DNA from: Paenibacillus sp. G2S3
GTDB taxonomy: Bacteria > Bacillota > Bacilli > Paenibacillales > Paenibacillaceae
Reading direction: 5' to 3'
Assembly: GCF_030123105.1 (NCBI RefSeq)
Contig: NZ_CP126095.1
Span: 2,356,001-2,420,000 of the forward strand
Length of the DNA: 64,000 nt
Part shown: piece by piece, positions 1-64,000 of the stretch
How positions within the stretch are numbered: the stretch's first letter is position 1
Layout of the letters: each line of letters opens with the position of its first letter
Made by a program: the position numbers and the translations under genes
Notes under the pieces: generated by a model
The model's database searches: none
Seen by the model: only the letters and a program-made list of their open reading frames with translations
Told to the model about the DNA's origin: nothing

Positions 1-368
1 CCTGCACGGAAGCTGAAGCCGCAGCCAATACCGACCAATACTCCACCAAATACAGAAGAAAGCAGCATATCAGTAGCTACCAAATATTCGGGAATGATCG
101 TCAAGAACCAGGTTGTTGCCACAACGGATAACATGCTTAGCATAATAAATCTCCGGCCCAGCTGGAACCAACCAGCTACAAGCAAAGGAATATTAAAGAG
201 CAAGTACAAAAGGCTTATGTTTAATGGTGTAAAGTAACCAACTAACATCGAAAGCCCAGATACTCCTCCGCTGAGTAAGCGATGAGGGATTAGAAAAAGA
301 TTAAATCCACTGGCAATCAGCGCTGCTCCAAAAATCACTGCAATACAATTCCAAATCTGTCTTAACAA
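1..368 (-). CDS. YitT family membrane protein (N-terminal part, truncated by window edge)
   Basis: The reverse strand reads open from a TTG at 368-366 to the window edge, about 122 codons. The start is supported by a GAGGTGG ribosome binding site six bases upstream. The translation begins LLRQIWNCIAVIFGAAL and contains SGFNLFLIPHRLLSGGVSG, the loop typical of the YitT/DUF161 integral membrane family (early helix, then a conserved GG[VI]SG loop). Several hydrophobic helices follow. Function in this family is not established; members sit in the cytoplasmic membrane. The C-terminal cytosolic DUF2179 part would lie outside the window, so its presence cannot be judged. It is transcribed divergently from cshA. 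Confidence 0.8.
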   Translation of the reverse strand, partial: MLRQIWNCIAVIFGAALIASGFNLFLIPHRLLSGGVSGLSMLVGYFTPLNISLLYLLFNIPLLVAGWFQLGRRFIMLSMLSVVATTWFLTIIPEYLVATDMLLSSVFGGVLVGIGCGFSFRA

Positions 369-455
369 GCAAATCCACCTCTATAAATAAATTTAAAAAT
401 AAACCATGTATGCAATGAAAAGAAAGGAACCCACTGGTATTCCTACTTAGAGTTG

Positions 456-464
456 TGATATAAT
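456..464 (+). promoter_or_regulatory. Extended -10 promoter for cshA
   Basis: TGATATAAT is a perfect extended -10 (TGnTATAAT). No good -35 box lies 16-18 bases upstream, as is common for extended -10 promoters. Initiation near 471 would give a leader of about 220 bases before the cshA start at 692. Confidence 0.6.
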
Positions 465-536
465 GTACAGGATATTCTTGAGTAGGACGTTACAATGGTA
501 TTTTTGCATTGCATCGGATGTAAAGCTACAGTTGCT

Positions 537-556
537 CAGGTACAATGAAGTACCTG
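537..556 (+). other. Stem-loop in the long cshA leader
   Basis: CAGGTAC and GTACCTG form a perfect seven-base-pair stem with a six-base loop (AATGAA). A weaker GGGA/TCCC stem follows near 561-578. No T-run follows, so it is not a terminator. The 369-691 interval holds this leader and the promoter and no credible gene. Long structured leaders are known for cold-shock RNA helicase mRNAs; that this one is temperature responsive is only inference. Confidence 0.5.
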
Positions 557-691
557 ATGAAAGGGAGGCTTTTCGTCCCAAAAGCGCTATATCATGCAGA
601 AAAAAGAGCATGATTGGACAGCATATAAATGTGTTTACCGCTACTTAAGAATACAGACAAGCATGTGGAATGTCCACTGTATAGAAGGAGC

Positions 692-2347
692 ATGAATAAT
701 TTGAAAACATTCGCAGAATTTGGCTTGGAGCCAAAAGTGCTACAAGCAATCACAGAGTTAGGATTTGAGGAGGCAACACCGATACAGGAGCAGTCAATTC
801 CATTGGCATTGACTGGGTCGGATCTGATCGGTCAAGCACAGACTGGTACAGGTAAGACTGCTGCTTTTGGTATCCCCCTCATTTCGAAGATTAATCGCGA
901 AGACGAAAAAATCCTGGCGCTTATTATGGCACCAACACGTGAGTTGGCCATTCAAGTATCAGAAGAAATCGGTAAGCTAAGCCGTTTTAAAGGTCTTCGC
1001 TCGTTGGCAATTTATGGCGGACAAGATATTGGTCGCCAAATCCGTGGTCTTAAGAAGAAACCGCAAATTATTATTGGTACACCAGGACGCTTGCTTGACC
1101 ATATCAACCGTAAGACCATTCGTTTGGACGATGTTCAAACAGTTGTATTGGATGAAGCAGATGAAATGCTGGATATGGGCTTTATGGAAGATATCCAGAC
1201 AATCCTCAAGCTCGTTCCTGAAGAGCGTCAAACTATGTTGTTCTCGGCTACAATGCCTCCAAACATTCAACGTCTTGCACAGCAATTCCTGAACAACCCG
1301 CAACACGTCTCCGTTATTCCGAAACAAATCAGTGCTCCGCTGATTGATCAAGCATATGTTGAAGTACCTGAACGTCAAAAGTTCGAAGCACTTAGTCGTT
1401 TGATTGATATGGAATCTCCTGAGCTTGCAATCGTGTTCGGACGTACGAAACGCCGGGTTGATGAGCTTGCAGAAGCTTTGCAAAAACGTGGATACTCTGC
1501 TGATGGATTGCATGGCGACCTGTCTCAGAACCAACGTGATGCTGTAATGCGTAAATTCCGTGATGGCAGCATTGATGTGCTGGTAGCTACTGACGTAGCG
1601 GCTCGTGGTTTGGACGTATCCGGCGTTACTCATGTAATTAACTTTGACTTGCCACAAGATCCAGAAAGCTATGTACACCGTATTGGTCGTACTGGTCGCG
1701 CTGGTAAAGAAGGTACAGCTTGGTCTTTCGTTACTCCACGCGAAATGGATCACCTGCATTTGATCGAACGCGTTACTCGTCATCGTATTACTCGTAAACC
1801 ATTGCCAACTATGGCTGAGGCTATTGAAGGTAAACAACGCGTAACAGCTGAGCGTTTGCTTGAGATGGTTGAGAACGGTGAATTGAACGAGTACAAAGGT
1901 ATTTCTATTCAATTGCTTGAGCAATATGATTCCGTACAATTGCTGTCGGCTGCAATGAAGCTTCTGACTGGTGATAAGAAGGATTCTGCAATTGAGTTGA
2001 CTCCTGAAGATCCAATCCGCGCTAAACGTCGTGGGGGTAAGAACGACATCCGCAGTGGCCGTAAACCTAATGGTGGTTATGGTGGCAACCGTGGTACTTC
2101 TGGTGGCAGCACTGGCGGATACCGTGGAAACCGTGACAACAACGGTGGCGGTAGTCGTGGTGGCTACAGCAGCGGTGGCAGTAACTATGGTAGCGGCAGT
2201 GGCGGTTATGGCGGTGGCTATAAAGGCAACCGTGATGGCGCAGCAGGCCGTGATGGTGGAGCGAATCGCAGTGCAGACCGCAAACCATCTACTCGTCCAA
2301 GCAGCACAAGCACACGTCCTGCAAAACGTGAAGATTTCGATAATTAA
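692..2347 (+). CDS. cshA: DEAD-box ATP-dependent RNA helicase CshA
   Basis: A cytosolic RNA helicase that unwinds structured RNA in cold adaptation, ribosome assembly and the degradosome. All core motifs are present: Q motif (FAEFGLEP then [14 protein letters not shown]), Walker [29 protein letters not shown] in [11 protein letters not shown], and [10 protein letters not shown]. The start at 692 ([10 protein letters not shown]) is chosen because AAGGAG lies just upstream; an ATG 63 bases earlier has no ribosome binding site and its added residues look non-coding. The protein is 551 residues. The last 90 residues are a Gly/Arg/Asn/Ser low-complexity RGG-like tail, which in this family binds RNA. 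A strong terminator follows, so it is monocistronic. Confidence 0.93.
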
Positions 2348-2387
2348 TACTTGATCAGAACCTTAGGGTGATGATTTATCAAGATAC

Positions 2388-2429
2388 AAAGAAGACGAGA
2401 TGCCGAATAGCGGTTCTCGTCTTCTTTTT
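2388..2429 (+). terminator. Rho-independent terminator of cshA
   Basis: AAAGAAGACGAGA pairs perfectly with TCTCGTCTTCTTT across a 14-base loop and is followed by T-rich sequence. Confidence 0.85.
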
Positions 2430-2467
2430 GCTTAAATATAAGGGTGTTTATTGAATTAGTAGCTTAT

Positions 2468-2563
2468 TTAAATGAAAGTACGAGTGATGATAACGAGCAG
2501 GATAAACAATACGAGGATCGTACCAGTGGAAGTCCAGCCGCCGTAGCCAACAGGTGAGGACAT
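2468..2563 (-). CDS. YjcZ family sporulation miniprotein
   Basis: A 31-residue ORF with a near-perfect AAAGGAGGT ribosome binding site nine bases before the ATG. It starts MSSPVGYGGWTSTG and continues as one hydrophobic helix (TILVLFILLVIIT) with a short basic end. This is the YjcZ/YhcT-like miniprotein family found in Bacillus and Paenibacillus, often expressed in the mother cell or forespore and membrane or coat associated. The molecular role is unknown. A second member lies at 31607-31699. Confidence 0.85.
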   Translation of the reverse strand: MSSPVGYGGWTSTGTILVLFILLVIITRTFI

Positions 2564-2651
2564 ACAATAACCTCCTTTAAAATGTGGTGATTTTGAAATT
2601 CTTCTGATTACAATCCCAATATATGGACTTTATAGCCATAATGTATAGACG

Positions 2652-2697
2652 ATGACCTAGAATTCAGAAAGTTGGGCTATGGAAAAGAGTAGGTCAT
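2652..2697. promoter_or_regulatory. Spaced inverted repeat ahead of the YesL gene
   Basis: ATGACCTA at 2652-2659 and TAGGTCAT at 2690-2697 are exact inverted copies with a 30-base gap. It could be an operator pair or a weak hairpin; nothing else supports either reading. Confidence 0.25.
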
Positions 2698-2748
2698 ATG
2701 AGGTATAGTTAAGATAAGCAGTATGCAAGAGACAGAGGAGGAAGGGAA

Positions 2749-3573
2749 TTGGAGTTTAAAGGAGCAATGGGCGGTTTATACCGCATCACAGAATGGATTA
2801 CACGTATCGCAGCTAGTAATATCTTATGGGCACTATGTTCCGCCCCGTTTTTGTTTTTTGGATTAATGAAATTGATGATGTTTGGAACAAACTCAGGTGG
2901 AGTGAATGAACAGCTCACATTGAACTGGGCTATGGGGATTCTGGCGCCATTCACAGTATTTCCTGCTTCGGCGGCTTTATTTACCGTTGTGCGCAAATGG
3001 GTTATGGGGAACACGGATGTAGGAACTTTTCGTACGTTTTTTCAGGGGTATAAAGAGAATTATTTAAAAAGTATGCTCGGTGGAATTATCTACACATTGA
3101 TGTTCGTTATTATGTACGTCGATGTAACGGTTTACATGACACAAATGCCTAACTTCAGAATTGTTGGTATTTTGATGTTAGTGCTGATGATTATTTTGTC
3201 GGTGTCTATGTTTAACTTCTTTTCTATTGTTGTTCATTATCAAATGAGCTTTAAACAAGTAATGACTAACTCGATTTTGCTGACTATAGCACGTCCAATT
3301 CGTGTGTTCTCAACTTTGATTGCGGCTGGAGTGCTAGCTTATATTGGTCTTAGATATCCAGCACTGTATTTCATCTGTATTCCATCGTTGATTGCGATGG
3401 CTGCTTTCTTTAACTTCTATGCTACCTATAATAAACTGCAATTGCAGGTGGAGCAGAAGAAACTGAAAGAGGAAGAAGAGCGAGAAGCTGCTTTGAACAA
3501 TCAAGATGATGACGACGACGATGACGATGATTATGAAGATGATGTTACGGATAAAGATGTAAAACGTATTTAA
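2749..3573 (+). CDS. YesL (DUF624) family membrane protein
   Basis: A 274-residue protein beginning at TTG with GAGGAGGAAGGG just upstream. The N terminus (EFKGAMGGLYRITEWITRIAASN) followed by ILWALCSAPFLFF is characteristic of the YesL/DUF624 family, which has about five to six membrane helices and is often encoded near carbohydrate ABC transporters. No such transporter is next to it here. After the last helix the chain turns into a charged tail with KKLKEEEEREA and then a run of nine Asp residues, an unusually acidic end encoded by repeated GAT/GAC codons. Function is unknown; location is the cytoplasmic membrane. Confidence 0.8.
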   Translation: MEFKGAMGGLYRITEWITRIAASNILWALCSAPFLFFGLMKLMMFGTNSGGVNEQLTLNWAMGILAPFTVFPASAALFTVVRKWVMGNTDVGTFRTFFQGYKENYLKSMLGGIIYTLMFVIMYVDVTVYMTQMPNFRIVGILMLVLMIILSVSMFNFFSIVVHYQMSFKQVMTNSILLTIARPIRVFSTLIAAGVLAYIGLRYPALYFICIPSLIAMAAFFNFYATYNKLQLQVEQKKLKEEEEREAALNNQDDDDDDDDDYEDDVTDKDVKRI

Positions 3574-3642
3574 TAAAGACAAGCTTTGTGCTTAGGAAAT
3601 CGTCAGTAATTTAATTCCAGTATAAAATAAAGCGCATACAGG

Positions 3643-3671
3643 TTTACTTTTTCGTTAAAACGCAATATAAT
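3643..3671 (+). promoter_or_regulatory. Promoter of 6S RNA
   Basis: TTTACT (-35, 3643-3648), a 17-base spacer and a perfect TATAAT (-10, 3666-3671). Initiation is expected at about 3678-3680, exactly where the 6S closing stem begins. Confidence 0.8.
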
Positions 3672-3678
3672 AATAACA

Positions 3679-3870
3679 AATCCTGCGATGTTCGTTACGG
3701 TTGCTCGTTGTTTTGAACCAATGATAATGTCTTGGGAGATCTATACGAAGCGCAGCTGAACAGCCCTGTCTATATGACCTGGGGAATTCAAAAACGTTTT
3801 CTGCGGTCACCCACCTGCTATAGCAGGTTCAGAAGACACTGTAGCCGGACGGCATAAGCGGGTTTTCCAT
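3679..3870 (+). ncRNA. ssrS: 6S RNA (RNA polymerase regulator)
   Basis: A transcript of about 190 bases that binds the housekeeping sigma-A RNA polymerase holoenzyme and acts as a promoter mimic in stationary phase. The evidence is architectural. The 5' end (CCTGCGATGTTCGT) pairs with the 3' end (ACGGCATAAGCGGG) to form the conserved closing stem. The 5' arm carries the TTGCTCGTTGTTTTGAACCA segment typical of Firmicute 6S RNA. A precisely placed promoter precedes it and a terminator follows. No protein-coding ORF explains the interval. The ends are approximate. Bacilli usually have two 6S RNAs; which paralogue this is cannot be told from sequence alone. Confidence 0.8.
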
Positions 3871-3880
3871 TGTTTAGGCC

Positions 3881-3925
3881 AAGCGCCTCTGTTTCCCGTG
3901 AAAGTTGGGAGCGGGCGCTTTTTTG
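3881..3925 (+). terminator. Terminator downstream of 6S RNA
   Basis: AAGCGCC pairs with GGGCGCTT and inner CCC/GGG pairs (TTTCCC with GGGAG) extend the stem. TTTTTT follows. Confidence 0.75.
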
Positions 3926-4027
3926 TATGTCTGGAACAAGGAGAAAGTGAGTAATACCCTTTTGTTCCTGAGACAAGAGTGTTACACTTAGAATAATGAA
4001 CTTGGGATTTGTAGAGGGGGAAGAATT

Positions 4028-4417
4028 TTGTCGTTAAAAAGAACCTTGGTTGGTTTATTCCGTAGTCATGATGGAACAAGCGACCGCGCAAAAGATCCGA
4101 CATTGAAAACGCGTTATTACAATCTTACGAAAGACAAAGCTTGGGAGGAAGTTTCATCAACGCTTAAGAAGGTTCCTGGATTCAAGGTGCTTCATGAAGT
4201 AGAGTCAGTAGGTGAGATTACTCTGGAGAAGAGAACGGCATTCGGCCGTACACTGGACATTACCGTCTCAGTGCTTAATACCACACCTGTACGTTGTGGC
4301 GTAGATATGTACTCTGCATCTAGGGGTTCGCTAGGTGATCTGGGTGCTAATTACCGTGTGATTCAGCGGTTGTATGCGTCTTTGGATAAAAAATTAGGAA
4401 AATACAAAGCAGACTAA
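4028..4417 (+). CDS. DUF1499-like cytosolic protein
   Basis: A 129-residue protein with a TTG start and an AGAGGGGG ribosome binding site. The C-terminal half (SASRGSLGDLGANYRVIQRL) matches the signature of the DUF1499 family, whose members carry a similar SxSRxGxxDLGxNxxR stretch. The N-terminal part (TRYYNLTKDKAWEEVSSTLK) also fits that fold. There is no signal peptide or membrane segment. Biochemical function is unknown. It has its own terminator and so is probably a single-gene unit. Confidence 0.6.
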   Translation: MSLKRTLVGLFRSHDGTSDRAKDPTLKTRYYNLTKDKAWEEVSSTLKKVPGFKVLHEVESVGEITLEKRTAFGRTLDITVSVLNTTPVRCGVDMYSASRGSLGDLGANYRVIQRLYASLDKKLGKYKAD

Positions 4418-4518
4418 TTTTCAGGGATCCGTATAAAACCTTCTTACTTAGGAATAGTATGAATGCGTTTACGCAATTGATGGCTGCTCTGGATATTATC
4501 GATAAATCTTTCTATTAC

Positions 4519-4557
4519 AAAAAAAGCGGGAGAAGGATGGACCTTCTTCCGCTTTTT
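4519..4557 (+). terminator. Rho-independent terminator
   Basis: AAAAAGCGGGAGAAGG pairs with CCTTCTTCCGCTTTTTT around a short ATGGA loop. The A-run before and T-run after make it potentially bidirectional. Confidence 0.85.
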
Positions 4558-4612
4558 TCAAAATATAAGAAAGTATAAGTTTTATACCTATACCTTATGT
4601 CTTATATTTCTC

Positions 4613-4658
4613 GCATAAACGCTTGTCGACCTTATAAGGACGACAAGGGCATTTATGC
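4613..4658. repeat. Large intergenic cruciform-like palindrome
   Basis: Nested complementary blocks: GCATAAA with TTTATGC outside, CTTGTCG with CGACAAG inside, and the self-complementary CCTTATAAGG in the centre. There is no T-run, so it is not a standard terminator. It may be a dispersed palindromic element or an RNA stability hairpin for the tpx end. Confidence 0.55.
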
Positions 4659-4714
4659 TATCAGTGATAAGTAAGTATTGTCGAAAATGGCCGCTAACTT
4701 ACTGTTCTAAAGAA

Positions 4715-5233
4715 TTAGAGCAGACTCTTCACAGCGGCTATAGCATCTTCATAGTTAGGGTGCTCAGTCATTTCACTCAAATATTCAACATAGGTGAGTG
4801 TGTTGTTCTTGTCTAGTACAAAAATAGAACGCATATCTAACCGGAATTCTTTGATTAGAACGCCATAAGCTTGTCCGAATGAGGCTGCTTTGTGATCGGA
4901 TAGTGTGATTACGCGATCGATTCCTGCAGCGCCACACCAGCGGGCTTGAGCGAATGGTAGGTCCATACTTACCGTAAGGATAACTACATCGTCACCTAGC
5001 TCTGCAGCTTCGCTATTGAACCGGCGGGTCTGTGCATCACATACACCAGTATCAAGAGAAGGTACAACACTGATCAGCTTGATTTTACCGGCATAATCGC
5101 TAAGAGATACTTCTTCCAGTAGATTCTTACTTAGAACAAAATCAGGAGCGGGATCACCAGCTGTAAGCTTGGGTCCTACGAGAGTGATGGGGCTGCTTTT
5201 GAAAGTAGCTACGCCTGTTCTTTCTTGCGTCAT
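4715..5233 (-). CDS. tpx: Thiol peroxidase (2-Cys peroxiredoxin, Tpx type)
   Basis: Reduces hydrogen peroxide and lipid hydroperoxides at the expense of thioredoxin in the cytosol. The 172-residue chain has the atypical 2-Cys signature: peroxidatic Cys65 in [14 protein letters not shown] and resolving Cys100 in ARWCGAAG, matching the spacing of the family. The start at 5233 ([11 protein letters not shown]) is preferred over an in-frame ATG 48 bases upstream because the GAGGAGG site sits about eleven bases before it and the family begins with this segment. It is divergent from the rhomboid gene. Confidence 0.93.
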
Positions 5234-5349
5234 ATCCTTGTTTGCCTCCTCGAATTGTAATATTGGCTCTTCCTGCCACAATAAATTATAATCTTATTTA
5301 CAGGGAGATGTCCAACAGGGCAAGATATAAATGTAAAGGGATGGGTGTA

Positions 5350-5985
5350 ATGATATTTATTCGGTATGAAAATTGGAAAAGTTATCTCCGGTATTACCCG
5401 GTAACATGTCTTCTCATTGTGGCTAACGTGATTATGTTTGTGCTCATGACGTTCAATGGAGGATCCACCAATATACAAACGCTTGTTGATTTTGGTGCTA
5501 TAGTTGATGTTAGTCCGTATAAAGAGGAACTGTGGCGCTATGTAGCGGCTGTTTTTTTACATAATGGGTTTTCCCATCTATTCTTTAATAGCTTCGCTCT
5601 GCTGGTATTTGCACCGCCTCTGGAGCGCCTGCTTGGCTGGTGGCGATATGCGATTCTTTATGTGGTAGGTGGAGTTCTAGCAAATATTCTAACGATTGCA
5701 ATCAGCAGTCGCTCAGCATTAGAGGTAGGCACGGTCTCGGTAGGTGCTTCTGGAGCAATCTACGCCGTCTACGGCGCATTTTTATACATTGCTGTTATTC
5801 AACGGGCGATGATGGATGAAGGATCACGAAAGACGTTATACGGATTGCTTGTAATCGGGATCATTATGTCGTTTGCAACACCAAATGTGAATTGGGTTGC
5901 ACATATTGGAGGCTTGGTTTCTGGCTTTTTCCTATATGGACTTATTATTCGGATATTTAATAAAAGCCTAAGACAGGGGCGATGA
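5350..5985 (+). CDS. Rhomboid family intramembrane serine protease
   Basis: A 211-residue membrane protein with six to seven helices. The rhomboid dyad is visible: Ser134 in the GASGAIY motif and His185 in AHIGGLVSGF. The L1/TM2 HxxxN signature is also present (His76, Asn80). Such proteases cleave membrane-anchored substrates within the bilayer; the substrate here is unknown. The start is set at 5350 because AAAGGG lies nine bases upstream. The ATG at 5341 abuts that site, and an earlier ATG at 5242 would overlap the tpx leader and add unlikely sequence. Its stop is four bases before the LysR start, suggesting co-transcription. Confidence 0.88.
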   Translation: MIFIRYENWKSYLRYYPVTCLLIVANVIMFVLMTFNGGSTNIQTLVDFGAIVDVSPYKEELWRYVAAVFLHNGFSHLFFNSFALLVFAPPLERLLGWWRYAILYVVGGVLANILTIAISSRSALEVGTVSVGASGAIYAVYGAFLYIAVIQRAMMDEGSRKTLYGLLVIGIIMSFATPNVNWVAHIGGLVSGFFLYGLIIRIFNKSLRQGR

Positions 5986-5989
5986 TGGA

Positions 5990-6904
5990 GTGGAGTTAAG
6001 ACAGCTGCAATATTTTCTAAAGGTGGCCCAAAAAGAACATGTAACAAGAGCGGCGGAGGAACTGCATGTAGCGCAGTCAGCGGTAAGCCGTCAGATTCAT
6101 CAATTGGAGCAAGAGCTTGGAGTTGACTTGTTCATGCAAAAAGGGCGTAATTTGCAGCTTACGCCGGTTGGTCAGCTCTTTTGCAAACGGGTGGATAGTA
6201 TTCTTAAAGAATTGGAACATTCGGTAAATGAAGTGCATGAATTCTTGGATCCTGAACGTGGAGAGATTCGTATAGGATTTCCTCACAGTCTTGGAACGCA
6301 TCTTATCCCGACGATCGTTGCAGAATTCCGCCAATTCTATCCCCATGTTAAGTTTCGTTTTAAACAAGGGTCTTATCCTTCTTTGATAAAGGATGTATTA
6401 TCTGGTGAGGTGGATTTAACATTTATTTCGCCTTTTCCAGAAAATGATGAGCATGTCTCTGGAGATATTGTGATGACTGAAGAGTTATTTGCAATCCTTC
6501 CTCAGAATCATCAGCTGGCAGGAGAATCTGAGATCCGACTGGAACAGCTTCAAAATGAAAAGTTTGTGCTATTCAGTCAAGGCTATTCTCTAAGACCGAT
6601 CGTTTGGCAAGCGTGCTTGCAGGCGGGATTTCAGCCGCAGATTGCATTCGAAGGTGGGGAGACCGATACCATACGTGGTTTAGTGGCGGCAGGGATGGGT
6701 GTAAGCCTTCTTCCGGAGATGGCGTTCTATCAGACAAATCCTCTCCAACCAGCTCAGGTAAGGGTTGTGGAGCCTGCTGTGACGAGGACGGTTGGTTTGA
6801 TTTACCGAACAGATAGTAAGTTGCCGCTGGTTGCGCGTTCGTTTCGGACTTTTTTGATATCCTATTTTAAAGCTAGACAAAACAATACCCCGGTTGGCTC
6901 TTAG
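5990..6904 (+). CDS. LysR family transcriptional regulator
   Basis: A 304-residue LysR-type regulator beginning at GTG. The N-terminal winged helix-turn-helix is textbook (MELRQLQYFLKVAQ, then AAEELHVAQSAVSRQIHQLEQELG), followed by a type 2 periplasmic-binding-like effector domain from about residue 90. The sequence resembles the GltC/YybE group of Bacillales, but the target is not evident: the adjacent genes are a rhomboid protease upstream and a convergent YugP peptidase downstream. It follows the rhomboid gene almost without a gap, with only a weak ribosome binding site, so translation may be coupled. Confidence 0.88.
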   Translation: MELRQLQYFLKVAQKEHVTRAAEELHVAQSAVSRQIHQLEQELGVDLFMQKGRNLQLTPVGQLFCKRVDSILKELEHSVNEVHEFLDPERGEIRIGFPHSLGTHLIPTIVAEFRQFYPHVKFRFKQGSYPSLIKDVLSGEVDLTFISPFPENDEHVSGDIVMTEELFAILPQNHQLAGESEIRLEQLQNEKFVLFSQGYSLRPIVWQACLQAGFQPQIAFEGGETDTIRGLVAAGMGVSLLPEMAFYQTNPLQPAQVRVVEPAVTRTVGLIYRTDSKLPLVARSFRTFLISYFKARQNNTPVGS

Positions 6905-6923
6905 CCTTCCGGGGTTTCTTTTT
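6887..6923 (+). terminator. Terminator of the rhomboid-LysR unit
   Basis: ACCCCGG pairs with CCGGGGT, followed by TTCTTTTT. It overlaps the LysR stop codon. Confidence 0.8.
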
Positions 6924-6940
6924 GTAAGGTTAGTTTTGTA

Positions 6941-7612
6941 TTAGTCGCGGTTACCTAAAAAGACGGTAATCAAGCGAAGCAGTTCGAGTAAGGAGACTAG
7001 CGCGGCGGCAACGTACGTTAATGCAGCTGCGTTTAGGACTTTGGCTACTCCGCGTTCCTCTTCGTTACGAATGTAGCCTTGCTCTACCATGACTTGACGT
7101 GCCCGGTTGCTGGCATTGAATTCAACAGGCAGTGTCACAAGCTGGAAGGCAACGGCGGCCGAGAAGAAGATGATACCAAGGCCTACAAGATTAAAGTAAC
7201 CGAATATGAATCCTGCCATAAGCATGAATGGTGCTATACCTGATGCAAAATTAACTACTGGGAACATCCGGTGACGGAGTGTTAACATTGGATAACTTAC
7301 TTTATGCTGAATGGCATGACCCACTTCGTGACAAGCGACAGAAACTGCTGCGATAGAACTCTCATAATATACAGGTTCTGATAAGCGTACAACTCTGTGA
7401 ATCGGATCATAATGGTCAGAAAGCGTACCTCTTACAGGCTCAATCGGAACATCGTGAAGGCCGTTTGCATCGAGCATACGTCTTGCTGCTTCATATCCTG
7501 TCAGACCGTTTAAGTTGGGCACCTTGGACCATTTGCTGAATGTCCCTTTAACTCTGAACTGGGCCCATAATGAAAAAATAAAAGCGATAATTACTAATAG
7601 ATACATTCCCAT
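6941..7612 (-). CDS. YugP family membrane zinc metallopeptidase
   Basis: A 223-residue protein with an N-terminal membrane helix, a soluble stretch, the zinc motif HEVGH (residues 95-99), and three more hydrophobic segments near the C terminus. This arrangement (GHAIQH after HEVGH and Asn-rich FNASNRA later) is that of the YugP peptidase family, membrane-bound proteases of unknown substrate. The ATG at 7612 has GGAGGA about eight bases upstream. It lies 35 bases behind a MerR gene on the same strand, so the pair probably forms an operon with the regulator first. Confidence 0.85.
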   Translation of the reverse strand: MGMYLLVIIAFIFSLWAQFRVKGTFSKWSKVPNLNGLTGYEAARRMLDANGLHDVPIEPVRGTLSDHYDPIHRVVRLSEPVYYESSIAAVSVACHEVGHAIQHKVSYPMLTLRHRMFPVVNFASGIAPFMLMAGFIFGYFNLVGLGIIFFSAAVAFQLVTLPVEFNASNRARQVMVEQGYIRNEEERGVAKVLNAAALTYVAAALVSLLELLRLITVFLGNRD

Positions 7613-7647
7613 AGCTGCATTCCTCCACTGTATTGTAAATATGGTAT

Positions 7648-8082
7648 TTACATTGGCGGTCCTTGCGTAAGCAATAGAAGCCGAATCGCCTCCATGCAGG
7701 CCACTCCTTGTGGGAGCAAGTTAGAGAGCGCGCGTCTGGCCTGTCCCGGCTTCAAACCGCTTATAATTGGTTCAAGTGCCTTTACTTCACGTTCTAGTCG
7801 TTGCATATGCTGCTCAAGCTCGACTAATTTATCAGATACGTCAGTTTCAGGAGTAGCCTCGCTCCATTTGCTCATCATGGATTTGATTTCTTCCAATGAA
7901 TACTTGTCATGCTTTAATTGATTAATACGTTCTAAGGCGACCAAGGTTTCATGACTATATAGTCGGTAATTTTTGGTGCTTCTTGACTCTGGGGAGATTA
8001 ACCCCAATTTCGTGTAATAATCAATGGTTCGCTCACTGATCTGAGCAGCCTTAGCTAATTCTCCAATTCGATATAGAATCAT
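7648..8082 (-). CDS. MerR family transcriptional regulator
   Basis: A 144-residue MerR-type regulator. The N-terminal helix-turn-helix (YRIGELAKAAQISERTIDYYTKLGLI) and the wing with YRLYSHETLVALERI are clear. A helical dimerisation segment follows (KLVELEQHMQRLEREVKAL), and the C terminus has no obvious cysteine metal site beyond one Cys. The family bends DNA at promoters with over-long spacers. It likely regulates itself and the downstream YugP gene. The ligand is unknown. Confidence 0.87.
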   Translation of the reverse strand: MILYRIGELAKAAQISERTIDYYTKLGLISPESRSTKNYRLYSHETLVALERINQLKHDKYSLEEIKSMMSKWSEATPETDVSDKLVELEQHMQRLEREVKALEPIISGLKPGQARRALSNLLPQGVACMEAIRLLLLTQGPPM

Positions 8083-8249
8083 ATCCCCATGCTACCTCGC
8101 CTCACTAATCGAATTCGACTGTCCATAAAGGGTAGTCGTCTCCTATATTGGTGGTTTCTTTTATGCTATCTGTAATGATAACAAACTGGAAACCATACAG
8201 TCAAACGTCATACTTTCATAAAGTATATGCATTAAAGAGAGGTTAATTC

Positions 8250-8321
8250 ATGAAAGGTGATGCGCTGTTTATATACAATACACTCAAACTCCCCGTGATA
8301 TCAAATTTGGAGCGTTTATAA
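8250..8321 (+). CDS. Possible 23-residue small protein
   Basis: ATG at 8250 is preceded by AAAGAGAGG with an ideal seven-base gap and opens a 23-codon frame (MKGDALFIYNTLKLPVISN then LERL) ending in TAA. It lies alone between the MerR gene and the amtB promoter and just before two palindromes. No family is recognised. A translated small protein or a leader peptide is possible, but chance cannot be excluded at this length. Confidence 0.35.
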   Translation: MKGDALFIYNTLKLPVISNLERL

Positions 8322-8328
8322 TCATAAA

Positions 8329-8369
8329 TATAGTCCGACTATAAACATGACATTAAATGTTATGTTTAT
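8329..8369. promoter_or_regulatory. Two adjacent palindromes upstream of amtB
   Basis: TATAGTC-C-GACTATA (8329-8343) is a perfect 7-1-7 palindrome. It overlaps by three bases a 13-3-13 palindrome (8341-8369, arms ATAAACATGACAT and ATGTTATGTTTAT) with a single mismatch. Both are AT-rich operator-like sites about 200 bases ahead of the amtB -35 box. The protein that binds them is unknown. Confidence 0.5.
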
Positions 8370-8543
8370 TATAGAATTAATAAGGGGAATTCTCTAAAAA
8401 GTAATATCAGAGCGGATATTCAAGTATTTTTTTAAAAATGGGATCATAGCTAAATAGGCTTAAATTAATGAGATAGTCCAAGCGTACTATGAAGAATTTG
8501 TGAGCTTGATGAAAATAAAATAAAAACATTCCCAAAAATAGTC

Positions 8544-8573
8544 TTGTCAATTTACCTGACTTCTGATTATAAT
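8544..8573 (+). promoter_or_regulatory. amtB promoter with overlapping GlnR/TnrA-like box
   Basis: TTGTCA (8544-8549), 18-base spacer and TATAAT (8568-8573) form a sigma-A promoter. TGTCA-N7-TGACT at 8545-8561 fits the GlnR/TnrA consensus TGTNA-N7-TNACA except for the last base. It covers the -35 region, so control of ammonium uptake by nitrogen status is likely. Confidence 0.6.
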
Positions 8574-8629
8574 GACATTAAGAGTTTCACGCTTTGTTAG
8601 AAAATATAACATTGGGGAGTGGGGTAAAG

Positions 8630-10024
8630 ATGAAAAAGAAATGGTTGATGATGTTACTGGCCATGATTACGCTGATGGTTTATCCGGTAAGTGCTTTTGC
8701 GGCGGACGGTCCAACAAATGCAGATTTGCAGGTAGGGTTGGACACCGCGTTTACCTTCCTGGCATTCATCTTAGTTTTCTTTATGCAAGCAGGGTTCGCG
8801 ATGCTTGAAGCAGGATCAGTTCGAATGAAGAATGCAGGTCACGTAGCCGGTAAGACGGTACTGACTCTGGCCATTGCGAGTGTTTGTTTCTGGGCCGTTG
8901 GTTTTGGACTTGGCTTCGGTAACGGTAATAGCTTCTTCGGTACTACAGGCTTCTTGTACGGCGGAGATTCAACAGCATCTTCATTTGAATCACTTGCATT
9001 TTCTGATGTTACTTTAAATGTTAAATTCTTATTCCAAATGGCCTTTGCAGCAGTTTCCTTAGCTATCGTATCTGGAGGTATGGCAGAACGTGCAAAGATT
9101 AGTGTGTACATTATATTCGGAATTTTATTCTCAATCGTAATTTATCCTGTCGTAGCACACTGGGTATGGGGCGGCGGTTGGTTGGCTGAGCTGGGAATGC
9201 AAGATTATGCAGGTTCCACGGTTGTCCATCTAACAGGTGCCACTGCAGCAGTAGTAGCAACCATATTGCTTAAGCCACGTCTTGGTAAGTTTAATAAAGA
9301 AGGCAAACCTGTTATTATTCCAGGACATAACCAAGTATTCACTGTACTCGGTGTGATTATCCTCTGGTTTGGTTGGTTCGGATTCAACCCAGGTAGTGCT
9401 TTGTCTCCAATGGGAGGTTTCTTCGGACACGTGGCATTAACCACGAATATCGCAGCAGCAGCAGGCGGCTTGGCGGCATTGATTGCTTCTTGGTTGTATT
9501 TTGGTAAATCTGATATTCCTGCAATGCTGAATGGTGTTCTAGCTGCACTAGTTGCGATCACTGGAGCATGTGCTTACGTTGAACCATGGGCAGCGATTAT
9601 TATTGGACTAGTAGCAGGTGCGTTCACATTCATGACTTCCCAATGGCTGGAACGTGCAGGGCTTGACGATCCGATCTATGCTTTCTCGGTACATGGTATT
9701 GCAGGGATGTGGGGTGCGGTTTCTACAGGTCTATTCGCTGCACCGGACCTTATTACTAAAGGTGCTTTGGTAGGGGAAGCAGGATTGTTCTACGGTGGAG
9801 GTTTCCACCAACTGGGTGTTCAAGTGCTTGGGGTAGTAGGAACTTTTGCTTTCGTAGCCGTGCTTTCGTTCATTATCTTATATGTAATGAAGGTAACAAC
9901 AGGACTTCGTGTTACGGAGGAAGAAGAATTGATGGGTCTGGATATCAGTGAGCATGGTACTTACGGATACCCTGAACAAATGAAATTAATCGCAGAATCG
10001 GAATCCAAAACCCTTAAACAATAA
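8630..10024 (+). CDS. amtB: Ammonium transporter (Amt family)
   Basis: Conducts ammonium across the cytoplasmic membrane as a trimer. The 464-residue chain has a cleavable signal-like N terminus (MKKKWLMMLLAMITLMVYPVSAFA) and eleven expected helices. Family motifs include MQAGFAMLEAG, DYAGSTVVHLTGA and FGWFGFNPGSA; the pore histidines are in STVVHLTG and the later FSVHGIAGMWG. The start at 8630 follows GGGGAGTGGGG; an ATG 36 bases upstream lacks a site. Unlike many bacteria there is no glnK (PII) gene beside it; a GlnD-like gene follows instead, 30 bases downstream. Confidence 0.94.
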   Translation: MKKKWLMMLLAMITLMVYPVSAFAADGPTNADLQVGLDTAFTFLAFILVFFMQAGFAMLEAGSVRMKNAGHVAGKTVLTLAIASVCFWAVGFGLGFGNGNSFFGTTGFLYGGDSTASSFESLAFSDVTLNVKFLFQMAFAAVSLAIVSGGMAERAKISVYIIFGILFSIVIYPVVAHWVWGGGWLAELGMQDYAGSTVVHLTGATAAVVATILLKPRLGKFNKEGKPVIIPGHNQVFTVLGVIILWFGWFGFNPGSALSPMGGFFGHVALTTNIAAAAGGLAALIASWLYFGKSDIPAMLNGVLAALVAITGACAYVEPWAAIIIGLVAGAFTFMTSQWLERAGLDDPIYAFSVHGIAGMWGAVSTGLFAAPDLITKGALVGEAGLFYGGGFHQLGVQVLGVVGTFAFVAVLSFIILYVMKVTTGLRVTEEEELMGLDISEHGTYGYPEQMKLIAESESKTLKQ

Positions 10025-10054
10025 TATGAATCCTCAGATAGGGAGGCGGACCGT

Positions 10055-11137
10055 GTGGCATCGATGGAGTTACCGGATGGGTATGATGAAGAAAGCTTTA
10101 GGACCATCGTTTTAGCCGGTTCGCCACAGGAACTTAGGGAGAGGCGAATTGCCTGCCAAAGTATTCTAATGGAACAGTTGAATGTAATTCCAATTGAGGA
10201 ATGGATGTTCCTTGTGAATACGATGCATGATCTTATTGCACAGACTGCAGTACTCATATGTGAGGCGCAGATGAAAGAGGCGGGCTATGGCCCGCCTCCC
10301 TGTGCTTATTCCTTTATTGTGTTCGGCAGTGGTGGAAGGCGAGAAGCCACACTGTGGAGCGATCAGGATAATGGTTTGATCCTTGAGGGTGAACCGGATG
10401 GAGAGAAGAATAGATACTTTGAATTTTTTGGAATGATGTTATCCGATCTGCTTGAAGAAGTAGGATATGAGAAATGTGCAGGCAAGGTAATGTGCTCCCA
10501 AGGGATGTGGAGGAAGACGTTATCTGAATGGAAGGAGCAGCTGAAGGAATGGAGAACCCAGTTGGAATGGGAGCCAATCCGGTATCTTATCATTTCTTCG
10601 GATATGCGCCATGTTGCGGGAAGTACGGAGTTATCAGCATTGTGGCAAGAGGCTTTCTATGAGGGTTTTATTGACAATGAGCAGTTGTCTGTGGCTGTTC
10701 TTCGCAATACGGTCCGCCATAAAGCGACTTTAAATCTGCTGGGACAGGTGTTAACAGAGCGCTTTGGGGATTATGCAGGTGGATTTGATATTAAGTATGG
10801 GGTCTATATCCCCTTAGTTAACATTGTTAGACGCTTGTCGTTATTGCATGGTATTAGAGCTAGCTCGACGTTAGACCGAATTGAAGAGCTTGAAAGGCTT
10901 CACAAGTATCAACATTTGGATGATATTCGGCGAGCTTTCTTGTTGGCGATGCGGATGCGAGTGAACACGCCATTTAGTGTCCAGAATGGCTTGTTAATCA
11001 GCAGTGATTATATTGCTGAGAGTGAACTGAAGAATAAGCAGCTGTTGTCTGAGCTGCGTGAAGGTCTGCTGCTTGTTAGACGCCTTCATCGGGTGTTGCA
11101 GCGTCAGCTCCGCTCAGCGGAAAGGTGGCGAACATGA
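10055..11137 (+). CDS. DUF294 GlnD-like nucleotidyltransferase domain protein
   Basis: A 360-residue protein with the nucleotidyltransferase motif GSGGRREATLWSDQDNG (residues 91-107, metal ligands Asp103 and Asp105), as in the DUF294 family related to the N-terminal half of GlnD. The C-terminal region (from about residue 200) matches the DUF294_C helical bundle. The GTG start is supported by GGGAGG at eight bases. It sits directly behind amtB and overlaps the next gene by four bases (ATGA), so the three genes are one transcriptional unit. A role in modifying or sensing a nitrogen-signalling partner is inferred from context; the substrate is unknown. Confidence 0.8.
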   Translation: MASMELPDGYDEESFRTIVLAGSPQELRERRIACQSILMEQLNVIPIEEWMFLVNTMHDLIAQTAVLICEAQMKEAGYGPPPCAYSFIVFGSGGRREATLWSDQDNGLILEGEPDGEKNRYFEFFGMMLSDLLEEVGYEKCAGKVMCSQGMWRKTLSEWKEQLKEWRTQLEWEPIRYLIISSDMRHVAGSTELSALWQEAFYEGFIDNEQLSVAVLRNTVRHKATLNLLGQVLTERFGDYAGGFDIKYGVYIPLVNIVRRLSLLHGIRASSTLDRIEELERLHKYQHLDDIRRAFLLAMRMRVNTPFSVQNGLLISSDYIAESELKNKQLLSELREGLLLVRRLHRVLQRQLRSAERWRT

Positions 11138-11883
11138 GGGAGCCAAACAAGAATGGAGGATTCTGGAATAACCTAAGGCAAGGTGGAATGCCGTCGGCAA
11201 TCGCTTCGATGAGAGGTGGAGAAACGGCTCAACAGACTGCGCAGCAAATGGCTTATCTCCGATCACTTATGCGTGAGAAGCGTCGTCCTGAGGTGTTACG
11301 TACTCCGCTGTCTGAACTGGAGACGGTTATATTTGATTTAGAGACGACGGGATTTTCTCATCAGCATGGGGATGAAATTATGTCGTTTGGTGCAATTAAG
11401 GTTGTGGGACAGGTAATTAAGGAAGATGAAATCTTTTATACCTTGGTGAATTGTCAGACGGCGATTCCAGAGGATATTACAAGGTTAACAGGGATAACGG
11501 AAGAAATGACACAATCCGCCCCCTCCTTAATCGATGGTCTTCATAATTTCATGTCCTTTGTCGGGCAGAATGTGTTGGTAGCACATGCAAGCTCACATGA
11601 TAAAGCTTTTCTAAATGCTGCGCTATGGAAAACTTCTAAAGTTCAGCTAACACACCGGGTGCTGGACACGATGATGCTTGCACGTTGGCTTGAGCCACAG
11701 CGAAGTAACTATACGCTCGATGAGCTGTTATATGTCCATGAAATTCCGATTCGTGGACGTCACAATGCGTTAGAAGATGCCAAAATGACTGCCCAGCTGT
11801 GGGTGGCTTATCTTCGAGAAATTTCGGAGCGGGGCCAAGTAGATACCTTAGGTGATTTATATGCTTATTTAAGTAGAACGTGA
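11134..11883 (+). CDS. DnaQ-like 3'-5' exonuclease
   Basis: A 249-residue DEDDh exonuclease domain protein: Exo I VIFDLETTGF (Asp68, Glu70), Exo II around VAHASSHDKAFL, and Exo III HNALEDAKMTAQL. It resembles the stand-alone DnaQ/PolC exonuclease domain and removes nucleotides from DNA or RNA 3' ends. The start at 11134 is preferred because ATG overlaps the upstream TGA (ATGA) and AAAGGTGG precedes it; a GTG at 11125 is weaker. The first 55 residues are a charged extension. Its C-terminal end overlaps the convergent JAMM gene by 19 bases. Confidence 0.85.
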   Translation: MREPNKNGGFWNNLRQGGMPSAIASMRGGETAQQTAQQMAYLRSLMREKRRPEVLRTPLSELETVIFDLETTGFSHQHGDEIMSFGAIKVVGQVIKEDEIFYTLVNCQTAIPEDITRLTGITEEMTQSAPSLIDGLHNFMSFVGQNVLVAHASSHDKAFLNAALWKTSKVQLTHRVLDTMMLARWLEPQRSNYTLDELLYVHEIPIRGRHNALEDAKMTAQLWVAYLREISERGQVDTLGDLYAYLSRT

Positions 11884-12341
11884 AGCGGGGCTTGAGTTAG
11901 TTCAGGGAAAGAGCTTCCTTGTTCATTTGGCAACCGCTCAACATAAAATCCATTCAGAAATGGAGAGTGGCCATCTTCAGTTCTGGGAGAACCAATAAGG
12001 TAGACCTTAAATTCAGGCCCTAGTGCTGCTAATCCTTTATAATCGGCGACCGAAGGTATAGGTTCTGAATTTGGGTGGGAATGAAATAAACCGATGAGTG
12101 TCGGCTCATTGTAAAGAACATGAATCCACTCTTCGGGGTGAGGAGTAAATGTGTGCAGCGGGTCTGGCGCTACGTTGCGCATAGGTACGTAAGTATCAAT
12201 GAGCATGCCACCCGCTGCGGCAGCACCCAGCAGGACTCCACATGCTTCATGAGGATAACTGGACAGCAGGTGCTTCCCCAGTGCTTGCTGTACGGAATAT
12301 TTCAGTCTTATAGGCTGGACATTTCCCTGTGCTGCTGCCAT
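11865..12341 (-). CDS. JAMM/MPN metallopeptidase (M67 family)
   Basis: A 158-residue single-domain protein with the complete JAMM zinc site: Glu32 in HEACGVLLG, then HSHPNSEPIPSVAD giving His87, His89 and Asp100. Bacterial M67 proteins of this kind (for example Mec+ type) remove C-terminal residues from sulfur-carrier proteins or act as isopeptidases; no ubiquitin-like partner is visible nearby, so the substrate is unknown. GAGAGGGG precedes the ATG. Confidence 0.85.
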   Translation of the reverse strand: MAAAQGNVQPIRLKYSVQQALGKHLLSSYPHEACGVLLGAAAAGGMLIDTYVPMRNVAPDPLHTFTPHPEEWIHVLYNEPTLIGLFHSHPNSEPIPSVADYKGLAALGPEFKVYLIGSPRTEDGHSPFLNGFYVERLPNEQGSSFPELTQAPLHVLLK

Positions 12342-12492
12342 TTGTTTACCCCTCTCTCTTCATTAGGGTTTCGTCGCTGACGAAGCCCTCTTTTTATATT
12401 TCTTTTTTGTCTAAAAAATGGATGGTTTGAAATTGAAGTTAATGGGGGTACAATAGTAGAAAACTATTCCATTAGAAAAGGAACAGATCCCT

Positions 12493-13056
12493 ATGAAAGC
12501 AGTCAATAAATTGAATATCACGATAGTGATTCTTATTGCATGTGTGGCTGTGTTTGCGGTGTGGCATAATCGTGAGCCGAAGGCTACCGCTGTTTTTGGA
12601 CAACAAGATGAGCCACCAATGAAAATAGGGCCTAAGGCCGGACTGCTCGCTCCTTCATTTTCACTCCAAGGAACGGATGGGACTACCTATGTAGTTGATG
12701 GACCACGAGAGAAGGCGGTCCTCGTTAATTTCTGGGCATCTTGGTGTGATCCCTGCCAGCAGGAGGCTCCAGAGCTTAATGCCATGGCTACTAAGTATAA
12801 GGATGTTCTAGATATTTACGGGATTAATGTGAGTAGTCAGGATTATAAACCTAATGCAGAACGTTTTATCAAGAAATACGGTCTTGTATTCCCGGTTATG
12901 TTTGATGTGAAAGATGAAGTGTATAGCAAATATAACGGAGCTGTATTTCCTACCAACGTGCTTATAGACAAGAATGGCGTGATCTCAGAAATTATTCTGG
13001 GCATTCTTAGTGCTGAAGAGCTGGAGAAGAAAATTATCAAGCTTACCGAATCATAA
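12493..13056 (+). CDS. Membrane-anchored TlpA/ResA-like thiol-disulfide oxidoreductase
   Basis: A 187-residue protein with an N-terminal membrane anchor (residues 8-24) and an extracytoplasmic thioredoxin fold. The active site is WASWCDPC (Cys85, Cys88) and the cis-proline loop is VFPTN. It probably reduces disulfides in apocytochromes or other exported proteins, like ResA or StoA; CcdA and other cytochrome genes are not adjacent, so the precise role is open. AAAAGGAACAG lies upstream of the ATG. Confidence 0.87.
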   Translation: MKAVNKLNITIVILIACVAVFAVWHNREPKATAVFGQQDEPPMKIGPKAGLLAPSFSLQGTDGTTYVVDGPREKAVLVNFWASWCDPCQQEAPELNAMATKYKDVLDIYGINVSSQDYKPNAERFIKKYGLVFPVMFDVKDEVYSKYNGAVFPTNVLIDKNGVISEIILGILSAEELEKKIIKLTES

Positions 13057-13084
13057 AGAATCTACACCTAAGCATTATAAAAGG

Positions 13085-13123
13085 CCCCCTTCATTACAGT
13101 TAGACTGTTGAAGGGGGTTCTTT
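13085..13123 (+). terminator. Rho-independent terminator
   Basis: CCCCCTTCA pairs with TGAAGGGGG, followed by TTCTTTG. Convergent with cimA. Confidence 0.75.
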
Positions 13124-13152
13124 GTCATATAAATGCTTATGAACGGTATGAA

Positions 13153-14772
13153 TTAATGATTTACCAGGCCTCTAGGTTCATTACTGCCAGACTTTTCATT
13201 CTCCAGCGAGAGCTGATTCAGTAGTGCGTAACGCATACTGTCAACAAGCGCCTCCCAGCTGGCTTCGATTACGTTACTGGAGACGCCAACGGTACTCCAG
13301 GTGTCTGTGAAATTCTTAGATTCAATCAATACCCGTACCTTCGCAGCAGTCTGATCCTGTTCATCTATTACACGGACTTTATAGTCGGATAGATGCATAT
13401 CTTTCAACTGCGGGAAGTAGGTCTGCAGTGCTTTACGAAGAGCGTTGTCGAGTGCGTTGACCGGACCGTTACCTTCAGCAGCGGTATAAAGGTTCTCATT
13501 GCCAACCTTCAGTTTAACGAAGGCTTCGGATACTACTGGATGCTCTGCGTTTTTTTCGACTAACATCTTAAAGGATTCAAAAGTAAAGGTTTCATTCATC
13601 TCGCCAGTAGCTTCACGAAGCAGCAGCTCCAGTGAGGCGTCGGCACCTTCAAATTGATAACCTTGATGCTCCATCGTTTTGATCTTCTCGATCACCCGCC
13701 GAGCTTGCTCGCTGCTTGGGTCTAAATTCAAACCCATGTCCTGCGCCTTGGAGAGCACATTGCTCTGTCCAGCCAGCTCAGAGACTAGCACACGTTGTTT
13801 GTTCCCAACAAGCTCAGGAGCGATGTGCTCATAGGTCCGTGAATCACGCATGATAGCGGAGACGTGGATTCCGCCTTTGTGTGCGAAAGCTGCATTTCCG
13901 ACATAAGGCTGATTTACCGGCAGATTAACATTCGCGACTTCGCTGATGTAGCGGGCGGTGTTGGTAAGCTGTGGTAAAGAATCACCTGGAATACAGTGGT
14001 ATCCCATTTTGAGCTGAAGGGTAGGGATGATAGAACATAAATTAGCATTGCCGCATCGTTCACCGTAACCATTAATGGTACCTTGAACCTGCCGTGCTCC
14101 AGCACCGATAGCGCTAAGAGTATTAGCTACCGCCAGCTCACAGTCATTGTGAGTGTGAATTCCGAGATTTGCCCCAGGTAATTGCCCAGCCAAAGCAGTA
14201 ACAATCTCATGAATTTCAAAAGGTAACGTTCCACCGTTGGTATCGCACATTACAAGCCAATCTGCTCCGGCTTCCCGGGCTTTGGACAGAACGGCCGCTG
14301 CATATTCAGGATTGTTCTTGTATCCATCAAAGAAATGCTCGGCATCAAAAATTACTTCAAGGCCTTTACGTTTCAAGTAGGATATGGAGTCGCCAATCAT
14401 GGCGAGATTCTCCTCAAGTGTAGTCTGTAATGCAGTGTGTACATGAAAATCCCAAGATTTTCCGACGAGTGTAGCAGCAGGAACTCCTGCATCAATCATA
14501 CGTTTTAAATTGTCATCGTTTTCGGCCAAGGAATTCTTCCGCCGTGTGCTGCCAAACGCTGTGATTTTGGCGTTCAGATGAAGCTCCTTGACTCTTTTGA
14601 AAAATTCAATGTCTTTATTGTTGCTTCCCGGGATGCCACCTTCAATATAGTGCACACCCAGATCATCGAGCTTCTTGGCAATCTTCAGCTTGTCGTCAGC
14701 CGACAGACTGATGCCTTCACCTTGGGTGCCGTCGCGTAATGTAGTATCGAAGATGGAGATGGACTTAGACAT
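13153..14772 (-). CDS. cimA: Citramalate synthase
   Basis: Condenses pyruvate and acetyl-CoA to citramalate, the entry to threonine-independent isoleucine synthesis. The 539-residue chain begins MSKSISIFDTTLRDGTQGEG, the HMGL-like TIM-barrel signature, has HTHNDCELAVANTL, and ends in a LeuA dimer regulatory domain from about residue 400. Length and the N-terminal pattern favour CimA over LeuA. The start at 14772 has AGGAGG six bases upstream; an in-frame ATG 54 bases earlier is poorer. The upstream region holds a TATAAT on the reverse strand near 14869 but no T-box was found. Confidence 0.88.
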   Translation of the reverse strand: MSKSISIFDTTLRDGTQGEGISLSADDKLKIAKKLDDLGVHYIEGGIPGSNNKDIEFFKRVKELHLNAKITAFGSTRRKNSLAENDDNLKRMIDAGVPAATLVGKSWDFHVHTALQTTLEENLAMIGDSISYLKRKGLEVIFDAEHFFDGYKNNPEYAAAVLSKAREAGADWLVMCDTNGGTLPFEIHEIVTALAGQLPGANLGIHTHNDCELAVANTLSAIGAGARQVQGTINGYGERCGNANLCSIIPTLQLKMGYHCIPGDSLPQLTNTARYISEVANVNLPVNQPYVGNAAFAHKGGIHVSAIMRDSRTYEHIAPELVGNKQRVLVSELAGQSNVLSKAQDMGLNLDPSSEQARRVIEKIKTMEHQGYQFEGADASLELLLREATGEMNETFTFESFKMLVEKNAEHPVVSEAFVKLKVGNENLYTAAEGNGPVNALDNALRKALQTYFPQLKDMHLSDYKVRVIDEQDQTAAKVRVLIESKNFTDTWSTVGVSSNVIEASWEALVDSMRYALLNQLSLENEKSGSNEPRGLVNH

Positions 14773-14951
14773 GAGTGTCCTCCTAAAAGTTTTGTAAGCT
14801 TCGTCTTCCGGATTCACTTCGTGCAAAACTCACATCGGAAGCATTGGCAAGGGAAATGAATTTATACATTATAGCATTTTTACGCGGGAATGTAACAAAG
14901 AACTTTACAGCCTCTTAAGTTGACCTAACCGCAGCGTAGAGGTATTCTAAA

Positions 14952-16283
14952 TTGGACAATAGAGACCCTGAGGATAAGAAGGTAGATATTGTGCAGAATG
15001 TTGATCAGTATTATCCAACGAGTGGCAGGGTTATCCTGCATGTGGATATGAATGCTTTTTATTGCTCAGTGCATGAGGCAGAGGACCCCGACCAATTCAG
15101 AGGTAAAGCTACAGCGGTTGCAGGTAGTGTTGAATTACGGAAAGGGATTATTGTTACTTGTTCGTATGTCGCCCGCAGATTGGGGATTTCGACGGGTATG
15201 CAAGTTCAGAAGGCGCTTCGTATTTGTCCATCGCTTATCGTTATTAAGCCGGACTTCCATTTATACCGTAAATATTCTAATGCGTTTATGCAGATTGCTT
15301 ACAGCTATACACCGTTATTGGAAGCAGTGTCGATAGATGAATGTTACTTAGATATAACCGGCTCCAGGCAATTCGGTACTCCCATGGAAATTGCGGAAAC
15401 CATTCAACGCCGTATAATGGAAGAATTGGGCTTGCCATGCTCCATTGGTATTGCTCCAAATAAGCTCCTGGCGAAGATGGCCTCGGATTTAAAAAAACCA
15501 AATGGCATTTCGGTGCTGCGGCTGCGGGATGTACCTAAGATTTTATGGGACAAGCCATGTAATGAAATGTTCGGTATCGGTGGAAAAACGGCAGAGAAGC
15601 TCCGTAAGCTGGGAATTTACAGCATTGGTCAATTAGCGGCGTCTGATGAGAAAATGCTGGTTGAGAATTTTGGAGTTATGGGCTCATGGCTAAAGCGTGC
15701 AGGGAACGGCATCGATCATGGGATAGTAAATCCTGAGCGAGAGCAAAGTAAGTCGATCGGACACACCACTACACTACCGCGGGATGTTATTGGCCTTGCT
15801 GAGGTACGCCCCATTTTGCTGAATCTAAGTGATCAGGTAGCGCGGCGCTTGCGAAAGCAAGGGCTTGTGGCTTCAGGTGTGCAGCTTACCATTCGGACGC
15901 CGGATATGAAGACGATTACTCGTTCGCGGCAGCTTGAGGCGCCTTCAGAGAGTGGAGAAGATATCTACAAGTCTGTCTGTGACCTGTATGTTCGACATTG
16001 GAATGGCGAGAAGCCAGTGAGACTGCTTGGTGTGACCTTGCAAGGATTAATCGCAAAAGAGGATTCTGCAATTCAGCTGGATTTGTTCGATTACGAACAG
16101 CAGCCTAAGAAAGAGTCACTGACCAAGGCCATGGATATGCTTCGCAATAAGTTTGGTGAAAATGCAGTTTTGACCGCTGGGATGTTAAGTGACACCCATT
16201 CTGCAAGACTCCGAAATCATAAGGAACGGGGTACCTCGCTGCAAAAGGATAACCTGCTGTCTGTAGAGTCAGATAATGAGTGA
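14952..16283 (+). CDS. dinB: DNA polymerase IV (Y-family)
   Basis: Error-prone translesion polymerase. The 443-residue protein has the Y-family motifs HVDMNAFYCSVHEAEDP and SIDECYLDIT carrying the catalytic acidic residues, GIAPNKLLAKMASDLKKPNG in the palm, and a little-finger domain after residue 250. A beta-clamp-like QLDLFDYE segment is near residue 376. A TTG start with a GAGGT site is used; about 24 residues precede the core domain. No LexA box was recognised upstream. Confidence 0.92.
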   Translation: MDNRDPEDKKVDIVQNVDQYYPTSGRVILHVDMNAFYCSVHEAEDPDQFRGKATAVAGSVELRKGIIVTCSYVARRLGISTGMQVQKALRICPSLIVIKPDFHLYRKYSNAFMQIAYSYTPLLEAVSIDECYLDITGSRQFGTPMEIAETIQRRIMEELGLPCSIGIAPNKLLAKMASDLKKPNGISVLRLRDVPKILWDKPCNEMFGIGGKTAEKLRKLGIYSIGQLAASDEKMLVENFGVMGSWLKRAGNGIDHGIVNPEREQSKSIGHTTTLPRDVIGLAEVRPILLNLSDQVARRLRKQGLVASGVQLTIRTPDMKTITRSRQLEAPSESGEDIYKSVCDLYVRHWNGEKPVRLLGVTLQGLIAKEDSAIQLDLFDYEQQPKKESLTKAMDMLRNKFGENAVLTAGMLSDTHSARLRNHKERGTSLQKDNLLSVESDNE

Positions 16284-16355
16284 CAAGAACGTTCTGCGAC
16301 GTGTCGAAATAGAGGCTTCAGAATGCGTCAGAAATGCAAACGTATTGAAAATCAA

Positions 16356-16384
16356 TTGAAATTGTATGCTTTTTATATTAATAT
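16356..16384 (+). promoter_or_regulatory. Promoter of the ferredoxin gene
   Basis: TTGAAA, 17-base spacer, TAATAT. It lies about 60 bases before the coding start. Confidence 0.6.
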
Positions 16385-16395
16385 GAGAAAAATAA

Positions 16396-16686
<291 letters not shown>

Positions 16687-16720
16687 TTACTCGATAAAGA
16701 GTAACGTGCGACACCACATA

Positions 16721-16767
16721 AAGACATCTCCTGCGAACTTTTTTGTTCAGCTAGGGATGTCTTTTTT
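16721..16767 (+). terminator. Ferredoxin gene terminator
   Basis: AAGACATC pairs with GATGTCTT across a loop of about 27 bases; TTTTTT follows. Confidence 0.75.
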
Positions 16768-16821
16768 GCTATGTCTGACCGATATTAATAAGGAAGGAAT
16801 TATAAACTCTCGGAGGTACCG

Positions 16822-18255
16822 ATGAAGAACTCACAGCACCTCAAAGCATATGTACAGATGCACCCAGATAATAAAATGGCATGGTACTTGCTGGGGAAGG
16901 AATACTATAAGAACGGTCAACATGGAAAAGCTAATTATTGCTTCAATCAGGCCGGTGAAGTGTATGAGGCTTTCGAGCATAGTAAGGTACCTGCTGAAAT
17001 GCTACGCGAATACGAAGAGGGATTGCTGCAGGCGAGTCGCCAGCGTGAGCGCGGCCAACATAGATTGAGATACATATCACTGGCGCTAATGCTTCTTATA
17101 CTATTAATGGTACCTTCAGCAGTGGCTCCAGGTATTGGTGTTACAGAAGACCAGGAAGTGTTTCAAGATACGCCTGTTTCAGAAGTCAAGAATCTGCCAG
17201 ATCCAAAAGACTCCGCCCAAGAGCCTGTTATCGAGGTGGAAAAAGTGAGATATACAGCGCAAGAGAATGTAGCTGCGGCTTCGCAAGGGAAGGTAATGGC
17301 GAAGATGCTGATGCGTAAAGAACCTTTTCAAGCTGCTGCATTAGGGCTGGGGCGAGAAGGAAAGTGGCTGCTCTGGAAGGAGAAGCTTCCGCTAAATTTC
17401 ACGCTGCAAAAGAATGGAAAGGGACGGATGGTGTACCAGTCTTACGATCCTAAGACATGTGCTTGTGAGCCGCCAGAGCAAGGGCAGCTCGCCAAGGATG
17501 CAGCAGAATGGCAGGGTGATCAAGAGGAGCTTGCCACACTATGGAGTGCAATCCGGGCTTATCAAGATGATAAAGGGAAGCTTCCAAATACATTAGCGGA
17601 TTTGACAGGATCTTTTCCTGAGAACTGGATTGGTGGAACGACTACCGTCATGAAGCGGGAATTCAGCCCTCTTAAAGCGGTGGCTACGAACAAAATGGCA
17701 TTGGGAACAGAAGACACAACGGAGCCTCCAAGCTCAACTAAATATGGTGTGAGGGGTATACCGACAGCATTAAGTGTGAGTGGAAGTGTTGCGAATGATG
17801 TTCCTTTTTTTGATCAGCCGCTAAGGGTCGTTGTGGATAAACAAAATCATCGATTGGCCGTAGTCAGCGGTTCTATTATTCTACGAAATTATGCGGTAGG
17901 ACTTGGCGGAGATAAAACACCGGAGGGTAACTTCGTTATTACAGATAAAGTAGTCAATCCGAATGGTCGAGATGATGGGGATTTCGGAAGCAGAGGACTT
18001 CAGCTTTCGGATAGTAATTATGCTATTCACGGCACGAATGAACCTGAGAGTGTTGGGAAGGATGAATCCCTTGGATGTATTCGAATGGGGCGAGAAGATG
18101 TGGAGGAGCTATTCGCGCTGATTCCTAAAGGTACAGAAGTAGTAATTAGTAAAGGGGTTCTGCCTGAAAAGCAGATTGTGCCGGCTAAACGATTCAGCTC
18201 TACTGCTAAGCATGATCAGACCAACCCCCACAAAGTATACCACTGGCTGAATTAG
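16822..18255 (+). CDS. Membrane-anchored L,D-transpeptidase (YkuD domain)
   Basis: A 477-residue protein. Residues 1-60 form a TPR-like cytosolic segment (HPDNKMAWYLLGKEYYKNG), residues about 80-97 a membrane helix, then a linker of some 200 residues, and a C-terminal YkuD domain. The catalytic motif is visible as HGTNEPESVG followed by SLGCIRM, where the Cys is the nucleophile. Such enzymes make or modify 3-3 peptidoglycan crosslinks, often in spores. The linker carries a Cys-x-Cys (TCACEP). The topology (cytosolic TPR plus external YkuD) is typical of Paenibacillus homologues. Confidence 0.85.
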   Translation: MKNSQHLKAYVQMHPDNKMAWYLLGKEYYKNGQHGKANYCFNQAGEVYEAFEHSKVPAEMLREYEEGLLQASRQRERGQHRLRYISLALMLLILLMVPSAVAPGIGVTEDQEVFQDTPVSEVKNLPDPKDSAQEPVIEVEKVRYTAQENVAAASQGKVMAKMLMRKEPFQAAALGLGREGKWLLWKEKLPLNFTLQKNGKGRMVYQSYDPKTCACEPPEQGQLAKDAAEWQGDQEELATLWSAIRAYQDDKGKLPNTLADLTGSFPENWIGGTTTVMKREFSPLKAVATNKMALGTEDTTEPPSSTKYGVRGIPTALSVSGSVANDVPFFDQPLRVVVDKQNHRLAVVSGSIILRNYAVGLGGDKTPEGNFVITDKVVNPNGRDDGDFGSRGLQLSDSNYAIHGTNEPESVGKDESLGCIRMGREDVEELFALIPKGTEVVISKGVLPEKQIVPAKRFSSTAKHDQTNPHKVYHWLN

Positions 18256-18389
18256 TTTCCTGCAACGATAAACAGAACGATGATTAGAAGAATTAGTAAA
18301 GTTAAACTGACGCCAATCCACATCAGCGCTTTACGGTTAACTTCTTCTTTCTTTTGCTGCAAAGTTGGTGGTTTACGTTTAGTTGACAT
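18252..18389 (-). CDS. Small single-pass membrane protein
   Basis: A 45-residue protein: a basic head (MSTKRKPPTLQQKKEEVNRK) and one C-terminal helix (MWIGVSLTLLILLIIVLFIV). The start at 18389 is chosen because AGAAGG lies ten bases upstream; a longer frame to 18494 has no site. Its stop overlaps the L,D-transpeptidase stop by four bases (convergent). Function unknown. Confidence 0.6.
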   Translation of the reverse strand: MSTKRKPPTLQQKKEEVNRKALMWIGVSLTLLILLIIVLFIVAGN

Positions 18390-18600
18390 ACTGGGCATAC
18401 CTTCTTTCTCTCTTAATCGCTGATTACACCTATATTGTAATGCGTTTACAAGAAAATTACTATACTCTCCGTTATGTACTCTGCATACTCGCACTGTAAA
18501 ATACTTTTCTTTTGTTCAAGAAAAGGCTAAAATTAAGAAGAAACCTACAGAAACGGGTAGACACGTGGATTAGTGAAGTACCCCTTAAGGAGCGAGAGCG

Positions 18601-19695
18601 GTGTTGTATCGTAATTTTGGTAAACCAATTTTCTTCAAGATTGATCCCGAGAAGGCTCACCATCTCGTCATAGGTGGATTGGATAAATCGTCATCAGTAC
18701 CCGGCGGAAGCGCGGCGCTACGTTTAATGTACGGAGTTCCTGAAACGGCGGATTTAGCGGTTGATTTGTTCGGTACGCATTTCCCAACACCAGTTGGACT
18801 TGCTGCAGGCTTGGATAAAAATGCCGAAGCTGTACTCGGATTCTCTTCGATCGGGTTTGGATTTATGGAAGTGGGCACGGTTACCCCTAAGGGTCAACCG
18901 GGTAATGATAGCCCACGTTTGTTCCGTCTTCCTTCGGATGAAGCACTGATTAATCGAATGGGCTTCAATAATGAAGGGGCTGATGCTATGGCACAGCGTC
19001 TGAAGAAATTAAAGAATCGGAGAATTCCTATAGCAGTTAATATTGGACGGAATAAGATAACTAGTAATGAAGCGGCTCATGAAGACTATCGTCAGTGCAT
19101 CCGTACGCTTTATCCGTACGGTGATTTTTTTGTGGTCAATATCAGCTCGCCGAATACACCTGGTCTACGCAATCTCCAGCATGGCAGTGAATTATCGTTC
19201 CTGCTGGCTCAAGTGAAGGAAGAAATGGAGATTCAGCGTAAAGCGACCGGGATTACCAAAAGCTTGTTGGTTAAGATAGCACCAGACGTAAGTGACGAAG
19301 AGCTGGAGTATATGGTTCAGACACTGACAGAAGCTGGTATGGATGGTATTATTGCTACGAATACTACATTGAACCGTGATGGACTTAGTCATGAAAAGGC
19401 TAATGAGACGGGGGGCTTAAGCGGCAAGCCGCTGCGCGACCGCTCAACGGAGATCATTCGCAGTATTTATCGCCAGACCGAAGGGAAGATGCCGATCATA
19501 GGATCAGGCGGCATTTTCACCAGTCAGGATGCGTATGACAAGATAAGAGCAGGTGCAAGTCTGGTCGAAATTTATACAGCTCTCATCTACGAAGGACCGG
19601 AGGTTAACCGCAAATTGCATGCCGGATTACGGCAGCTCTTACGGCGGGATGGATTCAGTCATATCTCTGAAGCAGTGGGCGCTGATCATCACTGA
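18601..19695 (+). CDS. pyrD: Dihydroorotate dehydrogenase, class 2 (quinone)
   Basis: Oxidises dihydroorotate to orotate in pyrimidine synthesis, passing electrons to the quinone pool at the membrane. The 364-residue protein shows the class 2 N-terminal amphipathic extension (MLYRNFGKPIFFKIDPEKAH) and the family stretches PVGLAAGLDKNAE, INRMGFNNEG, NISSPNTPGLRNLQ (with the class 2 catalytic Ser) and GLSGKPL. The GTG start has AAGGAG at eight bases. It stands apart from other pyr genes and is followed closely by a small alarmone synthetase gene. Confidence 0.92.
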   Translation: MLYRNFGKPIFFKIDPEKAHHLVIGGLDKSSSVPGGSAALRLMYGVPETADLAVDLFGTHFPTPVGLAAGLDKNAEAVLGFSSIGFGFMEVGTVTPKGQPGNDSPRLFRLPSDEALINRMGFNNEGADAMAQRLKKLKNRRIPIAVNIGRNKITSNEAAHEDYRQCIRTLYPYGDFFVVNISSPNTPGLRNLQHGSELSFLLAQVKEEMEIQRKATGITKSLLVKIAPDVSDEELEYMVQTLTEAGMDGIIATNTTLNRDGLSHEKANETGGLSGKPLRDRSTEIIRSIYRQTEGKMPIIGSGGIFTSQDAYDKIRAGASLVEIYTALIYEGPEVNRKLHAGLRQLLRRDGFSHISEAVGADHH

Positions 19696-19724
19696 GGAGA
19701 CGAAAGGACAGGAGGACGAAGGCG

Positions 19725-20537
19725 ATGGACGGCAGGGACTGGGGAACTTTTTTGCTTCCATATGAACAGACTGTGGAAGAATTGAAAGTTAAATTCAAAA
19801 CAATGCGTTCGGAGTTGAAGAAAAGAGAGGAATACACGCCGATAGAATTCGTAACTGGACGTGTAAAGCGGCTGTCAAGCATTCTGGAAAAGGCTAAACG
19901 GCTGAATGTGAAGATGGAAGATCTGGAGACGGGGATTGAAGATATTGCAGGAATTCGGATCATGTGCCAATTCGTCGAGGATATCCGCAGAGTGGCCGAA
20001 TATATCCGGGCCCGTAAGGATCTTGAAGTACTCTATGAGAAGGATTATATCACTAATTATAAAGAGAGCGGCTACCGCAGCTTCCATATGATTATTAAAT
20101 ATCCTGTGCAGACAGCACTTGGTCAGAAAATTGTGCTCGCGGAGATCCAAATTCGCACGCTAGCTATGAATTTCTGGGCAACCATAGAGCATTCCCTGAA
20201 CTATAAATATCGGGAAAGTCTACCCGATGAAATGCGTGTTCGACTAAAGACGGCAGCTGAAGCAGCATCGATCCTCGACAGCGAAATGTCCAGTATTCGG
20301 GAAGAGATTCTGGAAGCACAGAAGACATTCGAGGAAAACTCGAATATGACCACTCAGATTCTCAAAGCCATTCATCAATTGTATTTCTATCACTTGGTGA
20401 ATGAGGCTATAAATACGCAGGCTCGCTTTAACGAAATATGGCAGGTTCAGGATATGGAAGCGATGAAGGAGCTTCTGGATCATGTACGGGGACTTCTTTC
20501 CGCAGCTAAAAAGGATAGTTTGCCGGATGGCTTATGA
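19725..20537 (+). CDS. Small alarmone (p)ppGpp synthetase, RelQ/RelP-like
   Basis: Transfers pyrophosphate from ATP to GDP or GTP to make (p)ppGpp. The 270-residue chain contains only the synthetase domain: DLETGIEDIAGIRIMC, DYITNYKESGYRSFHM and EIQIRTLAMNFWATIEHSLN are the core motifs; no HD hydrolase, TGS or ACT domains are present. Residues after about 190 are a helical C-terminal extension, longer than in Bacillus RelQ (about 211 residues). It probably forms a tetramer like RelQ. It lies 29 bases after pyrD and its last codons overlap the DUF309 gene. Confidence 0.88.
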   Translation: MDGRDWGTFLLPYEQTVEELKVKFKTMRSELKKREEYTPIEFVTGRVKRLSSILEKAKRLNVKMEDLETGIEDIAGIRIMCQFVEDIRRVAEYIRARKDLEVLYEKDYITNYKESGYRSFHMIIKYPVQTALGQKIVLAEIQIRTLAMNFWATIEHSLNYKYRESLPDEMRVRLKTAAEAASILDSEMSSIREEILEAQKTFEENSNMTTQILKAIHQLYFYHLVNEAINTQARFNEIWQVQDMEAMKELLDHVRGLLSAAKKDSLPDGL

Positions 20538-20979
20538 ACCGTTGTACTTGGAATACCTAGTGTACTTTAATCGTGACAGGGATTATTTCGAATGTCACGA
20601 GGTGCTCGAAGAACTGTGGCTTGCGCAGAAACGAGATCCTTTGTACAAAGCTCTTCTCCAAGTAGCAGTAGGGCTATACCATTTTCGCAATCAGAATGTG
20701 CGAGGTGCAGCTATTATGCTGAGTGGAGCTTCTGCCAAACTGGAGGAATATCCAGCGGCGACACTCGGCATTAATCTGGCGAAGCTCGTGGAGGAAGTGA
20801 AAGATTATGTTCGGCGCTTAGCGTCATATGATGAGCGGCCATTTTCTTATTACGATCTGACCATAGATATTATTGATCCAAGTCTAGCGGACCAAGTGGA
20901 GACTGCAGCTGTAGCTATCACACCGAATAACCCTCAACGACGCGGTCCTCAGAGACCGACATCCTTTCATCGTAAGTAA
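20527..20979 (+). CDS. DUF309 family protein
   Basis: A 150-residue protein with the DUF309 signature FNRDRDYFECHEVLEELW (residues about 14-31), a helical bundle common in Firmicutes and cyanobacteria, of unknown function. The start at 20527 (MAYEPLYLEYL) overlaps the end of the alarmone synthetase by eleven bases and has AAGGATAG upstream; an earlier ATG at 20482 lies inside the neighbouring gene. Translational coupling with the alarmone synthetase is likely. Confidence 0.8.
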   Translation: MAYEPLYLEYLVYFNRDRDYFECHEVLEELWLAQKRDPLYKALLQVAVGLYHFRNQNVRGAAIMLSGASAKLEEYPAATLGINLAKLVEEVKDYVRRLASYDERPFSYYDLTIDIIDPSLADQVETAAVAITPNNPQRRGPQRPTSFHRK

Positions 20980-21008
20980 TAGATCCTCTATATATGAGTA
21001 TTGTATAA

Positions 21009-21040
21009 GGGACACCCGTAGGGGTGTTCCTTGAATCTTT
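21009..21040 (+). terminator. Weak terminator hairpin
   Basis: GGGACACCC with GGGTGTTCC (one G-T wobble) and a GTAG loop, followed by TTGAATCTTT, a poor T-tract. Confidence 0.4.
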
Positions 21041-21081
21041 AAACACCTAAATTTTTGCAATACTATCAGGAGGACGGCATC

Positions 21082-22602
21082 ATGGCGGCACAATTGCCCA
21101 GTTCTTTCAGCGAGCGTATGATGGAAATGCTGGGAACAGATTATAATCAATTTGCGGATTCCTACAAGGAGACCCCTTACGGAGGCGTCCGTGTTAACAC
21201 ATTAAAAATTTCCGTGGAGAGTTTAAAAGCCATAACTACTTTAGGGTTGGAACCTATTCCTTGGTGTCCGACAGGGTTTTATACAGAGACTGGGGCTAGA
21301 CCTGGTAAGCATCCTCACTACCATGCGGGATTGTATTACATTCAAGAGCCAAGTGCGATGGCACCTGTGGAGCTGCTTAATGTTGAGCCGGGAGATCGTG
21401 TACTTGATTTATGTGCCGCCCCTGGAGGAAAATCTACACAGATTTCTGCCAAGCTGTTAGGTGAAGGGTTATTGGTTAGTAATGATCTTCATCCAGAACG
21501 GACTAAAGCCCTAGCCAAAAATCTGGAGCTGTATGGGGTTCGAAATGGTATTGTACTGAACGAAAGTCCAGATCATATCGCGGCTGCATTCCCGCTTTTT
21601 TTTGACAAAATCTTAATTGATGCTCCCTGCTCTGGTGAAGGGATGTTCCGTAAAGATGAAGACATGGTGAAACAGTGGGATTCGAATACACCTGCCAAAT
21701 ACGCTGCAATGCAGAAGGATATTTTACGTTCAGCAGCAGCGGCGCTGGCACCGGGAGGTAGACTTGTCTATTCAACCTGTACATTTGCTACAGAAGAAAA
21801 TGAGGAAATTATAGCGGAGTTTCTGTCTAGTCACTCACAATTCTCGGTGGTAAAGGTAGGCGGTACAGGCTCATTCGCTCCTGGCTTCGGAGAACTCTCA
21901 GGAACGGCAAGATTGTGGCCGCATAAGGTGAAAGGCGAAGGACATTTCATGGCTGTACTGCAACATGAGGGAGCTAAGCTTTCTATGGAGGAACGTGATC
22001 ATTTAGAGGTCAAGTTAAATGAATCTACAATAAACACTACTCCAAAAGGTGCAGCACACGTTAAATCATCCAATAAATCAGAAGGAAGACGTGGGAAAGA
22101 AGGGAAACCTTCTCGCAAACCTACCGGTGGAGCTGACCGTGGCCGTCAGGGCTCAGGGGAAGAGCAAGCGTTGGCTGCATATGGTGATTTTATAAAAGAT
22201 CAGCTTGGCTGGGAGCCAAAAGGGTATCCGATTTTCTTCGGTGATCATCTGTACATCTCCCCATTATCTAAGGAAAGATTAAATGGTTTAAAGACGATTC
22301 GTCCGGGATGGTATGTAGGACAAATTCGTAACGGAAGATTTATTCCAGGGCATCCGATGGCTACAGCTTTGCATCCGGGTGAAAGCTGCCGAAGTGTCTC
22401 ACTCTCCAGCACGAATCATGAAGCTATTTCCTATCTTAAAGGAGAGACGTTGTCGATTGCTCAAGAACGTCTCTCTATTAGAATAGGAAGTGCCCAAAAG
22501 GGATACGTTCTGGTCTGCATTGATGGCTACAGTGCAGGCTGGGGTAAGTGGCAGGATGGCATACTCAAGAACGAATATCCCGCAGGCTGGAGGTGGATGT
22601 AA
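21082..22602 (+). CDS. RsmF-like rRNA (cytosine-C5)-methyltransferase
   Basis: A 506-residue SAM-dependent RNA m5C methyltransferase of the RsmB/NOP group. Motifs: SAM-binding VLDLCAAPGGKSTQ, catalytic DAPCSGEGMFRKD and YSTCTF. The C-terminal part (FFGDHLYISPL onward) matches the RsmF C-terminal PUA-like region. An insertion of about 60 charged, Lys/Gly-rich residues lies between the catalytic and C-terminal domains. The start at 21082 has AGGAGG eight bases before it. A paralogue occurs at 31811-33214. Overlaps nothing but is two bases from the pseudouridine synthase gene. Confidence 0.87.
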   Translation: MAAQLPSSFSERMMEMLGTDYNQFADSYKETPYGGVRVNTLKISVESLKAITTLGLEPIPWCPTGFYTETGARPGKHPHYHAGLYYIQEPSAMAPVELLNVEPGDRVLDLCAAPGGKSTQISAKLLGEGLLVSNDLHPERTKALAKNLELYGVRNGIVLNESPDHIAAAFPLFFDKILIDAPCSGEGMFRKDEDMVKQWDSNTPAKYAAMQKDILRSAAAALAPGGRLVYSTCTFATEENEEIIAEFLSSHSQFSVVKVGGTGSFAPGFGELSGTARLWPHKVKGEGHFMAVLQHEGAKLSMEERDHLEVKLNESTINTTPKGAAHVKSSNKSEGRRGKEGKPSRKPTGGADRGRQGSGEEQALAAYGDFIKDQLGWEPKGYPIFFGDHLYISPLSKERLNGLKTIRPGWYVGQIRNGRFIPGHPMATALHPGESCRSVSLSSTNHEAISYLKGETLSIAQERLSIRIGSAQKGYVLVCIDGYSAGWGKWQDGILKNEYPAGWRWM

Positions 22603-22604
22603 CG

Positions 22605-23369
22605 ATGAGCCAATCAGGAAAGCCCGCTAAAAAACAACGTTTAGATAAAGTGCTGTCCCATATTGGAGTGGGGTCGCGCAGTGATATCCGTAAACAAGCT
22701 AAACAAGGCTTAATATTGGTGAACGGGACAGTGGTTAAAGATAGTGGGTTCCATGTGGATCCTTATGCCGATAAAATAGAGGTAGGGGGAGAGGTTGTTA
22801 CCTACCGTGAATTCATATATCTTATGATGAACAAACCCCCGGGTGTCCTGTCAGCAACGGAGGACAAGCGGGATCGGACAGTCTTGGATCTTTTAAAGCA
22901 TGAATATGCACAATTTGAGCCGTTTCCTGTAGGAAGACTAGATAAGGATACTGTGGGCCTGCTGCTGATCACTAACGATGGGAAGCTTGCCCATGAATTA
23001 CTGTCGCCACGTAAGCATGTCCCGAAAACGTACGAGGCAACCATCGAGGGCGAGGTAGATGCGGATGATGTCGCGGCCTTTGCAGCAGGGGTGGAGCTGG
23101 AAGATGGCTACGTTACTTTACCTGCACACTTAACCATTCTTGGAAGAGAGCGCGGAAGTAAAGTGATTTCTCATATTTCACTTATCATCACTGAGGGGAA
23201 ATTTCATCAGGTGAAGCGTATGTTTCAGGCGGTTGGCAAAAAAGTCACTTTTCTGAAACGTGTATCTATGGGAGAATTGAAGCTGGATGAAAGTCTGCCG
23301 CTGGGAGCTTGTCGGGAACTGACGTTAGAGGAACTGGCACTCTTAGGCACAGATGGGTCAGAAGGATAG
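22605..23369 (+). CDS. RsuA-type rRNA pseudouridine synthase
   Basis: A 254-residue pseudouridine synthase: an N-terminal S4 RNA-binding domain (QRLDKVLSHIGVGSRSDIRKQAKQG region) followed by the catalytic domain with the family motif GRLDKDTVGLLLITNDG (catalytic Asp). EGKFHQVKRMFQAVG is the conserved C-terminal block. It modifies 16S rRNA, by analogy with RsuA. The start at 22605 follows the methyltransferase stop by two bases with GGAGGTGG upstream, so both rRNA-modifying enzymes are co-expressed. Confidence 0.88.
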   Translation: MSQSGKPAKKQRLDKVLSHIGVGSRSDIRKQAKQGLILVNGTVVKDSGFHVDPYADKIEVGGEVVTYREFIYLMMNKPPGVLSATEDKRDRTVLDLLKHEYAQFEPFPVGRLDKDTVGLLLITNDGKLAHELLSPRKHVPKTYEATIEGEVDADDVAAFAAGVELEDGYVTLPAHLTILGRERGSKVISHISLIITEGKFHQVKRMFQAVGKKVTFLKRVSMGELKLDESLPLGACRELTLEELALLGTDGSEG

Positions 23370-23475
23370 TAGAGAAAATGATATATAAATTGATATATAT
23401 ATATTGAATTTGGAAACTTGGGATAAGAGAAGGGAGAGACGGAGGGGAATTTTGGAACTGTAAGAGCGATAGCGA

Positions 23476-23543
23476 CCGCCTTTGTTTCCGGATTTCATCC
23501 GCTTTTAAACGGTATAAATTAAGAAATCTGGAAACAACAGCGG
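23476..23543. repeat. Imperfect long hairpin, probable dispersed intergenic repeat
   Basis: TGTTTCCGGATTTC (23483-23496) pairs with GAAATCTGGAAACA (23523-23536) with one mismatch, flanked by CCGC and GCGG and with an inner CCGCTTTTAAACGG. The 23370-23642 gap holds this element and an AT-repeat near 23380-23402 and no gene. Confidence 0.55.
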
Positions 23544-23642
23544 CTGGAAGTCCAAACATTCACCATAGTTGCGACTGACACTTAACACAAAAAGCCTCAA
23601 GTTCAATTATATATAGAAAAAGAAAGACAAGGATGGTGGAGT

Positions 23643-24443
23643 ATGAGATACAAACTGATTGCACTAGATGTGGACGGTACGCTATTAAATGATGATCACC
23701 ACTTAAGCTCTGAGAATAAGGAAGCTATTGCTGAGGTTACACGTCTTGGCGGTCAAATCGTATTGTGTACGGGACGCAGTCCACAGAACTCGATTCCTTT
23801 CATGGAGGAAATGGGGCTGACTGGTTACGTGCTTGGTCACAATGGAGCAGCGACGGTACGAGTGGAAGATCGAGAAGTGCTGCACCAATATGGTATGGAT
23901 GCACGTGGTCTTGACCCCTATATTGACTATTGCCGTAAGCACAATATTCATTATGATGTGAATACTGCTTTTGATATGTATGTTGATAATGTAGAGAATC
24001 TGACTAAAGAAGCTAATTATATGTATGAGCACTTCCGTATTGTGCCAGCGACGCTGCCCGCATGGGAAGATTTCCGTGAACCGGTTGTTAAGTTTACTGT
24101 ATTTACACAGCCAGAAATCCTTGACGAAGCTGAACGGGAATGGCGTACTTGGGCTCCTGAGTACAATATTTTGCGGAGTGGTGAATTTTTCGTTGATTTG
24201 ATGCATCCCGAATCTTCTAAGGGAAACGCATTAAGAAATCTCGCTGTGAAGCTGGGAATTCCGCAAGAAGAAGTCCTCTCAATCGGTAATTATTTTAATG
24301 ATATTTCTATGCTTACCTATGCGGGGATGGGCGTGGCGATGGATAATTCTCCTGTAGAGGTAAAAGCGGCAGCGAATGCTGTTACGGGTTCGAACAATGA
24401 GCATGGTGTGCGTGATGCGCTCGTTAAATATTGTTTATCCTAA
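23643..24443 (+). CDS. Cof-type HAD-IIB phosphatase
   Basis: A 266-residue cytosolic HAD hydrolase, dephosphorylating sugar phosphates or nucleotide/flavin phosphates. Motif I is ALDVDGTLLND, motif II CTGRSPQ, motif III Lys in the KGNALRNLA stretch, motif IV IGNYFNDISML. The cap is type IIB between residues 80 and 190. Substrate is not predictable from sequence. AAGGATGGTGG precedes the ATG and a strong terminator follows, so it is a single-gene unit. Confidence 0.87.
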   Translation: MRYKLIALDVDGTLLNDDHHLSSENKEAIAEVTRLGGQIVLCTGRSPQNSIPFMEEMGLTGYVLGHNGAATVRVEDREVLHQYGMDARGLDPYIDYCRKHNIHYDVNTAFDMYVDNVENLTKEANYMYEHFRIVPATLPAWEDFREPVVKFTVFTQPEILDEAEREWRTWAPEYNILRSGEFFVDLMHPESSKGNALRNLAVKLGIPQEEVLSIGNYFNDISMLTYAGMGVAMDNSPVEVKAAANAVTGSNNEHGVRDALVKYCLS

Positions 24444-24475
24444 TCTTTTTGAGCTTGTAAAATAAGTTTACATGC

Positions 24476-24516
24476 AAAGCATAAAGCGGACTGAAGTCTG
24501 TTTTATGCTTTTTTTT
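24476..24516 (+). terminator. HAD phosphatase gene terminator
   Basis: AAAGCATAAA pairs with TTTTATGCTTT, an inner ACTGAAGT hairpin is present, and TTTTTTT follows. Confidence 0.85.
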
Positions 24517-24556
24517 GCTCGATTCATGGCAGCAGCGAACTGGAAGTGAGATCCGT

Positions 24557-24735
24557 AAAGAATAGTTAAATATAAAATCGACCTACCAATTATTAGGGTT
24601 TTAGTACATGCTATTTATGTGATTAATAATCTGAATGAATTTAATAGTGTATGAAATATCATGTTGTAACTATTATATTGAAAAGGTATTATAGGTTAGG
24701 TGTAAATTTACATTTTTGAGAATTAACTATTCTTT
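24557..24735. repeat. 13-base inverted repeat flanking the serine hydrolase promoter
   Basis: AAAGAATAGTTAA (24557-24569) and TTAACTATTCTTT (24723-24735) are exact inverted copies 153 bases apart. No target duplication or transposase is seen. It may be a distal operator pair or a degraded miniature element. Confidence 0.3.
24664..24692 (+). promoter_or_regulatory. Promoter of the serine hydrolase/ABC operon
   Basis: TTGTAA, 17-base spacer, TATTAT; 71 bases before the coding start. Confidence 0.6.
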
Positions 24736-24762
24736 TTAATGAATGATAGGGGAGTGCGAATC

Positions 24763-25935
24763 ATGTTATCATCCACAGAGCTTAGCAAGCTGAACGAAGT
24801 GAATTACAGGGAGGACCGATTAGAGGCACTTAATCATTTTTATGAGGATCTCTGTAATAAGAAAGTAGCCGATGGCTATATTTATTCTCTTAGTCGTTAT
24901 GGAAAAATATTTGCTAATGGAGCGGGGGGACGCTTCAGTTACGAAGAAGATAGCGACCAAAAGTTGAAAACGGATACAATTTTTCGAATCGCTTCTATTA
25001 CTAAGCTGTTTACGGCAACAGCGATCTGGCAGCTAGCAGATGATGGTAAAATTTTTATGGGGCAGCCAGTTAGTTCTATTCTTCCGGAGTTTGATGCCGA
25101 TCCTTTTAAGCCGATTACAATTGCTCATTTACTGACTCATACCTCCGGCATCGCACCTGATCATGGCACTATAAGTGATACCTACTATAAAAGTGCATGG
25201 TGGTATATTTATGAATCAGAGCTTGGAAAAGAAAACTGGATTAAAGCTGGACTTTCCTATGGCATTCGTTTTCCGGTAGGGACTCAATGGATGTATTCAT
25301 CGTTCGGATACGTGGTTCTTGGTGCAATTATCGAGAAAATAACAGGTGTTTTTGCAGAAGATTACATAATGGACAACATTGTAAAACCGTTAGGCATGAC
25401 AGATACTTTCTTTGATATACCGCCTGAGAAAGCTGGTAGGATCGCTATTCGTTCGGAAGAGGCCAAGGAATATCTTCAGAAGCTGCAAAACGGGGCAATT
25501 ACGGATGAAGAACAAAGGTCTGAGGAAGAAATCAAGACACCCGGAACTGGTGGGGGACTGTACTCAACCGTTAATGATCTACAGAGGTTCGGAATTATGC
25601 TGCTTAACCAAGGGGAATACGAAGGTGGTCATATCTTAAGTCGAATGGCTGTTCAGAGAATGACCAAGCGGTTCAATTCTGAGAAACTTCCAAACTACGC
25701 ATGGGGAGATGGAGGAGCGGATAGACCATACGGTCTTGGGCCAGACCTTCGATATAATGAAAGTACTTCTTATTCTGAAGGTACTTTTTTTCACGAAGGA
25801 TGGGGGTCTTGTTCCTTGGTCGTTGATCCGGTAGAAAAGCTGATTGCCGTTTGGTATATCCCTTTTCATAAAAATATATGGGACGGTAGAGGGATTTTCG
25901 GCACAAACAATGTGATCTGGTCCGGACTCGAATAA
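24763..25935 (+). CDS. Beta-lactamase/PBP-like serine hydrolase
   Basis: A 390-residue serine hydrolase of the class C beta-lactamase/esterase fold. The nucleophile is Ser78 in FRIASITK (SxxK with Lys81), the second motif is Tyr in MYSSFGYVVLG, and FFHEGWGS is the HxG equivalent of the third motif. There is no signal peptide, so it is probably cytosolic or an esterase/peptidase rather than a secreted lactamase. The start at 24763 has AGGGGAG eight bases upstream. It precedes a three-gene ABC exporter by 49 bases. Confidence 0.85.
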   Translation: MLSSTELSKLNEVNYREDRLEALNHFYEDLCNKKVADGYIYSLSRYGKIFANGAGGRFSYEEDSDQKLKTDTIFRIASITKLFTATAIWQLADDGKIFMGQPVSSILPEFDADPFKPITIAHLLTHTSGIAPDHGTISDTYYKSAWWYIYESELGKENWIKAGLSYGIRFPVGTQWMYSSFGYVVLGAIIEKITGVFAEDYIMDNIVKPLGMTDTFFDIPPEKAGRIAIRSEEAKEYLQKLQNGAITDEEQRSEEEIKTPGTGGGLYSTVNDLQRFGIMLLNQGEYEGGHILSRMAVQRMTKRFNSEKLPNYAWGDGGADRPYGLGPDLRYNESTSYSEGTFFHEGWGSCSLVVDPVEKLIAVWYIPFHKNIWDGRGIFGTNNVIWSGLE

Positions 25936-25984
25936 GAAAAAGGTTAAATGTTGTGAGATATCAAAGATGGGCAGGATGTGACTT

Positions 25985-26806
25985 ATGTTTGAGATGATAA
26001 AGCACCGCTTTCGCGTTATGAGAGCGGTTGCTTTTGTTACGTATAAGGAATGGAGTGCGTACAGAACGCATTCGATGGTTTCTATTTTTGTAGGCCCGGT
26101 ATATTTTTTAGTGCAGTATTATATATGGAGCGCTGTTTATAGTGGGGAATCCTCTATTAACGGGATGTCGCTCTCGCAGATGCTCTCTTATTTTTGCGCC
26201 ACGATGTTGATCAACTACTTGACCATGGATTTTGCCGATTGGAACTTGCAAATGCTCATTCGCACCGGGAAATTCATTACGTTCTCTTTAAGACCAATGA
26301 ATCATATGTTCTATGCATTGTCTCAGAAGGCAGGACATAGGGTACTTGGGCTTCTATTTGAATTTATACCCTGTTTTATGATCTTCTTCTTTATTTTTCA
26401 TATTGATGTTTTACCCGCAAATTTACTATACGCAATGCTATCGATAGCTATGGCGTTCATGATGAATTTTTTCATCCACTATAGTATTGGAATGGTGGCC
26501 TTTTGGTTGGTGCAATCCTCCAGTATTCGTAATTTTTTCAGTCTTTGTGAGGGGATATTCTCAGGATCACTGATTCCATTAGTCTTTTTTCCAAAGTCCC
26601 TACAGATGGCTTCCTTTTTCTTACCGTTTCAATATACGACCTTTCTGCCTGCAATGGTCTATACGGGTAGCTATACTTTAGCTGATATAACCTTACCTAT
26701 TCCTCAAGTTTTGTTACTGCAGTTTGCAGCCGTTATTATTGCTGGAATAGTCTGCCGGGTGCTGTATGCGGTATCGCTTAAGCATTTTACGGGGGTGGGT
26801 GCATGA
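25985..26806 (+). CDS. ABC-2 type transporter permease (COG4587-like)
   Basis: A 273-residue membrane protein with about six helices, resembling the first of the paired permeases encoded with COG4586-type ATPases. The segment YKEWSAYRTHSM after the N terminus is typical. Substrate is unknown; relatives export peptides or drugs. It overlaps the next permease gene by four bases (ATGA), indicating translational coupling and a heteromeric membrane unit. Confidence 0.82.
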   Translation: MFEMIKHRFRVMRAVAFVTYKEWSAYRTHSMVSIFVGPVYFLVQYYIWSAVYSGESSINGMSLSQMLSYFCATMLINYLTMDFADWNLQMLIRTGKFITFSLRPMNHMFYALSQKAGHRVLGLLFEFIPCFMIFFFIFHIDVLPANLLYAMLSIAMAFMMNFFIHYSIGMVAFWLVQSSSIRNFFSLCEGIFSGSLIPLVFFPKSLQMASFFLPFQYTTFLPAMVYTGSYTLADITLPIPQVLLLQFAAVIIAGIVCRVLYAVSLKHFTGVGA

Positions 26807-27585
26807 AACGTATATATCTAATCTACAAAACTTGTATGAAGGCGAATATTGCTTCTGCGATCACCTATCGCGTGAATTTTATTCTAAATAGCCTTATCAT
26901 GCTCATAGGGAATGTGTTGTTTCCGCTAGTAACGGTGTTCATCTATAATTCGAATGCTTCATTTGAAGGATGGACCTTTAAAGAGGCACTATTAATTCAA
27001 TCGGTTTTCATTTTGTCTACGGCTTGTGCCGGGATTTTTTTCAACGGAATCATGTGGAATACGATGTCCCATGTAGTAGAAGGGACTTTGGAAGTGGTAT
27101 TAATTAAACCAACCTCGAGCCTTTTTTTACTGTTGGCCAGATCTTTTGAATTCGAAAGTATCGGGCTTTTAGGTGGAGGAGTAGTCATGTTCGTATATGC
27201 ACTTAGTGGAATCGAAGGGATGACTTTTAGCTCTTGGTTGTTGTTCCTATTGTTGTTTGGAGCTGGGCTATTGGTCATGTTTGGCGTGGCGCTCATTGTT
27301 GCAGCGATTTCCTTCAAATGGGTAGCAAATTCTCGTTTGCCGGAGATGTTTGAGAGCGTTAAATCTTTTGGACGGTATCCGGGGACGATTTTCCCTAAAG
27401 CAGTCGTAGCCGTAAGTTCGTTTTTGTTCCCGGTTTCCATGATTGCCTATTTTCCAGCTTCTACACTGATCGGACGGTCGGAAGGTTATTTTTTCATAGC
27501 GATTATTCCTTGTGTGTTATTTGCTGCCTTCGGAATTTGGCTCTATACGTACATGCTTCGTAGTTACAAAAGTGCCGGAGGATGA
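26803..27585 (+). CDS. ABC-2 type transporter permease (COG3694-like)
   Basis: A 260-residue membrane protein with six hydrophobic segments, the second permease of the pair. The N-terminal YRVNFILNSLIMLIGNVLF helix and the segment GTLEVVLIKPTSSLFLLL are characteristic of this group. Forms the pore with the preceding gene product and the following ATPase. Confidence 0.82.
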   Translation: MKRIYLIYKTCMKANIASAITYRVNFILNSLIMLIGNVLFPLVTVFIYNSNASFEGWTFKEALLIQSVFILSTACAGIFFNGIMWNTMSHVVEGTLEVVLIKPTSSLFLLLARSFEFESIGLLGGGVVMFVYALSGIEGMTFSSWLLFLLLFGAGLLVMFGVALIVAAISFKWVANSRLPEMFESVKSFGRYPGTIFPKAVVAVSSFLFPVSMIAYFPASTLIGRSEGYFFIAIIPCVLFAAFGIWLYTYMLRSYKSAGG

Positions 27586-27607
27586 ATTTGTATGAAGGAG
27601 AATTACA

Positions 27608-28591
27608 TTGGACATTATCACCGTCAAGAACTTAACTAAACAATATGAAACCTATCACCGTGGACAAGATGCTAAAAGCGTATTTAAAAGTCTGTTTCAC
27701 CGTGAAAAATCGATTATCACCTCTGTAGAGGATCTTTCGTTCAGTGTTGGAAAAGGAGAGATCATTGGCATTCTGGGGCCAAACGGTGCGGGGAAATCTA
27801 CGACGATTAAAATGCTGACAGGCGTTCTCTATCCCACATCGGGAGAAATAAATGTTCTAGGATACAACCCTCATAAGCAAAAAAATCAATATGTAAAACA
27901 AATCGGGGTATTGTTCGGACAGAAATCGCAGTTAATATGGGACATACCCCCTTTGGATAGCTTTTATATGAACAAGGAAATTTATGATATTCCTACGAAT
28001 GACTTTCGTACAAGACTAGACCGATTTGTAAGTATGTTTGAGATTGGTGATATTATCACTAAGCCTACGCGCACCCTTTCACTGGGGGAACGAATGAAAT
28101 GCGAGTTTATTATGGCAATGCTTCATTCTCCGCCAGTGGTTTTTTTGGATGAGCCGACGATCGGGCTGGATGTTATAGCTAAACAAAGAATCAGAGAATT
28201 CATTAAGCAAATGAATCAGGAAGGCACCACATTTATTCTAACGACACATGACTTGGAAGACGTGGAGCGTTTGGTGCAAAGAGTACTAATTATTCATCAA
28301 GGTAAAAAAGTATATGACGATAAGTTCTCTGAACTTCGACTTCATCTAGGTGCTAAAAAAGTGGTCAGGCTCTCTGCAGCTACACCGATTGGAGATATTG
28401 ACCTGCCTGGGACTCTGATATCGGAAAGAATATCGGATTACGAAGTGGAATTAGAGATCGATACCGAGCAGTGTAAAATGGGGGAGTTTCTTCATATTCT
28501 TAGCGAAAAGGTAGAGATTCTTGATATATCCATTAAGGAGATCCAAATTGAAAAGATCATCAGCTCCATTTATGAGATGGATAGGGGATAA
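27608..28591 (+). CDS. ABC transporter ATP-binding protein (COG4586-like)
   Basis: A 327-residue ATPase with Walker A GPNGAGKST, Q-loop GVLFGQKSQLIW (the QKSQ form is typical of COG4586), signature LSLGERMKCE, Walker B VVFLDEPTIGLD and H-loop TTHDLEDVE. A TTG start is used with AAGGAG seven bases upstream. The 80-residue C-terminal extension is characteristic of this subgroup. It completes the ABC-2 exporter with the two upstream permeases. Confidence 0.88.
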   Translation: MDIITVKNLTKQYETYHRGQDAKSVFKSLFHREKSIITSVEDLSFSVGKGEIIGILGPNGAGKSTTIKMLTGVLYPTSGEINVLGYNPHKQKNQYVKQIGVLFGQKSQLIWDIPPLDSFYMNKEIYDIPTNDFRTRLDRFVSMFEIGDIITKPTRTLSLGERMKCEFIMAMLHSPPVVFLDEPTIGLDVIAKQRIREFIKQMNQEGTTFILTTHDLEDVERLVQRVLIIHQGKKVYDDKFSELRLHLGAKKVVRLSAATPIGDIDLPGTLISERISDYEVELEIDTEQCKMGEFLHILSEKVEILDISIKEIQIEKIISSIYEMDRG

Positions 28592-28596
28592 CATTT

Positions 28597-29166
28597 TCAA
28601 GCTTGAGAACGGATCATTTGCAGATTCAGATCGAGCATTGACCATAACTTTTCAGTAATTTCTTTTGCAGAACAAGGATTACTATGGGTAAACCACCATT
28701 CAATCACTCCGACCGTCGCCGAACTCAAAAATTGTACAGATATATCCTTACTCCATCCATCTAGGTTTAAATTGTTTTCTGAGAATTGTGCCTTGATTTG
28801 CTCATTTATCATTTCTTGTAATTGGTTTCTAAAAGAGAGCAAAGCTTTGTTTCTTAATAAAGTCTTATAAAAGAAAGCATTCTCCTCCAATTGTTCCAGC
28901 GTGCGGAGCAATGACGCCTTAGAGGGATTGGGTTCGGTTTCATCTTCCATTGCGGAGCAGCTTTCGATTAGTTGTTGGAGCTGAGCTTCCAGGCATTTAT
29001 CCATCAGATCGTATTTATCCGCATAATGGGAATAAATCGTTCCGCGGTTTACATCAGCGCGCTCTGCAATTTCGTTAATCGTTATTTTTTCAAAATCTTT
29101 TTCAGCCATCAGTTGAATTAATGCATTCATGATGGCTGTTTGGTTTTTTTTAATTCTTCTATCCAT
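28597..29166 (-). CDS. TetR family transcriptional regulator
   Basis: A 189-residue TetR-type repressor: helix-turn-helix ITINEIAERADVNRGTIYSHYADKYDLMDK, then a C-terminal TetR_C-type ligand domain. It is convergent with the ABC ATPase gene (five bases apart) and divergent from the ketopantoate-reductase-like gene, which is the likely target together with itself. AAAAGGGAG precedes the ATG. The ligand is unknown. Confidence 0.87.
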   Translation of the reverse strand: MDRRIKKNQTAIMNALIQLMAEKDFEKITINEIAERADVNRGTIYSHYADKYDLMDKCLEAQLQQLIESCSAMEDETEPNPSKASLLRTLEQLEENAFFYKTLLRNKALLSFRNQLQEMINEQIKAQFSENNLNLDGWSKDISVQFLSSATVGVIEWWFTHSNPCSAKEITEKLWSMLDLNLQMIRSQA

Positions 29167-29188
29167 GGTAATACTCCCTTTTTATTAA

Positions 29189-29200
29189 ACAATGTATTGT
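29189..29200. promoter_or_regulatory. Candidate TetR operator
   Basis: ACAATGTATTGT is a perfect 12-base palindrome in the divergent interval, 23 bases from the TetR start. TetR autoregulation at such a site is common; binding is inferred. Confidence 0.4.
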
Positions 29201-29329
29201 ATTCTGTTGGAAAATCAACAAAACCGATCAAACTAACGATTGAACCCTACCGGGGATGTGATAATCTGATTTTATCGAACAGTTGATCGAAATTCAACAA
29301 ATGTCTAAAAAGGGATAGAGGAGTTAAAC

Positions 29330-30265
29330 ATGAGAATATTAGTTTTCGGAGCGGGAGTTTTAGGCAGCTATCTTGCGCATGTTCTAGTGCGTGGAGGAAA
29401 TGATGTCACCGTGCTTGCCAGAGGGAAGAGAGCAGAGCAATTGACGAAAGACGGACTAGTTCTTCGCCATTATTTTCAATATAAAAACACTGTGGATGCT
29501 GTAAAAGTCATCTCTGAGCTTCAACCGGATGATCGCTATGATCTTATTTTTGTTGTTATGAAATACAATGATTTTCCGGCGGTATTACCTATTCTAGCTA
29601 AAAATCAGAGTCAGAATATAATTCTTGTAGGTAATAATGGCGATGCCCATGGAATGCAGACAGATTTACAGGAAATGAGCCATGTGAGGAAAAATATAGT
29701 CTTTGGATTTCAGCTTAGTGCAGGAATTCGTGAATCGAGTGGTCGCGTTATCAAAATACACGCAGGAGGGCAAATGGTACTTGGCAGCTTAGATGGTGAG
29801 ATTCCAATAAAGCCTGTACTGGAAAATGCCTTTAAAAACGTTAAGTATAAGTTAACTTATCATGAGGATATGGATGCTTGGCTCAAAAGTCATATCGTGC
29901 CTATAGTGGCTTTGAACTCCCTTAATTATCTTCATGACGGGGATTTGAAAAAGGTATCTAAGGATAAGAAGCTATTAAAACAAGCCATTTCAGTAATGGA
30001 CGAAGGATTTCAAATGATGGAGAAGTTAGACTATACGATTACTCCAGCAGGTCAAGTTGACTTTGTTCGAAAACATAAACATGTCGTATACTACGTTTTG
30101 AAAGTAATTCATAAATTACCGTTTATGAAATTAGTGGACGGTTCTTTCAGCGAAATAGCAGCTTTGTTTGATTCGTTCGATATTTTGAAGCAACAAGCAA
30201 ACATTTCAACGCCCCATTGGGATCAACTTCAAAACCAAGCGATCTCGAAGTTAAAAGCAAAATAA
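29330..30265 (+). CDS. Ketopantoate reductase-like (ApbA/PanE family) oxidoreductase
   Basis: A 311-residue protein with an N-terminal Rossmann fold (MRILVFGAGVLGSYLAHVL) and the ApbA/PanE layout. The usual 2-dehydropantoate reductase catalytic Lys/Glu region is only loosely conserved (SHIVPIVALNSL), so the substrate may differ from ketopantoate. It is divergent from a TetR gene and followed by a histidine phosphatase and a methyltransferase gene, which suggests a small stress or detoxification operon. Confidence 0.75.
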   Translation: MRILVFGAGVLGSYLAHVLVRGGNDVTVLARGKRAEQLTKDGLVLRHYFQYKNTVDAVKVISELQPDDRYDLIFVVMKYNDFPAVLPILAKNQSQNIILVGNNGDAHGMQTDLQEMSHVRKNIVFGFQLSAGIRESSGRVIKIHAGGQMVLGSLDGEIPIKPVLENAFKNVKYKLTYHEDMDAWLKSHIVPIVALNSLNYLHDGDLKKVSKDKKLLKQAISVMDEGFQMMEKLDYTITPAGQVDFVRKHKHVVYYVLKVIHKLPFMKLVDGSFSEIAALFDSFDILKQQANISTPHWDQLQNQAISKLKAK

Positions 30266-30289
30266 TCATTTTTTGGAGGTATGCAAGCG

Positions 30290-30931
30290 ATGGCTATGTA
30301 TTTTATACGGCATGGAATAGATGATGAAGGTTATCGTGGGGGTTGGAGTCAACGTGGACTTGTCCTAGAGGGATATAGACAAGCCGAACGACTTGGTTGT
30401 TATCTTAGGGAAAATCAGTCTTGCTTTAACATCACTCGTATTCTTAGCAGTGATTTGCAGCGTGCGTTAGATACAGCAAATGAGATCGCCAGAGAGCTTA
30501 GCTTGCCTGTTGAAAGCAGCCAGTGTTGGAGAGAAACGAACAATGGTGTAATTGCTGGAATGCCCCATGAAATTGCAAATGAACGATACCCGGGTCTCTA
30601 TTTTTCTGCTTTAAGAATGGATGAGAGATTTCCAGGAGGAGAAAGTCCTCAGGAATTTTTTACGCGAATAAGTTCAAGTTTCTCGAAACTATGTAATGAA
30701 CTGGAGAGTACTGATCCAAATGAAAATGTAATTGTGGTCACTCATGGTGGCGTAATCAATGTTATATACCATATTTTAAAAGGGCTAACATGGACGAATA
30801 AGAATGCCCATTTCCCGACTTCATATACTAGTATTCATAAAATAGAGTATCAAGTAGATGAGTGGTTAGTTACAGCTGAAAATCTTACGGAACATATATC
30901 AAGTGGTCAGGTTACCGGTATGGCCAATTGA
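30290..30931 (+). CDS. Histidine phosphatase (phosphoglycerate mutase-like)
   Basis: A 213-residue protein with the catalytic RHG motif near the N terminus (MYFIRHGIDDEG), SSDLQRALDTAN, the acidic ETNNG loop and the second histidine in VTHGGVIN. Members dephosphorylate small metabolites. The start at 30290 is preferred because GGAGGT lies nine bases upstream, whereas the ATG at 30281 abuts that site. Confidence 0.82.
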   Translation: MAMYFIRHGIDDEGYRGGWSQRGLVLEGYRQAERLGCYLRENQSCFNITRILSSDLQRALDTANEIARELSLPVESSQCWRETNNGVIAGMPHEIANERYPGLYFSALRMDERFPGGESPQEFFTRISSSFSKLCNELESTDPNENVIVVTHGGVINVIYHILKGLTWTNKNAHFPTSYTSIHKIEYQVDEWLVTAENLTEHISSGQVTGMAN

Positions 30932-30946
30932 TGGGGAGGTACAAAT

Positions 30947-31536
30947 ATGGGATTATTGAATACGCTGATCGATCAAGCCAAGAACCCGAGAGGGCTCGTG
31001 GGGAATATCATGATCAAGATCATGAACCAGGCACATACCAGCATAACAGCGTGGGGATTAAAAAAATAGAAATGATAAACAACGCACCTATTTTGGACAT
31101 AGGCTGTGGGGGCGGTCAAACTATACATACGCTTACAAAACAAAATAATCAACATGAAATTTACGGCATAGATTATTCACAACAAGCTGTAGAGACGTCT
31201 ATTCAAAAAAACAATAAAGCTGTCGCCGCTGGTAGGGTGAAAATTAGTCAGGGAGATGTGTCGACGTTACCGTTCAACGATGGATTTTTCGGGACGATTA
31301 CGGCTATTCAGACGCATTATTTCTGGCCCGATCTTGAACATGATATCAGTGAAGTGTTTAGGGTGCTGAAGGCAGGCGGAACGTTTGTTATTATTTCTGA
31401 AATCTATAAAATCAATTATCACATGAATCAACACACAAAGAACGAAGAGATAGATCAGCTTTTTCGGAAAGCTGGATTTCAAACGGTGAATATTCACGAG
31501 AACAATAAATGGAGATGTTATATCGGAAAGAAATAA
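30947..31536 (+). pseudogene. Class I SAM methyltransferase interrupted by a -1 frameshift at an A7 run
   Basis: ATG at 30947 has a perfect GGGGAGG site at seven bases and encodes MGLLNTLIDQAKNPRG through AWGLKK, the usual N terminus of this methyltransferase type, then stops at TAG (31067). The remainder (NNAPILDIGCGGGQT, the SAM motif, to residue end KWRCYIGKK) is in the -1 frame and ends at 31536. The junction is TT-AAAAAAA-TAG (A run 31060-31066), a heptamer A AAA AAA that permits -1 slippage. It is either a one-base deletion or a programmed or phase-variable shift. The intact product would be about 196 residues. Confidence 0.7.
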
Positions 31537-31580
31537 AGCGGCCGCACCGCCCTAAAAAGGACGACACAGCCGCTTTAATT
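31535..31580. terminator. Bidirectional terminator
   Basis: AAAGCGGC (31535-31542) pairs with GCCGCTTT (31569-31576). It serves the methyltransferase unit and may stop the convergent YjcZ gene. Confidence 0.6.
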
Positions 31581-31606
31581 TCACCGACTATTTAGCCGGG
31601 TTGGTA

Positions 31607-31699
31607 TTAAACGAACAACGAACGGGAGATGATTACGAGCAAGATAAAAAGTACCAAGATCGCACCAGTCGAAGTGAAGCCTCCTCCAAATTCACCCAT
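31607..31699 (-). CDS. YjcZ family sporulation miniprotein (second copy)
   Basis: A 30-residue ORF (MGEFGGGFTSTGAILVLFI, then LLVIISRSLFV) with AAGGAGG upstream, close in sequence to the copy at 2468-2563 (shared TSTG[TA]ILVLFILLVII). One membrane helix after a Gly-rich head. Role unknown; sporulation association is from the family. Confidence 0.85.
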   Translation of the reverse strand: MGEFGGGFTSTGAILVLFILLVIISRSLFV

Positions 31700-31810
31700 G
31701 ATATATTCCTCCTTAACGTATGACTTATTCTCATTGCTGCGGCGGGTGTCGCAGCTTTCTGAGATAATGACATCATATGCCAAAGTGGACTAGATGAACT
31801 GGTCAATGGC

Positions 31811-33214
31811 CTATTGCTCGTCAATATGGGCTTTTAGGATGCGAAGTCCTTTAGGAAGATGATTCTTAAGTTGGCCTGCACTCGCTTTGCCCCAACTAAT
31901 CGGCAAACCATCTAAAGTTACAAGTGTCCAACCATGTAATTCCACGGGCACAGGTAAGCTTTCGCCCCGGAGCCAAGCATGAATTTCTAGCCCCCCACTA
32001 CTGAGATCAAAACTACGCGTTACTTGTGTGTCTTGAATCGCCATTGCAAGGGCGTGAGCAGGCTCAATCCGATTTTTCTTCAAATGGGCAATATGTAGCC
32101 CGGCTCGTGGAATACGCAAACCATCCAGCAGCCCAGTATGGAGGTTGCCATTAAAGGATTCAGGTAGCAAATAAAGGGATTCTCCGAACAATAGAGGGAC
32201 GCCTTGATATGAGAAACCAGGCAGTTCTACCGCTGCCCAGTCTTGGAATAACTGGTACGCATCGCGAACGGAAGAATTAATTTTTGGGTTACTTTTGCCT
32301 CGACGTTTATTGGTGCTGCGTTTGGCATCATCATTAACGTCGTTTTCGATGTCACTTTGTTTACGTAGGAGTGCAACAAAGTGGCCTTCGCCTTTTTCTA
32401 AATGTGGCCAAAGGCGCTTGTGGGTAAGAAGTTCCATATCGGGGTATCGATCCGTCAATCGGGAAATGATCTCCTCATTCTCTTGGCGGTTAAAGGTGCA
32501 AGTAGAGTAGGCTAGAGTCCCCCCAGGCTTAAGCATCAGGTAGGCGTCTTGCAGAATGTCCCATTGTCTCGCCGCACACATAACCACATGATCAGGAGAC
32601 CACTCTTGAACGGCTTTTGGGTCTTTTCGGAACATGCCTTCTCCTGAGCAAGGTGCATCTAACATAATACGGTCAAATGCTTGCGGGAAGCGCGAAGATA
32701 GCTGTTCTGGCGTTGCACAGGTTACGAGGGTATTCTTAATGCCTAGACGTTCTACGTTCTCAGCTAGGATTTTTGCGCGTTCCGGATGAATTTCATTAGA
32801 GATTAAGAGACCTTGTCCTTGCATTAAACCCGCGATATGCGTAGTTTTACCTCCAGGGGCTGCTGCAAGGTCGAGGACGGTTTCCCCGGGTTTAGGCGCA
32901 AGCAGTTCGGCTGCGGACATTGCGGAAGGCTCCTGAATATAATATAGTCCAGCAGCATGGTAAGGATGCCTGCCTGGTCGAGCGGGTTCTTCATAATAAT
33001 AACCAACTGGACACCATGGGATAGGTTTCAGATTAAATTGTGAGACCGTGCGCTCAACTGCGACTTGACCTGCATCAGAGATACTTTTCAGTGGATTAAA
33101 ACGAAGTCCCTGCGTTCGTGGTGCTGAATAACTTTCTAGAAAAGCATTTGCCTCTTGCCCCAGCATTTCTTGTATATATGCGGTGTAAGAGGCAGGCAGC
33201 TGTTCTTCCTTCAT
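31811..33214 (-). CDS. RsmF-like rRNA (cytosine-C5)-methyltransferase (paralogue)
   Basis: A 467-residue RNA m5C methyltransferase with VLDLAAAPGGKTTH, DAPCSGEGMFRKD and YSTCTFNRQENEE, and the same C-terminal RsmF region as the enzyme at 21082-22602. The shared blocks IPWCP, GLYYIQEPSAM and the catalytic motif indicate a duplication, while the inter-domain insertion is shorter here and the N termini differ. Each paralogue probably methylates a different rRNA cytosine. AAAAAGGAGAATG-like sequence precedes the ATG. Confidence 0.86.
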   Translation of the reverse strand: MKEEQLPASYTAYIQEMLGQEANAFLESYSAPRTQGLRFNPLKSISDAGQVAVERTVSQFNLKPIPWCPVGYYYEEPARPGRHPYHAAGLYYIQEPSAMSAAELLAPKPGETVLDLAAAPGGKTTHIAGLMQGQGLLISNEIHPERAKILAENVERLGIKNTLVTCATPEQLSSRFPQAFDRIMLDAPCSGEGMFRKDPKAVQEWSPDHVVMCAARQWDILQDAYLMLKPGGTLAYSTCTFNRQENEEIISRLTDRYPDMELLTHKRLWPHLEKGEGHFVALLRKQSDIENDVNDDAKRSTNKRRGKSNPKINSSVRDAYQLFQDWAAVELPGFSYQGVPLLFGESLYLLPESFNGNLHTGLLDGLRIPRAGLHIAHLKKNRIEPAHALAMAIQDTQVTRSFDLSSGGLEIHAWLRGESLPVPVELHGWTLVTLDGLPISWGKASAGQLKNHLPKGLRILKAHIDEQ

Positions 33215-33371
33215 AGATCATTCTCCTTTTTCTTAGTTGCTGTTTCATGTTTATACCGATAAAATCAAGGTATGGGGAACGTAATCGTACCTGAAATCCT
33301 ACATATACACAACTATATCATAATTGCCAAGACTTACTGTACGTAAGGCAATTGTAAAGGGGATGTACCAT

Positions 33372-34508
33372 ATGAATTTGCTGCAAGCGCTCTTCTTCCC
33401 GCCGGAGCAACCCGGTGGTGTATCATCCATGATCCCTTATCTTCAGGAAAGATTCCGTTCAAGCCGTTGGGAGATGGATTTGTTTTGGTTGCCTAAGCGG
33501 ATTCGCAACAAGGGGCATGAAGAAGTTCTGTTTGAGACCTTTGATTGGACTCAGTTTGGGGAAAGTCCGATCGTTCAGAAATATATTCAGACTTATCGTG
33601 ATTATCTATGGTGGACTAAACTGCGGATGAGCAAGACATACGATCTTATCCATTCCCATCATCCAATTGCTGGTTTAGCGATGAAAAAAGTGTTTCCAGA
33701 TACTCCGTTAATTCAAACCTTGCATTCCAGTTATGAGCGAGAGCTGATTCTGAATGGAGCTATTTCTGAGGGTGGGCTGGAGCATCAGTTTCTAGTTTCG
33801 CTATACCGTGAACTCGAGCATGTTAGTGATCGGTTAATGACTGTGTCGCAAGCTTTTGCAGAGTATGTGGCGCCTTATATTCTAGATCCTTCTAATATAG
33901 GAGTAATACCGAATGGTTTTGATGAGAAAAGGTTTAAGCCAGTCCCGCATGACAACGCTGTACCCCAGCTAGTGACTGTGACACGTCTAGTACCAGCCAA
34001 AGGAATTGATACTTTACTCAAGGCTTGTGCTGAGCTTAAAAATCGCGGCCATGAATATGTACTGCATATTATTGGCGACGGACCTTCCCGTGCGGATTTG
34101 GAAAATATGGCTAAGCAATTAGGGATTTATAATGAAACGATTTTTTATGGATATACGCTCCATCCGGAAGAATTCATGCCTTTCTTTGATATTTTCGTGC
34201 TGCCTTCTCGGGCGGAGGCCTTCGGATCGGTGTTTGCAGAAGCGGCGCTTAGCTGCTTGGCTTTAGTTGGGACGAATGTAGGCGGAATACCGGAGCAGAT
34301 TGAAGATGGTGTGAATGGCCTGCTCGTCAGTCCTGATGATGAGATTGCTCTTGCTGACGCTTTAGAGAAGGTGATATCCGATCCGGCTTATCGTTATGAG
34401 CTTTCCCGTTCAGCTTGGGATAAAGCGAAAAGCTTGTATTCGCTGACTCGTGTCGCGAATGAACTTAAAAAGACATACTTACAGTATCCCTCAGGAACGA
34501 AAGGGTGA
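33372..34508 (+). CDS. Family 4 glycosyltransferase
   Basis: A 378-residue GT-B glycosyltransferase. Conserved parts are the N-terminal PPEQPGGVSSMIPYL, the acceptor-side HSHHPIAGLA, VTRLVPAKGIDTLLKA and the donor-binding SRAEAFGSVFAEA motif (EX7E) near residue 280. Probably uses a nucleotide sugar to glycosylate a cell-surface or lipid acceptor. The start at 33372 follows AAAGGGG; two upstream ATGs are too near that site or lack one. It precedes yhaO by six bases, though a functional link is not evident. Confidence 0.83.
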   Translation: MNLLQALFFPPEQPGGVSSMIPYLQERFRSSRWEMDLFWLPKRIRNKGHEEVLFETFDWTQFGESPIVQKYIQTYRDYLWWTKLRMSKTYDLIHSHHPIAGLAMKKVFPDTPLIQTLHSSYERELILNGAISEGGLEHQFLVSLYRELEHVSDRLMTVSQAFAEYVAPYILDPSNIGVIPNGFDEKRFKPVPHDNAVPQLVTVTRLVPAKGIDTLLKACAELKNRGHEYVLHIIGDGPSRADLENMAKQLGIYNETIFYGYTLHPEEFMPFFDIFVLPSRAEAFGSVFAEAALSCLALVGTNVGGIPEQIEDGVNGLLVSPDDEIALADALEKVISDPAYRYELSRSAWDKAKSLYSLTRVANELKKTYLQYPSGTKG

Positions 34509-34514
34509 GCAGCT

Positions 34515-35825
34515 ATGATTCCATTTCGATTTCTACATGCTGCTGACTTACATCTGGATAGCCGTTTTGCTGGGCTGGCGCATATTTCGCCAGCCATTCG
34601 TTCTTATTTACGTGAGTCAACCTTCGCCGCCCTCGGGCGGCTTGTCCGCGTTGCCATCCAAGAGAACGTTGATTTTATTGTCATCAGTGGAGATGTGTAC
34701 GATGTTTCTGACGCTTCCTTACAGGGTCAGCTCCGATTTCAGGAAGCACTCAAGGAACTTGGTCAGCACGGAATACATGTGTTTCTGATCCATGGCAACC
34801 ATGATCCACTTGACGGATTGCGTCTGACAATGGAAATGCCAAAGCATGTTACTGTGTTTGGCGGGGAGAAGCCAGATCACGCTACAGCTTATCGTCGTAA
34901 AGATGGCCAAGAAGTAGCCGTTGTTAGTGGGATTTCCTATCCGACAGCGAAGGTAATGGACAACACAGCAGTGACCTTTACTCGAAAGCCTGGCAGCCGT
35001 TTGTTTCATATTGCTATGCTGCATGGAAATGTAGACGGTGATTTGTTACACGAGACTTATTCGCCTTGCAGTCGTAGAGATCTTATCGAACGGGGTTTTG
35101 ATTATTGGGCACTTGGACATATCCATAAACGTAGTGTATTGCATGAAAAACCGGCGATTATATACCCGGGCAATATACAAGGACGTAGCATTAAGGAAAC
35201 CGGACCAAAAGGTTGTTATGTTGTGGATGTTGATGAGGCTGGAAGTGCCACGCCCCAGTTTCATGAGCTTGATTATGTCCGCTGGCAGGTACGGGATCTA
35301 TCCATTGAGGGATTGAGTAATGAAGCAGAATGGATACAAAGGGTGGAGCAGGTGATTGACGATATCAGGGAGGAGCTCCCGGAGCTGATGTCAGTGGTCA
35401 GATTTCGTCTGATCGGACGCGGGGACGTACATAAAGTATTAGCTGAAAAAGGAGCGGCAGAGGATCTGCTATCTGAGCTCCAGCGCCGTGAGGCGGTTCG
35501 GGCTGAGCGTAAAGATTATAAGGGCCTTGTCTGGGTGGAAGGATTCGCTGTAGAGTCCGGGTTAGCTATTGACCGTGAACGGTTATTAAAGGAGGATAGC
35601 TTTCTTGGAGAAATGCTGCGAATTACAGAGCATACGGAACATTCAGCAGAAGCGCTTGAAGAATTAATAAACAGTGCGCTTAAGCCGCTCATGGAGAATC
35701 AGGAGCTGCGACAGCTGCTCTCGGTGACGAGTCAAGAGGAGAAGTTAAGTTGGCTTCGTAGCGCAGCGGAACAGGGAATCACAATGCTCGGTGGAATGGA
35801 GGGTGCTCCAGAAGATGAGAATTGA
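34515..35825 (+). CDS. yhaO: YhaO-type DNA exonuclease (SbcD/Mre11-like)
   Basis: A 436-residue calcineurin-like nuclease. Metal motifs: HAADLHLDSRFAGL, GDVYD (residues about 60), GNHDPLDG, and HGN plus GHIHKR near residue 200. With YhaN it forms an SbcCD/Mre11-Rad50-like complex that processes DNA ends. The capping domain lies after residue 280. Its stop overlaps the YhaN start by eleven bases, confirming an operon pair. Confidence 0.88.
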   Translation: MIPFRFLHAADLHLDSRFAGLAHISPAIRSYLRESTFAALGRLVRVAIQENVDFIVISGDVYDVSDASLQGQLRFQEALKELGQHGIHVFLIHGNHDPLDGLRLTMEMPKHVTVFGGEKPDHATAYRRKDGQEVAVVSGISYPTAKVMDNTAVTFTRKPGSRLFHIAMLHGNVDGDLLHETYSPCSRRDLIERGFDYWALGHIHKRSVLHEKPAIIYPGNIQGRSIKETGPKGCYVVDVDEAGSATPQFHELDYVRWQVRDLSIEGLSNEAEWIQRVEQVIDDIREELPELMSVVRFRLIGRGDVHKVLAEKGAAEDLLSELQRREAVRAERKDYKGLVWVEGFAVESGLAIDRERLLKEDSFLGEMLRITEHTEHSAEALEELINSALKPLMENQELRQLLSVTSQEEKLSWLRSAAEQGITMLGGMEGAPEDEN

Positions 35826-38800
35826 ACATTTGCAGATCCATGGCTTCGGACGTTTGCATAACCGAGAGATTGATCTAACGGATGGAGTTACTACACTCTA
35901 TGGACGTAATGAAGCAGGAAAAAGCACGACGTTGCAGTTTATTCGCTCCATGCTGTTTGGAATTCCAAGTCGTGGTAACCCTACGGAGAGGTATGAACCT
36001 ATGCAAGGCGGATTACATGGGGGAATACTGAAGGTACGTGATAGTAATGGTGCCCTATGGAGCATTCGTCGCCATACAGCTGGTGGTGAGGGTTCAGGAA
36101 GAAATGAGAAGCTGAACATCACGGTTAACCAACCGAATGGAACCACGCAAGAGCTAGGACAAGCTGAAATGGAGCGTCTTTTGCTTGGTGGTATCTCTCG
36201 GAGCATGTTCCATCAATTGTTCGCGGTCTCTCTCGATGAACTGCAGGAGCTTGCTGCGCTTCAATCAGAAGAGATGAGCAGCTTTCTCTTCCATGCGGGT
36301 ATGGGCGGCGGTGGAACGATCATGCGGGCGGAACGCCGATTGGTACAGGAAGCTGAGAAGCTATATAAGCCTCGGGGCAAGCTGCAGGAAGCTGCTAAAA
36401 TCGTTCAGGCTATTGAGAAACTAGAGCGCCAGATGGGGGAGAGCCGCTCTTATCTTCCACGTTATAACGGTAATATAGCAGCATTAAAGGTTACGGAATC
36501 TGAGCTAGATCAATTGGAACAGCAACGTAAGCTTACTGGAGACAAGCTCGTGATGCTTCGCAAAGCTCAGGATGTTCGTGAATTGTGGTTAAAATGGAGC
36601 GATGCGACGTTAGAGCTGCAAGGTCTGCCAATGATTTCAACCTTTCCTGAAGATGGAGCGACTCGATTTCAGGCACTTGAAGGAGAAATTCGAAATGCTC
36701 AAGGAGCTGTAGCTCGTTATGAACGTCTACAAAGTGAGCTTACGGCTGAGCTGGCACAGAATCCACCGGATGTAGTGTTGACTGTGCAGGGACCTGCTCT
36801 GGAGCGGTTGGACCGTCATCGGAGCAGCTATGAAAACCTGCGAGCGGAAAGACAGCGGCTGGAAGGTGAATTGACCGCGCTGAATGAGCATTTGCGGCGA
36901 ATTCTGCGAGGCATTGATGTCAGCTGGAGCGCGGCAGAGCTGACTGCATTTTCCGGTGCAGCCGCAGATCGTGAAGCTGCACGGAGGTTTGCGGCGGCGT
37001 TCGCGAGTTATGATCGCCGGATGGAAGCGGAGGGCGCAGCGCGGCAGACGCTGCGATCCCGCTTGGCTGCTGCCTCAGCTTCGCTGCAGGCAGCAGAACG
37101 GGCGCTGGCGCGTGAGCACGCTACCGGCGCCGAATCTTTTGCGCAGCTGGCTCCGCGCAGCGCTAGAGAAGTGCTGCAGCTGTGGGACGAGCTGCAGCAG
37201 GCGGCCGAGCGCTGGCGCGAAGCGCAGCTCAGCGAAGGGCCGCAGCGCGGCCCCGGCGCCGGAAGTGACGGCCTTAGCGCGCAGCGCATGGCCGCGCTCT
37301 ACCGGCGCCTGCTGTGGGCTGGGGCAGCACTAACTGTGCTGCTGCCCACAGCGCTGTGGCTGACCGGTGCTCCGCCGGTCAGCGCAGTGCTCGCGATCGG
37401 CCTGCTTGGCGCGGCCGATCTGGCCCTTGGGCCGGCCTCAGCGGAGCGCGCCGGCCGGAAGCGTCCCCGCCAGGGCATGGCGGGGACGTGGGCACAGCCG
37501 CAGCCGAGATGCTACGGCTGCGGGGGCAGCTGCTCTCCGGGGCGGAGCCGGAGAGCGCGATCACCCCGGGGCGGCGATCTGCTGCCCCGGGGTCCAGCCC
37601 TGACGCAGGCGGGCTGGAGGCCTCCATGAGGGAGCTTCGCAGGCTCATGGAGGCTTGGACAGCATGGCGGCAGCGCATTGAACGCTATGCGGCTGAGCGG
37701 GATGCCTGCCGCACGGAGCTGGAGACGCTGGCAGGCCAAGAGAAGCTGCTCGCCGAAGAAATGAGCCGAGCGGAGCTGGCTTTCACGCAAACTGCTGAGC
37801 AATATGAAGAATGGCTGCGTGAGCGCAAATTGCCCGAAGGGTTGTCTCCGGAAGGGCTGCCGGATATCTTCGCTATGGTGGAGCAGGGAAACGAACTGCT
37901 GCGCCAAGAGAATAAGCTCTCTTTACGACTGAAAGAGCTGGAAGATGAGTGTAACGTGTTCGAGGAGGAGCTGCTTGCCCTTATTTATGAATCAGGTACT
38001 GATCCTTTAGGTGAGTCTGGCGTAGCGGCAACTAGCTTGGATATGGATCCGCAGGATGGACAGCGACGATCTGCACTAACATTACTAAGCTGGCTGGAGC
38101 TTCGAAAAAGAGCTTGGGATGAACTGAAAAAGGACCTGATTCGCCGGGAAGGTATTCAGTCACGGTTACAAGAGCTTCTGGAAGAGCTTAAGGAGAGTCA
38201 TAGGGTATTAGGTGAACTTAGAGAACAGCGTGACCTACTGTTGCATGAAGGTGGAGCAGCAGGCGGAGAGGATTTCTTGCGAAGATCGGCTGCTGTACAG
38301 CGGCGTAGTGAGCTGAATAAATCCATTCGTCAGTGGGAACTGGCTATGTTTGGAGGCTGGGAGGATGAGCGGGTTGCCGCCCTCCAAGTATTATTAGATC
38401 ATCATGATGCCTCAGCACTCCAGAAAGAGCGGACGGCGGCTGAAGAGCTAGCTGCACGAGAGGAAGAAATGTGGAACAGTCTGCTGGAGCAACGAGGGAA
38501 GCTGCTTCAGGAAAGGGAGTATTTGAAAGAGCGGTGTATGGAGGACTCTGTTATTCAGCAATTGGAAGAGCAGAGAGCCGCCCTGCGAATCGTGGCTGAT
38601 AAATATGCGGTAGCAGCCTTAACTGCCGAATTAATCGGAAGAACCCGCCGTATTTATGAGCAGGAGAAGCAGCCGCAGGTACTACTACTTGCATCTGAAT
38701 ATTTCTCCAAGCTGACTCAAGGGGAATACAAGAGAGTAGTTATGACTTTAGGCCATAAAGAGCTTAAAGCGGAACACAAAGATGCTGGACTGCTCGACAG

Positions 38801-39062
38801 CGGACTGCTTAGCCGTGGGACGGCAGAACAGCTGTACCTTTCCATCCGCTTGGCATTAGCAGAGACGATGTCCCGGCAAGTATCGCTGCCACTGCTGTTC
38901 GATGATCTATTCGTCAACTTTGACGAGGCTCGTCTTCATGCTGTGCTTTCACTGCTTGGTGAACTGTCGGTCTCCCGCCAGATTGTGATGATGACCTGTC
39001 ACAAGCATGTGGCGGAAGCGGCAGCACGAATTATTCCAACAGGAGCAGTTATTTCCGTGTAA
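35815..39062 (+). pseudogene. yhaN: YhaN-type AAA ATPase (Rad50/SbcC-like) with frameshift
   Basis: A Rad50-like ATPase. The N-terminal half (35815 to about 37480) carries Walker A YGRNEAGKST (residues 30-38) and coiled coil; the C-terminal half (read one frame back, to 39062) carries the signature LSRGTAEQLYLSIRLAL and Walker B LLFDDLFVNFDE. One base appears to be missing near 37484-37487 (GGGG), because restoring one G joins the halves into a single protein of about 1082 residues with a continuous helix-rich middle. Two hydrophobic stretches (about residues 505-540) match the membrane segment seen in YhaN. The sequence between about 37000 and 37620 is strikingly GC-rich against its flanks. 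Real mutation and sequencing error cannot be separated here. Confidence 0.78.
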
Positions 39063-40161
39063 CTGGTTTTATGGATACAAGACTGTTCCCTTTGCCACTC
39101 GAACCCGATGAGGAATCGATACGTGGTGGAGTAGACCATGGCGTACGTAGTAACATGACAGCCCAGACCAGTGACAAAGCTCCGAAGATCGGGTAGAACA
39201 CGGAGAGAAGAGAGCTAAAGCCAAACTGGCTCAGTAAATAGCACAGCAACATCAGAATCGGCGTAATCAATGCGGGTTTAACGGGAATTCGTTGTTTAAG
39301 CTGCATGGTGACGCCATAAATGTCGGCGACAAAAGTGCTAAAGATCTCCAAAAAGATCAGCAGCAAATATATAGTTTGCACTACGGTACCCAACCGGATG
39401 GCGATGTTGCCCATAGGGATTTCAAATTGGAGAATATCAGGCATCTGTGAGCTCATCGCGAAATGCGCGGCGATCAACATAAAACCGATTCCCGCACCAC
39501 CAAAAATACCGCCCCAGACAAGAGATTTTTCTTCCTCTGTATGACGAGCCATTGGAACTAATACGGCTTGAGCCATACCTAAATTGAAGGCGGTGTAGAG
39601 CAGCGGCGACATCCAAGCTCCAAAGATAGACCGATCCGTTTCTAGGAAAAAGAACCGTTCAGCACCTGGAATTTGAAAGGTATTAAAAATAATGATGAGC
39701 GACAGCGTAAGCATTAATGGTACGATCAGACTGTTCATTTGCAGAATACCGGAAATTCCCCGTTTAAGCAGAAAATAAGAACCAACCAGCGTCAATATTA
39801 GCCCTGTTTGATAATGAAATCCAAGATGCTCTTGAAAAATAGCACCAGCCCCTGCAAGCATAATACTGTTGACACCGATCAGGATGACCATCGTGAACAA
39901 ACTGATGGTGCTTCCGACTTGGTCACCAAAGAGGTGACGGTTAAAGTCCTCATAAGACTCTGCTTCTATGCGCCGAGCGATGACCATCATTTTCGTACCC
40001 AGCCATATGAACAGTATAGTAGAGAGCAGGATGGTCAGAACTGCCCAGTGTCCGTAACGAGTGAAGAATTTTAAAATTTCTTGTCCGGTGGCGAATCCGG
40101 CTCCTACAATGGTGCCAATGTAAGTGAAAGCGATCTGTAATGTTCGGACATGTGATTTCAT
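39049..40161 (-). CDS. YkvI family membrane protein
   Basis: A 370-residue transporter-like protein with about ten helices. The early GTIVGAGFATGQEILKFF motif is diagnostic for YkvI, distantly related to amino acid/LeuT-fold transporters. Substrate unknown. The start at 40161 (MKSHVRTLQ) is chosen over one 42 bases upstream because AGGAGGGGA lies directly before it. It overlaps the yhaN end by 14 bases (convergent). Confidence 0.83.
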   Translation of the reverse strand: MKSHVRTLQIAFTYIGTIVGAGFATGQEILKFFTRYGHWAVLTILLSTILFIWLGTKMMVIARRIEAESYEDFNRHLFGDQVGSTISLFTMVILIGVNSIMLAGAGAIFQEHLGFHYQTGLILTLVGSYFLLKRGISGILQMNSLIVPLMLTLSLIIIFNTFQIPGAERFFFLETDRSIFGAWMSPLLYTAFNLGMAQAVLVPMARHTEEEKSLVWGGIFGGAGIGFMLIAAHFAMSSQMPDILQFEIPMGNIAIRLGTVVQTIYLLLIFLEIFSTFVADIYGVTMQLKQRIPVKPALITPILMLLCYLLSQFGFSSLLSVFYPIFGALSLVWAVMLLRTPWSTPPRIDSSSGSSGKGNSLVSIKPVTRK

Positions 40162-40336
40162 GGCTCCCCTCCTAATAGTTTTAAGAAGCAAAAGAAAAAT
40201 CATAAAGCGTGCTATGCAGGATTGCCTTGTGCACTCTGTATAGTACAGGTTATGATGAGGATCAGTAGGACATGACTTCCGTGATTCATTTGTACGGAGC
40301 GTCTGCGATTATAAAGGGTATTGGAGGTTCAAAATC

Positions 40337-40909
40337 ATGGAAGTGTTGAAACAGCGGATTTTGGAGGAAGGTGTCGTCGTTTCGGATGAAGTGCTGAAGC
40401 TGGATGCACTGTTGAATCATCAGGTAGATCCACAGCTTACGATGGAAATGGGACGGGAGTTTGCCGGGAGGTTTGCGGACTGCGGAATTACACGTATTGT
40501 GACCGTGGAATCCTCGGGCATTGCCGTGGCATTTGCCACCGCATATGAGTTAAAGGTGCCGTTAGTTTTTGCACGTCGCAAAAAAACGCTATTAGCAGAT
40601 CCGGACGCACTTTGTGAAAGAGTTCCTTCTTTTACGAAAGGCATCGTTACCGACATTATGTTGTCTCGCCAATTCATCTCTCCAGAGGATAAAATCCTCT
40701 TTATCGATGATATTATTGCTAATGGTGATGCAGCGCGTGGATTAATTAAGATCATTCAACGCTCTGGCGCTGAGCTGGTAGGTCTTGGTGTTGTAGTGGA
40801 AAAAAGCTTTCAGGCTGGAGCTCGGACGATCAAAGAACAAGGCATCCGACTGGAGTCACTCGTAAGAATTACCTCTCTTACTGGAGGCACCATTGAATTT
40901 GGGGAATAA
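40337..40909 (+). CDS. xpt: Xanthine phosphoribosyltransferase
   Basis: Salvages xanthine to XMP using PRPP. The 190-residue protein starts MEVLKQRILEEGVV, typical of Xpt, and contains the PRPP motif ILFIDDIIANGDAA. TTGGAGG precedes the ATG. In Bacillus subtilis xpt is controlled by a purine riboswitch and pairs with pbuX; neither is present here, as no canonical purine aptamer core was found in the 175 bases upstream. Confidence 0.92.
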   Translation: MEVLKQRILEEGVVVSDEVLKLDALLNHQVDPQLTMEMGREFAGRFADCGITRIVTVESSGIAVAFATAYELKVPLVFARRKKTLLADPDALCERVPSFTKGIVTDIMLSRQFISPEDKILFIDDIIANGDAARGLIKIIQRSGAELVGLGVVVEKSFQAGARTIKEQGIRLESLVRITSLTGGTIEFGE

Positions 40910-41010
40910 CCCGAATTATAAATAAGAACATGCCTATTTTTAAAACAACTGCTTTTCACCCTATAGATTTTCCTTTATAATAAAATCAGACATAGGGAGG
41001 AGGCGTCACA

Positions 41011-41328
41011 ATGGGGAAAGAACCGGTGACTGAGCAATTTTTTATTGATAAATTAACCGAGGCCAAGGATCACTTCGAGCGTGCGCTGGATTGCAAACAC
41101 ACGGATTTCGACGATCTGTATCCCTATATGATTGAACATCCTCAGTTTTTTTGGTACAAACGCTATGTAGCTTGGTCAGAGCTTCTGACAATTAAAGGTT
41201 TATGTGAGGAACTTTCCTTCCCTTGGAGGGAGAAATTCACAACGAACCAAGTGGAGTATCTGGAGCAACGTGTGATGTCCGCTAAAGTTCTTGATTTCTG
41301 GTTTGAGAAGAATGAAGCGCTGATATAA
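41011..41328 (+). CDS. Conserved-looking protein of unknown function
   Basis: A 105-residue soluble, acidic protein with many aromatics (HPQFFWYKRYVAWSELL, VLDFWFEKNEAL). A promoter-like TATAATAAAATC near 40975 and an AGGGAGGAGG site support expression. No family is recognised, and no signal peptide or helix is seen. It has its own terminator. Confidence 0.6.
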   Translation: MGKEPVTEQFFIDKLTEAKDHFERALDCKHTDFDDLYPYMIEHPQFFWYKRYVAWSELLTIKGLCEELSFPWREKFTTNQVEYLEQRVMSAKVLDFWFEKNEALI

Positions 41329-41369
41329 GAATGCTTTAGTAGACATGCAATTGGTCAATTGCTTATATG

Positions 41370-41403
41370 AGACCCAGATGATTTTTCATTTGGGTCTTTT
41401 TTC
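41370..41403 (+). terminator. Rho-independent terminator
   Basis: AGACCCAGATG pairs with CATTTGGGTCT, loop ATTTTT, then TTTTTT. Confidence 0.85.
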
Positions 41404-41441
41404 TTAATGAAAATAGGATAAGCTATATAGAGGGAGGGATC

Positions 41442-41663
41442 ATGATGATTAGCGATGAACAATTGGATGCGTACCGAATTTCCGGCGAGAAAATTCGTGT
41501 GGTGCGCGATGGCATAGAAAGTAATGATGTAAAAGGAATTGTTCTGGCTTGGGATGATTCGCAGGTGATGATACGTCGTCAGAATAGACGAGTAGTAAAG
41601 CTAGATCGGAATTATTTATTCCAACCCTTCAGCGAACCAAGGAAAGAACCTGATAATATATAG
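41442..41663 (+). CDS. Small protein of unknown function
   Basis: A 73-residue protein (MMISDEQLDAYRISGEKIR then VVRDGIESNDVKGIVLAWD). The alternation of short hydrophobic and charged stretches (VKGIVLAWDDSQVMIRRQN) suggests a small beta-barrel (Hfq/Sm-like or OB-like), which is inference only. AGAGGGAGGG lies before the first ATG; the second ATG at 41445 has slightly better spacing. Confidence 0.6.
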   Translation: MMISDEQLDAYRISGEKIRVVRDGIESNDVKGIVLAWDDSQVMIRRQNRRVVKLDRNYLFQPFSEPRKEPDNI

Positions 41664-41676
41664 TTTCCGCAGCAAA

Positions 41677-41711
41677 AACAGCTCCTTACCCAAATTGGGT
41701 GGGGAGCTGTT
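41677..41711. terminator. Hairpin terminator between convergent genes
   Basis: AACAGCTCC pairs with GGAGCTGTT, inner ACCCAAATTGGGT. On the reverse strand it is followed by TTTTTGC, so it mainly serves the minus-strand gene. Confidence 0.7.
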
Positions 41712-41737
41712 CTGCTAACATCTATGCCTCTGACGGA

Positions 41738-42184
41738 TTAAATACTTAAAGCTAGCTGGGAGTCGCTTTCTTCTCTGGAGAGTATGGAGAGCTCTGTGGA
41801 CAGTCCGAGATACGCACGCATTCGCAGCATCATCTCTCTACGGAATCCTGGCCATAATATATTCATCTCACCTTGATATCCTCTACAGGAGTACAAGGCC
41901 TCGACTCCTCGTTGATCTTGGCGAACGGTTGTGATCTTCAGATCATGTGAGCTTAATTCGCGCGTAACCTCTTGGAGCATTAATGAGGTCTTCTTAGTGG
42001 CGCCAGACACGAGCTCCATATAAAGCTGAGGGGTCTTAAACAGGCCACTCTTGCTGATTACACGGCAGTCACGCTCGAAAACTTTATGAATAAACGTTAG
42101 CAGCAAATAGCTTCTGACCAGGGACAGTTCTTCTTTAGTAATATCTTCATCAACAATGGATGTCTTCAACTTTGTAGTCGCCAT
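41738..42184 (-). CDS. Conserved hypothetical protein
   Basis: A 148-residue soluble protein with helical and mixed segments (ELSLVRSYLLLTFIHKVFERD, MMLRMRAYLGLSTELSILSR). An AAATGAGGTGATT sequence precedes the ATG, a fair ribosome binding site. No domain recognised. It lies just downstream of an AT-rich promoter region and divergent from the tRNA gene. Confidence 0.6.
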   Translation of the reverse strand: MATTKLKTSIVDEDITKEELSLVRSYLLLTFIHKVFERDCRVISKSGLFKTPQLYMELVSGATKKTSLMLQEVTRELSSHDLKITTVRQDQRGVEALYSCRGYQGEMNILWPGFRREMMLRMRAYLGLSTELSILSREESDSQLALSI

Positions 42185-42371
42185 TATAAATCACCTCATT
42201 TATATTATGCGAACTTTTGTTCTCATTATACCTTATATTCGGAAGTAAAAGCAATAATTATCCATAAAATAATGATCGATAAGAAAAATCGGAAAATATA
42301 TTGACGCTTTAATCTCAGCATGATATGATATTTCTTGTGACCGCAAGATTGATATGTAGTCATTATGATGT

Positions 42372-42455
42372 GCGGTCGTGGCGGAATTGGCAGACGCGCA
42401 CGGTTCAGGTCCGTGTGGTAGCAATACCGTGGAGGTTCGAGTCCTCTCGACCGCA
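42372..42455 (+). tRNA. tRNA-Leu (anticodon CAG)
   Basis: An 84-base class II tRNA. GCGGTCG pairs with CGACCGC in the acceptor stem, the D arm is GGCGGAATTGGCAGACGC, the anticodon loop is GTTCAGGTC with CAG reading CUG, a variable arm TGGTAGCAATACCG follows, and the T arm is GAGGTTCGAGTCCTC. CCA is not encoded. A strong terminator follows. Confidence 0.95.
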
Positions 42456-42460
42456 TCACT

Positions 42461-42497
42461 AGAAACTCCCTTGAGAAATCAAGGGAGTTTCTTTTTT
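42461..42497 (+). terminator. tRNA-Leu gene terminator
   Basis: AGAAACTCCCTTGA pairs perfectly with TCAAGGGAGTTTCT, loop GAAA, then TTTTT. Confidence 0.9.
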
Positions 42498-42538
42498 GTG
42501 AATATAATTATTCCAAGATAACTTTAGCATAATCGTAT

Positions 42539-43069
42539 CTAGATCGATAAATATCGAATTAACCCTAATAGAGCGAAGGCGAACAAAACTGTCCCAGCAC
42601 CCATGCCTGTAATTGCACTGTTCGCGACCTTAAGTTTTCTAGATATGAATAGTGAAGCGATAGACACTGTAACAAGAAGCGCTGCTAAAAGGTATAAACT
42701 AAAATCGTTAAACACACTTTTTAAGCCAATAAAATGAATACCTACAACAAAGGCAATCCAAGGAGCAACGTAATCATTATACTTACATTTCATCAATATA
42801 GAAGCTCCGGCACCAGCCAAAAATAATTCAATATAGACAGAAATTAGATAATTATCAAAAGAGGTCTTGTCATTTAATACGGAGGGAGCATCCCAGTTCG
42901 TCACACTTAAATAGACACCAATCAAGCAGACGAGAAGGGATACACCAGAAGCTATGCCAATATATTTTCGCCAGCTGGATCTGGGATTTTCTTGTGCCCA
43001 GCCAAACCAACTAAAACTAAACATACCGAATATAGAAGCATACATGGCGTAATCCCTCACATAATCCAT
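42539..43069 (-). CDS. Membrane protein of unknown function
   Basis: A 176-residue protein with five hydrophobic helices: residues about 8-24, 37-54, 75-92, 100-118 and 124-140, then another near the end. ATAGGGGG precedes the ATG. It lies 40 bases behind the YtrA-type ABC permease gene on the same strand and may belong to that operon. No family recognised. Confidence 0.6.
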   Translation of the reverse strand: MDYVRDYAMYASIFGMFSFSWFGWAQENPRSSWRKYIGIASGVSLLVCLIGVYLSVTNWDAPSVLNDKTSFDNYLISVYIELFLAGAGASILMKCKYNDYVAPWIAFVVGIHFIGLKSVFNDFSLYLLAALLVTVSIASLFISRKLKVANSAITGMGAGTVLFAFALLGLIRYLSI

Positions 43070-43110
43070 ACAGTACCCCCTATAATATTAACAATATTCC
43101 AGGCAGCGTC

Positions 43111-43794
43111 TTATACTGTAGACTTCCGAAGCATCCAGAACGATAAGAGGGCATACAAGACCGTCAAGGGCATGGTCCACAAGGCAAGTTCAAATGCGGT
43201 ATGGCTAGCAAACCAGTTAAATAGATCTCCCCACCACTGATAATATGTCATTAACAATCCAGCGACACTGTACAGAATAAACATGACTGCTGCGAAAATG
43301 AATAGGCCACTTCTACCAAATCTACGGAAGATGCTGGATATAACAAATCCCCAATAAAACATATGCAACATAATCATGAAATAGATCCACAGCTGCTCTA
43401 GGACAGTACCATCATTCAAGTATGGTATGTGAAAATAATGTAGCTGCACACCCCATCCAGATGTTAATTTGGTTTCTACAATAGATAGCAGGAACAAAAG
43501 GAGTGAGAAACCGGCACTTGTTAAAACGGCCATCAAGGATGTGCCGATGAAATAATCTGTCCTCCGTAGGCTTAAGCCCAAGGCAAAGGGGAAGGTCTGT
43601 ACTAAAATGATGATACCTATGACAAACATATAAATAAAGATTGAGACTAGGCCGCCGGTATACATTGGTTCTTGCAGGAAAAAAGCTATGACAAGATTAA
43701 CCAAAAAGCTGGACAATAATATAATCCAAGGCATAAACAACCAAAACCATTTATCCTTATAGTGCATTTTTAATATCCCTGTCATTTGGTTCAT
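43111..43794 (-). CDS. ABC transporter permease (YtrC/D-like)
   Basis: A 227-residue permease with six helices, overlapping the ATPase gene by four bases. Typical of the small permeases in GntR-YtrA regulated ABC systems that respond to cell-envelope antibiotics in Bacillales. Whether it exports or defends is unknown. Confidence 0.75.
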   Translation of the reverse strand: MNQMTGILKMHYKDKWFWLFMPWIILLSSFLVNLVIAFFLQEPMYTGGLVSIFIYMFVIGIIILVQTFPFALGLSLRRTDYFIGTSLMAVLTSAGFSLLLFLLSIVETKLTSGWGVQLHYFHIPYLNDGTVLEQLWIYFMIMLHMFYWGFVISSIFRRFGRSGLFIFAAVMFILYSVAGLLMTYYQWWGDLFNWFASHTAFELALWTMPLTVLYALLSFWMLRKSTV

Positions 43795-44684
43795 TGCACT
43801 GCAACTCCCTTCCCTTGGGATTTTCTGTTTGTAAGATGAACAATTAACTGTTGTAAAGATATCGGGGAGATCTCCAGACCAAGCATCTCAGCACGTGATA
43901 GATCTGTTGAGTTTAAGCTAATAACAGTGGCAGAAAGTAATCCGCCAAAGGATTCACGAGAGATGATCTCTTTACCGGTGATTAAATCTTCGACCTTCGC
44001 AGCCGCACCGATAACTTTAGCAGCCCGCCCGCGAAGAGCTTCAGCATCCTCATTGATAATCAGCTTACCGTTGTCGATAACAATGACATGCTCTAATAGC
44101 TGGCTTACCTCGTCAATTAAATGTGTAGACAAGACAACTGTTCGCGGATATTCTGAATAATCCTCAATTAATCGATCGTAAAACAGGCTTCTTGCCACAG
44201 CATCCAGACCTAAATAAGGCTCGTCAAAAATAGTCAGCGGAGCGCGGCTAGCTAGACCTATTACAATACCCACCGCCGAGAGCATTCCTCTGGACAGCTT
44301 CTTCATTCTTCTTTTTAGGGGGAGATTGAAGTCCTTGATTAAGGAATGGGCGTAGTCTCGATCAAAGTTAGGGAAAAATAACGCAGATACCTCTAGAACG
44401 TCGATAATACGGTACGTATCCGGATACTTTTGGCTTTCCTTAATGAAGCAAATCTGATTGAGTACGCGGTTATTCTCGTAGGGATGTTCCCCGAATACTC
44501 TAAGCTCACCACTTGTAGCGAATAACTGTGCTGTAATCATGTGCATGATCGTTGTTTTTCCTGCACCATTTCTGCCAAGCAGACCATAGATTTTGTTCTT
44601 TTCTAAAGAAAAATTAATGTCTTGGATGACGGTTACCTTTCCATACGACTTGGTCAGTCCCTTGACCTCAACGACTTCATTCAT
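43791..44684 (-). CDS. ABC transporter ATP-binding protein (YtrB-like)
   Basis: A 297-residue ATPase: Walker A GRNGAGKTT, signature KLSRGMLSAVGI, Walker B TIFDEPYLGLD, H-loop STHLIDEVS. The C-terminal 90 residues are a regulatory extension as in YtrB-type proteins. It overlaps its regulator by four bases, so regulator, ATPase and permease are translationally coupled. Confidence 0.85.
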   Translation of the reverse strand: MNEVVEVKGLTKSYGKVTVIQDINFSLEKNKIYGLLGRNGAGKTTIMHMITAQLFATSGELRVFGEHPYENNRVLNQICFIKESQKYPDTYRIIDVLEVSALFFPNFDRDYAHSLIKDFNLPLKRRMKKLSRGMLSAVGIVIGLASRAPLTIFDEPYLGLDAVARSLFYDRLIEDYSEYPRTVVLSTHLIDEVSQLLEHVIVIDNGKLIINEDAEALRGRAAKVIGAAAKVEDLITGKEIISRESFGGLLSATVISLNSTDLSRAEMLGLEISPISLQQLIVHLTNRKSQGKGVAVQ

Positions 44685-45052
44685 GACCGATTATCTCCCC
44701 TCTGAATCATCTTCGTTAATTGATCCAACGTAATTCCTAATTTCTCTGCTTCACGGATCATAGTTACAACATATTGCTCATAAAATTGTTCTTTTCTCTT
44801 CTCCATCAATACTGCGCGCGCTCCAGAAGCTACAAACATGCCAATTCCTCGCTTTTTGTATAAAATCCCTTGATCCACAAGCAAATTCACACCTTTCGCA
44901 GCCGTCGCCGGATTGATCTGGTAGAAAACAGCAAACTGATTTGTTGAAGGAACCTGTGATTCCTCCAGCAGCGTTTCTTCGATGATGTCATTTTCTATGC
45001 GTTCGGCGATCTGCATAAATATCGGTCGAGTATCATCCATTAAGCTTCCCAT
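44681..45052 (-). CDS. GntR family regulator, YtrA subfamily
   Basis: A 123-residue repressor with a winged helix (PIFMQIAERIENDIIEE, PSTNQFAVFYQINPATAAKGVNLL) and only a short helical C-terminal dimerisation tail, the YtrA hallmark. It heads the operon it presumably represses. The start at 45052 has a weak site; a Met four codons later (45040) is equally possible. A candidate operator lies at 45073-45098. Confidence 0.86.
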   Translation of the reverse strand: MGSLMDDTRPIFMQIAERIENDIIEETLLEESQVPSTNQFAVFYQINPATAAKGVNLLVDQGILYKKRGIGMFVASGARAVLMEKRKEQFYEQYVVTMIREAEKLGITLDQLTKMIQRGDNRS

Positions 45053-45072
45053 GTATTCACCGCCAAGTTCTT

Positions 45073-45098
45073 TGGTTAGTTAGTTATGTAATTAACCA
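45073..45098. promoter_or_regulatory. Candidate YtrA-type operator
   Basis: TGGTTA and TAACCA (14 bases apart) flank an AT-rich GTTAGTTATGTAATTAAC near-palindrome, 21 bases ahead of the regulator start. Position and symmetry fit GntR autorepression. Confidence 0.45.
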
Positions 45099-45106
45099 TA
45101 TAGGTA

Positions 45107-45516
45107 ATGGACTCATTTGTCAATGATTTCTATGTAAATTGGTCGATTCACCAAGCCCAAATACAGCGTGTTCAGACGTATCGACATACAAAAAAAACTG
45201 TTCGGATTTGCTCCAAACAGCCTTTTATTGATACGTTTAATGTTGAGCAAGAGCCATTATCTTGGCAGCTTAAGGTTAATGAAGTAGTGAAACACTGGTT
45301 TTACCAAGTTATTCAATCACATGGACCTTGGATTCGATTCTTGGAAATTTGTATTCCACATCCTATGCTTCAAAGCGCTTATTTGGAGATCACTTGGAAC
45401 GATTTAAAGCGGATTTGAAATCTTCTTTATTAGAAATTGAACCTACGGGTAAATTTACTGAAGTGTTATCAGTTTCTGTTATCACAGCTTTAAAGAAGGA
45501 AGCAAAATCACAATAA
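45107..45516 (+). pseudogene. Relic of a methyltransferase-like gene
   Basis: Two overlapping frames join to one protein end: the first gives QPFIDTFNVEQEPLSWQLK and HWFYQVIQSHGPWI, the second continues GDHLERFKADLKSSLLEIE and PTGKFTEVLSVSVITALKK. The last part looks like the C terminus of a class I SAM methyltransferase, though this assignment rests on memory. The catalytic N terminus is missing, replaced by the GntR operator region, and a one-base shift lies near 45325-45340. It is therefore a decayed gene fragment. Confidence 0.45.
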
Positions 45517-46755
45517 GAATCTTGCATTGATCTCACCAGAGCCCGCTGTGTTAGGGGGGAGTTTCAGAGAGAATGTGTTCTTTTTCAATATGTTTTTCAC
45601 TTGCTTAGGAGTTAGTGAGGGATTTCTCTGCAGCAATTGAGCAATGACACCAGAGACTATAGGTGTTGAGACACTGGTACCGGACAACACATAGTAATTT
45701 TTAGCGATTCGCAAGTAAGGAAGCTCGCGATCTAGCTTGGAGCGAGGAGCGCGAAGAGAAATAACGGTCTCGCCAGGAGCTACGAGGTCCGGTTTCTTCC
45801 GTCCTCCGGGTGCAGGCCCACGGCTGGAATATGAGGTAATCCGGTCGTCCTTTTGTGTGAGCGTACGGCGATCATCCACTGCACCTACAGTAATTGCAGA
45901 AGGACTAATCCCAGGCGATTCGATCGTCCTGCGTCCAGGGCCGCTATTTCCAGCTGCTATCACAACAGTGAGTCCGGCCTTAATTGCTTTTTCTACGGCT
46001 TGGCACAAAGGGTCGTCTGCACAAGTTGAATTTACCGTACCCCCTAATGACATTGAAAGGATACGCAGTTTTAGCCGCTTTCGATTCACAATACACCACT
46101 CGATTCCTTTAATAATCGTGGAGTCATATCCGTCACCATTTTTATCAAGTACTTTAACACCAACGATCCCTGCCTTTGGAGCAGGGCTTTTGTATTTTCC
46201 TTTACTCATCCATCCGTTGCCTGCCGCGTCCCCTGCGATATGAGTCCCATGGCCGTTATCGTCGTAGGGAAGTTTTCTGTGATTGATAAAATCTTTAAAA
46301 GCTACGATACGGTTACAGGGCTGAATCAGATCAGGGTGCCTATACACTCCTGTGTCAAGAATGGCAATGTTGATTCCTTTTCCAGTAAGTCCCTGTTTCT
46401 TTTGGATGGTGGTAGAACCGATGGAGGGCGTCGCTATATAAAGTGATGTTCTTTTTATTCCGTCTACATAGATTTTCTCGATCCCATGCCAACTGCACAT
46501 CTGTTTCAGACATTTCATTGAAACTCGTGATGATACAGAATTTAGTATGGGGAGATGATGTTTGATAGGAAAGTTGTGTGATTCTAGATGTTTTTTTAAT
46601 GACTTCAGCTGTGCTGGGGCCATTTTTTGTTTGAATTTGATAATGATAGGAATTTTAGCGGATGTACCGCGACGGACTTGGGAGTGTTGAATTCTTTTTC
46701 TTAGCGCGCTATGGATCCTTGAACTATATTGCTCTATCCACAATTGTCGGCTCAT
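45508..46755 (-). CDS. Subtilisin-like serine protease (S8 family)
   Basis: A 415-residue subtilase. Catalytic triad: Asp134 in AILDTGVYRHPDL, His169 in NGHGTHIAG and Ser361 in SGTSVSTP. The oxyanion Asn is in AAGNSGPG. There is no clear signal peptide; a 110-residue basic N-terminal region resembles the propeptide of AprX-type intracellular subtilases. Very basic composition is notable. Its 3' end overlaps the methyltransferase relic. Confidence 0.9.
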   Translation of the reverse strand: MSRQLWIEQYSSRIHSALRKRIQHSQVRRGTSAKIPIIIKFKQKMAPAQLKSLKKHLESHNFPIKHHLPILNSVSSRVSMKCLKQMCSWHGIEKIYVDGIKRTSLYIATPSIGSTTIQKKQGLTGKGINIAILDTGVYRHPDLIQPCNRIVAFKDFINHRKLPYDDNGHGTHIAGDAAGNGWMSKGKYKSPAPKAGIVGVKVLDKNGDGYDSTIIKGIEWCIVNRKRLKLRILSMSLGGTVNSTCADDPLCQAVEKAIKAGLTVVIAAGNSGPGRRTIESPGISPSAITVGAVDDRRTLTQKDDRITSYSSRGPAPGGRKKPDLVAPGETVISLRAPRSKLDRELPYLRIAKNYYVLSGTSVSTPIVSGVIAQLLQRNPSLTPKQVKNILKKNTFSLKLPPNTAGSGEINARFLL

Positions 46756-46923
46756 TTATTAATGGATCACCTCACAAGTGCATTATATGCACCACCGATC
46801 CAGTGGGTACGAATCTATGAATCTAGGAATAAAGTACATTTCTAAAATCGTAGGTAATAGTGAGGTCAGGAAGCGCCAATCTCGCATCTACTATCGTATC
46901 CTAAAAAGAAAGTGGTGAAGTAA

Positions 46924-47295
46924 ATGGCAATGATTAATAAGCCAGTCAATAAACAAGCCGTTATGGCGGCCAAAGCCCTCGCAGCTAAAAGAGTGAAGGC
47001 AGCTGCAACCCGAAAGAAACGGAGAATCAGACAGACATTGGACAGATTTGTGGTTCTCGCTACAAGTTTAGGTACGAATAGCAGACCTAAAGATTCTTCG
47101 GGCTGGACCGCTACATTAAAAAATGGTACCACAACTGTGAACGCTGATTTCGATGATTTCGGTGTGGCCAGATTCCCTACGATTAGCACATTAACTTCAG
47201 TACCTTATCTGCTGACAATAAGAGACGAGAATGGAGTAGTTTTGAAGAGTTTTAACGTCCCAGCAGACCGTGAATTTTTTGTCGCTAGATTTTAG
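46924..47295 (+). CDS. Protein with basic N terminus and beta-rich C-terminal domain
   Basis: A 123-residue protein. Residues 1-38 are Ala/Lys/Arg-rich (MAAKALAAKRVKAAATRKKRR), the rest is a beta-rich domain with SGWTATLKNGTTTVNADFD and VPYLLTIRDENGVVLKSF. No membrane helix. The basic head suggests nucleic-acid or polyanion binding, or a spore or surface structural role; family unknown. A ribosome binding site is weak (AAGTGGTG). Its own terminator follows. Confidence 0.55.
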   Translation: MAMINKPVNKQAVMAAKALAAKRVKAAATRKKRRIRQTLDRFVVLATSLGTNSRPKDSSGWTATLKNGTTTVNADFDDFGVARFPTISTLTSVPYLLTIRDENGVVLKSFNVPADREFFVARF

Positions 47296-47324
47296 TTTGG
47301 ACAAGTCAGCTTTAATTCTGTAGT

Positions 47325-47368
47325 AAACAGCACGTGTCGATCCTATTTCGCCGCGTGCTGTTTTATTT
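47325..47368 (+). terminator. Terminator
   Basis: AAACAGCACG pairs with CGTGCTGTTT over a 19-base loop, then T-rich. Confidence 0.75.
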
Positions 47369-47381
47369 GTCTTATTTTAGA

Positions 47382-47684
47382 TCATGCAGATTTTAACCAT
47401 ACTTGAATCTCATAAACCCACTGAAACATTCCGGTGAAAATGACTGTCTGGATGACAAATGGAATCTCCGTATTATATTCGGCTTTAGCATATGCAGCGA
47501 TATTCTGTATCGTTTCCATTCTCTGCTCCTCCGAGCAATAACCATAGAGATAAATTCCTTTAGGTAATATTGAAATACAGCCGGCCTGTTCAGGGTATTT
47601 CTCACAAACTACAAAAAAGACAGATGGATTCTCACTTGGCTCTAAAGTTGGAGCAAATTCAGTGCTTTTTTCTATGGTTGTTGA
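47382..47684 (-). pseudogene. C-terminal fragment of a MerR-type regulator
   Basis: The reverse strand is open from a stop near 47685 to TGA at 47384-47382 without a start codon. It encodes SENPSVFFVVCEKYPEQ, then GIYLYGYCSEEQRMETIQN and IPFVIQTVIFTGMFQWVYE, the effector domain seen at the C terminus of some MerR regulators that control MATE pumps. The helix-turn-helix half is missing. It abuts a MATE pump fragment on the opposite strand, so one deletion probably removed both 5' halves. Confidence 0.55.
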
Positions 47685-48049
47685 TTACATACAGACTTTT
47701 GGTGTATTTGTCGTGCCTGTAATTTTTAATATTTTACTTGGTATTTCATTGCAGTCTATGGGGAAACCTCAGCTTTATATGGTTGGTAATTTACTGAGTG
47801 TAGTCTTGAAAATCATCTTGGATTTGATTTTTCTCTGCGTTTTCGATATGGGGATTACCGGTGCTGCTTTGGCATCCGATTTTGGCGATTTTACGGTATG
47901 TCTTGTTGATGGGGAATTTCTTTATCCTTCCTTTAATGCTTGGTAACATCGGCTTATGGCTTTCCTTTGTAGTGGCAGAGATAATCTGTGTCGTGGTAAG
48001 CTATGTTTGTTTGAGGAAGACAATGCAAAAGTGGAGTATCAACCAGTAA
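47662..48049 (+). pseudogene. Remnant of a MATE-type efflux transporter
   Basis: The first frame gives VVPVIFNILLGISLQSMGK and NLLSVVLKIILDLIFLCVF then GITGAALAS, matching the C-terminal half of a MATE antiporter. A frameshift and small loss near 47880-47900 moves the reading to a second frame ending LPLMLGNIGLWLSFVVAE then YVCLRKT, the usual MATE end. The N-terminal half is absent, so no functional pump is made. Confidence 0.6.
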
Positions 48050-48075
48050 CAGCAGAATAATAGAGGAGTTTTGAA

Positions 48076-49347
48076 GTGAAAAAGTGGTACAAACTTGATA
48101 ACGCAGCAAAACTATTTCCATCCGTTACAAACACAAAAAACACTTCCGTTTATCGGATCTCAGCTGTTCTGACAAATCCTGTAGATGTGGATGCGTTACA
48201 GCAAGCCGCCGATACGGTATTCGACAGATTTCCGATGTTCACTGTGAAGCTTCGCAGGGGTGTGTTTTGGAATTATTTAGAGTCTAGCACGGATAAAATT
48301 GTGATCGCTGAGGATCAGCAGTATCCTTGTCGTAACATTGATCCAACTACAAACAATGGATATTTATTCAAGGTTTTATACTACAAAAATAGAGTCTCTG
48401 TTGAAGTGTTCCATGCGCTTACGGATGGTAATGGGGCTGTCGAGTTTTTAAAATCACTGCTGTACTATTATCTAATGTATATGGGACATGAAATTGACAC
48501 TGAGGACCGGATTTTACTCGCTGATTCAGGCGTGGATATCCATGATATGGAGGATGCTTTTCGCAGATACTACAAGGATTGTTATGTTGAATCGGTTAGA
48601 AACAGCCGAGCGTACCACATTAAAGGTACAGCTTTCGAACAGTTCGGAAATAACGTGGTACACGGGGTCATAAGTGCCTCCCAATTAAATGCCCTCGCTA
48701 AGCAAAAAGAAAGTACGATCACTGCTTATTTATCCGCATTACTGAGTTATTCTATTTATCAAACAAGAATTAAATATAGCAAAAGTAATGCTCCCGTGGT
48801 TATCGCAGTGCCTGTCAATTTGCGCAAAGCATTCCCTTCACGTACTCTTCGTAACTTCTTTGGCGTAGTTAATCTTGGCGCGCGGATTACGGAAGATACC
48901 ACACTGGATGAATTAATTTTTAGAATGAATGAGATGCTGAAGTATAAGACGGGGAAAGAAAATTTGCAAAATATCATTTACAATAATGTGGCGCTTGAAC
49001 GGAACAAAGCTACGTTGTTTGTCCCGTTATTTTTGAAGAACTGGTTCGTGAATTTAGGGTTTCATATGCTTGGGGAAAGTAAAAGAACACTGACCTTGTC
49101 CAATATCGGCAATATTATGTTGCCACAGCAAATGTACAAGCACGTAGAGCTAATCGAGGCATTAGTCTATCCATCCAATAAAAGCCCTATGAACTGTGGG
49201 ATCAGCTCAGTCAATGATAAGCTGGTGATCACGTTTACCAGAAATATAGTGGAATCCGATATATTGCAATATTTCTTTTCGACCTTAGCGGGTGAGGCTG
49301 GACTTGAAGTTAAAATCTACTCAAACGATTGGGGGATTAGCGAATGA
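48076..49347 (+). CDS. Condensation-like acyltransferase (alcohol acetyltransferase-like)
   Basis: A 423-residue protein of the BAHD/condensation fold. The HxxxDG motif is FHALTDGNG (His113, Asp117). Later PVVIAVPVNLRKAF and NFFGVVNLGARI and TLSNIGNI are consistent with the NRPS C-domain/alcohol acetyltransferase superfamily. The acyl donor and acceptor are unknown. GTG start with AGAGGAG seven bases upstream. It overlaps the next gene by four bases, so the two products probably work together. Confidence 0.75.
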   Translation: MKKWYKLDNAAKLFPSVTNTKNTSVYRISAVLTNPVDVDALQQAADTVFDRFPMFTVKLRRGVFWNYLESSTDKIVIAEDQQYPCRNIDPTTNNGYLFKVLYYKNRVSVEVFHALTDGNGAVEFLKSLLYYYLMYMGHEIDTEDRILLADSGVDIHDMEDAFRRYYKDCYVESVRNSRAYHIKGTAFEQFGNNVVHGVISASQLNALAKQKESTITAYLSALLSYSIYQTRIKYSKSNAPVVIAVPVNLRKAFPSRTLRNFFGVVNLGARITEDTTLDELIFRMNEMLKYKTGKENLQNIIYNNVALERNKATLFVPLFLKNWFVNLGFHMLGESKRTLTLSNIGNIMLPQQMYKHVELIEALVYPSNKSPMNCGISSVNDKLVITFTRNIVESDILQYFFSTLAGEAGLEVKIYSNDWGISE

Positions 49348-50018
49348 CCAAATGTATTCGTTGCAACGTGACGGTTGATAATCAACATTATCGTTGTCCA
49401 CTATGCTCCAAGCCAATTAAGATCAGGGGAGAGAGCACGACAGAATACCCGTCCTATAAAGAGATCTATCAGGAAACCAAACCATTTACGGTAGCTAAAT
49501 TGTTCCTCTTTTTGACTATATCTGCGATCGTGCTTTCGATTACAATTAATGCGTTGACCTATCATATCAATCCGAGAATATGGTCAATTATCGTAAGTAC
49601 AGGTCTTATCTATGCGTGGATCGTTGTTAAAGACACCATTTTATCTAATAAACATATCGGCAGAAAAATTTTATACCACTATGTCATGTTGTCCATTTTC
49701 CTTTTGGTGATCGATATATTTGTTGGTTTTAGGGGATGGTCTACCAACTATGCAATCCCACTGTTTGGAGTGGCAGCTACATTTATTATGACTGTGCTCG
49801 CAATTGTTCAAAAATCATTATGGCGTCATGATATAGGCTATATTTTAGCGATGTTTTTTATTAATTTATGTCCAATGCTTCTATTTGTATTTAATTTGTC
49901 TCATGTCATTTGGACCAGTGTTTTCTCTATCGTATACTCACTCCTAACCATTATTGGGATGATAATTTTTTCTGACCGGAAATTTATAAGCGAAATCAGA
50001 AGAAGATTCCATTATTAA
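49344..50018 (+). CDS. Zinc-ribbon membrane protein (DUF6320-like)
   Basis: A 224-residue protein. The N terminus is a zinc ribbon (CIRCNVTV, then CPLCSKPI, giving two CxxC pairs) followed by a short linker and six hydrophobic helices from about residue 52. This layout matches DUF6320 proteins found beside condensation-like acyltransferases in Firmicutes. Function unknown; located in the membrane with the ribbon in the cytosol. Confidence 0.7.
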   Translation: MTKCIRCNVTVDNQHYRCPLCSKPIKIRGESTTEYPSYKEIYQETKPFTVAKLFLFLTISAIVLSITINALTYHINPRIWSIIVSTGLIYAWIVVKDTILSNKHIGRKILYHYVMLSIFLLVIDIFVGFRGWSTNYAIPLFGVAATFIMTVLAIVQKSLWRHDIGYILAMFFINLCPMLLFVFNLSHVIWTSVFSIVYSLLTIIGMIIFSDRKFISEIRRRFHY

Positions 50019-50076
50019 TAATCGAGATAGATTTATTCCAATCTATAATTAAATATTTAGGTTTATTATGCATATT

Positions 50077-50105
50077 GACCACGTCCTTTGGATGTGGTTT
50101 TTTTG
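50077..50105 (+). terminator. Rho-independent terminator
   Basis: ACCACGTCC pairs with GGATGTGGT, loop TTT(G), then TTTTTTT. Confidence 0.8.
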
Positions 50106-50225
50106 TGGATTTAAGAAAGTGAAGGGTTCATACGACACCGAATTCCTATTTTTCTACAAGAAAGGTTGTACTTTTTAATGGGATGTTTAAGGCATTTTTT
50201 CTAGTTTAAAATTAAAATAAAATTC

Positions 50226-50288
50226 TTGACACTTCCTAATGATAACCATTATCATAGGAATGGTAGATGAAAATGAAAATCATTATCA
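50226..50288 (+). promoter_or_regulatory. Promoter with two Fur boxes
   Basis: TTGACA (50226-50231) and TATCAT (50250-50255) with an 18-base spacer. The first Fur box TGATAAC-C-ATTATCA (50240-50254) overlaps the -10; the second TGAAAAT-C-ATTATCA (50274-50288) covers the transcript start region. Each is a 7-1-7 match to the Fur consensus with one change, so iron repression of the import operon is expected. Confidence 0.8.
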
Positions 50289-50330
50289 CTACTTGGAACG
50301 TATAATTATACATACTCGGAGGGATAGATT

Positions 50331-51368
50331 TTGAAGAAATTATTAGTACTTCTGGTTGTTGCAGCGCTTACTGCAATGACTGCATGTTCGTCCACCAATA
50401 CAGCGGACAATCAAACCAAGAATGAAGCCGTAACGAATACAGCTGCTAATGAAACGAAAGAAGCAAATGCAGCGAATACAACAGAAGCAGCGAAAACAGC
50501 GGATGCTGGAAAGGAATACAGTCTGGAGAATGATGGTGTAGATGAAGCATTGTTCAATGAAGCATTAAGCCAGTTTCCAGCCACAGTTCCACAGCGAATT
50601 GTAACTACATCTGTACCATTAACAGAAATGCTCTACTTGCTTGGAATCACACCAGTTGGGGTGCCAACCTCCACCAATCCAATCCCTGCTGATTTTGAAT
50701 CGATAGATAAAATTGGTTCGCCAATGGCACCGGATCTTGAAGTAGTAACAAAGCTTGAGCCAGACTTGCTGCTGGGAGCAGAATCACTTCGAAGCACACT
50801 GGATAAGACACTGGAAGGCATGGATTTGCAAAAAGCGTATCTACGCACAGAATCCTTCGAGGATTTAAAGCTTAGCCTTAAAGTATTAGGTACTTATTTT
50901 AATAAAAAAGATGAGATGAATGCGGCTTTGAGTAAGATATTGGATAAAGAAAATGAGCTAAGTAAATTAGCCGAAGGAAAAGAACTGCCGAGCGTGATGC
51001 TCGTTATTGGAACCTCTGATTCCTTCATGGTTATGAGTGAGAAATCTTATCTAGGTAGTTTGGTGAAAAAGCTTGGCGCTGATAACATTGCTACATCTGT
51101 ACTTAAAGTTACGGACACTTACTCCCCGATTAATATGGAGAACATTGTAGCCGCTGATCCAGACATTATTCTTGTACTCGCTTCAGGTGATCATGGAGCG
51201 ACAAAGGATAAGTTCAAAAAAGAAATCGAGAAGAATGAAACTTGGACCAAGCTCTCCGCTTATACAAACGATAAAATTCACATGTTAGATTACAGCGTGT
51301 TCGGTGTGACTTCGATTATTAATGCAGAGACAGCACTAACTGAAATTGCAAAATACTTCTATGAATAA
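50331..51368 (+). CDS. Iron-siderophore/heme ABC transporter substrate-binding lipoprotein
   Basis: A 345-residue lipoprotein with a signal peptide and lipobox ending ALTAMTAC (lipidated Cys19), an acidic/Asn/Thr linker (residues 20-60) and a periplasmic-binding fold of the FhuD/BtuF type (PQRIVTTSVPLTEMLYLLGI, then DLEVVTKLEPDLLLG). TTG start with CGGAGGG upstream. Binds a ferric siderophore or heme; the HugZ-like gene downstream favours a heme or haem-linked role but does not prove it. Confidence 0.87.
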   Translation: MKKLLVLLVVAALTAMTACSSTNTADNQTKNEAVTNTAANETKEANAANTTEAAKTADAGKEYSLENDGVDEALFNEALSQFPATVPQRIVTTSVPLTEMLYLLGITPVGVPTSTNPIPADFESIDKIGSPMAPDLEVVTKLEPDLLLGAESLRSTLDKTLEGMDLQKAYLRTESFEDLKLSLKVLGTYFNKKDEMNAALSKILDKENELSKLAEGKELPSVMLVIGTSDSFMVMSEKSYLGSLVKKLGADNIATSVLKVTDTYSPINMENIVAADPDIILVLASGDHGATKDKFKKEIEKNETWTKLSAYTNDKIHMLDYSVFGVTSIINAETALTEIAKYFYE

Positions 51369-51384
51369 TTAAAGGAGACGGCAA

Positions 51385-52374
51385 GTGATAAAAACATCTC
51401 GTAGCAGAATAGTTGTTATTGTAACGGTTCTATTAGCGCTCGTTGCCGCGATTATCGCAATCGGACTAGGCTCTGTATTCATTTCGGTATCTGACATACT
51501 CAGCACGATCTTTAGTTCATCGTCTAAGGCGGTGAATGCCACCATCATATGGGATATTCGATTACCACGCGTATTACTGGCGATGGTCATCGGAGCGAAT
51601 ATAGCGATCTCGGGCGCACTGCTGCAAGCTGTGATGGGTAACCCACTTGCTGATCCTGGATTGACAGGTGTAACTAGTGGGGCTGCTGCATGTGTTCTTG
51701 TCATAATGCTTGCTGCACCACAGTATACTCAGTTCATTCCGATTGCTGCTTTTGTTGGTGGACTAATCGCTGCCGGCATTGTATATGCATTGGCGTGGAG
51801 ACGAACCGGCATTTCGCCGGTTACCATTATTTTATCTGGTGTTGCTGTGAATGCGCTCTGCGGAGGCGTTATCGGACTCTTAACCATCATGTACAGCGAT
51901 AGACTTCCTGCAGCGGTTCAATGGCTTAACGGTAGTCTTGCGGCTAAAGGGAATAATGCCTTGATGATGGTTTTGCCCTATGCCATTGTAGGTTGGATCT
52001 TATCGTTCTTCGCGATTCGTAAGGCAAATATCATTCGTCTGGGTGATCAGGTGGCTTCGAATCTGGGTGAGAATGTGAACCGAATTCGTATCTTACTCTC
52101 CTTACTGGCAGTATTTCTAGCGGCTATTTCTGTAGCAGCCATTGGAATGATTGGATTTGTTGGTCTAGTTGTACCGCATATGGCGAGAATGCTTGTTGGT
52201 TCTGACTATAAATATCTTTTGCCGATGAGTATGGCTCTTGGCGCTTTAGTACTGTTGATTGCGGATACAGGTGGTCGTACTCTATTTGCACCACTAGATA
52301 TTCCTTCGGGTATCCTTATGGCTGTGATTGGTGGACCTTATTTTCTATACCTGATGAGAAAGAAGGCATTCTAA
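51385..52374 (+). CDS. FecCD-type ABC transporter permease
   Basis: A 329-residue inner-membrane permease with about ten helices. FecCD landmarks are IIWDIRLPRVLLAMVIGAN, GALLQAVMGNPLADPGLTG and IGFVGLVVPHMARMLVG. GTG start with AAAGGAGACG. It is the only permease gene in the operon, so it should act as a homodimer. Confidence 0.92.
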   Translation: MIKTSRSRIVVIVTVLLALVAAIIAIGLGSVFISVSDILSTIFSSSSKAVNATIIWDIRLPRVLLAMVIGANIAISGALLQAVMGNPLADPGLTGVTSGAAACVLVIMLAAPQYTQFIPIAAFVGGLIAAGIVYALAWRRTGISPVTIILSGVAVNALCGGVIGLLTIMYSDRLPAAVQWLNGSLAAKGNNALMMVLPYAIVGWILSFFAIRKANIIRLGDQVASNLGENVNRIRILLSLLAVFLAAISVAAIGMIGFVGLVVPHMARMLVGSDYKYLLPMSMALGALVLLIADTGGRTLFAPLDIPSGILMAVIGGPYFLYLMRKKAF

Positions 52375-52375
52375 C

Positions 52376-53155
52376 ATGTTTACTGTCGACTCCATTTCGA
52401 TTCGGTATGAGCAGAAAAGCGTGATTAACAACTTCTCTTTTTCCGTAAAAAAAGGCGAGATCGTCTCGATCATAGGACCAAACGGCTCCGGTAAATCCAC
52501 TTTGCTCAAAGCGGTATCACGGCTAATTCCTTATCACACGGGTACGGTCATACTCGATGGTACGGATCTGAAGACCATGAGCGCCAAACAAGTCGCACGA
52601 AAAATGTGCATGCTGAGCCAGAAGAATCAAGCGCCGAGTGATATGACTGTGATCGATCTGGTCTCTTATGGCAGGTATCCACATAAAAAGTGGTTCGAAA
52701 GATTGAACCAAGAAGATATGGATATTGTACAGTGGGCTCTTGAGAAGACACATTTGATGGAATATAAGGACCGAGCCGTAGCTTCATTGTCAGGTGGAGA
52801 ATCACAACGTGCATGGATTGCAATGGCTTTAGCACAACGCCCTCTGATCATGTTGCTTGATGAACCGACCACGTACTTGGATATTTCCCATCAGCATGAA
52901 GTGCTAGAGCTTGTTCGTGAGTTAAATCAAGATATGGGTATGACCGTAGTGATGGTGCTGCATGATCTCAATCAAGCTTCTACTTATAGCGATAGTATTG
53001 TTGTAGTGCAGGCTGGTGAAAAAGCGATGTATGGCACACCCAATGAAGTCATGACAGCAGACATGATCCGGGATGTCTACCGAATGGATGCGGAAGTCCA
53101 GTATGTGCCTACAGAGAAGAAACCTCGTATTCATTTGTTGAGTACCGTTCGATAG
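52376..53155 (+). CDS. Iron-chelate ABC transporter ATPase (FepC/FhuC-like)
   Basis: A 259-residue ATPase: Walker A GPNGSGKST, signature LSGGESQRAW, Walker B LIMLLDEPTTYLD, H-loop VLHDLNQAS. One base separates its start from the permease stop. It energises uptake with the two upstream genes. Confidence 0.92.
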   Translation: MFTVDSISIRYEQKSVINNFSFSVKKGEIVSIIGPNGSGKSTLLKAVSRLIPYHTGTVILDGTDLKTMSAKQVARKMCMLSQKNQAPSDMTVIDLVSYGRYPHKKWFERLNQEDMDIVQWALEKTHLMEYKDRAVASLSGGESQRAWIAMALAQRPLIMLLDEPTTYLDISHQHEVLELVRELNQDMGMTVVMVLHDLNQASTYSDSIVVVQAGEKAMYGTPNEVMTADMIRDVYRMDAEVQYVPTEKKPRIHLLSTVR

Positions 53156-53200
53156 ATTCTTAGTGTTATTACATAACCTATTCATGGAGGGATTTTTTTA

Positions 53201-53728
53201 ATGAAGAAGCCTGTAGATGTAGAAAAAAATAAAGAAAATTACTTACAATTTATTAATAAACGTAAAAATCTGATTTTGAGTTTAATCGATGATGAAGGTA
53301 AGCCTTTTATTAGTTATGCGCCTTTCGTAAAGAAAGATGGCAAGCTGTATATCTATATTAGTAAGATTGCAGAGCACTATGGCTATATGGAAAATAATGA
53401 TTTTGTAGACGCTTTTCTAATTGCGGATGAGTCTGAAACAAATAATAAATTTGCAACTGAGCGTGTGCGTTGGAGTTGTACCTCAAGCAATATCGGCAAT
53501 GATGGACATGAGGATATTTTTGAGTTGTTCAATGCGGATCATGGTGAAGCTATGCTGAAATTGCTGCGTGGACTGGATTTTTCATTGTTCGAACTGACCC
53601 CATTGAAGGGTCGTTATGTTGTAGGATTTGGATTGGCTTTTGATATTGATGTGGATGCGAATATATTTAATCACGTTGTTATTGATAAGAAGAAAGACGA
53701 AGAAGCAACTGTACAAGGGAGCAAATAG
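53201..53728 (+). CDS. HugZ-like heme-utilisation protein (FMN-binding split barrel)
   Basis: A 175-residue protein of the pyridoxamine-phosphate-oxidase-like fold. FISYAPFVKKDGKLYIYIS and LIADESETNNKFATERVRW match HugZ-type proteins, which bind or degrade heme. The family His is near FNHVVID. Its position right behind a Fur-controlled iron importer supports release of iron from heme in the cytosol. AGGGATTTTTTTA precedes the ATG. Confidence 0.75.
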   Translation: MKKPVDVEKNKENYLQFINKRKNLILSLIDDEGKPFISYAPFVKKDGKLYIYISKIAEHYGYMENNDFVDAFLIADESETNNKFATERVRWSCTSSNIGNDGHEDIFELFNADHGEAMLKLLRGLDFSLFELTPLKGRYVVGFGLAFDIDVDANIFNHVVIDKKKDEEATVQGSK

Positions 53729-53731
53729 CCG

Positions 53732-54160
53732 ATGACTATTACTTCAGTACTGCCTATCTGGCAAGCGGTTCAAGAGCGATTTCATAAAATGGTGAAGGCA
53801 TTGCCGGAAGAAGACTTAAATCTTAAATTAGGCAATTCGTCCATCGGAGGTTTGATTTCTCATAATGCCGAGGTAGAGTTTATGTTTGCAGAGTGGTTCT
53901 TTGGTAGACCTAAACCCCAAGCCGATGATGCAGCATATACTACATTAAGTGAACTGGTGGATCTGCTAACGGCCTCCAATGAGAATTTAATTGCAGCGAT
54001 GCGTGAGCTTCCGGAAGATGCTTGGCATGTGAGTGTAGAGTCGTCTTTTGGCACATCTACTCCGCTTGAAGCGGTAGGAAGACTTATGTATCACACAGGC
54101 ATTCATGCCGGACAGATTTCTCTGATTCAGAAAAATGCGGTTCGAAGTGAAGCGCTGTAA
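53732..54160 (+). CDS. DinB-fold (DinB_2) protein
   Basis: A 142-residue four-helix bundle protein. The putative metal residues are in LISHNAEVEFMFAEW and YHTGIHAGQI (His-x3-His type), as in DinB/YfiT-like thiol S-transferases. It starts three bases after the HugZ-like stop and may assist heme or thiol metabolism, or be a passenger. A terminator ends the operon here. Confidence 0.72.
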   Translation: MTITSVLPIWQAVQERFHKMVKALPEEDLNLKLGNSSIGGLISHNAEVEFMFAEWFFGRPKPQADDAAYTTLSELVDLLTASNENLIAAMRELPEDAWHVSVESSFGTSTPLEAVGRLMYHTGIHAGQISLIQKNAVRSEAL

Positions 54161-54186
54161 GGTAAAAGAGTAGAGTAGACATGGGG

Positions 54187-54211
54187 AAACGGCAGAAATG
54201 CCGTTTTTTTT
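54187..54211 (+). terminator. Terminator of the iron/heme operon
   Basis: AAACGGC pairs with GCCGTTT around AGAAAT, then TTTTTTT. Confidence 0.85.
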
Positions 54212-54283
54212 GTGCGTTCTTTTGAAGTCCTATGTAACCTGTTGATTTGGTATAATATAGGTGATTCCAAGGGGGCGTAAATC

Positions 54284-54691
54284 ATGACGGAGTACTTGCG
54301 AGGACAAATGGCCAAGATGGCGAATGTGAACATGGAGACGTTAAGGTATTATGAAGAGCTTGGACTGATTAGCATACCTTTACGATCGGAAGCGGGGTAC
54401 CGTCTCTATTCGGATGAGGTACTTAGCCGACTTGTTTTTATACAAAATGCTAAACTCTGTGGATTCACATTAAAGGAAATCAAAAAGGCGCTCACAAAAT
54501 CGGAAAGCAGCGGCATTAGCATAGATGATTTTGTAAACGTTGTAGATAAAAAAATGGATAAAGTTCGTAGCGAAATTGCTAAACAGGAAATAAAGCTCAC
54601 TGCTCTTGCAGATTTGCGAAAAAATTTGTTGGCTGCAGATAAGCATCCAGGCGTGCAGTCAACGCTAGAAATATTAAAAATGGAATCTTAA
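54284..54691 (+). CDS. MerR family regulator (heavy-metal/drug responsive type)
   Basis: A 135-residue MerR protein: RGQMAKMANVNMETLRYYEELGLI helix-turn-helix, YRLYSDEVLSRLVFIQNAKLCGFTLKEIKKAL and a long dimerisation helix. It has one Cys (LCGF) and no CxxC end, so a metal role is uncertain. The operator-like promoter immediately downstream of this gene drives the hydrolase gene. Confidence 0.87.
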   Translation: MTEYLRGQMAKMANVNMETLRYYEELGLISIPLRSEAGYRLYSDEVLSRLVFIQNAKLCGFTLKEIKKALTKSESSGISIDDFVNVVDKKMDKVRSEIAKQEIKLTALADLRKNLLAADKHPGVQSTLEILKMES

Positions 54692-54692
54692 C

Positions 54693-54724
54693 TTGACCTT
54701 GTAGTCACCTACAGGCTTTACACT
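54693..54724 (+). promoter_or_regulatory. MerR-type promoter with long spacer
   Basis: TTGACC (54693-54698) and TTACAC or TACACT (from 54718/54719) are separated by 19-20 bases, with CTTGTAG-TCAC-CTACAGG as a near-palindrome between them. This is the arrangement MerR regulators need to twist and activate. Confidence 0.65.
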
Positions 54725-54758
54725 CTGAGTTGAAAAGACCTGTGGGAGGGATCGAGAT

Positions 54759-55670
54759 ATGGAAAAAACGAGTGTAGAACAGCTTGCAGCGATCAAAAAT
54801 TATTTGAAACAAACAAATCGGTTTGAAAGTAAGTCTGTAGAGCAAATTCGGCAAGAAATGGTTGAAGCGGCTGCGAAGCTGCCCAGTCATACCGATGTCA
54901 CAGTTGAACGGGTCATGATTGGGCCATTAAGCGGAGAGTGGATCATTCCTATGGAATCTGATCCACCTGATGATAAAGTGATTCTTTATTTTCATGGTGG
55001 TGGTTTTATTTCAGGAACCTGTGAATTTTATCGCGATTTAGCAGCACGAATTGCAAAAGCTAGTGGCATGAAAGTACTAATTATTGAGTATCGCCTTGCG
55101 CCTGAGTATCTTTATCCCGCTGCTAATGAAGATTGTATAGGGGCTTACCGGTGGTTGCTTGCGAATGGATATTCTGCGAGTGATATCGTGTTTGGAGGAG
55201 ACTCTGTTGGAGCCAGCCTTGCGCTGATGACACTGATTACTTTGCGGGATGAAGGTAGGGAGTTACCAGCAGGTGCTTTTTTAATCTCACCGCATACTGA
55301 TCTTGTCCATTTGGATGGTGAATCGTATCAGAGTCGTGCGGAGCTTGATCCGACAGGTAGCTTGGAAGGGAATAAGTGGATACTTGATGCATATGTAGGT
55401 CCTCGAACAGAGTCGGCTCCTATATTATCGCCGTTAAGAATGAGTTTGCAGGGATTGCCTGATTTACTCGTTCAAGTAGGCGACCATGAGGTGCTATTAA
55501 GCGATTCAACGAGGTTGGCTGAACGGGCGAAAGTAGCGGGTGTTCATGTAGAATTGGAAATATGGGAGAAGATGTGGAGTGTTTTTCATTTCTTAGCGTA
55601 CATGCTCCCAGAAGCTCAGCAAGCGATTGCGAAGATCGGTAAGTTTGTTAGAGAGAAGTTAGACGAGTGA
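54759..55670 (+). CDS. Alpha/beta hydrolase (hormone-sensitive lipase family)
   Basis: A 303-residue hydrolase with the HSL oxyanion motif HGGG (His79-Gly82), nucleophile Ser149 in GGDSVGAS, an acidic residue in LVQVGDHEVLL and the triad His in MWSVFHFLAYM. Hydrolyses esters of medium chain length or drugs. GGGAGGG lies upstream of the ATG. It is probably activated by the neighbouring MerR protein. Confidence 0.85.
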   Translation: MEKTSVEQLAAIKNYLKQTNRFESKSVEQIRQEMVEAAAKLPSHTDVTVERVMIGPLSGEWIIPMESDPPDDKVILYFHGGGFISGTCEFYRDLAARIAKASGMKVLIIEYRLAPEYLYPAANEDCIGAYRWLLANGYSASDIVFGGDSVGASLALMTLITLRDEGRELPAGAFLISPHTDLVHLDGESYQSRAELDPTGSLEGNKWILDAYVGPRTESAPILSPLRMSLQGLPDLLVQVGDHEVLLSDSTRLAERAKVAGVHVELEIWEKMWSVFHFLAYMLPEAQQAIAKIGKFVREKLDE

Positions 55671-55698
55671 GAATAAATAGATGAAATAATGTACCTTC

Positions 55699-55726
55699 AC
55701 CTTCTTGAGAGATCAGGGAGGTTTTA
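55699..55726 (+). terminator. Weak terminator
   Basis: CCTTCTTGA and TCAGGGAGG pair with several G-T wobbles around GAGA, followed by TTTTATTT. Confidence 0.45.
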
Positions 55727-55780
55727 TTTGTTGGGGGATGGTAGGTACTCAGGGGTTGGTTGCTATAATTCTTCAATGTT

Positions 55781-55960
55781 ACGGACCGTATTGCAGCTAT
55801 TTGCTCATTTCAGCGCGTTTGGCTAACTATTCGGACTGCATAGCTCTTATTGGCACTTAAGAACGCTGAAAAGGAGGGGATTTGGGTGAAAAGCTGCATT
55901 TGAGTCCGAAAGTGATACGAATTGGCCAGATTTTCGAAAATAAGGGCTCCTCGGTCCGAA
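55781..55960. repeat. Structured intergenic element with nested inverted repeats
   Basis: The 470-base gap after the hydrolase gene has no gene. It contains four GGACYG-type motifs in alternating orientation (55781, 55830, 55903, 55951). The 22 bases at 55830-55851 and 55939-55960 are inverted copies with 17 of 22 matches. TTTCAGCG (55809-55816)/CGCTGAAA (55864-55871) and GCAGCT (55793-55798)/AGCTGC (55892-55897) add inner pairing. This looks like a dispersed, foldable repeat or a miniature element. Confidence 0.55.
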
Positions 55961-56053
55961 TCATTTCGTACAGGTGCTAATGTTTATGGGATACCAAACG
56001 AGCTCCTAGTTTAATAAATTAGTGCGCGTCTATACTGATAATGATTTTACGAA

Positions 56054-56075
56054 TGACAAAGTGATGATATTGTCA
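56054..56075. promoter_or_regulatory. TetR operator 1 (upstream of the regulator gene)
   Basis: TGACAA-N10-TTGTCA, 65 bases before the TetR start. The same arrangement and spacing occurs at 56827-56848 before the SDR gene. Confidence 0.65.
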
Positions 56076-56139
56076 GTTTGTTTTTGATTGTTATATGCTA
56101 TGATAATTACCATCAGAGATAGAGCGAGGGGAAATACAG

Positions 56140-56730
56140 ATGTCGAATGATCTTCCATTATCTAAAGAAAACATTTTGGATGCAGCTGAACAAGTGCTCC
56201 GGCGTTTTGGTCCGGATAAGACTTCAGTTGTTGATGTAGCGAGGGTACTGAAGGTTAGTCATGGTACGCTATATAGACATTTTTCCAGTAAAGCAGCTTT
56301 GCGCGAATCGGTAACCGAAAGATGGTTGCATCAAAATATTTTAGCCCCATTGAAGGACGTTACTGAGCAATTTGATGGGAATGCCAAAGAGCAGCTACGT
56401 CTGTGGTTAGATACTCTAATTCGCAATAAACGGAGCTATGCTGTAGATGATTCCGAAATGTTTGCTATGTACGCCTCTGTAACTTTAGAAGTCGTAGATA
56501 TGATTACCCAACACGTAGATCAATTAATTGGGCAACTCGCACGCATTCTTGAAAAAGGTATACAAACCGGGGAGTTTAAAGCGTTGGAATCAGAGGTTGC
56601 GGCAAGAGCTATTTTTAATGCAACATCGCGATTTCATCATCCTGCTCATGCGAAAGAGTGGCAGTCGGCTATGATTGATCAGGAATTCGAAGCGGTCTGG
56701 GAACTGATGCTTTCCGGAATTTCGTCATAA
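56140..56730 (+). CDS. TetR family transcriptional regulator
   Basis: A 196-residue TetR-type repressor: ILDAAEQVLRRFGPDKTSV then VARVLKVSHGTLYRHFSSKAALRE, and a ligand domain of the TetR_C_7 style (ATSRFHHPAHAKEW). GCGAGGGG precedes the ATG. Two identical-spacing operators suggest that it represses itself and the downstream oxidoreductase. Ligand unknown. Confidence 0.88.
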   Translation: MSNDLPLSKENILDAAEQVLRRFGPDKTSVVDVARVLKVSHGTLYRHFSSKAALRESVTERWLHQNILAPLKDVTEQFDGNAKEQLRLWLDTLIRNKRSYAVDDSEMFAMYASVTLEVVDMITQHVDQLIGQLARILEKGIQTGEFKALESEVAARAIFNATSRFHHPAHAKEWQSAMIDQEFEAVWELMLSGISS

Positions 56731-56769
56731 ATTCTTATGGCATATTTCATAATAGAAAAATGATGGACT

Positions 56770-56801
56770 AAACCTTTTGATGAAGATCGGAAGGTTTTTT
56801 T
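56770..56801 (+). terminator. TetR gene terminator
   Basis: AAACCTT pairs with AAGGTTT, T-run follows. Confidence 0.7.
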
Positions 56802-56818
56802 GCGTCTGGAGAACAATT

Positions 56819-56856
56819 ATAACAAATGACAAAAAATTATAATTGTCACTTGTTAT
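56819..56856. promoter_or_regulatory. TetR operator 2 (before the SDR gene)
   Basis: An extended palindrome: ATAACAA-A-TGACAA, ten AT bases, TTGTCA-C-TTGTTAT. Thirteen of fourteen arm positions pair. The core TGACAA-N10-TTGTCA (56827-56848) equals operator 1. Confidence 0.7.
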
Positions 56857-56915
56857 TTGTGAGTGTTCGATTTATAATCAGACCAACAAGAAAGGCAACC
56901 GAATAGGAGGAATAA

Positions 56916-57662
56916 ATGATGGATCAGAATTTGGTTGGAAAAGTTGCATTAGTGACTGGAGCTTCAAGAGGTATGGGACGGGAAATTGCGGAGAACTTGG
57001 CGTTACATGGTGCGAAGGTTGTTGTTAATTATGCAAGCAGTCCAAGCAAGGCAGAGGAAGTTGTGAACAAAATTAAGCAAAAGGGTGGAGAAGCTATCGC
57101 TATCCGAGCGGATATCAGCCAAGTGGCAGAGCTAGAACAATTATTCCAAGCCACATTGGAAGCTTATGGACAAATCGATATTCTCGTTAACAACGCAGGC
57201 ATTATGATCACCAAGCCGATTGCCAGTATTACGGAAGAAGACTTCGACAAACAGTTCGCTATCAATGTGAAGGGTACCTTTTTTGCTTGCCAGCAAGCGG
57301 CTAAACATATGAGTGAGAACGGACGGATCATTAATTTCTCGACATCGGTTACAGGTCAGATGTTCCCAACCTACAGCATTTATGCGGGAACAAAGGGAGC
57401 AGTGGAACAATTCACTCGTCAGTTAGCTAAAGAATTTGGACGAAAAGGAATCACGATTAATGCGGTTTCGCCAGGTCCTGTTAATACGGAGCTTTTCACA
57501 GTTGGGAAGTCAGCAGAAGAGATTGCGAATGTTGGGAGTATGAATTCTTTTGGATGCTTGGGTGAGCCTGAGGATATCTCGAGTGTAGTGCTGTTTCTAG
57601 CCAGTAAGGAATCACAGTGGGTTACGGGCCAGACGATTCGTGTGAATGGGGGATTTATTTGA
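56916..57662 (+). CDS. Short-chain dehydrogenase/reductase
   Basis: A 248-residue NAD(P)-dependent SDR: cofactor motif TGASRGMGREIA, DILVNNAG, catalytic Ser-Tyr-Lys in FSTSVTGQM...YAGTKGA, and NAVSPGPVNTEL. AGGAGG lies five bases before the first ATG; the second ATG at 56919 is an alternative. Regulated by the TetR gene upstream. Substrate unknown; such enzymes reduce reactive aldehydes, ketones or quinones. Confidence 0.88.
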   Translation: MMDQNLVGKVALVTGASRGMGREIAENLALHGAKVVVNYASSPSKAEEVVNKIKQKGGEAIAIRADISQVAELEQLFQATLEAYGQIDILVNNAGIMITKPIASITEEDFDKQFAINVKGTFFACQQAAKHMSENGRIINFSTSVTGQMFPTYSIYAGTKGAVEQFTRQLAKEFGRKGITINAVSPGPVNTELFTVGKSAEEIANVGSMNSFGCLGEPEDISSVVLFLASKESQWVTGQTIRVNGGFI

Positions 57663-57761
57663 GAGGTTAGAAAATTTTATTTATGTGTAAAATGGCTTAT
57701 CGGATGGGTGTTTACACTTGGAAAACCATACCTATCTCACCCCTTTACATACAAAGAGTAA

Positions 57762-57983
57762 TGTCTTGTAAATCGAATCGTTAAAGACGTAGCAAATAAT
57801 CAATGTATAATCATCGGTCATGTCTGCGAATTTGGAAAAGAGACCGCTGTGTTTTTCTGCAGCGGTGTCGAACAAACTAAGAATAGTGTTGATACCATTG
57901 GCATATTCAATCTAGCACAAAAGAAAATCAAATGGAACTTCCGCCTCGACACTAAGTACTGTGGCGGTTATTGTGTTGAGTAA
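57762..57983 (+). pseudogene. Unrecognised coding relic without a start
   Basis: A 73-codon open stretch between stops: CIIIGHVCEFGKETAVFFC, SGVEQTKNSVDTIGIFNL and NFRLDTKYCGGYCVE. Residue pattern looks like real protein, but no start codon with a ribosome binding site exists. It contains a hairpin ACCGCTG/CAGCGGT (57842-57865). Probably a remnant of a lost gene at the edge of the AT-rich block. The rest of 57663-58109 shows nothing further. Confidence 0.35.
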
Positions 57984-58109
57984 ATATAAGAGTAAAAGTA
58001 ATTTTGTTTAGGTCAGGATTACACATGTTAGAGACTATTTAATATATCATGAAGATAAAGCAAGAATGAAACTTCAGCCCTCTTGAAAAATAACATAAGG
58101 AGGACGTGC

Positions 58110-58244
58110 TTGAAGGTGATGAAATTCGAATACTCACAACTAAAGTCTAAAGTCGCTGGCAGCGTCTCAATAGGCTCTTTGTGCTGTGCAAAATCAATCA
58201 AATGGAGTGAGAAGCGACGAGACCATTGGTTCTCATCGCTGTAA
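58110..58244 (+). CDS. Possible small Cys-containing peptide
   Basis: A 44-codon frame from TTG at 58110 with a strong AAGGAGG six bases upstream (an in-frame ATG is at 58119). The peptide is MKVMKFEYSQLKSKVAGS, then VSIGSLCCAKSIKWSEKRR and DHWFSSL. It has a CC pair preceded by Ser/Gly residues. No family is recognised. It lies upstream of the LytTR/RiPP block and could be a peptide product or a chance ORF. Confidence 0.4.
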   Translation: MKVMKFEYSQLKSKVAGSVSIGSLCCAKSIKWSEKRRDHWFSSL

Positions 58245-58543
58245 GCATAATCACGAATGGTTCATGATGGCTTTAAATCCATCACTGTGAACAATATAAA
58301 CAGTCAACGTCTCTTTTCTAATATTGTACCTAATGATATTCTGGCTTTTAATTTGTAATTTTCAACCTCTATTATAATAATTCGATAGCCGAAATTTAAT
58401 AAAGACTGTCGTTCTTATTATGTGCCTGTCTCTGAGGGGGAAGTATAAGATTGTTTGCTGAATTAAAGTGGTTGAAAAAATGCTGATCCAATATAACTTG
58501 AAAAAGAGAATTCTAATGACCGATCTTTGTATTCACATCATTA
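58245..58543. other. Gene-free AT-rich interval with a hairpin
   Basis: A hairpin built from GTTCA-GATGG and CCATC-TGAAC lies at about 58259-58293. The remainder (up to the LytTR gene end) shows nothing that can be supported as a gene. Confidence 0.4.
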
Positions 58544-59284
58544 CTATACTCTTTGAAAAGTATGTTCGCAAAGAGTGCTCGTATGAACTTCTATCACATC
58601 CTTCTTATACAATCGACCCAAAGGAAGTATGTCCTTGTTTGTCATTACTACTTTACTGGAGGTGAATTTTTGAATATGCTTCAGGTTAACAATGGCAGAT
58701 TTATGTATCTGATAGAAATTCATATCGAGTCTTTCTGAGAGCTGAGTCAATGTTATCGCAGAATATAATACCTGATCCAGGGTGGTTATTTTAACATGTA
58801 GTTTATCTACTTTGACCAATGATATAATTTCAAATGTTTGTAGAATTACCTCTCCATCCGTTGTTTTTAGCTTAATGTGAGGGTAGATGGCGGTATTTAT
58901 ATATACGAATGCTCTTTGCAATAATACTTGGAACGTTTCGTAAACCAAGGGTTTTAACTGATAATAAAATGGTTGTACATTAAAACTATCGATCATATAT
59001 TCAGGAGAATCAGCTAGAAAAATGATCTGGACGTTATAGTCTGGTTCAGCGCGAATTTTGAGTATAGTGTCTATCCCGCTGATGCCGGACATTTCGATAT
59101 CTATAAGGATTAAGTGGAAGGTATATCGACCGGGAAGACTATAATAATATAATAATTCCTCTCCCGACGGAAAATATTGTACATAAAAGATAGATGAAGA
59201 ATTTTTTGAAAATTCTGAAAAAAATTTCTTGAACTGCTGAAGCGTTTTTTCGTCATCATCGCATACTGCTATATGCAACAACAA
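58544..59284 (-). CDS. LytTR family response regulator
   Basis: About 246 residues: a receiver domain (VCDDDEKTLQQF, phospho-Asp in LILIDIEMSGISG, and a QLKP that replaces the usual KP region with Lys) and a LytTR DNA-binding domain (IKLKTTDGEVILQTFEIIS, FYQIHKSAIVNLKHIQKF). LytTR regulators control bacteriocin and quorum genes. No cognate kinase is in the window. AAAGGAG adjoins the TTG at 59290, so a TTG two codons further in (59284) is the better start. It is divergent from the radical SAM gene. Confidence 0.85.
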   Translation of the reverse strand: MLLHIAVCDDDEKTLQQFKKFFSEFSKNSSSIFYVQYFPSGEELLYYYSLPGRYTFHLILIDIEMSGISGIDTILKIRAEPDYNVQIIFLADSPEYMIDSFNVQPFYYQLKPLVYETFQVLLQRAFVYINTAIYPHIKLKTTDGEVILQTFEIISLVKVDKLHVKITTLDQVLYSAITLTQLSERLDMNFYQIHKSAIVNLKHIQKFTSSKVVMTNKDILPLGRLYKKDVIEVHTSTLCEHTFQRV

Positions 59285-59751
59285 AATCAACTCCTTTAAT
59301 ATGAGAAATAATCCAATTAGTGGTCATTATACCAGAATGATTATCTTAAATGCAATTTACTAGTTTAAACAAAAAACTGATTGATAACGGTTTCATGTCT
59401 GATAACTCATCCAAAAAATGTAAATTAAATCAAAAACACGCTGTTCATATCTTTGAAATGGAATTATATCCAATTGCTTCCATTTTATTAGTTTATATGT
59501 TATATTGATTTTGGAAGAGGCAATATTGCTAGAATACTTTGTGAAAAAAATCTCATGAATCTTTGATTTAAAAGTAAATTACCAGTATTGAGTACGAAAT
59601 CCCTAGTACTATGGACTACAGCCGTAACTGAGAAACTAGAAGTCTTTTCACAGCTATCTGTATTTATTTTGAACATGACATGATTTGGAAAATGAAATGG
59701 TAGTAGAGAGATTAGAAATATATAGATTGATTCTAAGAAAGAGGTGGGAAA
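59285..59751. other. AT-rich divergent control region of the RiPP locus
   Basis: A 467-base AT-rich gap between the LytTR regulator and the radical SAM gene. No ORF with a good start is seen, and no canonical LytTR direct repeats were identified by eye. Promoter elements for the maturase operon must lie here; TAGAATACT near 59531-59539 is a weak -10 candidate. Confidence 0.5.
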
Positions 59752-61302
59752 ATGAGTACATTAAAGTGTCATGAGGAAATCGAGCGTTTGTTTGGAATAA
59801 AACATTATAGTGGGATTCATCGTTTGGGTAAGCTCTTCTCAACGGGGCAGAATATCTACTATTATGACACCGGAACGGGAAAGGTGCTGCAGTTGGAAGA
59901 TGATGCCTTAAAGATCATGCAGTCCCTCTTTGAATTACCTGATGTTAATAATGTCAATGAATTGATGAGAGTACAAGGGATATCGATCTCAGCGATCAAT
60001 GATTTTTGCCAAACGGTAGTCGATGAACATCTGTTTCGAGCATTTAAGCCCGACCGTTTGTATACTCCTGGCCATAACGAGCTTTTAGAGGAGCGGGTTA
60101 ACAATGAGTTATCTCAAGTGATTCTAGAATTAACCGGTCGTTGCAATTTGCGCTGTGGATATTGCATTTACAATGAAGACTGCGACTTGAACAGAGATTT
60201 TAACAACAGTGATATGAGCCTGGAAATTGCGAAGGCAAGTATTGATTATGCGGCAAAGCATTCTGGAGAGAAAATAGCCGTTACTTTTTATGGCGGAGAA
60301 CCGCTACTGAAGTTTGATTTATTGAAATGGGCAGTCGAGTATTCATTGGAAACCCTAAAGGGAAAAAAAATAACCTTTTCATTGACTACGAATCTGACTT
60401 TGGTGACTAAAGAAATTGCGGATTACTTGGCATTCGTTCCAGGAATGGGGGTTGTTTGTAGTCTGGATGGGCCGGAATATGTACAGAATTCATATAGAAA
60501 ATATGCTAATGGTGAAGGCAGCTACTCACGGGCTATTCGTGGCCTGAAGCTGATGAGTGATTCGTTTTCAAAAAGTGAAAATGCACTTTCCATTAACGCT
60601 GTATTTGCGCCCCCATATTCGCATGACAAGTTGAATGATATTAACTCTTTTTTTGCAGATTTGGATTTCTTGCCTCCCAACGTAGACATTAACATTGGTT
60701 ATGTTGCGGAAGGTAGTCTTCCTAATGCAGAAATAAAACTGAAGAACAATCATAATGTTAATCCGCAGGTCATGGATCCTTTGTGGTCGTGGTTGGAAGA
60801 ACGTGCTTTGATTCGCCCTGACATTAGGGGTGATATTAATGACATTTCTTCGTCTGGTATTGAAAGCTCGTTAATCAGCATAGAAAAGCGTTATCTTACG
60901 GATTCCCCCGGTGAATTTTATCCGTTTAATGGCTGCTGTACTCCTGGTGCACGTAGACTTTATATCACTACTAATGGCGAACTATATGTTTGTGAACGAG
61001 TAGGCGCTTCTCCTTCCATAGGAAATATCGTGGAGGGCATTGATTTTGATCGTCTGAAAAAATATTATGTTGAAGACTATTCCGAAGGTTCGATAGAGCA
61101 ATGCCAAGACTGTTGGGCGATTAGATTGTGCTCTGTGTGTTATGCCCATAACTATACAGAAGAAAAATTTGATTCTGTTGAAAAAAATAGAAAATGTAAT
61201 TTGCGCAGAAGTGTCCATCTCAAGGATTTGGTCCTTTATCATACACTACGGGAAAATTCACCTGAAAAGTTAGAATTCTTGGAACATACTGAAATTTATT
61301 GA
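59752..61302 (+). CDS. Radical SAM/SPASM peptide maturase
   Basis: A 516-residue enzyme likely to crosslink the downstream Cys-rich peptide. Residues about 25-98 form a PqqD-like RiPP recognition region (NIYYYDTGTGKVLQLEDDA). The radical SAM cluster is CNLRCGYC (Cys131, Cys135, Cys138), followed by GGEP (181-184). The C-terminal SPASM region has Cys395, Cys396, Cys414, Cys451, Cys454, Cys460, Cys463 and Cys482, enough for two auxiliary Fe-S clusters. Similar enzymes make sactipeptide or ranthipeptide thioethers. GAGGTGG precedes the ATG. The gene starts the operon with the precursor 66 bases downstream. Confidence 0.85.
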   Translation: MSTLKCHEEIERLFGIKHYSGIHRLGKLFSTGQNIYYYDTGTGKVLQLEDDALKIMQSLFELPDVNNVNELMRVQGISISAINDFCQTVVDEHLFRAFKPDRLYTPGHNELLEERVNNELSQVILELTGRCNLRCGYCIYNEDCDLNRDFNNSDMSLEIAKASIDYAAKHSGEKIAVTFYGGEPLLKFDLLKWAVEYSLETLKGKKITFSLTTNLTLVTKEIADYLAFVPGMGVVCSLDGPEYVQNSYRKYANGEGSYSRAIRGLKLMSDSFSKSENALSINAVFAPPYSHDKLNDINSFFADLDFLPPNVDINIGYVAEGSLPNAEIKLKNNHNVNPQVMDPLWSWLEERALIRPDIRGDINDISSSGIESSLISIEKRYLTDSPGEFYPFNGCCTPGARRLYITTNGELYVCERVGASPSIGNIVEGIDFDRLKKYYVEDYSEGSIEQCQDCWAIRLCSVCYAHNYTEEKFDSVEKNRKCNLRRSVHLKDLVLYHTLRENSPEKLEFLEHTEIY

Positions 61303-61311
61303 TGATATTTT

Positions 61312-61328
61312 TCCTCATATTATGAGGA
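61312..61328 (+). promoter_or_regulatory. Palindrome between maturase and precursor genes
   Basis: TCCTCATA-T-TATGAGGA is a perfect 8-1-8 palindrome without a T-run. It may be an operator, an mRNA processing hairpin, or a weak attenuator that separates expression of the peptide from the maturase. Confidence 0.5.
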
Positions 61329-61368
61329 TCAATATAAATGAATTAACAATAAAGGAGGTGAATAGATC

Positions 61369-61584
61369 ATGTTAGTAATCAATCCCTTGTTTCGCAATCA
61401 AGATGATGCTGTGACAGCTGCACATAAGTGTAACTGTATATGTAATGTGGACACTCCTAATCAACATGATAATACTGGAGACAGAGCATGGTGGTGGGGT
61501 GTTCCGGATTGTGGCTGCGGATGCAACAGCAATATTACTGATAATAAAGAACGTAATACCTCTACAGCAAGTAATGGATCATAA
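61369..61584 (+). CDS. Cys-rich RiPP precursor peptide candidate
   Basis: A 71-residue peptide with an excellent AAAGGAGGTG site. The leader-like part is MLVINPLFRNQDDAVTAAHK. Then CNCICNVDTP (Cys21, 23, 25), a middle with a WWW triad (41-43), and DCGCGCNSN (Cys48, 50, 52), ending in a Ser/Thr/Asn-rich tail. The two CxCxC clusters are symmetric, 22 residues apart (between Cys25 and Cys48). Sandwiched between radical SAM and M16 peptidase genes, it is the likely substrate. The Cys pattern differs from SCIFF and from CxxxD freyrasin-type peptides as I know them. Confidence 0.75.
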   Translation: MLVINPLFRNQDDAVTAAHKCNCICNVDTPNQHDNTGDRAWWWGVPDCGCGCNSNITDNKERNTSTASNGS

Positions 61585-61600
61585 ATGAATTGAATTTTGA

Positions 61601-61635
61601 AAAAGGTGATCTAACTTTATGTTAGCTCACCTTTT
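61601..61635 (+). terminator. Intercistronic hairpin after the precursor gene
   Basis: AAAAGGTGATCTAAC pairs with GTTAGCTCACCTTTT (one mismatch), loop TTTAT, followed by AATTT rather than a strong T-run. Leaky termination here would make the precursor more abundant than the downstream enzymes, a common design in bacteriocin operons. Confidence 0.65.
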
Positions 61636-61680
61636 AATTTAATATATTTATATTCTCTTATTAAGGAGATAGGAATAGGA

Positions 61681-62934
61681 ATGAAACCTAAATTATCTTT
61701 ATCTTTTCAACAAGAAAAAAATATATATTTTGTTAACGATGAATGTGAAGAGACACTGGTAATAGTGTGTATTAAAGCTGGATGTGGTCAGGAGCCATCG
61801 GGTAAAAATGGCATAGCTCATCTAGTTGAACATATATGTCTTTCATACCGTAAGTATATTCCTTCATCATGCAATAGTTCCCTTATTTTTAATGAGATTC
61901 GTTCATCAGGATTTACTAACTATGGTCAAACAATCCTAATGTTCTCTTTTCCATCTCACATGGATAATATCAATATGTTCCACCAGATTTTAATGATAAT
62001 TCTTAGTAATGCTATTATAACTAACAAGACTTTTGAGATATCAAAATTAGAGCTATTGGCTGAATGTAAACAGAAAGGATCTCAGTGGTACTGGCAACAG
62101 GAACTCATTTCTTTTATTACTAATAGCCAGATCAACGAGCTTCCGGTAGGTAAGGTTGATGAGATTGTGCAATTACAGATGAAGGATGCGGTCACATTTA
62201 TTCAAAACAACTACACTAACGATAATTTAGCACTAATATATTTTACCGGACTTCAGGTGCCTGAAATTATATCAAATCTAAATCAAACAATACCATGTGT
62301 AGATACTGTAACTCCTAATTCATTAAATCATCATGAGTTAGGCATCAGTTACGGAGTAGAACAGCAAAAGTTTAACTTGTCAATTTGTAGACTGGAGCAT
62401 CCTACTAATTTAAAAGTCGTAGACTTCTACTATCAACAAACCTATCAATCAGTGAATCTCAAAGAAAAATTGACAAGGATGTTATTTGAAATCATTACAA
62501 AGATAAGTATTGATGAATATGTGTCTGTATCCCCTTATGCTAATAGATGCTCGGACGTTTCAGTAAAGGATAAGCATGTGTCAGCTTATTTTTATTATGC
62601 TGTATTTACACTAACCTTTATTTCCATAGATGACACAATATCTACTTTTGCAGAAGACATTGCTTACTATTTGAAACGATTATTGATCACAGAAGAGAAA
62701 CTGAAAGCATCGAAAGAAAGTATTTCTCCTTTTTTGTGTGAACCAGAACAGCCTAGCAGAGTTGAATTATTCCAAAATATATCCTCGCATTTTTTTTATG
62801 GTGAACCTATTCATATTACGTGTGAACATTACAATCAGTTAAAGGAATTGCTAGATAAAATAGAGGTAAGCGATTTAATGAGTTACAAGAACTGGATTTT
62901 GAATGCTCCTTGCAAAATAGTAATCTCTACCTAA
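61681..62934 (+). CDS. M16 family zinc peptidase (insulinase/AlbF/PqqF-like)
   Basis: A 417-residue peptidase with the inverted zinc motif HLVEH (His47, Glu50, His51) in GIAHLVEHICLSY and a likely third ligand Glu in KLELLAECKQ. Length equals a single M16 half, so it would act as a homodimer or with a partner. In subtilosin and PQQ loci such proteins trim the modified peptide. AAGGAGATAGG lies upstream of the ATG. Confidence 0.82.
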   Translation: MKPKLSLSFQQEKNIYFVNDECEETLVIVCIKAGCGQEPSGKNGIAHLVEHICLSYRKYIPSSCNSSLIFNEIRSSGFTNYGQTILMFSFPSHMDNINMFHQILMIILSNAIITNKTFEISKLELLAECKQKGSQWYWQQELISFITNSQINELPVGKVDEIVQLQMKDAVTFIQNNYTNDNLALIYFTGLQVPEIISNLNQTIPCVDTVTPNSLNHHELGISYGVEQQKFNLSICRLEHPTNLKVVDFYYQQTYQSVNLKEKLTRMLFEIITKISIDEYVSVSPYANRCSDVSVKDKHVSAYFYYAVFTLTFISIDDTISTFAEDIAYYLKRLLITEEKLKASKESISPFLCEPEQPSRVELFQNISSHFFYGEPIHITCEHYNQLKELLDKIEVSDLMSYKNWILNAPCKIVIST

Positions 62935-62942
62935 AGGTGATG

Positions 62943-64000
62943 ATGAGCTTGATTAAAAAAGCAAAACTATTGAAGCGAAATTTAAGGGTTTTTTCAAAAA
63001 CCATTGTTCTTCTTTGGAAGACAAGTCCAGCTACTTTTCTGTCAATTCTTTTTATAGATACACTTATCGGATTGACAGTTCCAGGGAAGTTATGGGCATG
63101 GAAAGAGTTCATAGATGCGGCGACTGAAATTTTGTCTGTTCCTTCTACCTCTTTCAAAAAGATGTTTTTATGGTTGGCCGTAAATTTTCTTCTTGTACTG
63201 CTAGGCTCCGTCTTGGGTAAAGTGTCAAATTTTGTGCAGAATTTATTTTCAGCGCGATTGAATAAAGCTATAACAGATAATATTTTGCATAAAACAATGG
63301 CTTTGGATATGAAAGATTTTGATGACTCCGAAACTTACAATCAAATTCAAAAGTCTAGTGACCAGTCGTTGAATCGAAGTATAAGTATATTGCAAACAAT
63401 TGTAAGTTTTATAAATAATATTACGACTCTTTTTGGTGTTATAGGAATTCTTGTGTTTCTAAAATCTTCCATCGTATTACTGTGTCTTATTTCAGCAGTC
63501 CCGATGTTTTATATCAGTATCAGAATTCTTAACAAATGGTTTGGTGTGTTCAACGAACGGTTTGAACAAAATCGATTTATCAAGCATTTGAAAACAATAT
63601 TAATCACAAATAATTATGTCAAGGAACTAAAAATTTCCCGCTCAGATCAATATCTCACCAAGACTATTCTTGATATATTGGAGAAATACATACATGAGGA
63701 TACAAAAATTAGAAAGCGTTTTTTAATAGAGACATCCTTGGTTGATATCATAGATAATGCGATAATGTATATCATTAAGATTTTGGTAATTATTATTTGT
63801 GTGAACAGCAGGTTAACAATTGGATCTTTAACAATGTATGTAACCGCAGTAGATAATCTAAAAAATGCTGTATCTAATATTCTCTCGTTATTATCGATGG
63901 CTTATGAGAATTGTCTGTATATGCAGAGTATATTTCATTTGCTGGAGATCCCAGAAGAGTATCAGGATGGCAAAAGGGAATTCCCTTCTCCATTTGAGCG
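62943..64000 (+). CDS. ABC exporter (membrane domain; truncated by window edge)
   Basis: The open frame runs to the window end without a stop (352 codons). It shows six membrane helices: LSILFIDTLIGLTVPGKLW, LAVNFLLVLLGSVLG, FINNITTLFGVIGILVF, IVLLCLISAVPMFYISIRI, IDNAIMYIIKILVIIICV and a later one. The layout is the ABCB-type transmembrane domain; the ATPase half should follow beyond the window. No C39 peptidase is at the N terminus, in line with the separate M16 peptidase. The start at 62943 follows AAAGGTG; ATG at 62940 is an alternative. Confidence 0.8.
   Translation, partial: MSLIKKAKLLKRNLRVFSKTIVLLWKTSPATFLSILFIDTLIGLTVPGKLWAWKEFIDAATEILSVPSTSFKKMFLWLAVNFLLVLLGSVLGKVSNFVQNLFSARLNKAITDNILHKTMALDMKDFDDSETYNQIQKSSDQSLNRSISILQTIVSFINNITTLFGVIGILVFLKSSIVLLCLISAVPMFYISIRILNKWFGVFNERFEQNRFIKHLKTILITNNYVKELKISRSDQYLTKTILDILEKYIHEDTKIRKRFLIETSLVDIIDNAIMYIIKILVIIICVNSRLTIGSLTMYVTAVDNLKNAVSNILSLLSMAYENCLYMQSIFHLLEIPEEYQDGKREFPSPFE

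Follow-up and report, generated by a model that had tools for sequence, protein, structure and literature searches.

A probable ruminococcin C-like sactipeptide cluster with a predicted enlarged cross-link ladder in Paenibacillus sp. G2S3

Introduction

The alb locus of subtilosin A encodes a thioether peptide, two M16 genes and an ABC exporter, and linkage of the freyrasin type goes with a Cys-x3-Asp spacing. In freyrasin itself (PapA/PapB, Paenibacillus polymyxa), cysteines are linked to the beta carbons of aspartates, whose side-chain carboxyl is required (PMC8172795). In ruminococcin C (RumC; RumC1/RumMC, Ruminococcus gnavus) the links are C24-31, C22-35, C45-53 and C41-61; the pairing in hairpin 1 was not fully settled there, swapped links not having been ruled out, and in RumC variants neighbouring cysteines were able to take one another's acceptor (PMC6779426). 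The same hairpin-1 pairing is given in a review citing the RumC NMR structure, and a putative RRE has been placed at residues 16-94 of RumMC1/2 (PMC8188230). Peptides of the type CxCxC-CxCxC are already known in a named but uncharacterised family, CA_C0660 (model NF035954), one true member of which, L064 of Ruminiclostridium cellobioparum (88.7 bits), has this arrangement in common with the peptide described below; literature searches on the family listed nothing on its chemistry.

Here we describe a locus at the end of a stretch of 64,000 nucleotides of Paenibacillus sp. G2S3 (NZ_CP126095.1, positions 2,356,001 to 2,420,000), hereafter the window.

Materials and Methods

The scan for related loci yielded 345 encoding stretches, of which the 80 best were kept, giving 79 distinct loci. 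The pattern used to collect precursors demanded the leader N[PDV], and missed at least the 3+3 peptides of L022 and L024 (added by hand), L025, L017, L046-L048, L060 and, in L041, the 3+2 peptide. Two rows, L088 and L057/L074, were left out because they fall outside the family. The statistics were computed on 39 non-redundant precursors. In the cassette tree, L041 is labelled 2+2 from a remote second peptide and L045_0 is without an identified precursor of its own; for the tree contrasts (42 tips), L041 was corrected, and L045_0 and five more near-copies or paralogues were dropped. The gene-order locus counts include near-duplicates, and their 2+2 class still holds L041.

Results

The first-pass annotation had listed a LytTR regulator, a radical SAM/SPASM maturase, a 71-aa Cys peptide, an M16 peptidase and an ABC exporter, and all of these were confirmed as contiguous in the window (Table 1). 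Its description of the locus as AT-rich holds for the LytTR gene (34% GC), the M16 gene (33%) and the exporter (36%), but not for the maturase and the precursor, which at 40% are close to the 41% of positions 50000-58543.

Table 1. Features of the locus, in window positions.
Feature	Position	Strand	Basis or remark
LytTR response regulator	58544..59290	-	divergent; receiver and LytTR DNA-binding domain; Pfam LytTR 7.6e-13, Response_reg 6.8e-9
Block absent from close relative G263	59365..64000, continuing to 64221	.	L127 alignment
Radical SAM/SPASM maturase, RumMC-like, 516 aa	59752..61302	+	NF035951 RumMC 501 bits
RRE-like leader-binding domain of maturase, residues 26-91	59827..60024	+	structure model
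Radical SAM CxxxCxxC (C131, C135, C138)	60142..60165	+	no variation in either the 17-row or the 68-row alignment
SPASM region, eight Cys (C395-C482)	60934..61197	+	conservation
Precursor peptide, 71 aa, CxCxC ... CxCxC (3+3 Cys)	61369..61584	+	ORF, homologues, purifying selection
Precursor leader, about residues 1-20, N-P-x-x-R motif	61369..61428	+	motif in related precursors
Predicted hairpin 1: donors C21, C23, C25; predicted acceptors A40, T36, Q32	61429..61488	+	RumC links plus one rung
Predicted hairpin 2: donors C48, C50, C52; predicted acceptors S68, T64, K60	61510..61572	+	RumC register
M16 metallopeptidase, presumed leader peptidase, HLVEH 47-51	61681..62934	+	Pfam M16 27.2 bits, cut-off 22.3
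ABC exporter, no peptidase domain found	62940..64000	+	ABC_tran 1.6e-26; continues to window-equivalent 64784

The search of the maturase against family models, proposed earlier as a check, placed it closest to a peptide-modifying family and not to an unrelated one. Among the 77 NCBIfam families matched at E<=1, the best was that of the RumMC sactipeptide maturases (NF035951, 501.4 bits over residues 20-515, below the curated full-length cut-off of 720), followed by CcpM (267); PapB (153.8, cut-off 340) and the SCIFF maturase (118.8, cut-off 425) were likewise below their cut-offs. Homologues numbered 693 at E<=1e-50 among 7997 scored candidates, and the two matches among 50,697 phage records were at 28-30% identity. 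The motif CNLRCGYC occupies residues 131-138, and the C-terminal cysteines 395, 396, 414, 451, 454, 460, 463 and 482 are all invariant in the window protein aligned with 16 homologues; in a 68-row alignment seven of the eight are invariant and C395 is kept in at least 90%. In Pfam, PF04055 scored 64.8 bits and SPASM 17.3, under its cut-off of 21.5. The AF2 model (pLDDT 92) gives the RRE-like part as beta strands 26-30, 35-39 and 45-48 with helices 50-60, 68-75 and 79-91; these elements, the conserved cysteines and PF04055 together make up the RRE, radical SAM and SPASM architecture of the RumMC type. The top PDB fold match of the model is 5why, which we take to be CteB, a SCIFF maturase of the ranthipeptide type.

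For the precursor, with its six cysteines in two CxCxC clusters, a search of 5.8 billion proteins returned five homologues, one being a 40-aa fragment. Its dN/dS is about 0.04, 0.05 and 0.18 against three orthologues (L098, L099 and L012), and 19 of the 22 codon differences from L098 are synonymous, which argues that it is more than a chance ORF. All six cysteines are kept in the alignment of the four full-length homologues and in L098, L099, L100 and L018; homologous loci, whose possible lack of a Cys peptide had been named as grounds for doubt, do carry one. The only family model matched by the precursor is that of the CA_C0660 putative sactipeptides (35.0 bits, under the cut-off of 60); the precursor is absent among the matches of the RumC peptide model NF035950 (cut-off 40) at E<=1 or 0.1. 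By eye, no precursor cysteine is followed by Asp or Glu at +4, and there is no Cys-x3-Asp motif. The leader motif N[PDV]-x(1-3)-[RK] lies near the start of 34 of the 39 non-redundant precursors, partly by construction since N[PDV] was required at collection. Plasmid carriage of the cluster was considered and dropped, the precursor having no tblastn match among 72,556 plasmid records.

The alb-type locus proposed as a model gave way to ruminococcin C as the closest characterised system. The alb locus resembles the window in its thioether peptide (predicted here), M16 peptidase and ABC exporter, but subtilosin is a single hairpin and its locus has two M16 genes, whereas the window has one M16 gene and two Cys clusters; family scores and gene order point to the RumMC type, and subtilosin was set aside as nearest relative. 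RumC shares with the window the RRE-rSAM-SPASM maturase and the two Cys clusters, and differs in having 2+2 cysteines against 3+3, and two maturases and five precursors (PMC6779426) against one of each. A true RumC-family locus, L023 (precursor 104 bits for a cut-off of 40, maturase 920 for 720; peptide matching RumC, PDB 6t33), has the same order maturase-precursor-M16-exporter and the same short N-P-x-x-R leader as the window. Freyrasin has in common with the window the genus Paenibacillus, six cysteines and a SPASM maturase.

The RumC link distances fit the window register: C41-61 (+20) falls on C48-S68 and C45-53 (+8) on C52-K60, and the RumC acceptors, like those predicted here, lie at +7/+11 (cluster 1) and +8/+16 (cluster 2) from the last cysteine of the cluster. 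In the NxxxNxxxA of the precursor, N59, N63 and A67 each sit just before a predicted acceptor. Across the 39 tails, an N-N spacing of 4 occurs in 36 (14.5±2.6 when shuffled) and NxxxNxxxA in 25 (1.9 expected, maximum 8 in 2000 shuffles). The register drifts: among 11 non-redundant 3+3 peptides, an N stands at +7 from the last cysteine in five, as in the window, at +8 in five and at neither in one.

In the family comparison, the span of each of the two Cys clusters rises with the length of its own acceptor strand and not with that of the other hairpin (39 precursors; rho 0.81 and 0.80 for the two hairpins). The crossed controls, which used Cys number, gave -0.18 (p 0.27) in one case and -0.27 (p 0.10) in the other. 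In the tree contrasts, hairpin 1 gave r 0.50 and a slope of 4.03 residues per Cys, about 4.0 as in the rung step of RumC, and hairpin 2 gave r 0.51 and a slope of 1.76, below the predicted 4; three crossed controls gave p 0.16-0.49. Some peptides do not fit a rule of four further acceptor residues per cysteine: in the second hairpin, tails are too short for it in the five-Cys peptides (none of three fits) and in one of 22 three-Cys peptides, and in the first hairpin the lone four-Cys case does not fit.

In the M16 peptidase, H47, E50, H51, E124 and E128 are invariant in 16 rows, giving the HxxEH and distal Glu of M16B; R266 and Y305 are also invariant there, as candidates for the R/Y substrate-binding pair. 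Its structure model matches the first half of PqqL and M16B subunits, and the genome has three further M16 genes elsewhere. The exporter, cut by the window end, is complete in L002, with 624 aa from a TTG at 62910 or 614 aa from an ATG at 62940.

Other cassettes also have a LytTR regulator upstream, namely those of L099 and L100 by tblastn, of L012 by Pfam and, by sequence look only, of L018; tblastn found none in the L098 stretch. The suggestion of regulation by peptide or density signals is favoured, indirectly, by the P. macerans cassette, which is preceded by AgrB, a GHKL kinase, a LytTR regulator and what looks by eye like an AgrD ORF, but not by the window: no kinase was seen by eye among the window ORFs beside the LytTR gene, and LytTR boxes in five regions upstream of the maturase were not above chance, 37 to 100 of 100 shuffles reaching the observed score. 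An AgrB next to the window LytTR gene was discarded, the single AgrB match of the genome being 2.4 Mb off.

The extension past position 64000, recommended earlier, showed that the exporter is followed by genes for an ECF sigma factor, for a protein of 264 aa and for an ABC transporter with its ATPase and two ABC-2 permeases (L002, 6838-11599). The guess that the window holds only the first half was about right, the conserved module extending in relatives about 5.6 kb beyond the window end. An end of the cluster at the exporter was ruled out, since this module is conserved beside all six cassettes; for these six loci the cassette and module trees agree. At its position 9497 the alignment of L127 jumps from window position 59364 to 64222, the block between them being missing in G263, and at least three relatives have lost the biosynthetic block through different deletions with the ECF/ABC module retained. 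Self-protection is the most likely role of the module, whose tree matches the cassette tree and which is kept by strains that have lost the biosynthetic genes; its role may be broader than immunity, because in nine of the 20 module loci no remnant of the cassette is clear.

Discussion

In the model we consider likely, the locus is a sactipeptide cluster of the RumC kind whose cross-link ladder is enlarged and whose ECF/ABC module would protect the producer. The RRE domain of the maturase would bind the N-terminal leader of the 71-aa precursor, and its SAM radical chemistry would, by analogy with RumMC, join the Cys sulphurs to backbone alpha-carbons. C21, C23 and C25 of the first cluster would fold onto A40, T36 and Q32 in the strand that follows, and C48, C50 and C52 of the second onto S68, T64 and K60 in the C-terminal tail, leading to a predicted double hairpin with three nested Cys-alpha-carbon rungs apiece, where RumC has two and two. 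From the anatomy of the locus, the M16 peptidase, either by itself or together with a partner, would cut the leader away and the ABC exporter would secrete the product, while the ECF sigma/ABC-2 module, co-inherited with the cassette and outlasting its loss, would protect the producer. The product is probably antibiotic-like and would be a larger relative of ruminococcin C, an antibiotic from the gut.

A smaller ladder is rather unlikely, in which only four RumC-like thioethers would form and C21 and C50 would stay free, form a disulphide or bind a metal. RumC, the closest characterised relative, does have four links, and its variants let neighbouring cysteines use each other's acceptor; but all six cysteines are kept in the homologues, and the hairpin-1 loops are longer with a third cysteine (mean 20.0 in 14 peptides) than without (15.4 in 24); the tree contrasts above give the corrected relation. 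That the links go to beta or gamma carbons, as in a ranthipeptide, seems quite improbable: the sub-cut-off scores of PapB (154/340) and SCIFF (119/425) and the fold match to 5why, presumably CteB, speak for it, and the RumMC score of 501 against it. No Asp or Glu was seen by eye four residues past any cysteine, unlike freyrasin with its Asp acceptors (PMC8172795). Of the two classes first suggested, sactipeptide or ranthipeptide-like, the former thus fits better.

It is unlikely that the peptide is a signal or metal binder and not an antibiotic, with the ECF/ABC module a stress-response unit merely adjoining it. Of 100 genomes of the genus, 18 have the 264-aa gene, and 14 of these lack a maturase match at E<=1e-90; the P. 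macerans locus has an agr system next to it. On the other hand, the module and cassette trees agree, remnants of the exporter or the maturase are present in five of the 14 (one short, 23 residues in G233), and the named relatives are bacteriocins.

Beyond the enlarged RumC-like ladder of this one peptide, we tentatively propose, with chances somewhat short of even, that a modular ladder code applies throughout the RumC superfamily. For every donor cysteine, added in two-residue steps, the acceptor strand would gain about four residues, so that the sequence would predict the number and position of the rungs; the window peptide would be six-rung (3+3), and the second hairpin of RumC (C-x3-C, acceptors 8 apart) would be this same ladder, only with the middle rung left empty. 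Rung number and processive maturases would co-evolve, and producers would repeatedly become immune non-producers by deletion of the cassette, the ECF/ABC module being kept.

To our knowledge, no RumC-type peptide is known with as many cross-links as a six-rung double hairpin would have. Loss of the production genes is scattered and the neighbouring transporter module is retained, which makes the change from producer to resistant non-producer open to testing here. Could the cross-link patterns of dozens of uncharacterised peptides be read from sequence? If the ladder rule is true, they could, and the range found in nature within a single maturase family, from 2+2 up to 2+5 and 3+5 cysteines, would serve for the study of rung counting by a processive enzyme.

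Organisation of the gene cluster

The LytTR regulator, radical SAM maturase, 71-residue peptide, M16 peptidase and ABC exporter listed by the first-pass annotation were all found at the right end of the window, which corresponds to bases 2356001-2420000 of a 6.7-Mb chromosome and is assigned to Paenibacillus from its named homologues. Beyond the exporter, outside the window, lies a module made of an ECF sigma factor, a 264-aa protein that gave no hit in a Pfam search, an ABC ATPase and two ABC-2 permeases, the second recognised by similarity. The exporter is followed by the ECF factor, the 264-aa protein, the ATPase and at least one permease in all six of the six-Cys Paenibacillus cassettes (maturase, precursor, M16 and exporter) examined: two permeases in L002 (the window's own locus, extended), L098 and L099, one in L100 and L018 (P. 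tuaregi), and one in the L012 (P. macerans) stretch examined. The tandem pair of 412-aa permeases at L002 9110-11599 looks like a duplication, and the window's permease copy is 62% identical to a paralogous gene in G263, a genome of the comparison.

Coordinates of the cluster genes in the window and of the remnants 5' of the retained ECF/ABC module in cassette-less genomes
Feature	Sequence	Position	Strand
LytTR response regulator	window	58544-59290	-
Maturase (radical SAM)	window	59752-61302	
Precursor peptide, 71 aa	window	61369-61584	
M16 peptidase	window	61681-62934	
ABC exporter	window	start 62910 or 62940, end about 64784 (past the window)	
Remnant	L127	near 9497	
Remnant	L128	6361-6542	
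Remnant	L129	6638-6785	
Remnant	L130	6346-6533	
Remnant	L133	5925-5993	

Judging by eye from the ORFs, the LytTR regulator of the window seems to stand alone, and the sole AgrB match in its genome (G000:C1:4776988-4777446) is far from and unlinked to the cluster. An apparent agr system (L012 4895-7943) directly precedes the six-Cys cassette in P. macerans; 5' of the maturase it comprises AgrB (76 bits against a cut-off of 23), a GHKL kinase, LytTR and an ORF that, by eye, is AgrD-like and has a Cys-Trp-Trp.

The maturase and the M16 peptidase

RumMC, the ruminococcin C (RumC) maturase family, tops the 77 NCBIfam families matching the maturase at E<=1, with 501 bits for a cut-off of 720, followed by CcpM (267), lachnocin (161) and PapB (154). 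Across 68 aligned rows the cysteines of the radical SAM and SPASM parts vary little or not at all, and the Pfam SPASM model matches below its cut-off. The solved fold ranking first against the AF2 model (pLDDT 92) is 5why, which we take to be CteB (TM 0.57 on the query). In this model an N-terminal RRE-like domain of three strands and three helices precedes the radical SAM part; a putative RRE has been reported at residues 16-94 of RumMC1/2 (PMC8188230). Two tandem maturases accompany a 2+5 precursor (Cys numbers in its first and second clusters) in the Paenibacillaceae loci L052 (6288-9479) and L009, recalling RumMC1/RumMC2. The maturase frame is broken in Lachnospiraceae and Oscillospiraceae loci (L053 7935-11177, L054 5819-7422, L016 7968-9542), and in L053 some 1.6 kb separate its two parts, which would be consistent with an insertion.

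Of the loci that span 9 kb or more and carry a family precursor (46, counting near-duplicates), 31 gave an M16 match, 29 with the HxxEH motif, and 30 an exporter-like ABC gene; M16 is present in 6 of 7 loci of the 2+2 class, which still contains L041, labelled by a remote second peptide. The M16 model resembles the first half of PqqL, M16B subunits and mitochondrial relatives. Because the M16B pairs Bcn-gP1/gP2 and PttP1/PttP2 cleave lanthipeptide leaders (PMC8960859), it is reasonable, by analogy, that the M16 of the cluster would act as leader peptidase, alone or with a partner.

The precursor family

A genome scan by maturase alignment gave 79 loci (best 80 of 345 encoding stretches), and a leader-and-Cys pattern applied to these and to loci from genomes of the genus and family, with one peptide added by hand, yielded 47 distinct precursors, 39 of them in the set below 70% identity. 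The 3+3 pattern is not unique to the window, since 14 of the 47 share it (2+3, 12; 2+4, eight; 2+2, five; others, eight), and it occurs in Paenibacillus, Peptoniphilus, Aedoeadaptatus, Clostridium, Ruminiclostridium, Lachnospiraceae and Oscillospiraceae. The window peptide has five homologues among 5.8 billion proteins, including one 40-aa fragment, and purifying selection acts on it, with dN/dS at 0.04-0.18 when the window copy is set against three others. The CA_C0660 model (cut-off 60) counts a 3+3 precursor, L064, among its true members at 88.7 bits, whereas the window peptide reaches only 35. Residues 41-43 (61489-61497), just ahead of the second Cys cluster, are Trp-Trp-Trp, and Trp pairs occupy the matching place in L018 and L022.

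The Cys architecture follows the maturase tree (14 changes versus 28.8 with shuffled labels) over 48 rows, of which two, L041 (marked 2+2 from its remote second peptide) and L045_0, carry faulty labels. The 3+3 label requires five changes and is therefore not a single clade; the six Paenibacillus 3+3 loci form one clade (100/99), adjoining the 3+2 locus of Clostridium puniceum.

A predicted cross-link ladder

In RumC, hairpin 1 carries the links C24-31 and C22-35 and hairpin 2 the links C45-53 and C41-61 (PMC6779426); its authors were unable to exclude swapped links in hairpin 1 completely, and a review reports this same pairing, numbered on the mature peptide, together with the NMR structure (PMC8172795). 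By analogy, hairpin 1 of the window precursor fits this register, with Q32 at +7 from the last Cys, T36 at +13 from the preceding one and a predicted extension to A40. Hairpin 2 would fit likewise, with K60 at +8 from the last Cys and S68 at +20 from the first, and a predicted C50-T64 link would fill the rung vacant in the C-x3-C of RumC.

Across the 39 precursors, 36 tails contain an N-N spacing of 4 (14.5±2.6 in shuffles) and 25 the motif NxxxNxxxA (chance 1.9); spacings of 1-3, 5, 7 and 8 show no excess over chance, and that of 6 a slight one (18 versus 12.9, p 0.04). N53, I56, N59, N63, A67 and S71 are kept across five full-length Paenibacillus rows, and N59, N63 and A67 each immediately precede predicted acceptors. 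Cys span correlates with loop length in hairpin 1 (rho 0.81) and with tail length in hairpin 2 (rho 0.80), the crossed controls by Cys number being non-significant (rho -0.18 and -0.27). When the 42-tip maturase tree is taken into account, the slopes are 4.03 residues per Cys (r 0.50, p 0.0008) and 1.76 (r 0.51, p 0.0005), respectively, with controls at p 0.16-0.49. Against the ladder, the hairpin 2 slope is lower than predicted, also per residue of Cys span (0.77 versus 2, r 0.59). The tails of all three five-Cys hairpins and of one of the 22 three-Cys ones fall short of the required length, as does the loop of the sole four-Cys first hairpin, and of the 11 non-redundant 3+3 peptides only five have N at +7 as in the window.

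Loss of the cassette and retention of the module

Of 100 same-genus genomes, 18 carry the module's 264-aa gene, and only four of these (the window's own genome, G265, G218 and G234) also match the maturase at E<=1e-90. G263 lacks 59365-64221 in DNA otherwise 86-97% identical to the window, and retains LytTR, the last 187 exporter residues and the module. What remains in G264 is 93 bp of maturase plus the end of the exporter, and in G266 the exporter end plus an exporter piece of 90 bp, both in an upstream context shared with the cassette-bearing G265. Two exporter pieces at 55-60% persist in G237 and one of 23 residues in G233; all the remnant loci carry exporter remnants, with a maturase remnant additionally in L128. 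Because their junctions differ, the losses in G263, G264 and G266 are counted as independent, and we read the sequences as pointing to at least three such losses from an ancestral cluster. The cassette may never have been present in nine of the 14 module genomes without a maturase match at that threshold, which have no clear remnant in the upstream DNA examined (at most 1.1 kb for G239, G274 and G214); G239 gives a marginal exporter match (22 residues, E 0.001). On the module tree, which has several long branches, the six loci with a cassette show no clustering (6 changes against a shuffled mean of 5.4, 500 of 500 shuffles as low), and their order matches, by eye, the maturase tree.

Relation to known sactipeptides

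Nothing on this architecture appeared in the open literature on RumC-like peptides, CA_C0660, CxCxC sactipeptides and CcpM, which is weak evidence since subscription papers lie mostly outside this scope, nor in passages of PMC8326336, PMC13239113, PMC8456703 and PMC8792950. SacP23 of P. polymyxa (PMC10731318) is a different peptide, of CLI_3235 type with a CcpM-type maturase, and its cluster likewise contains an ECF sigma gene. In conclusion, this is probably a RumC-like sactipeptide cluster with a predicted six-rung double hairpin, and we infer its chemistry, its activity and the protection that it would confer.
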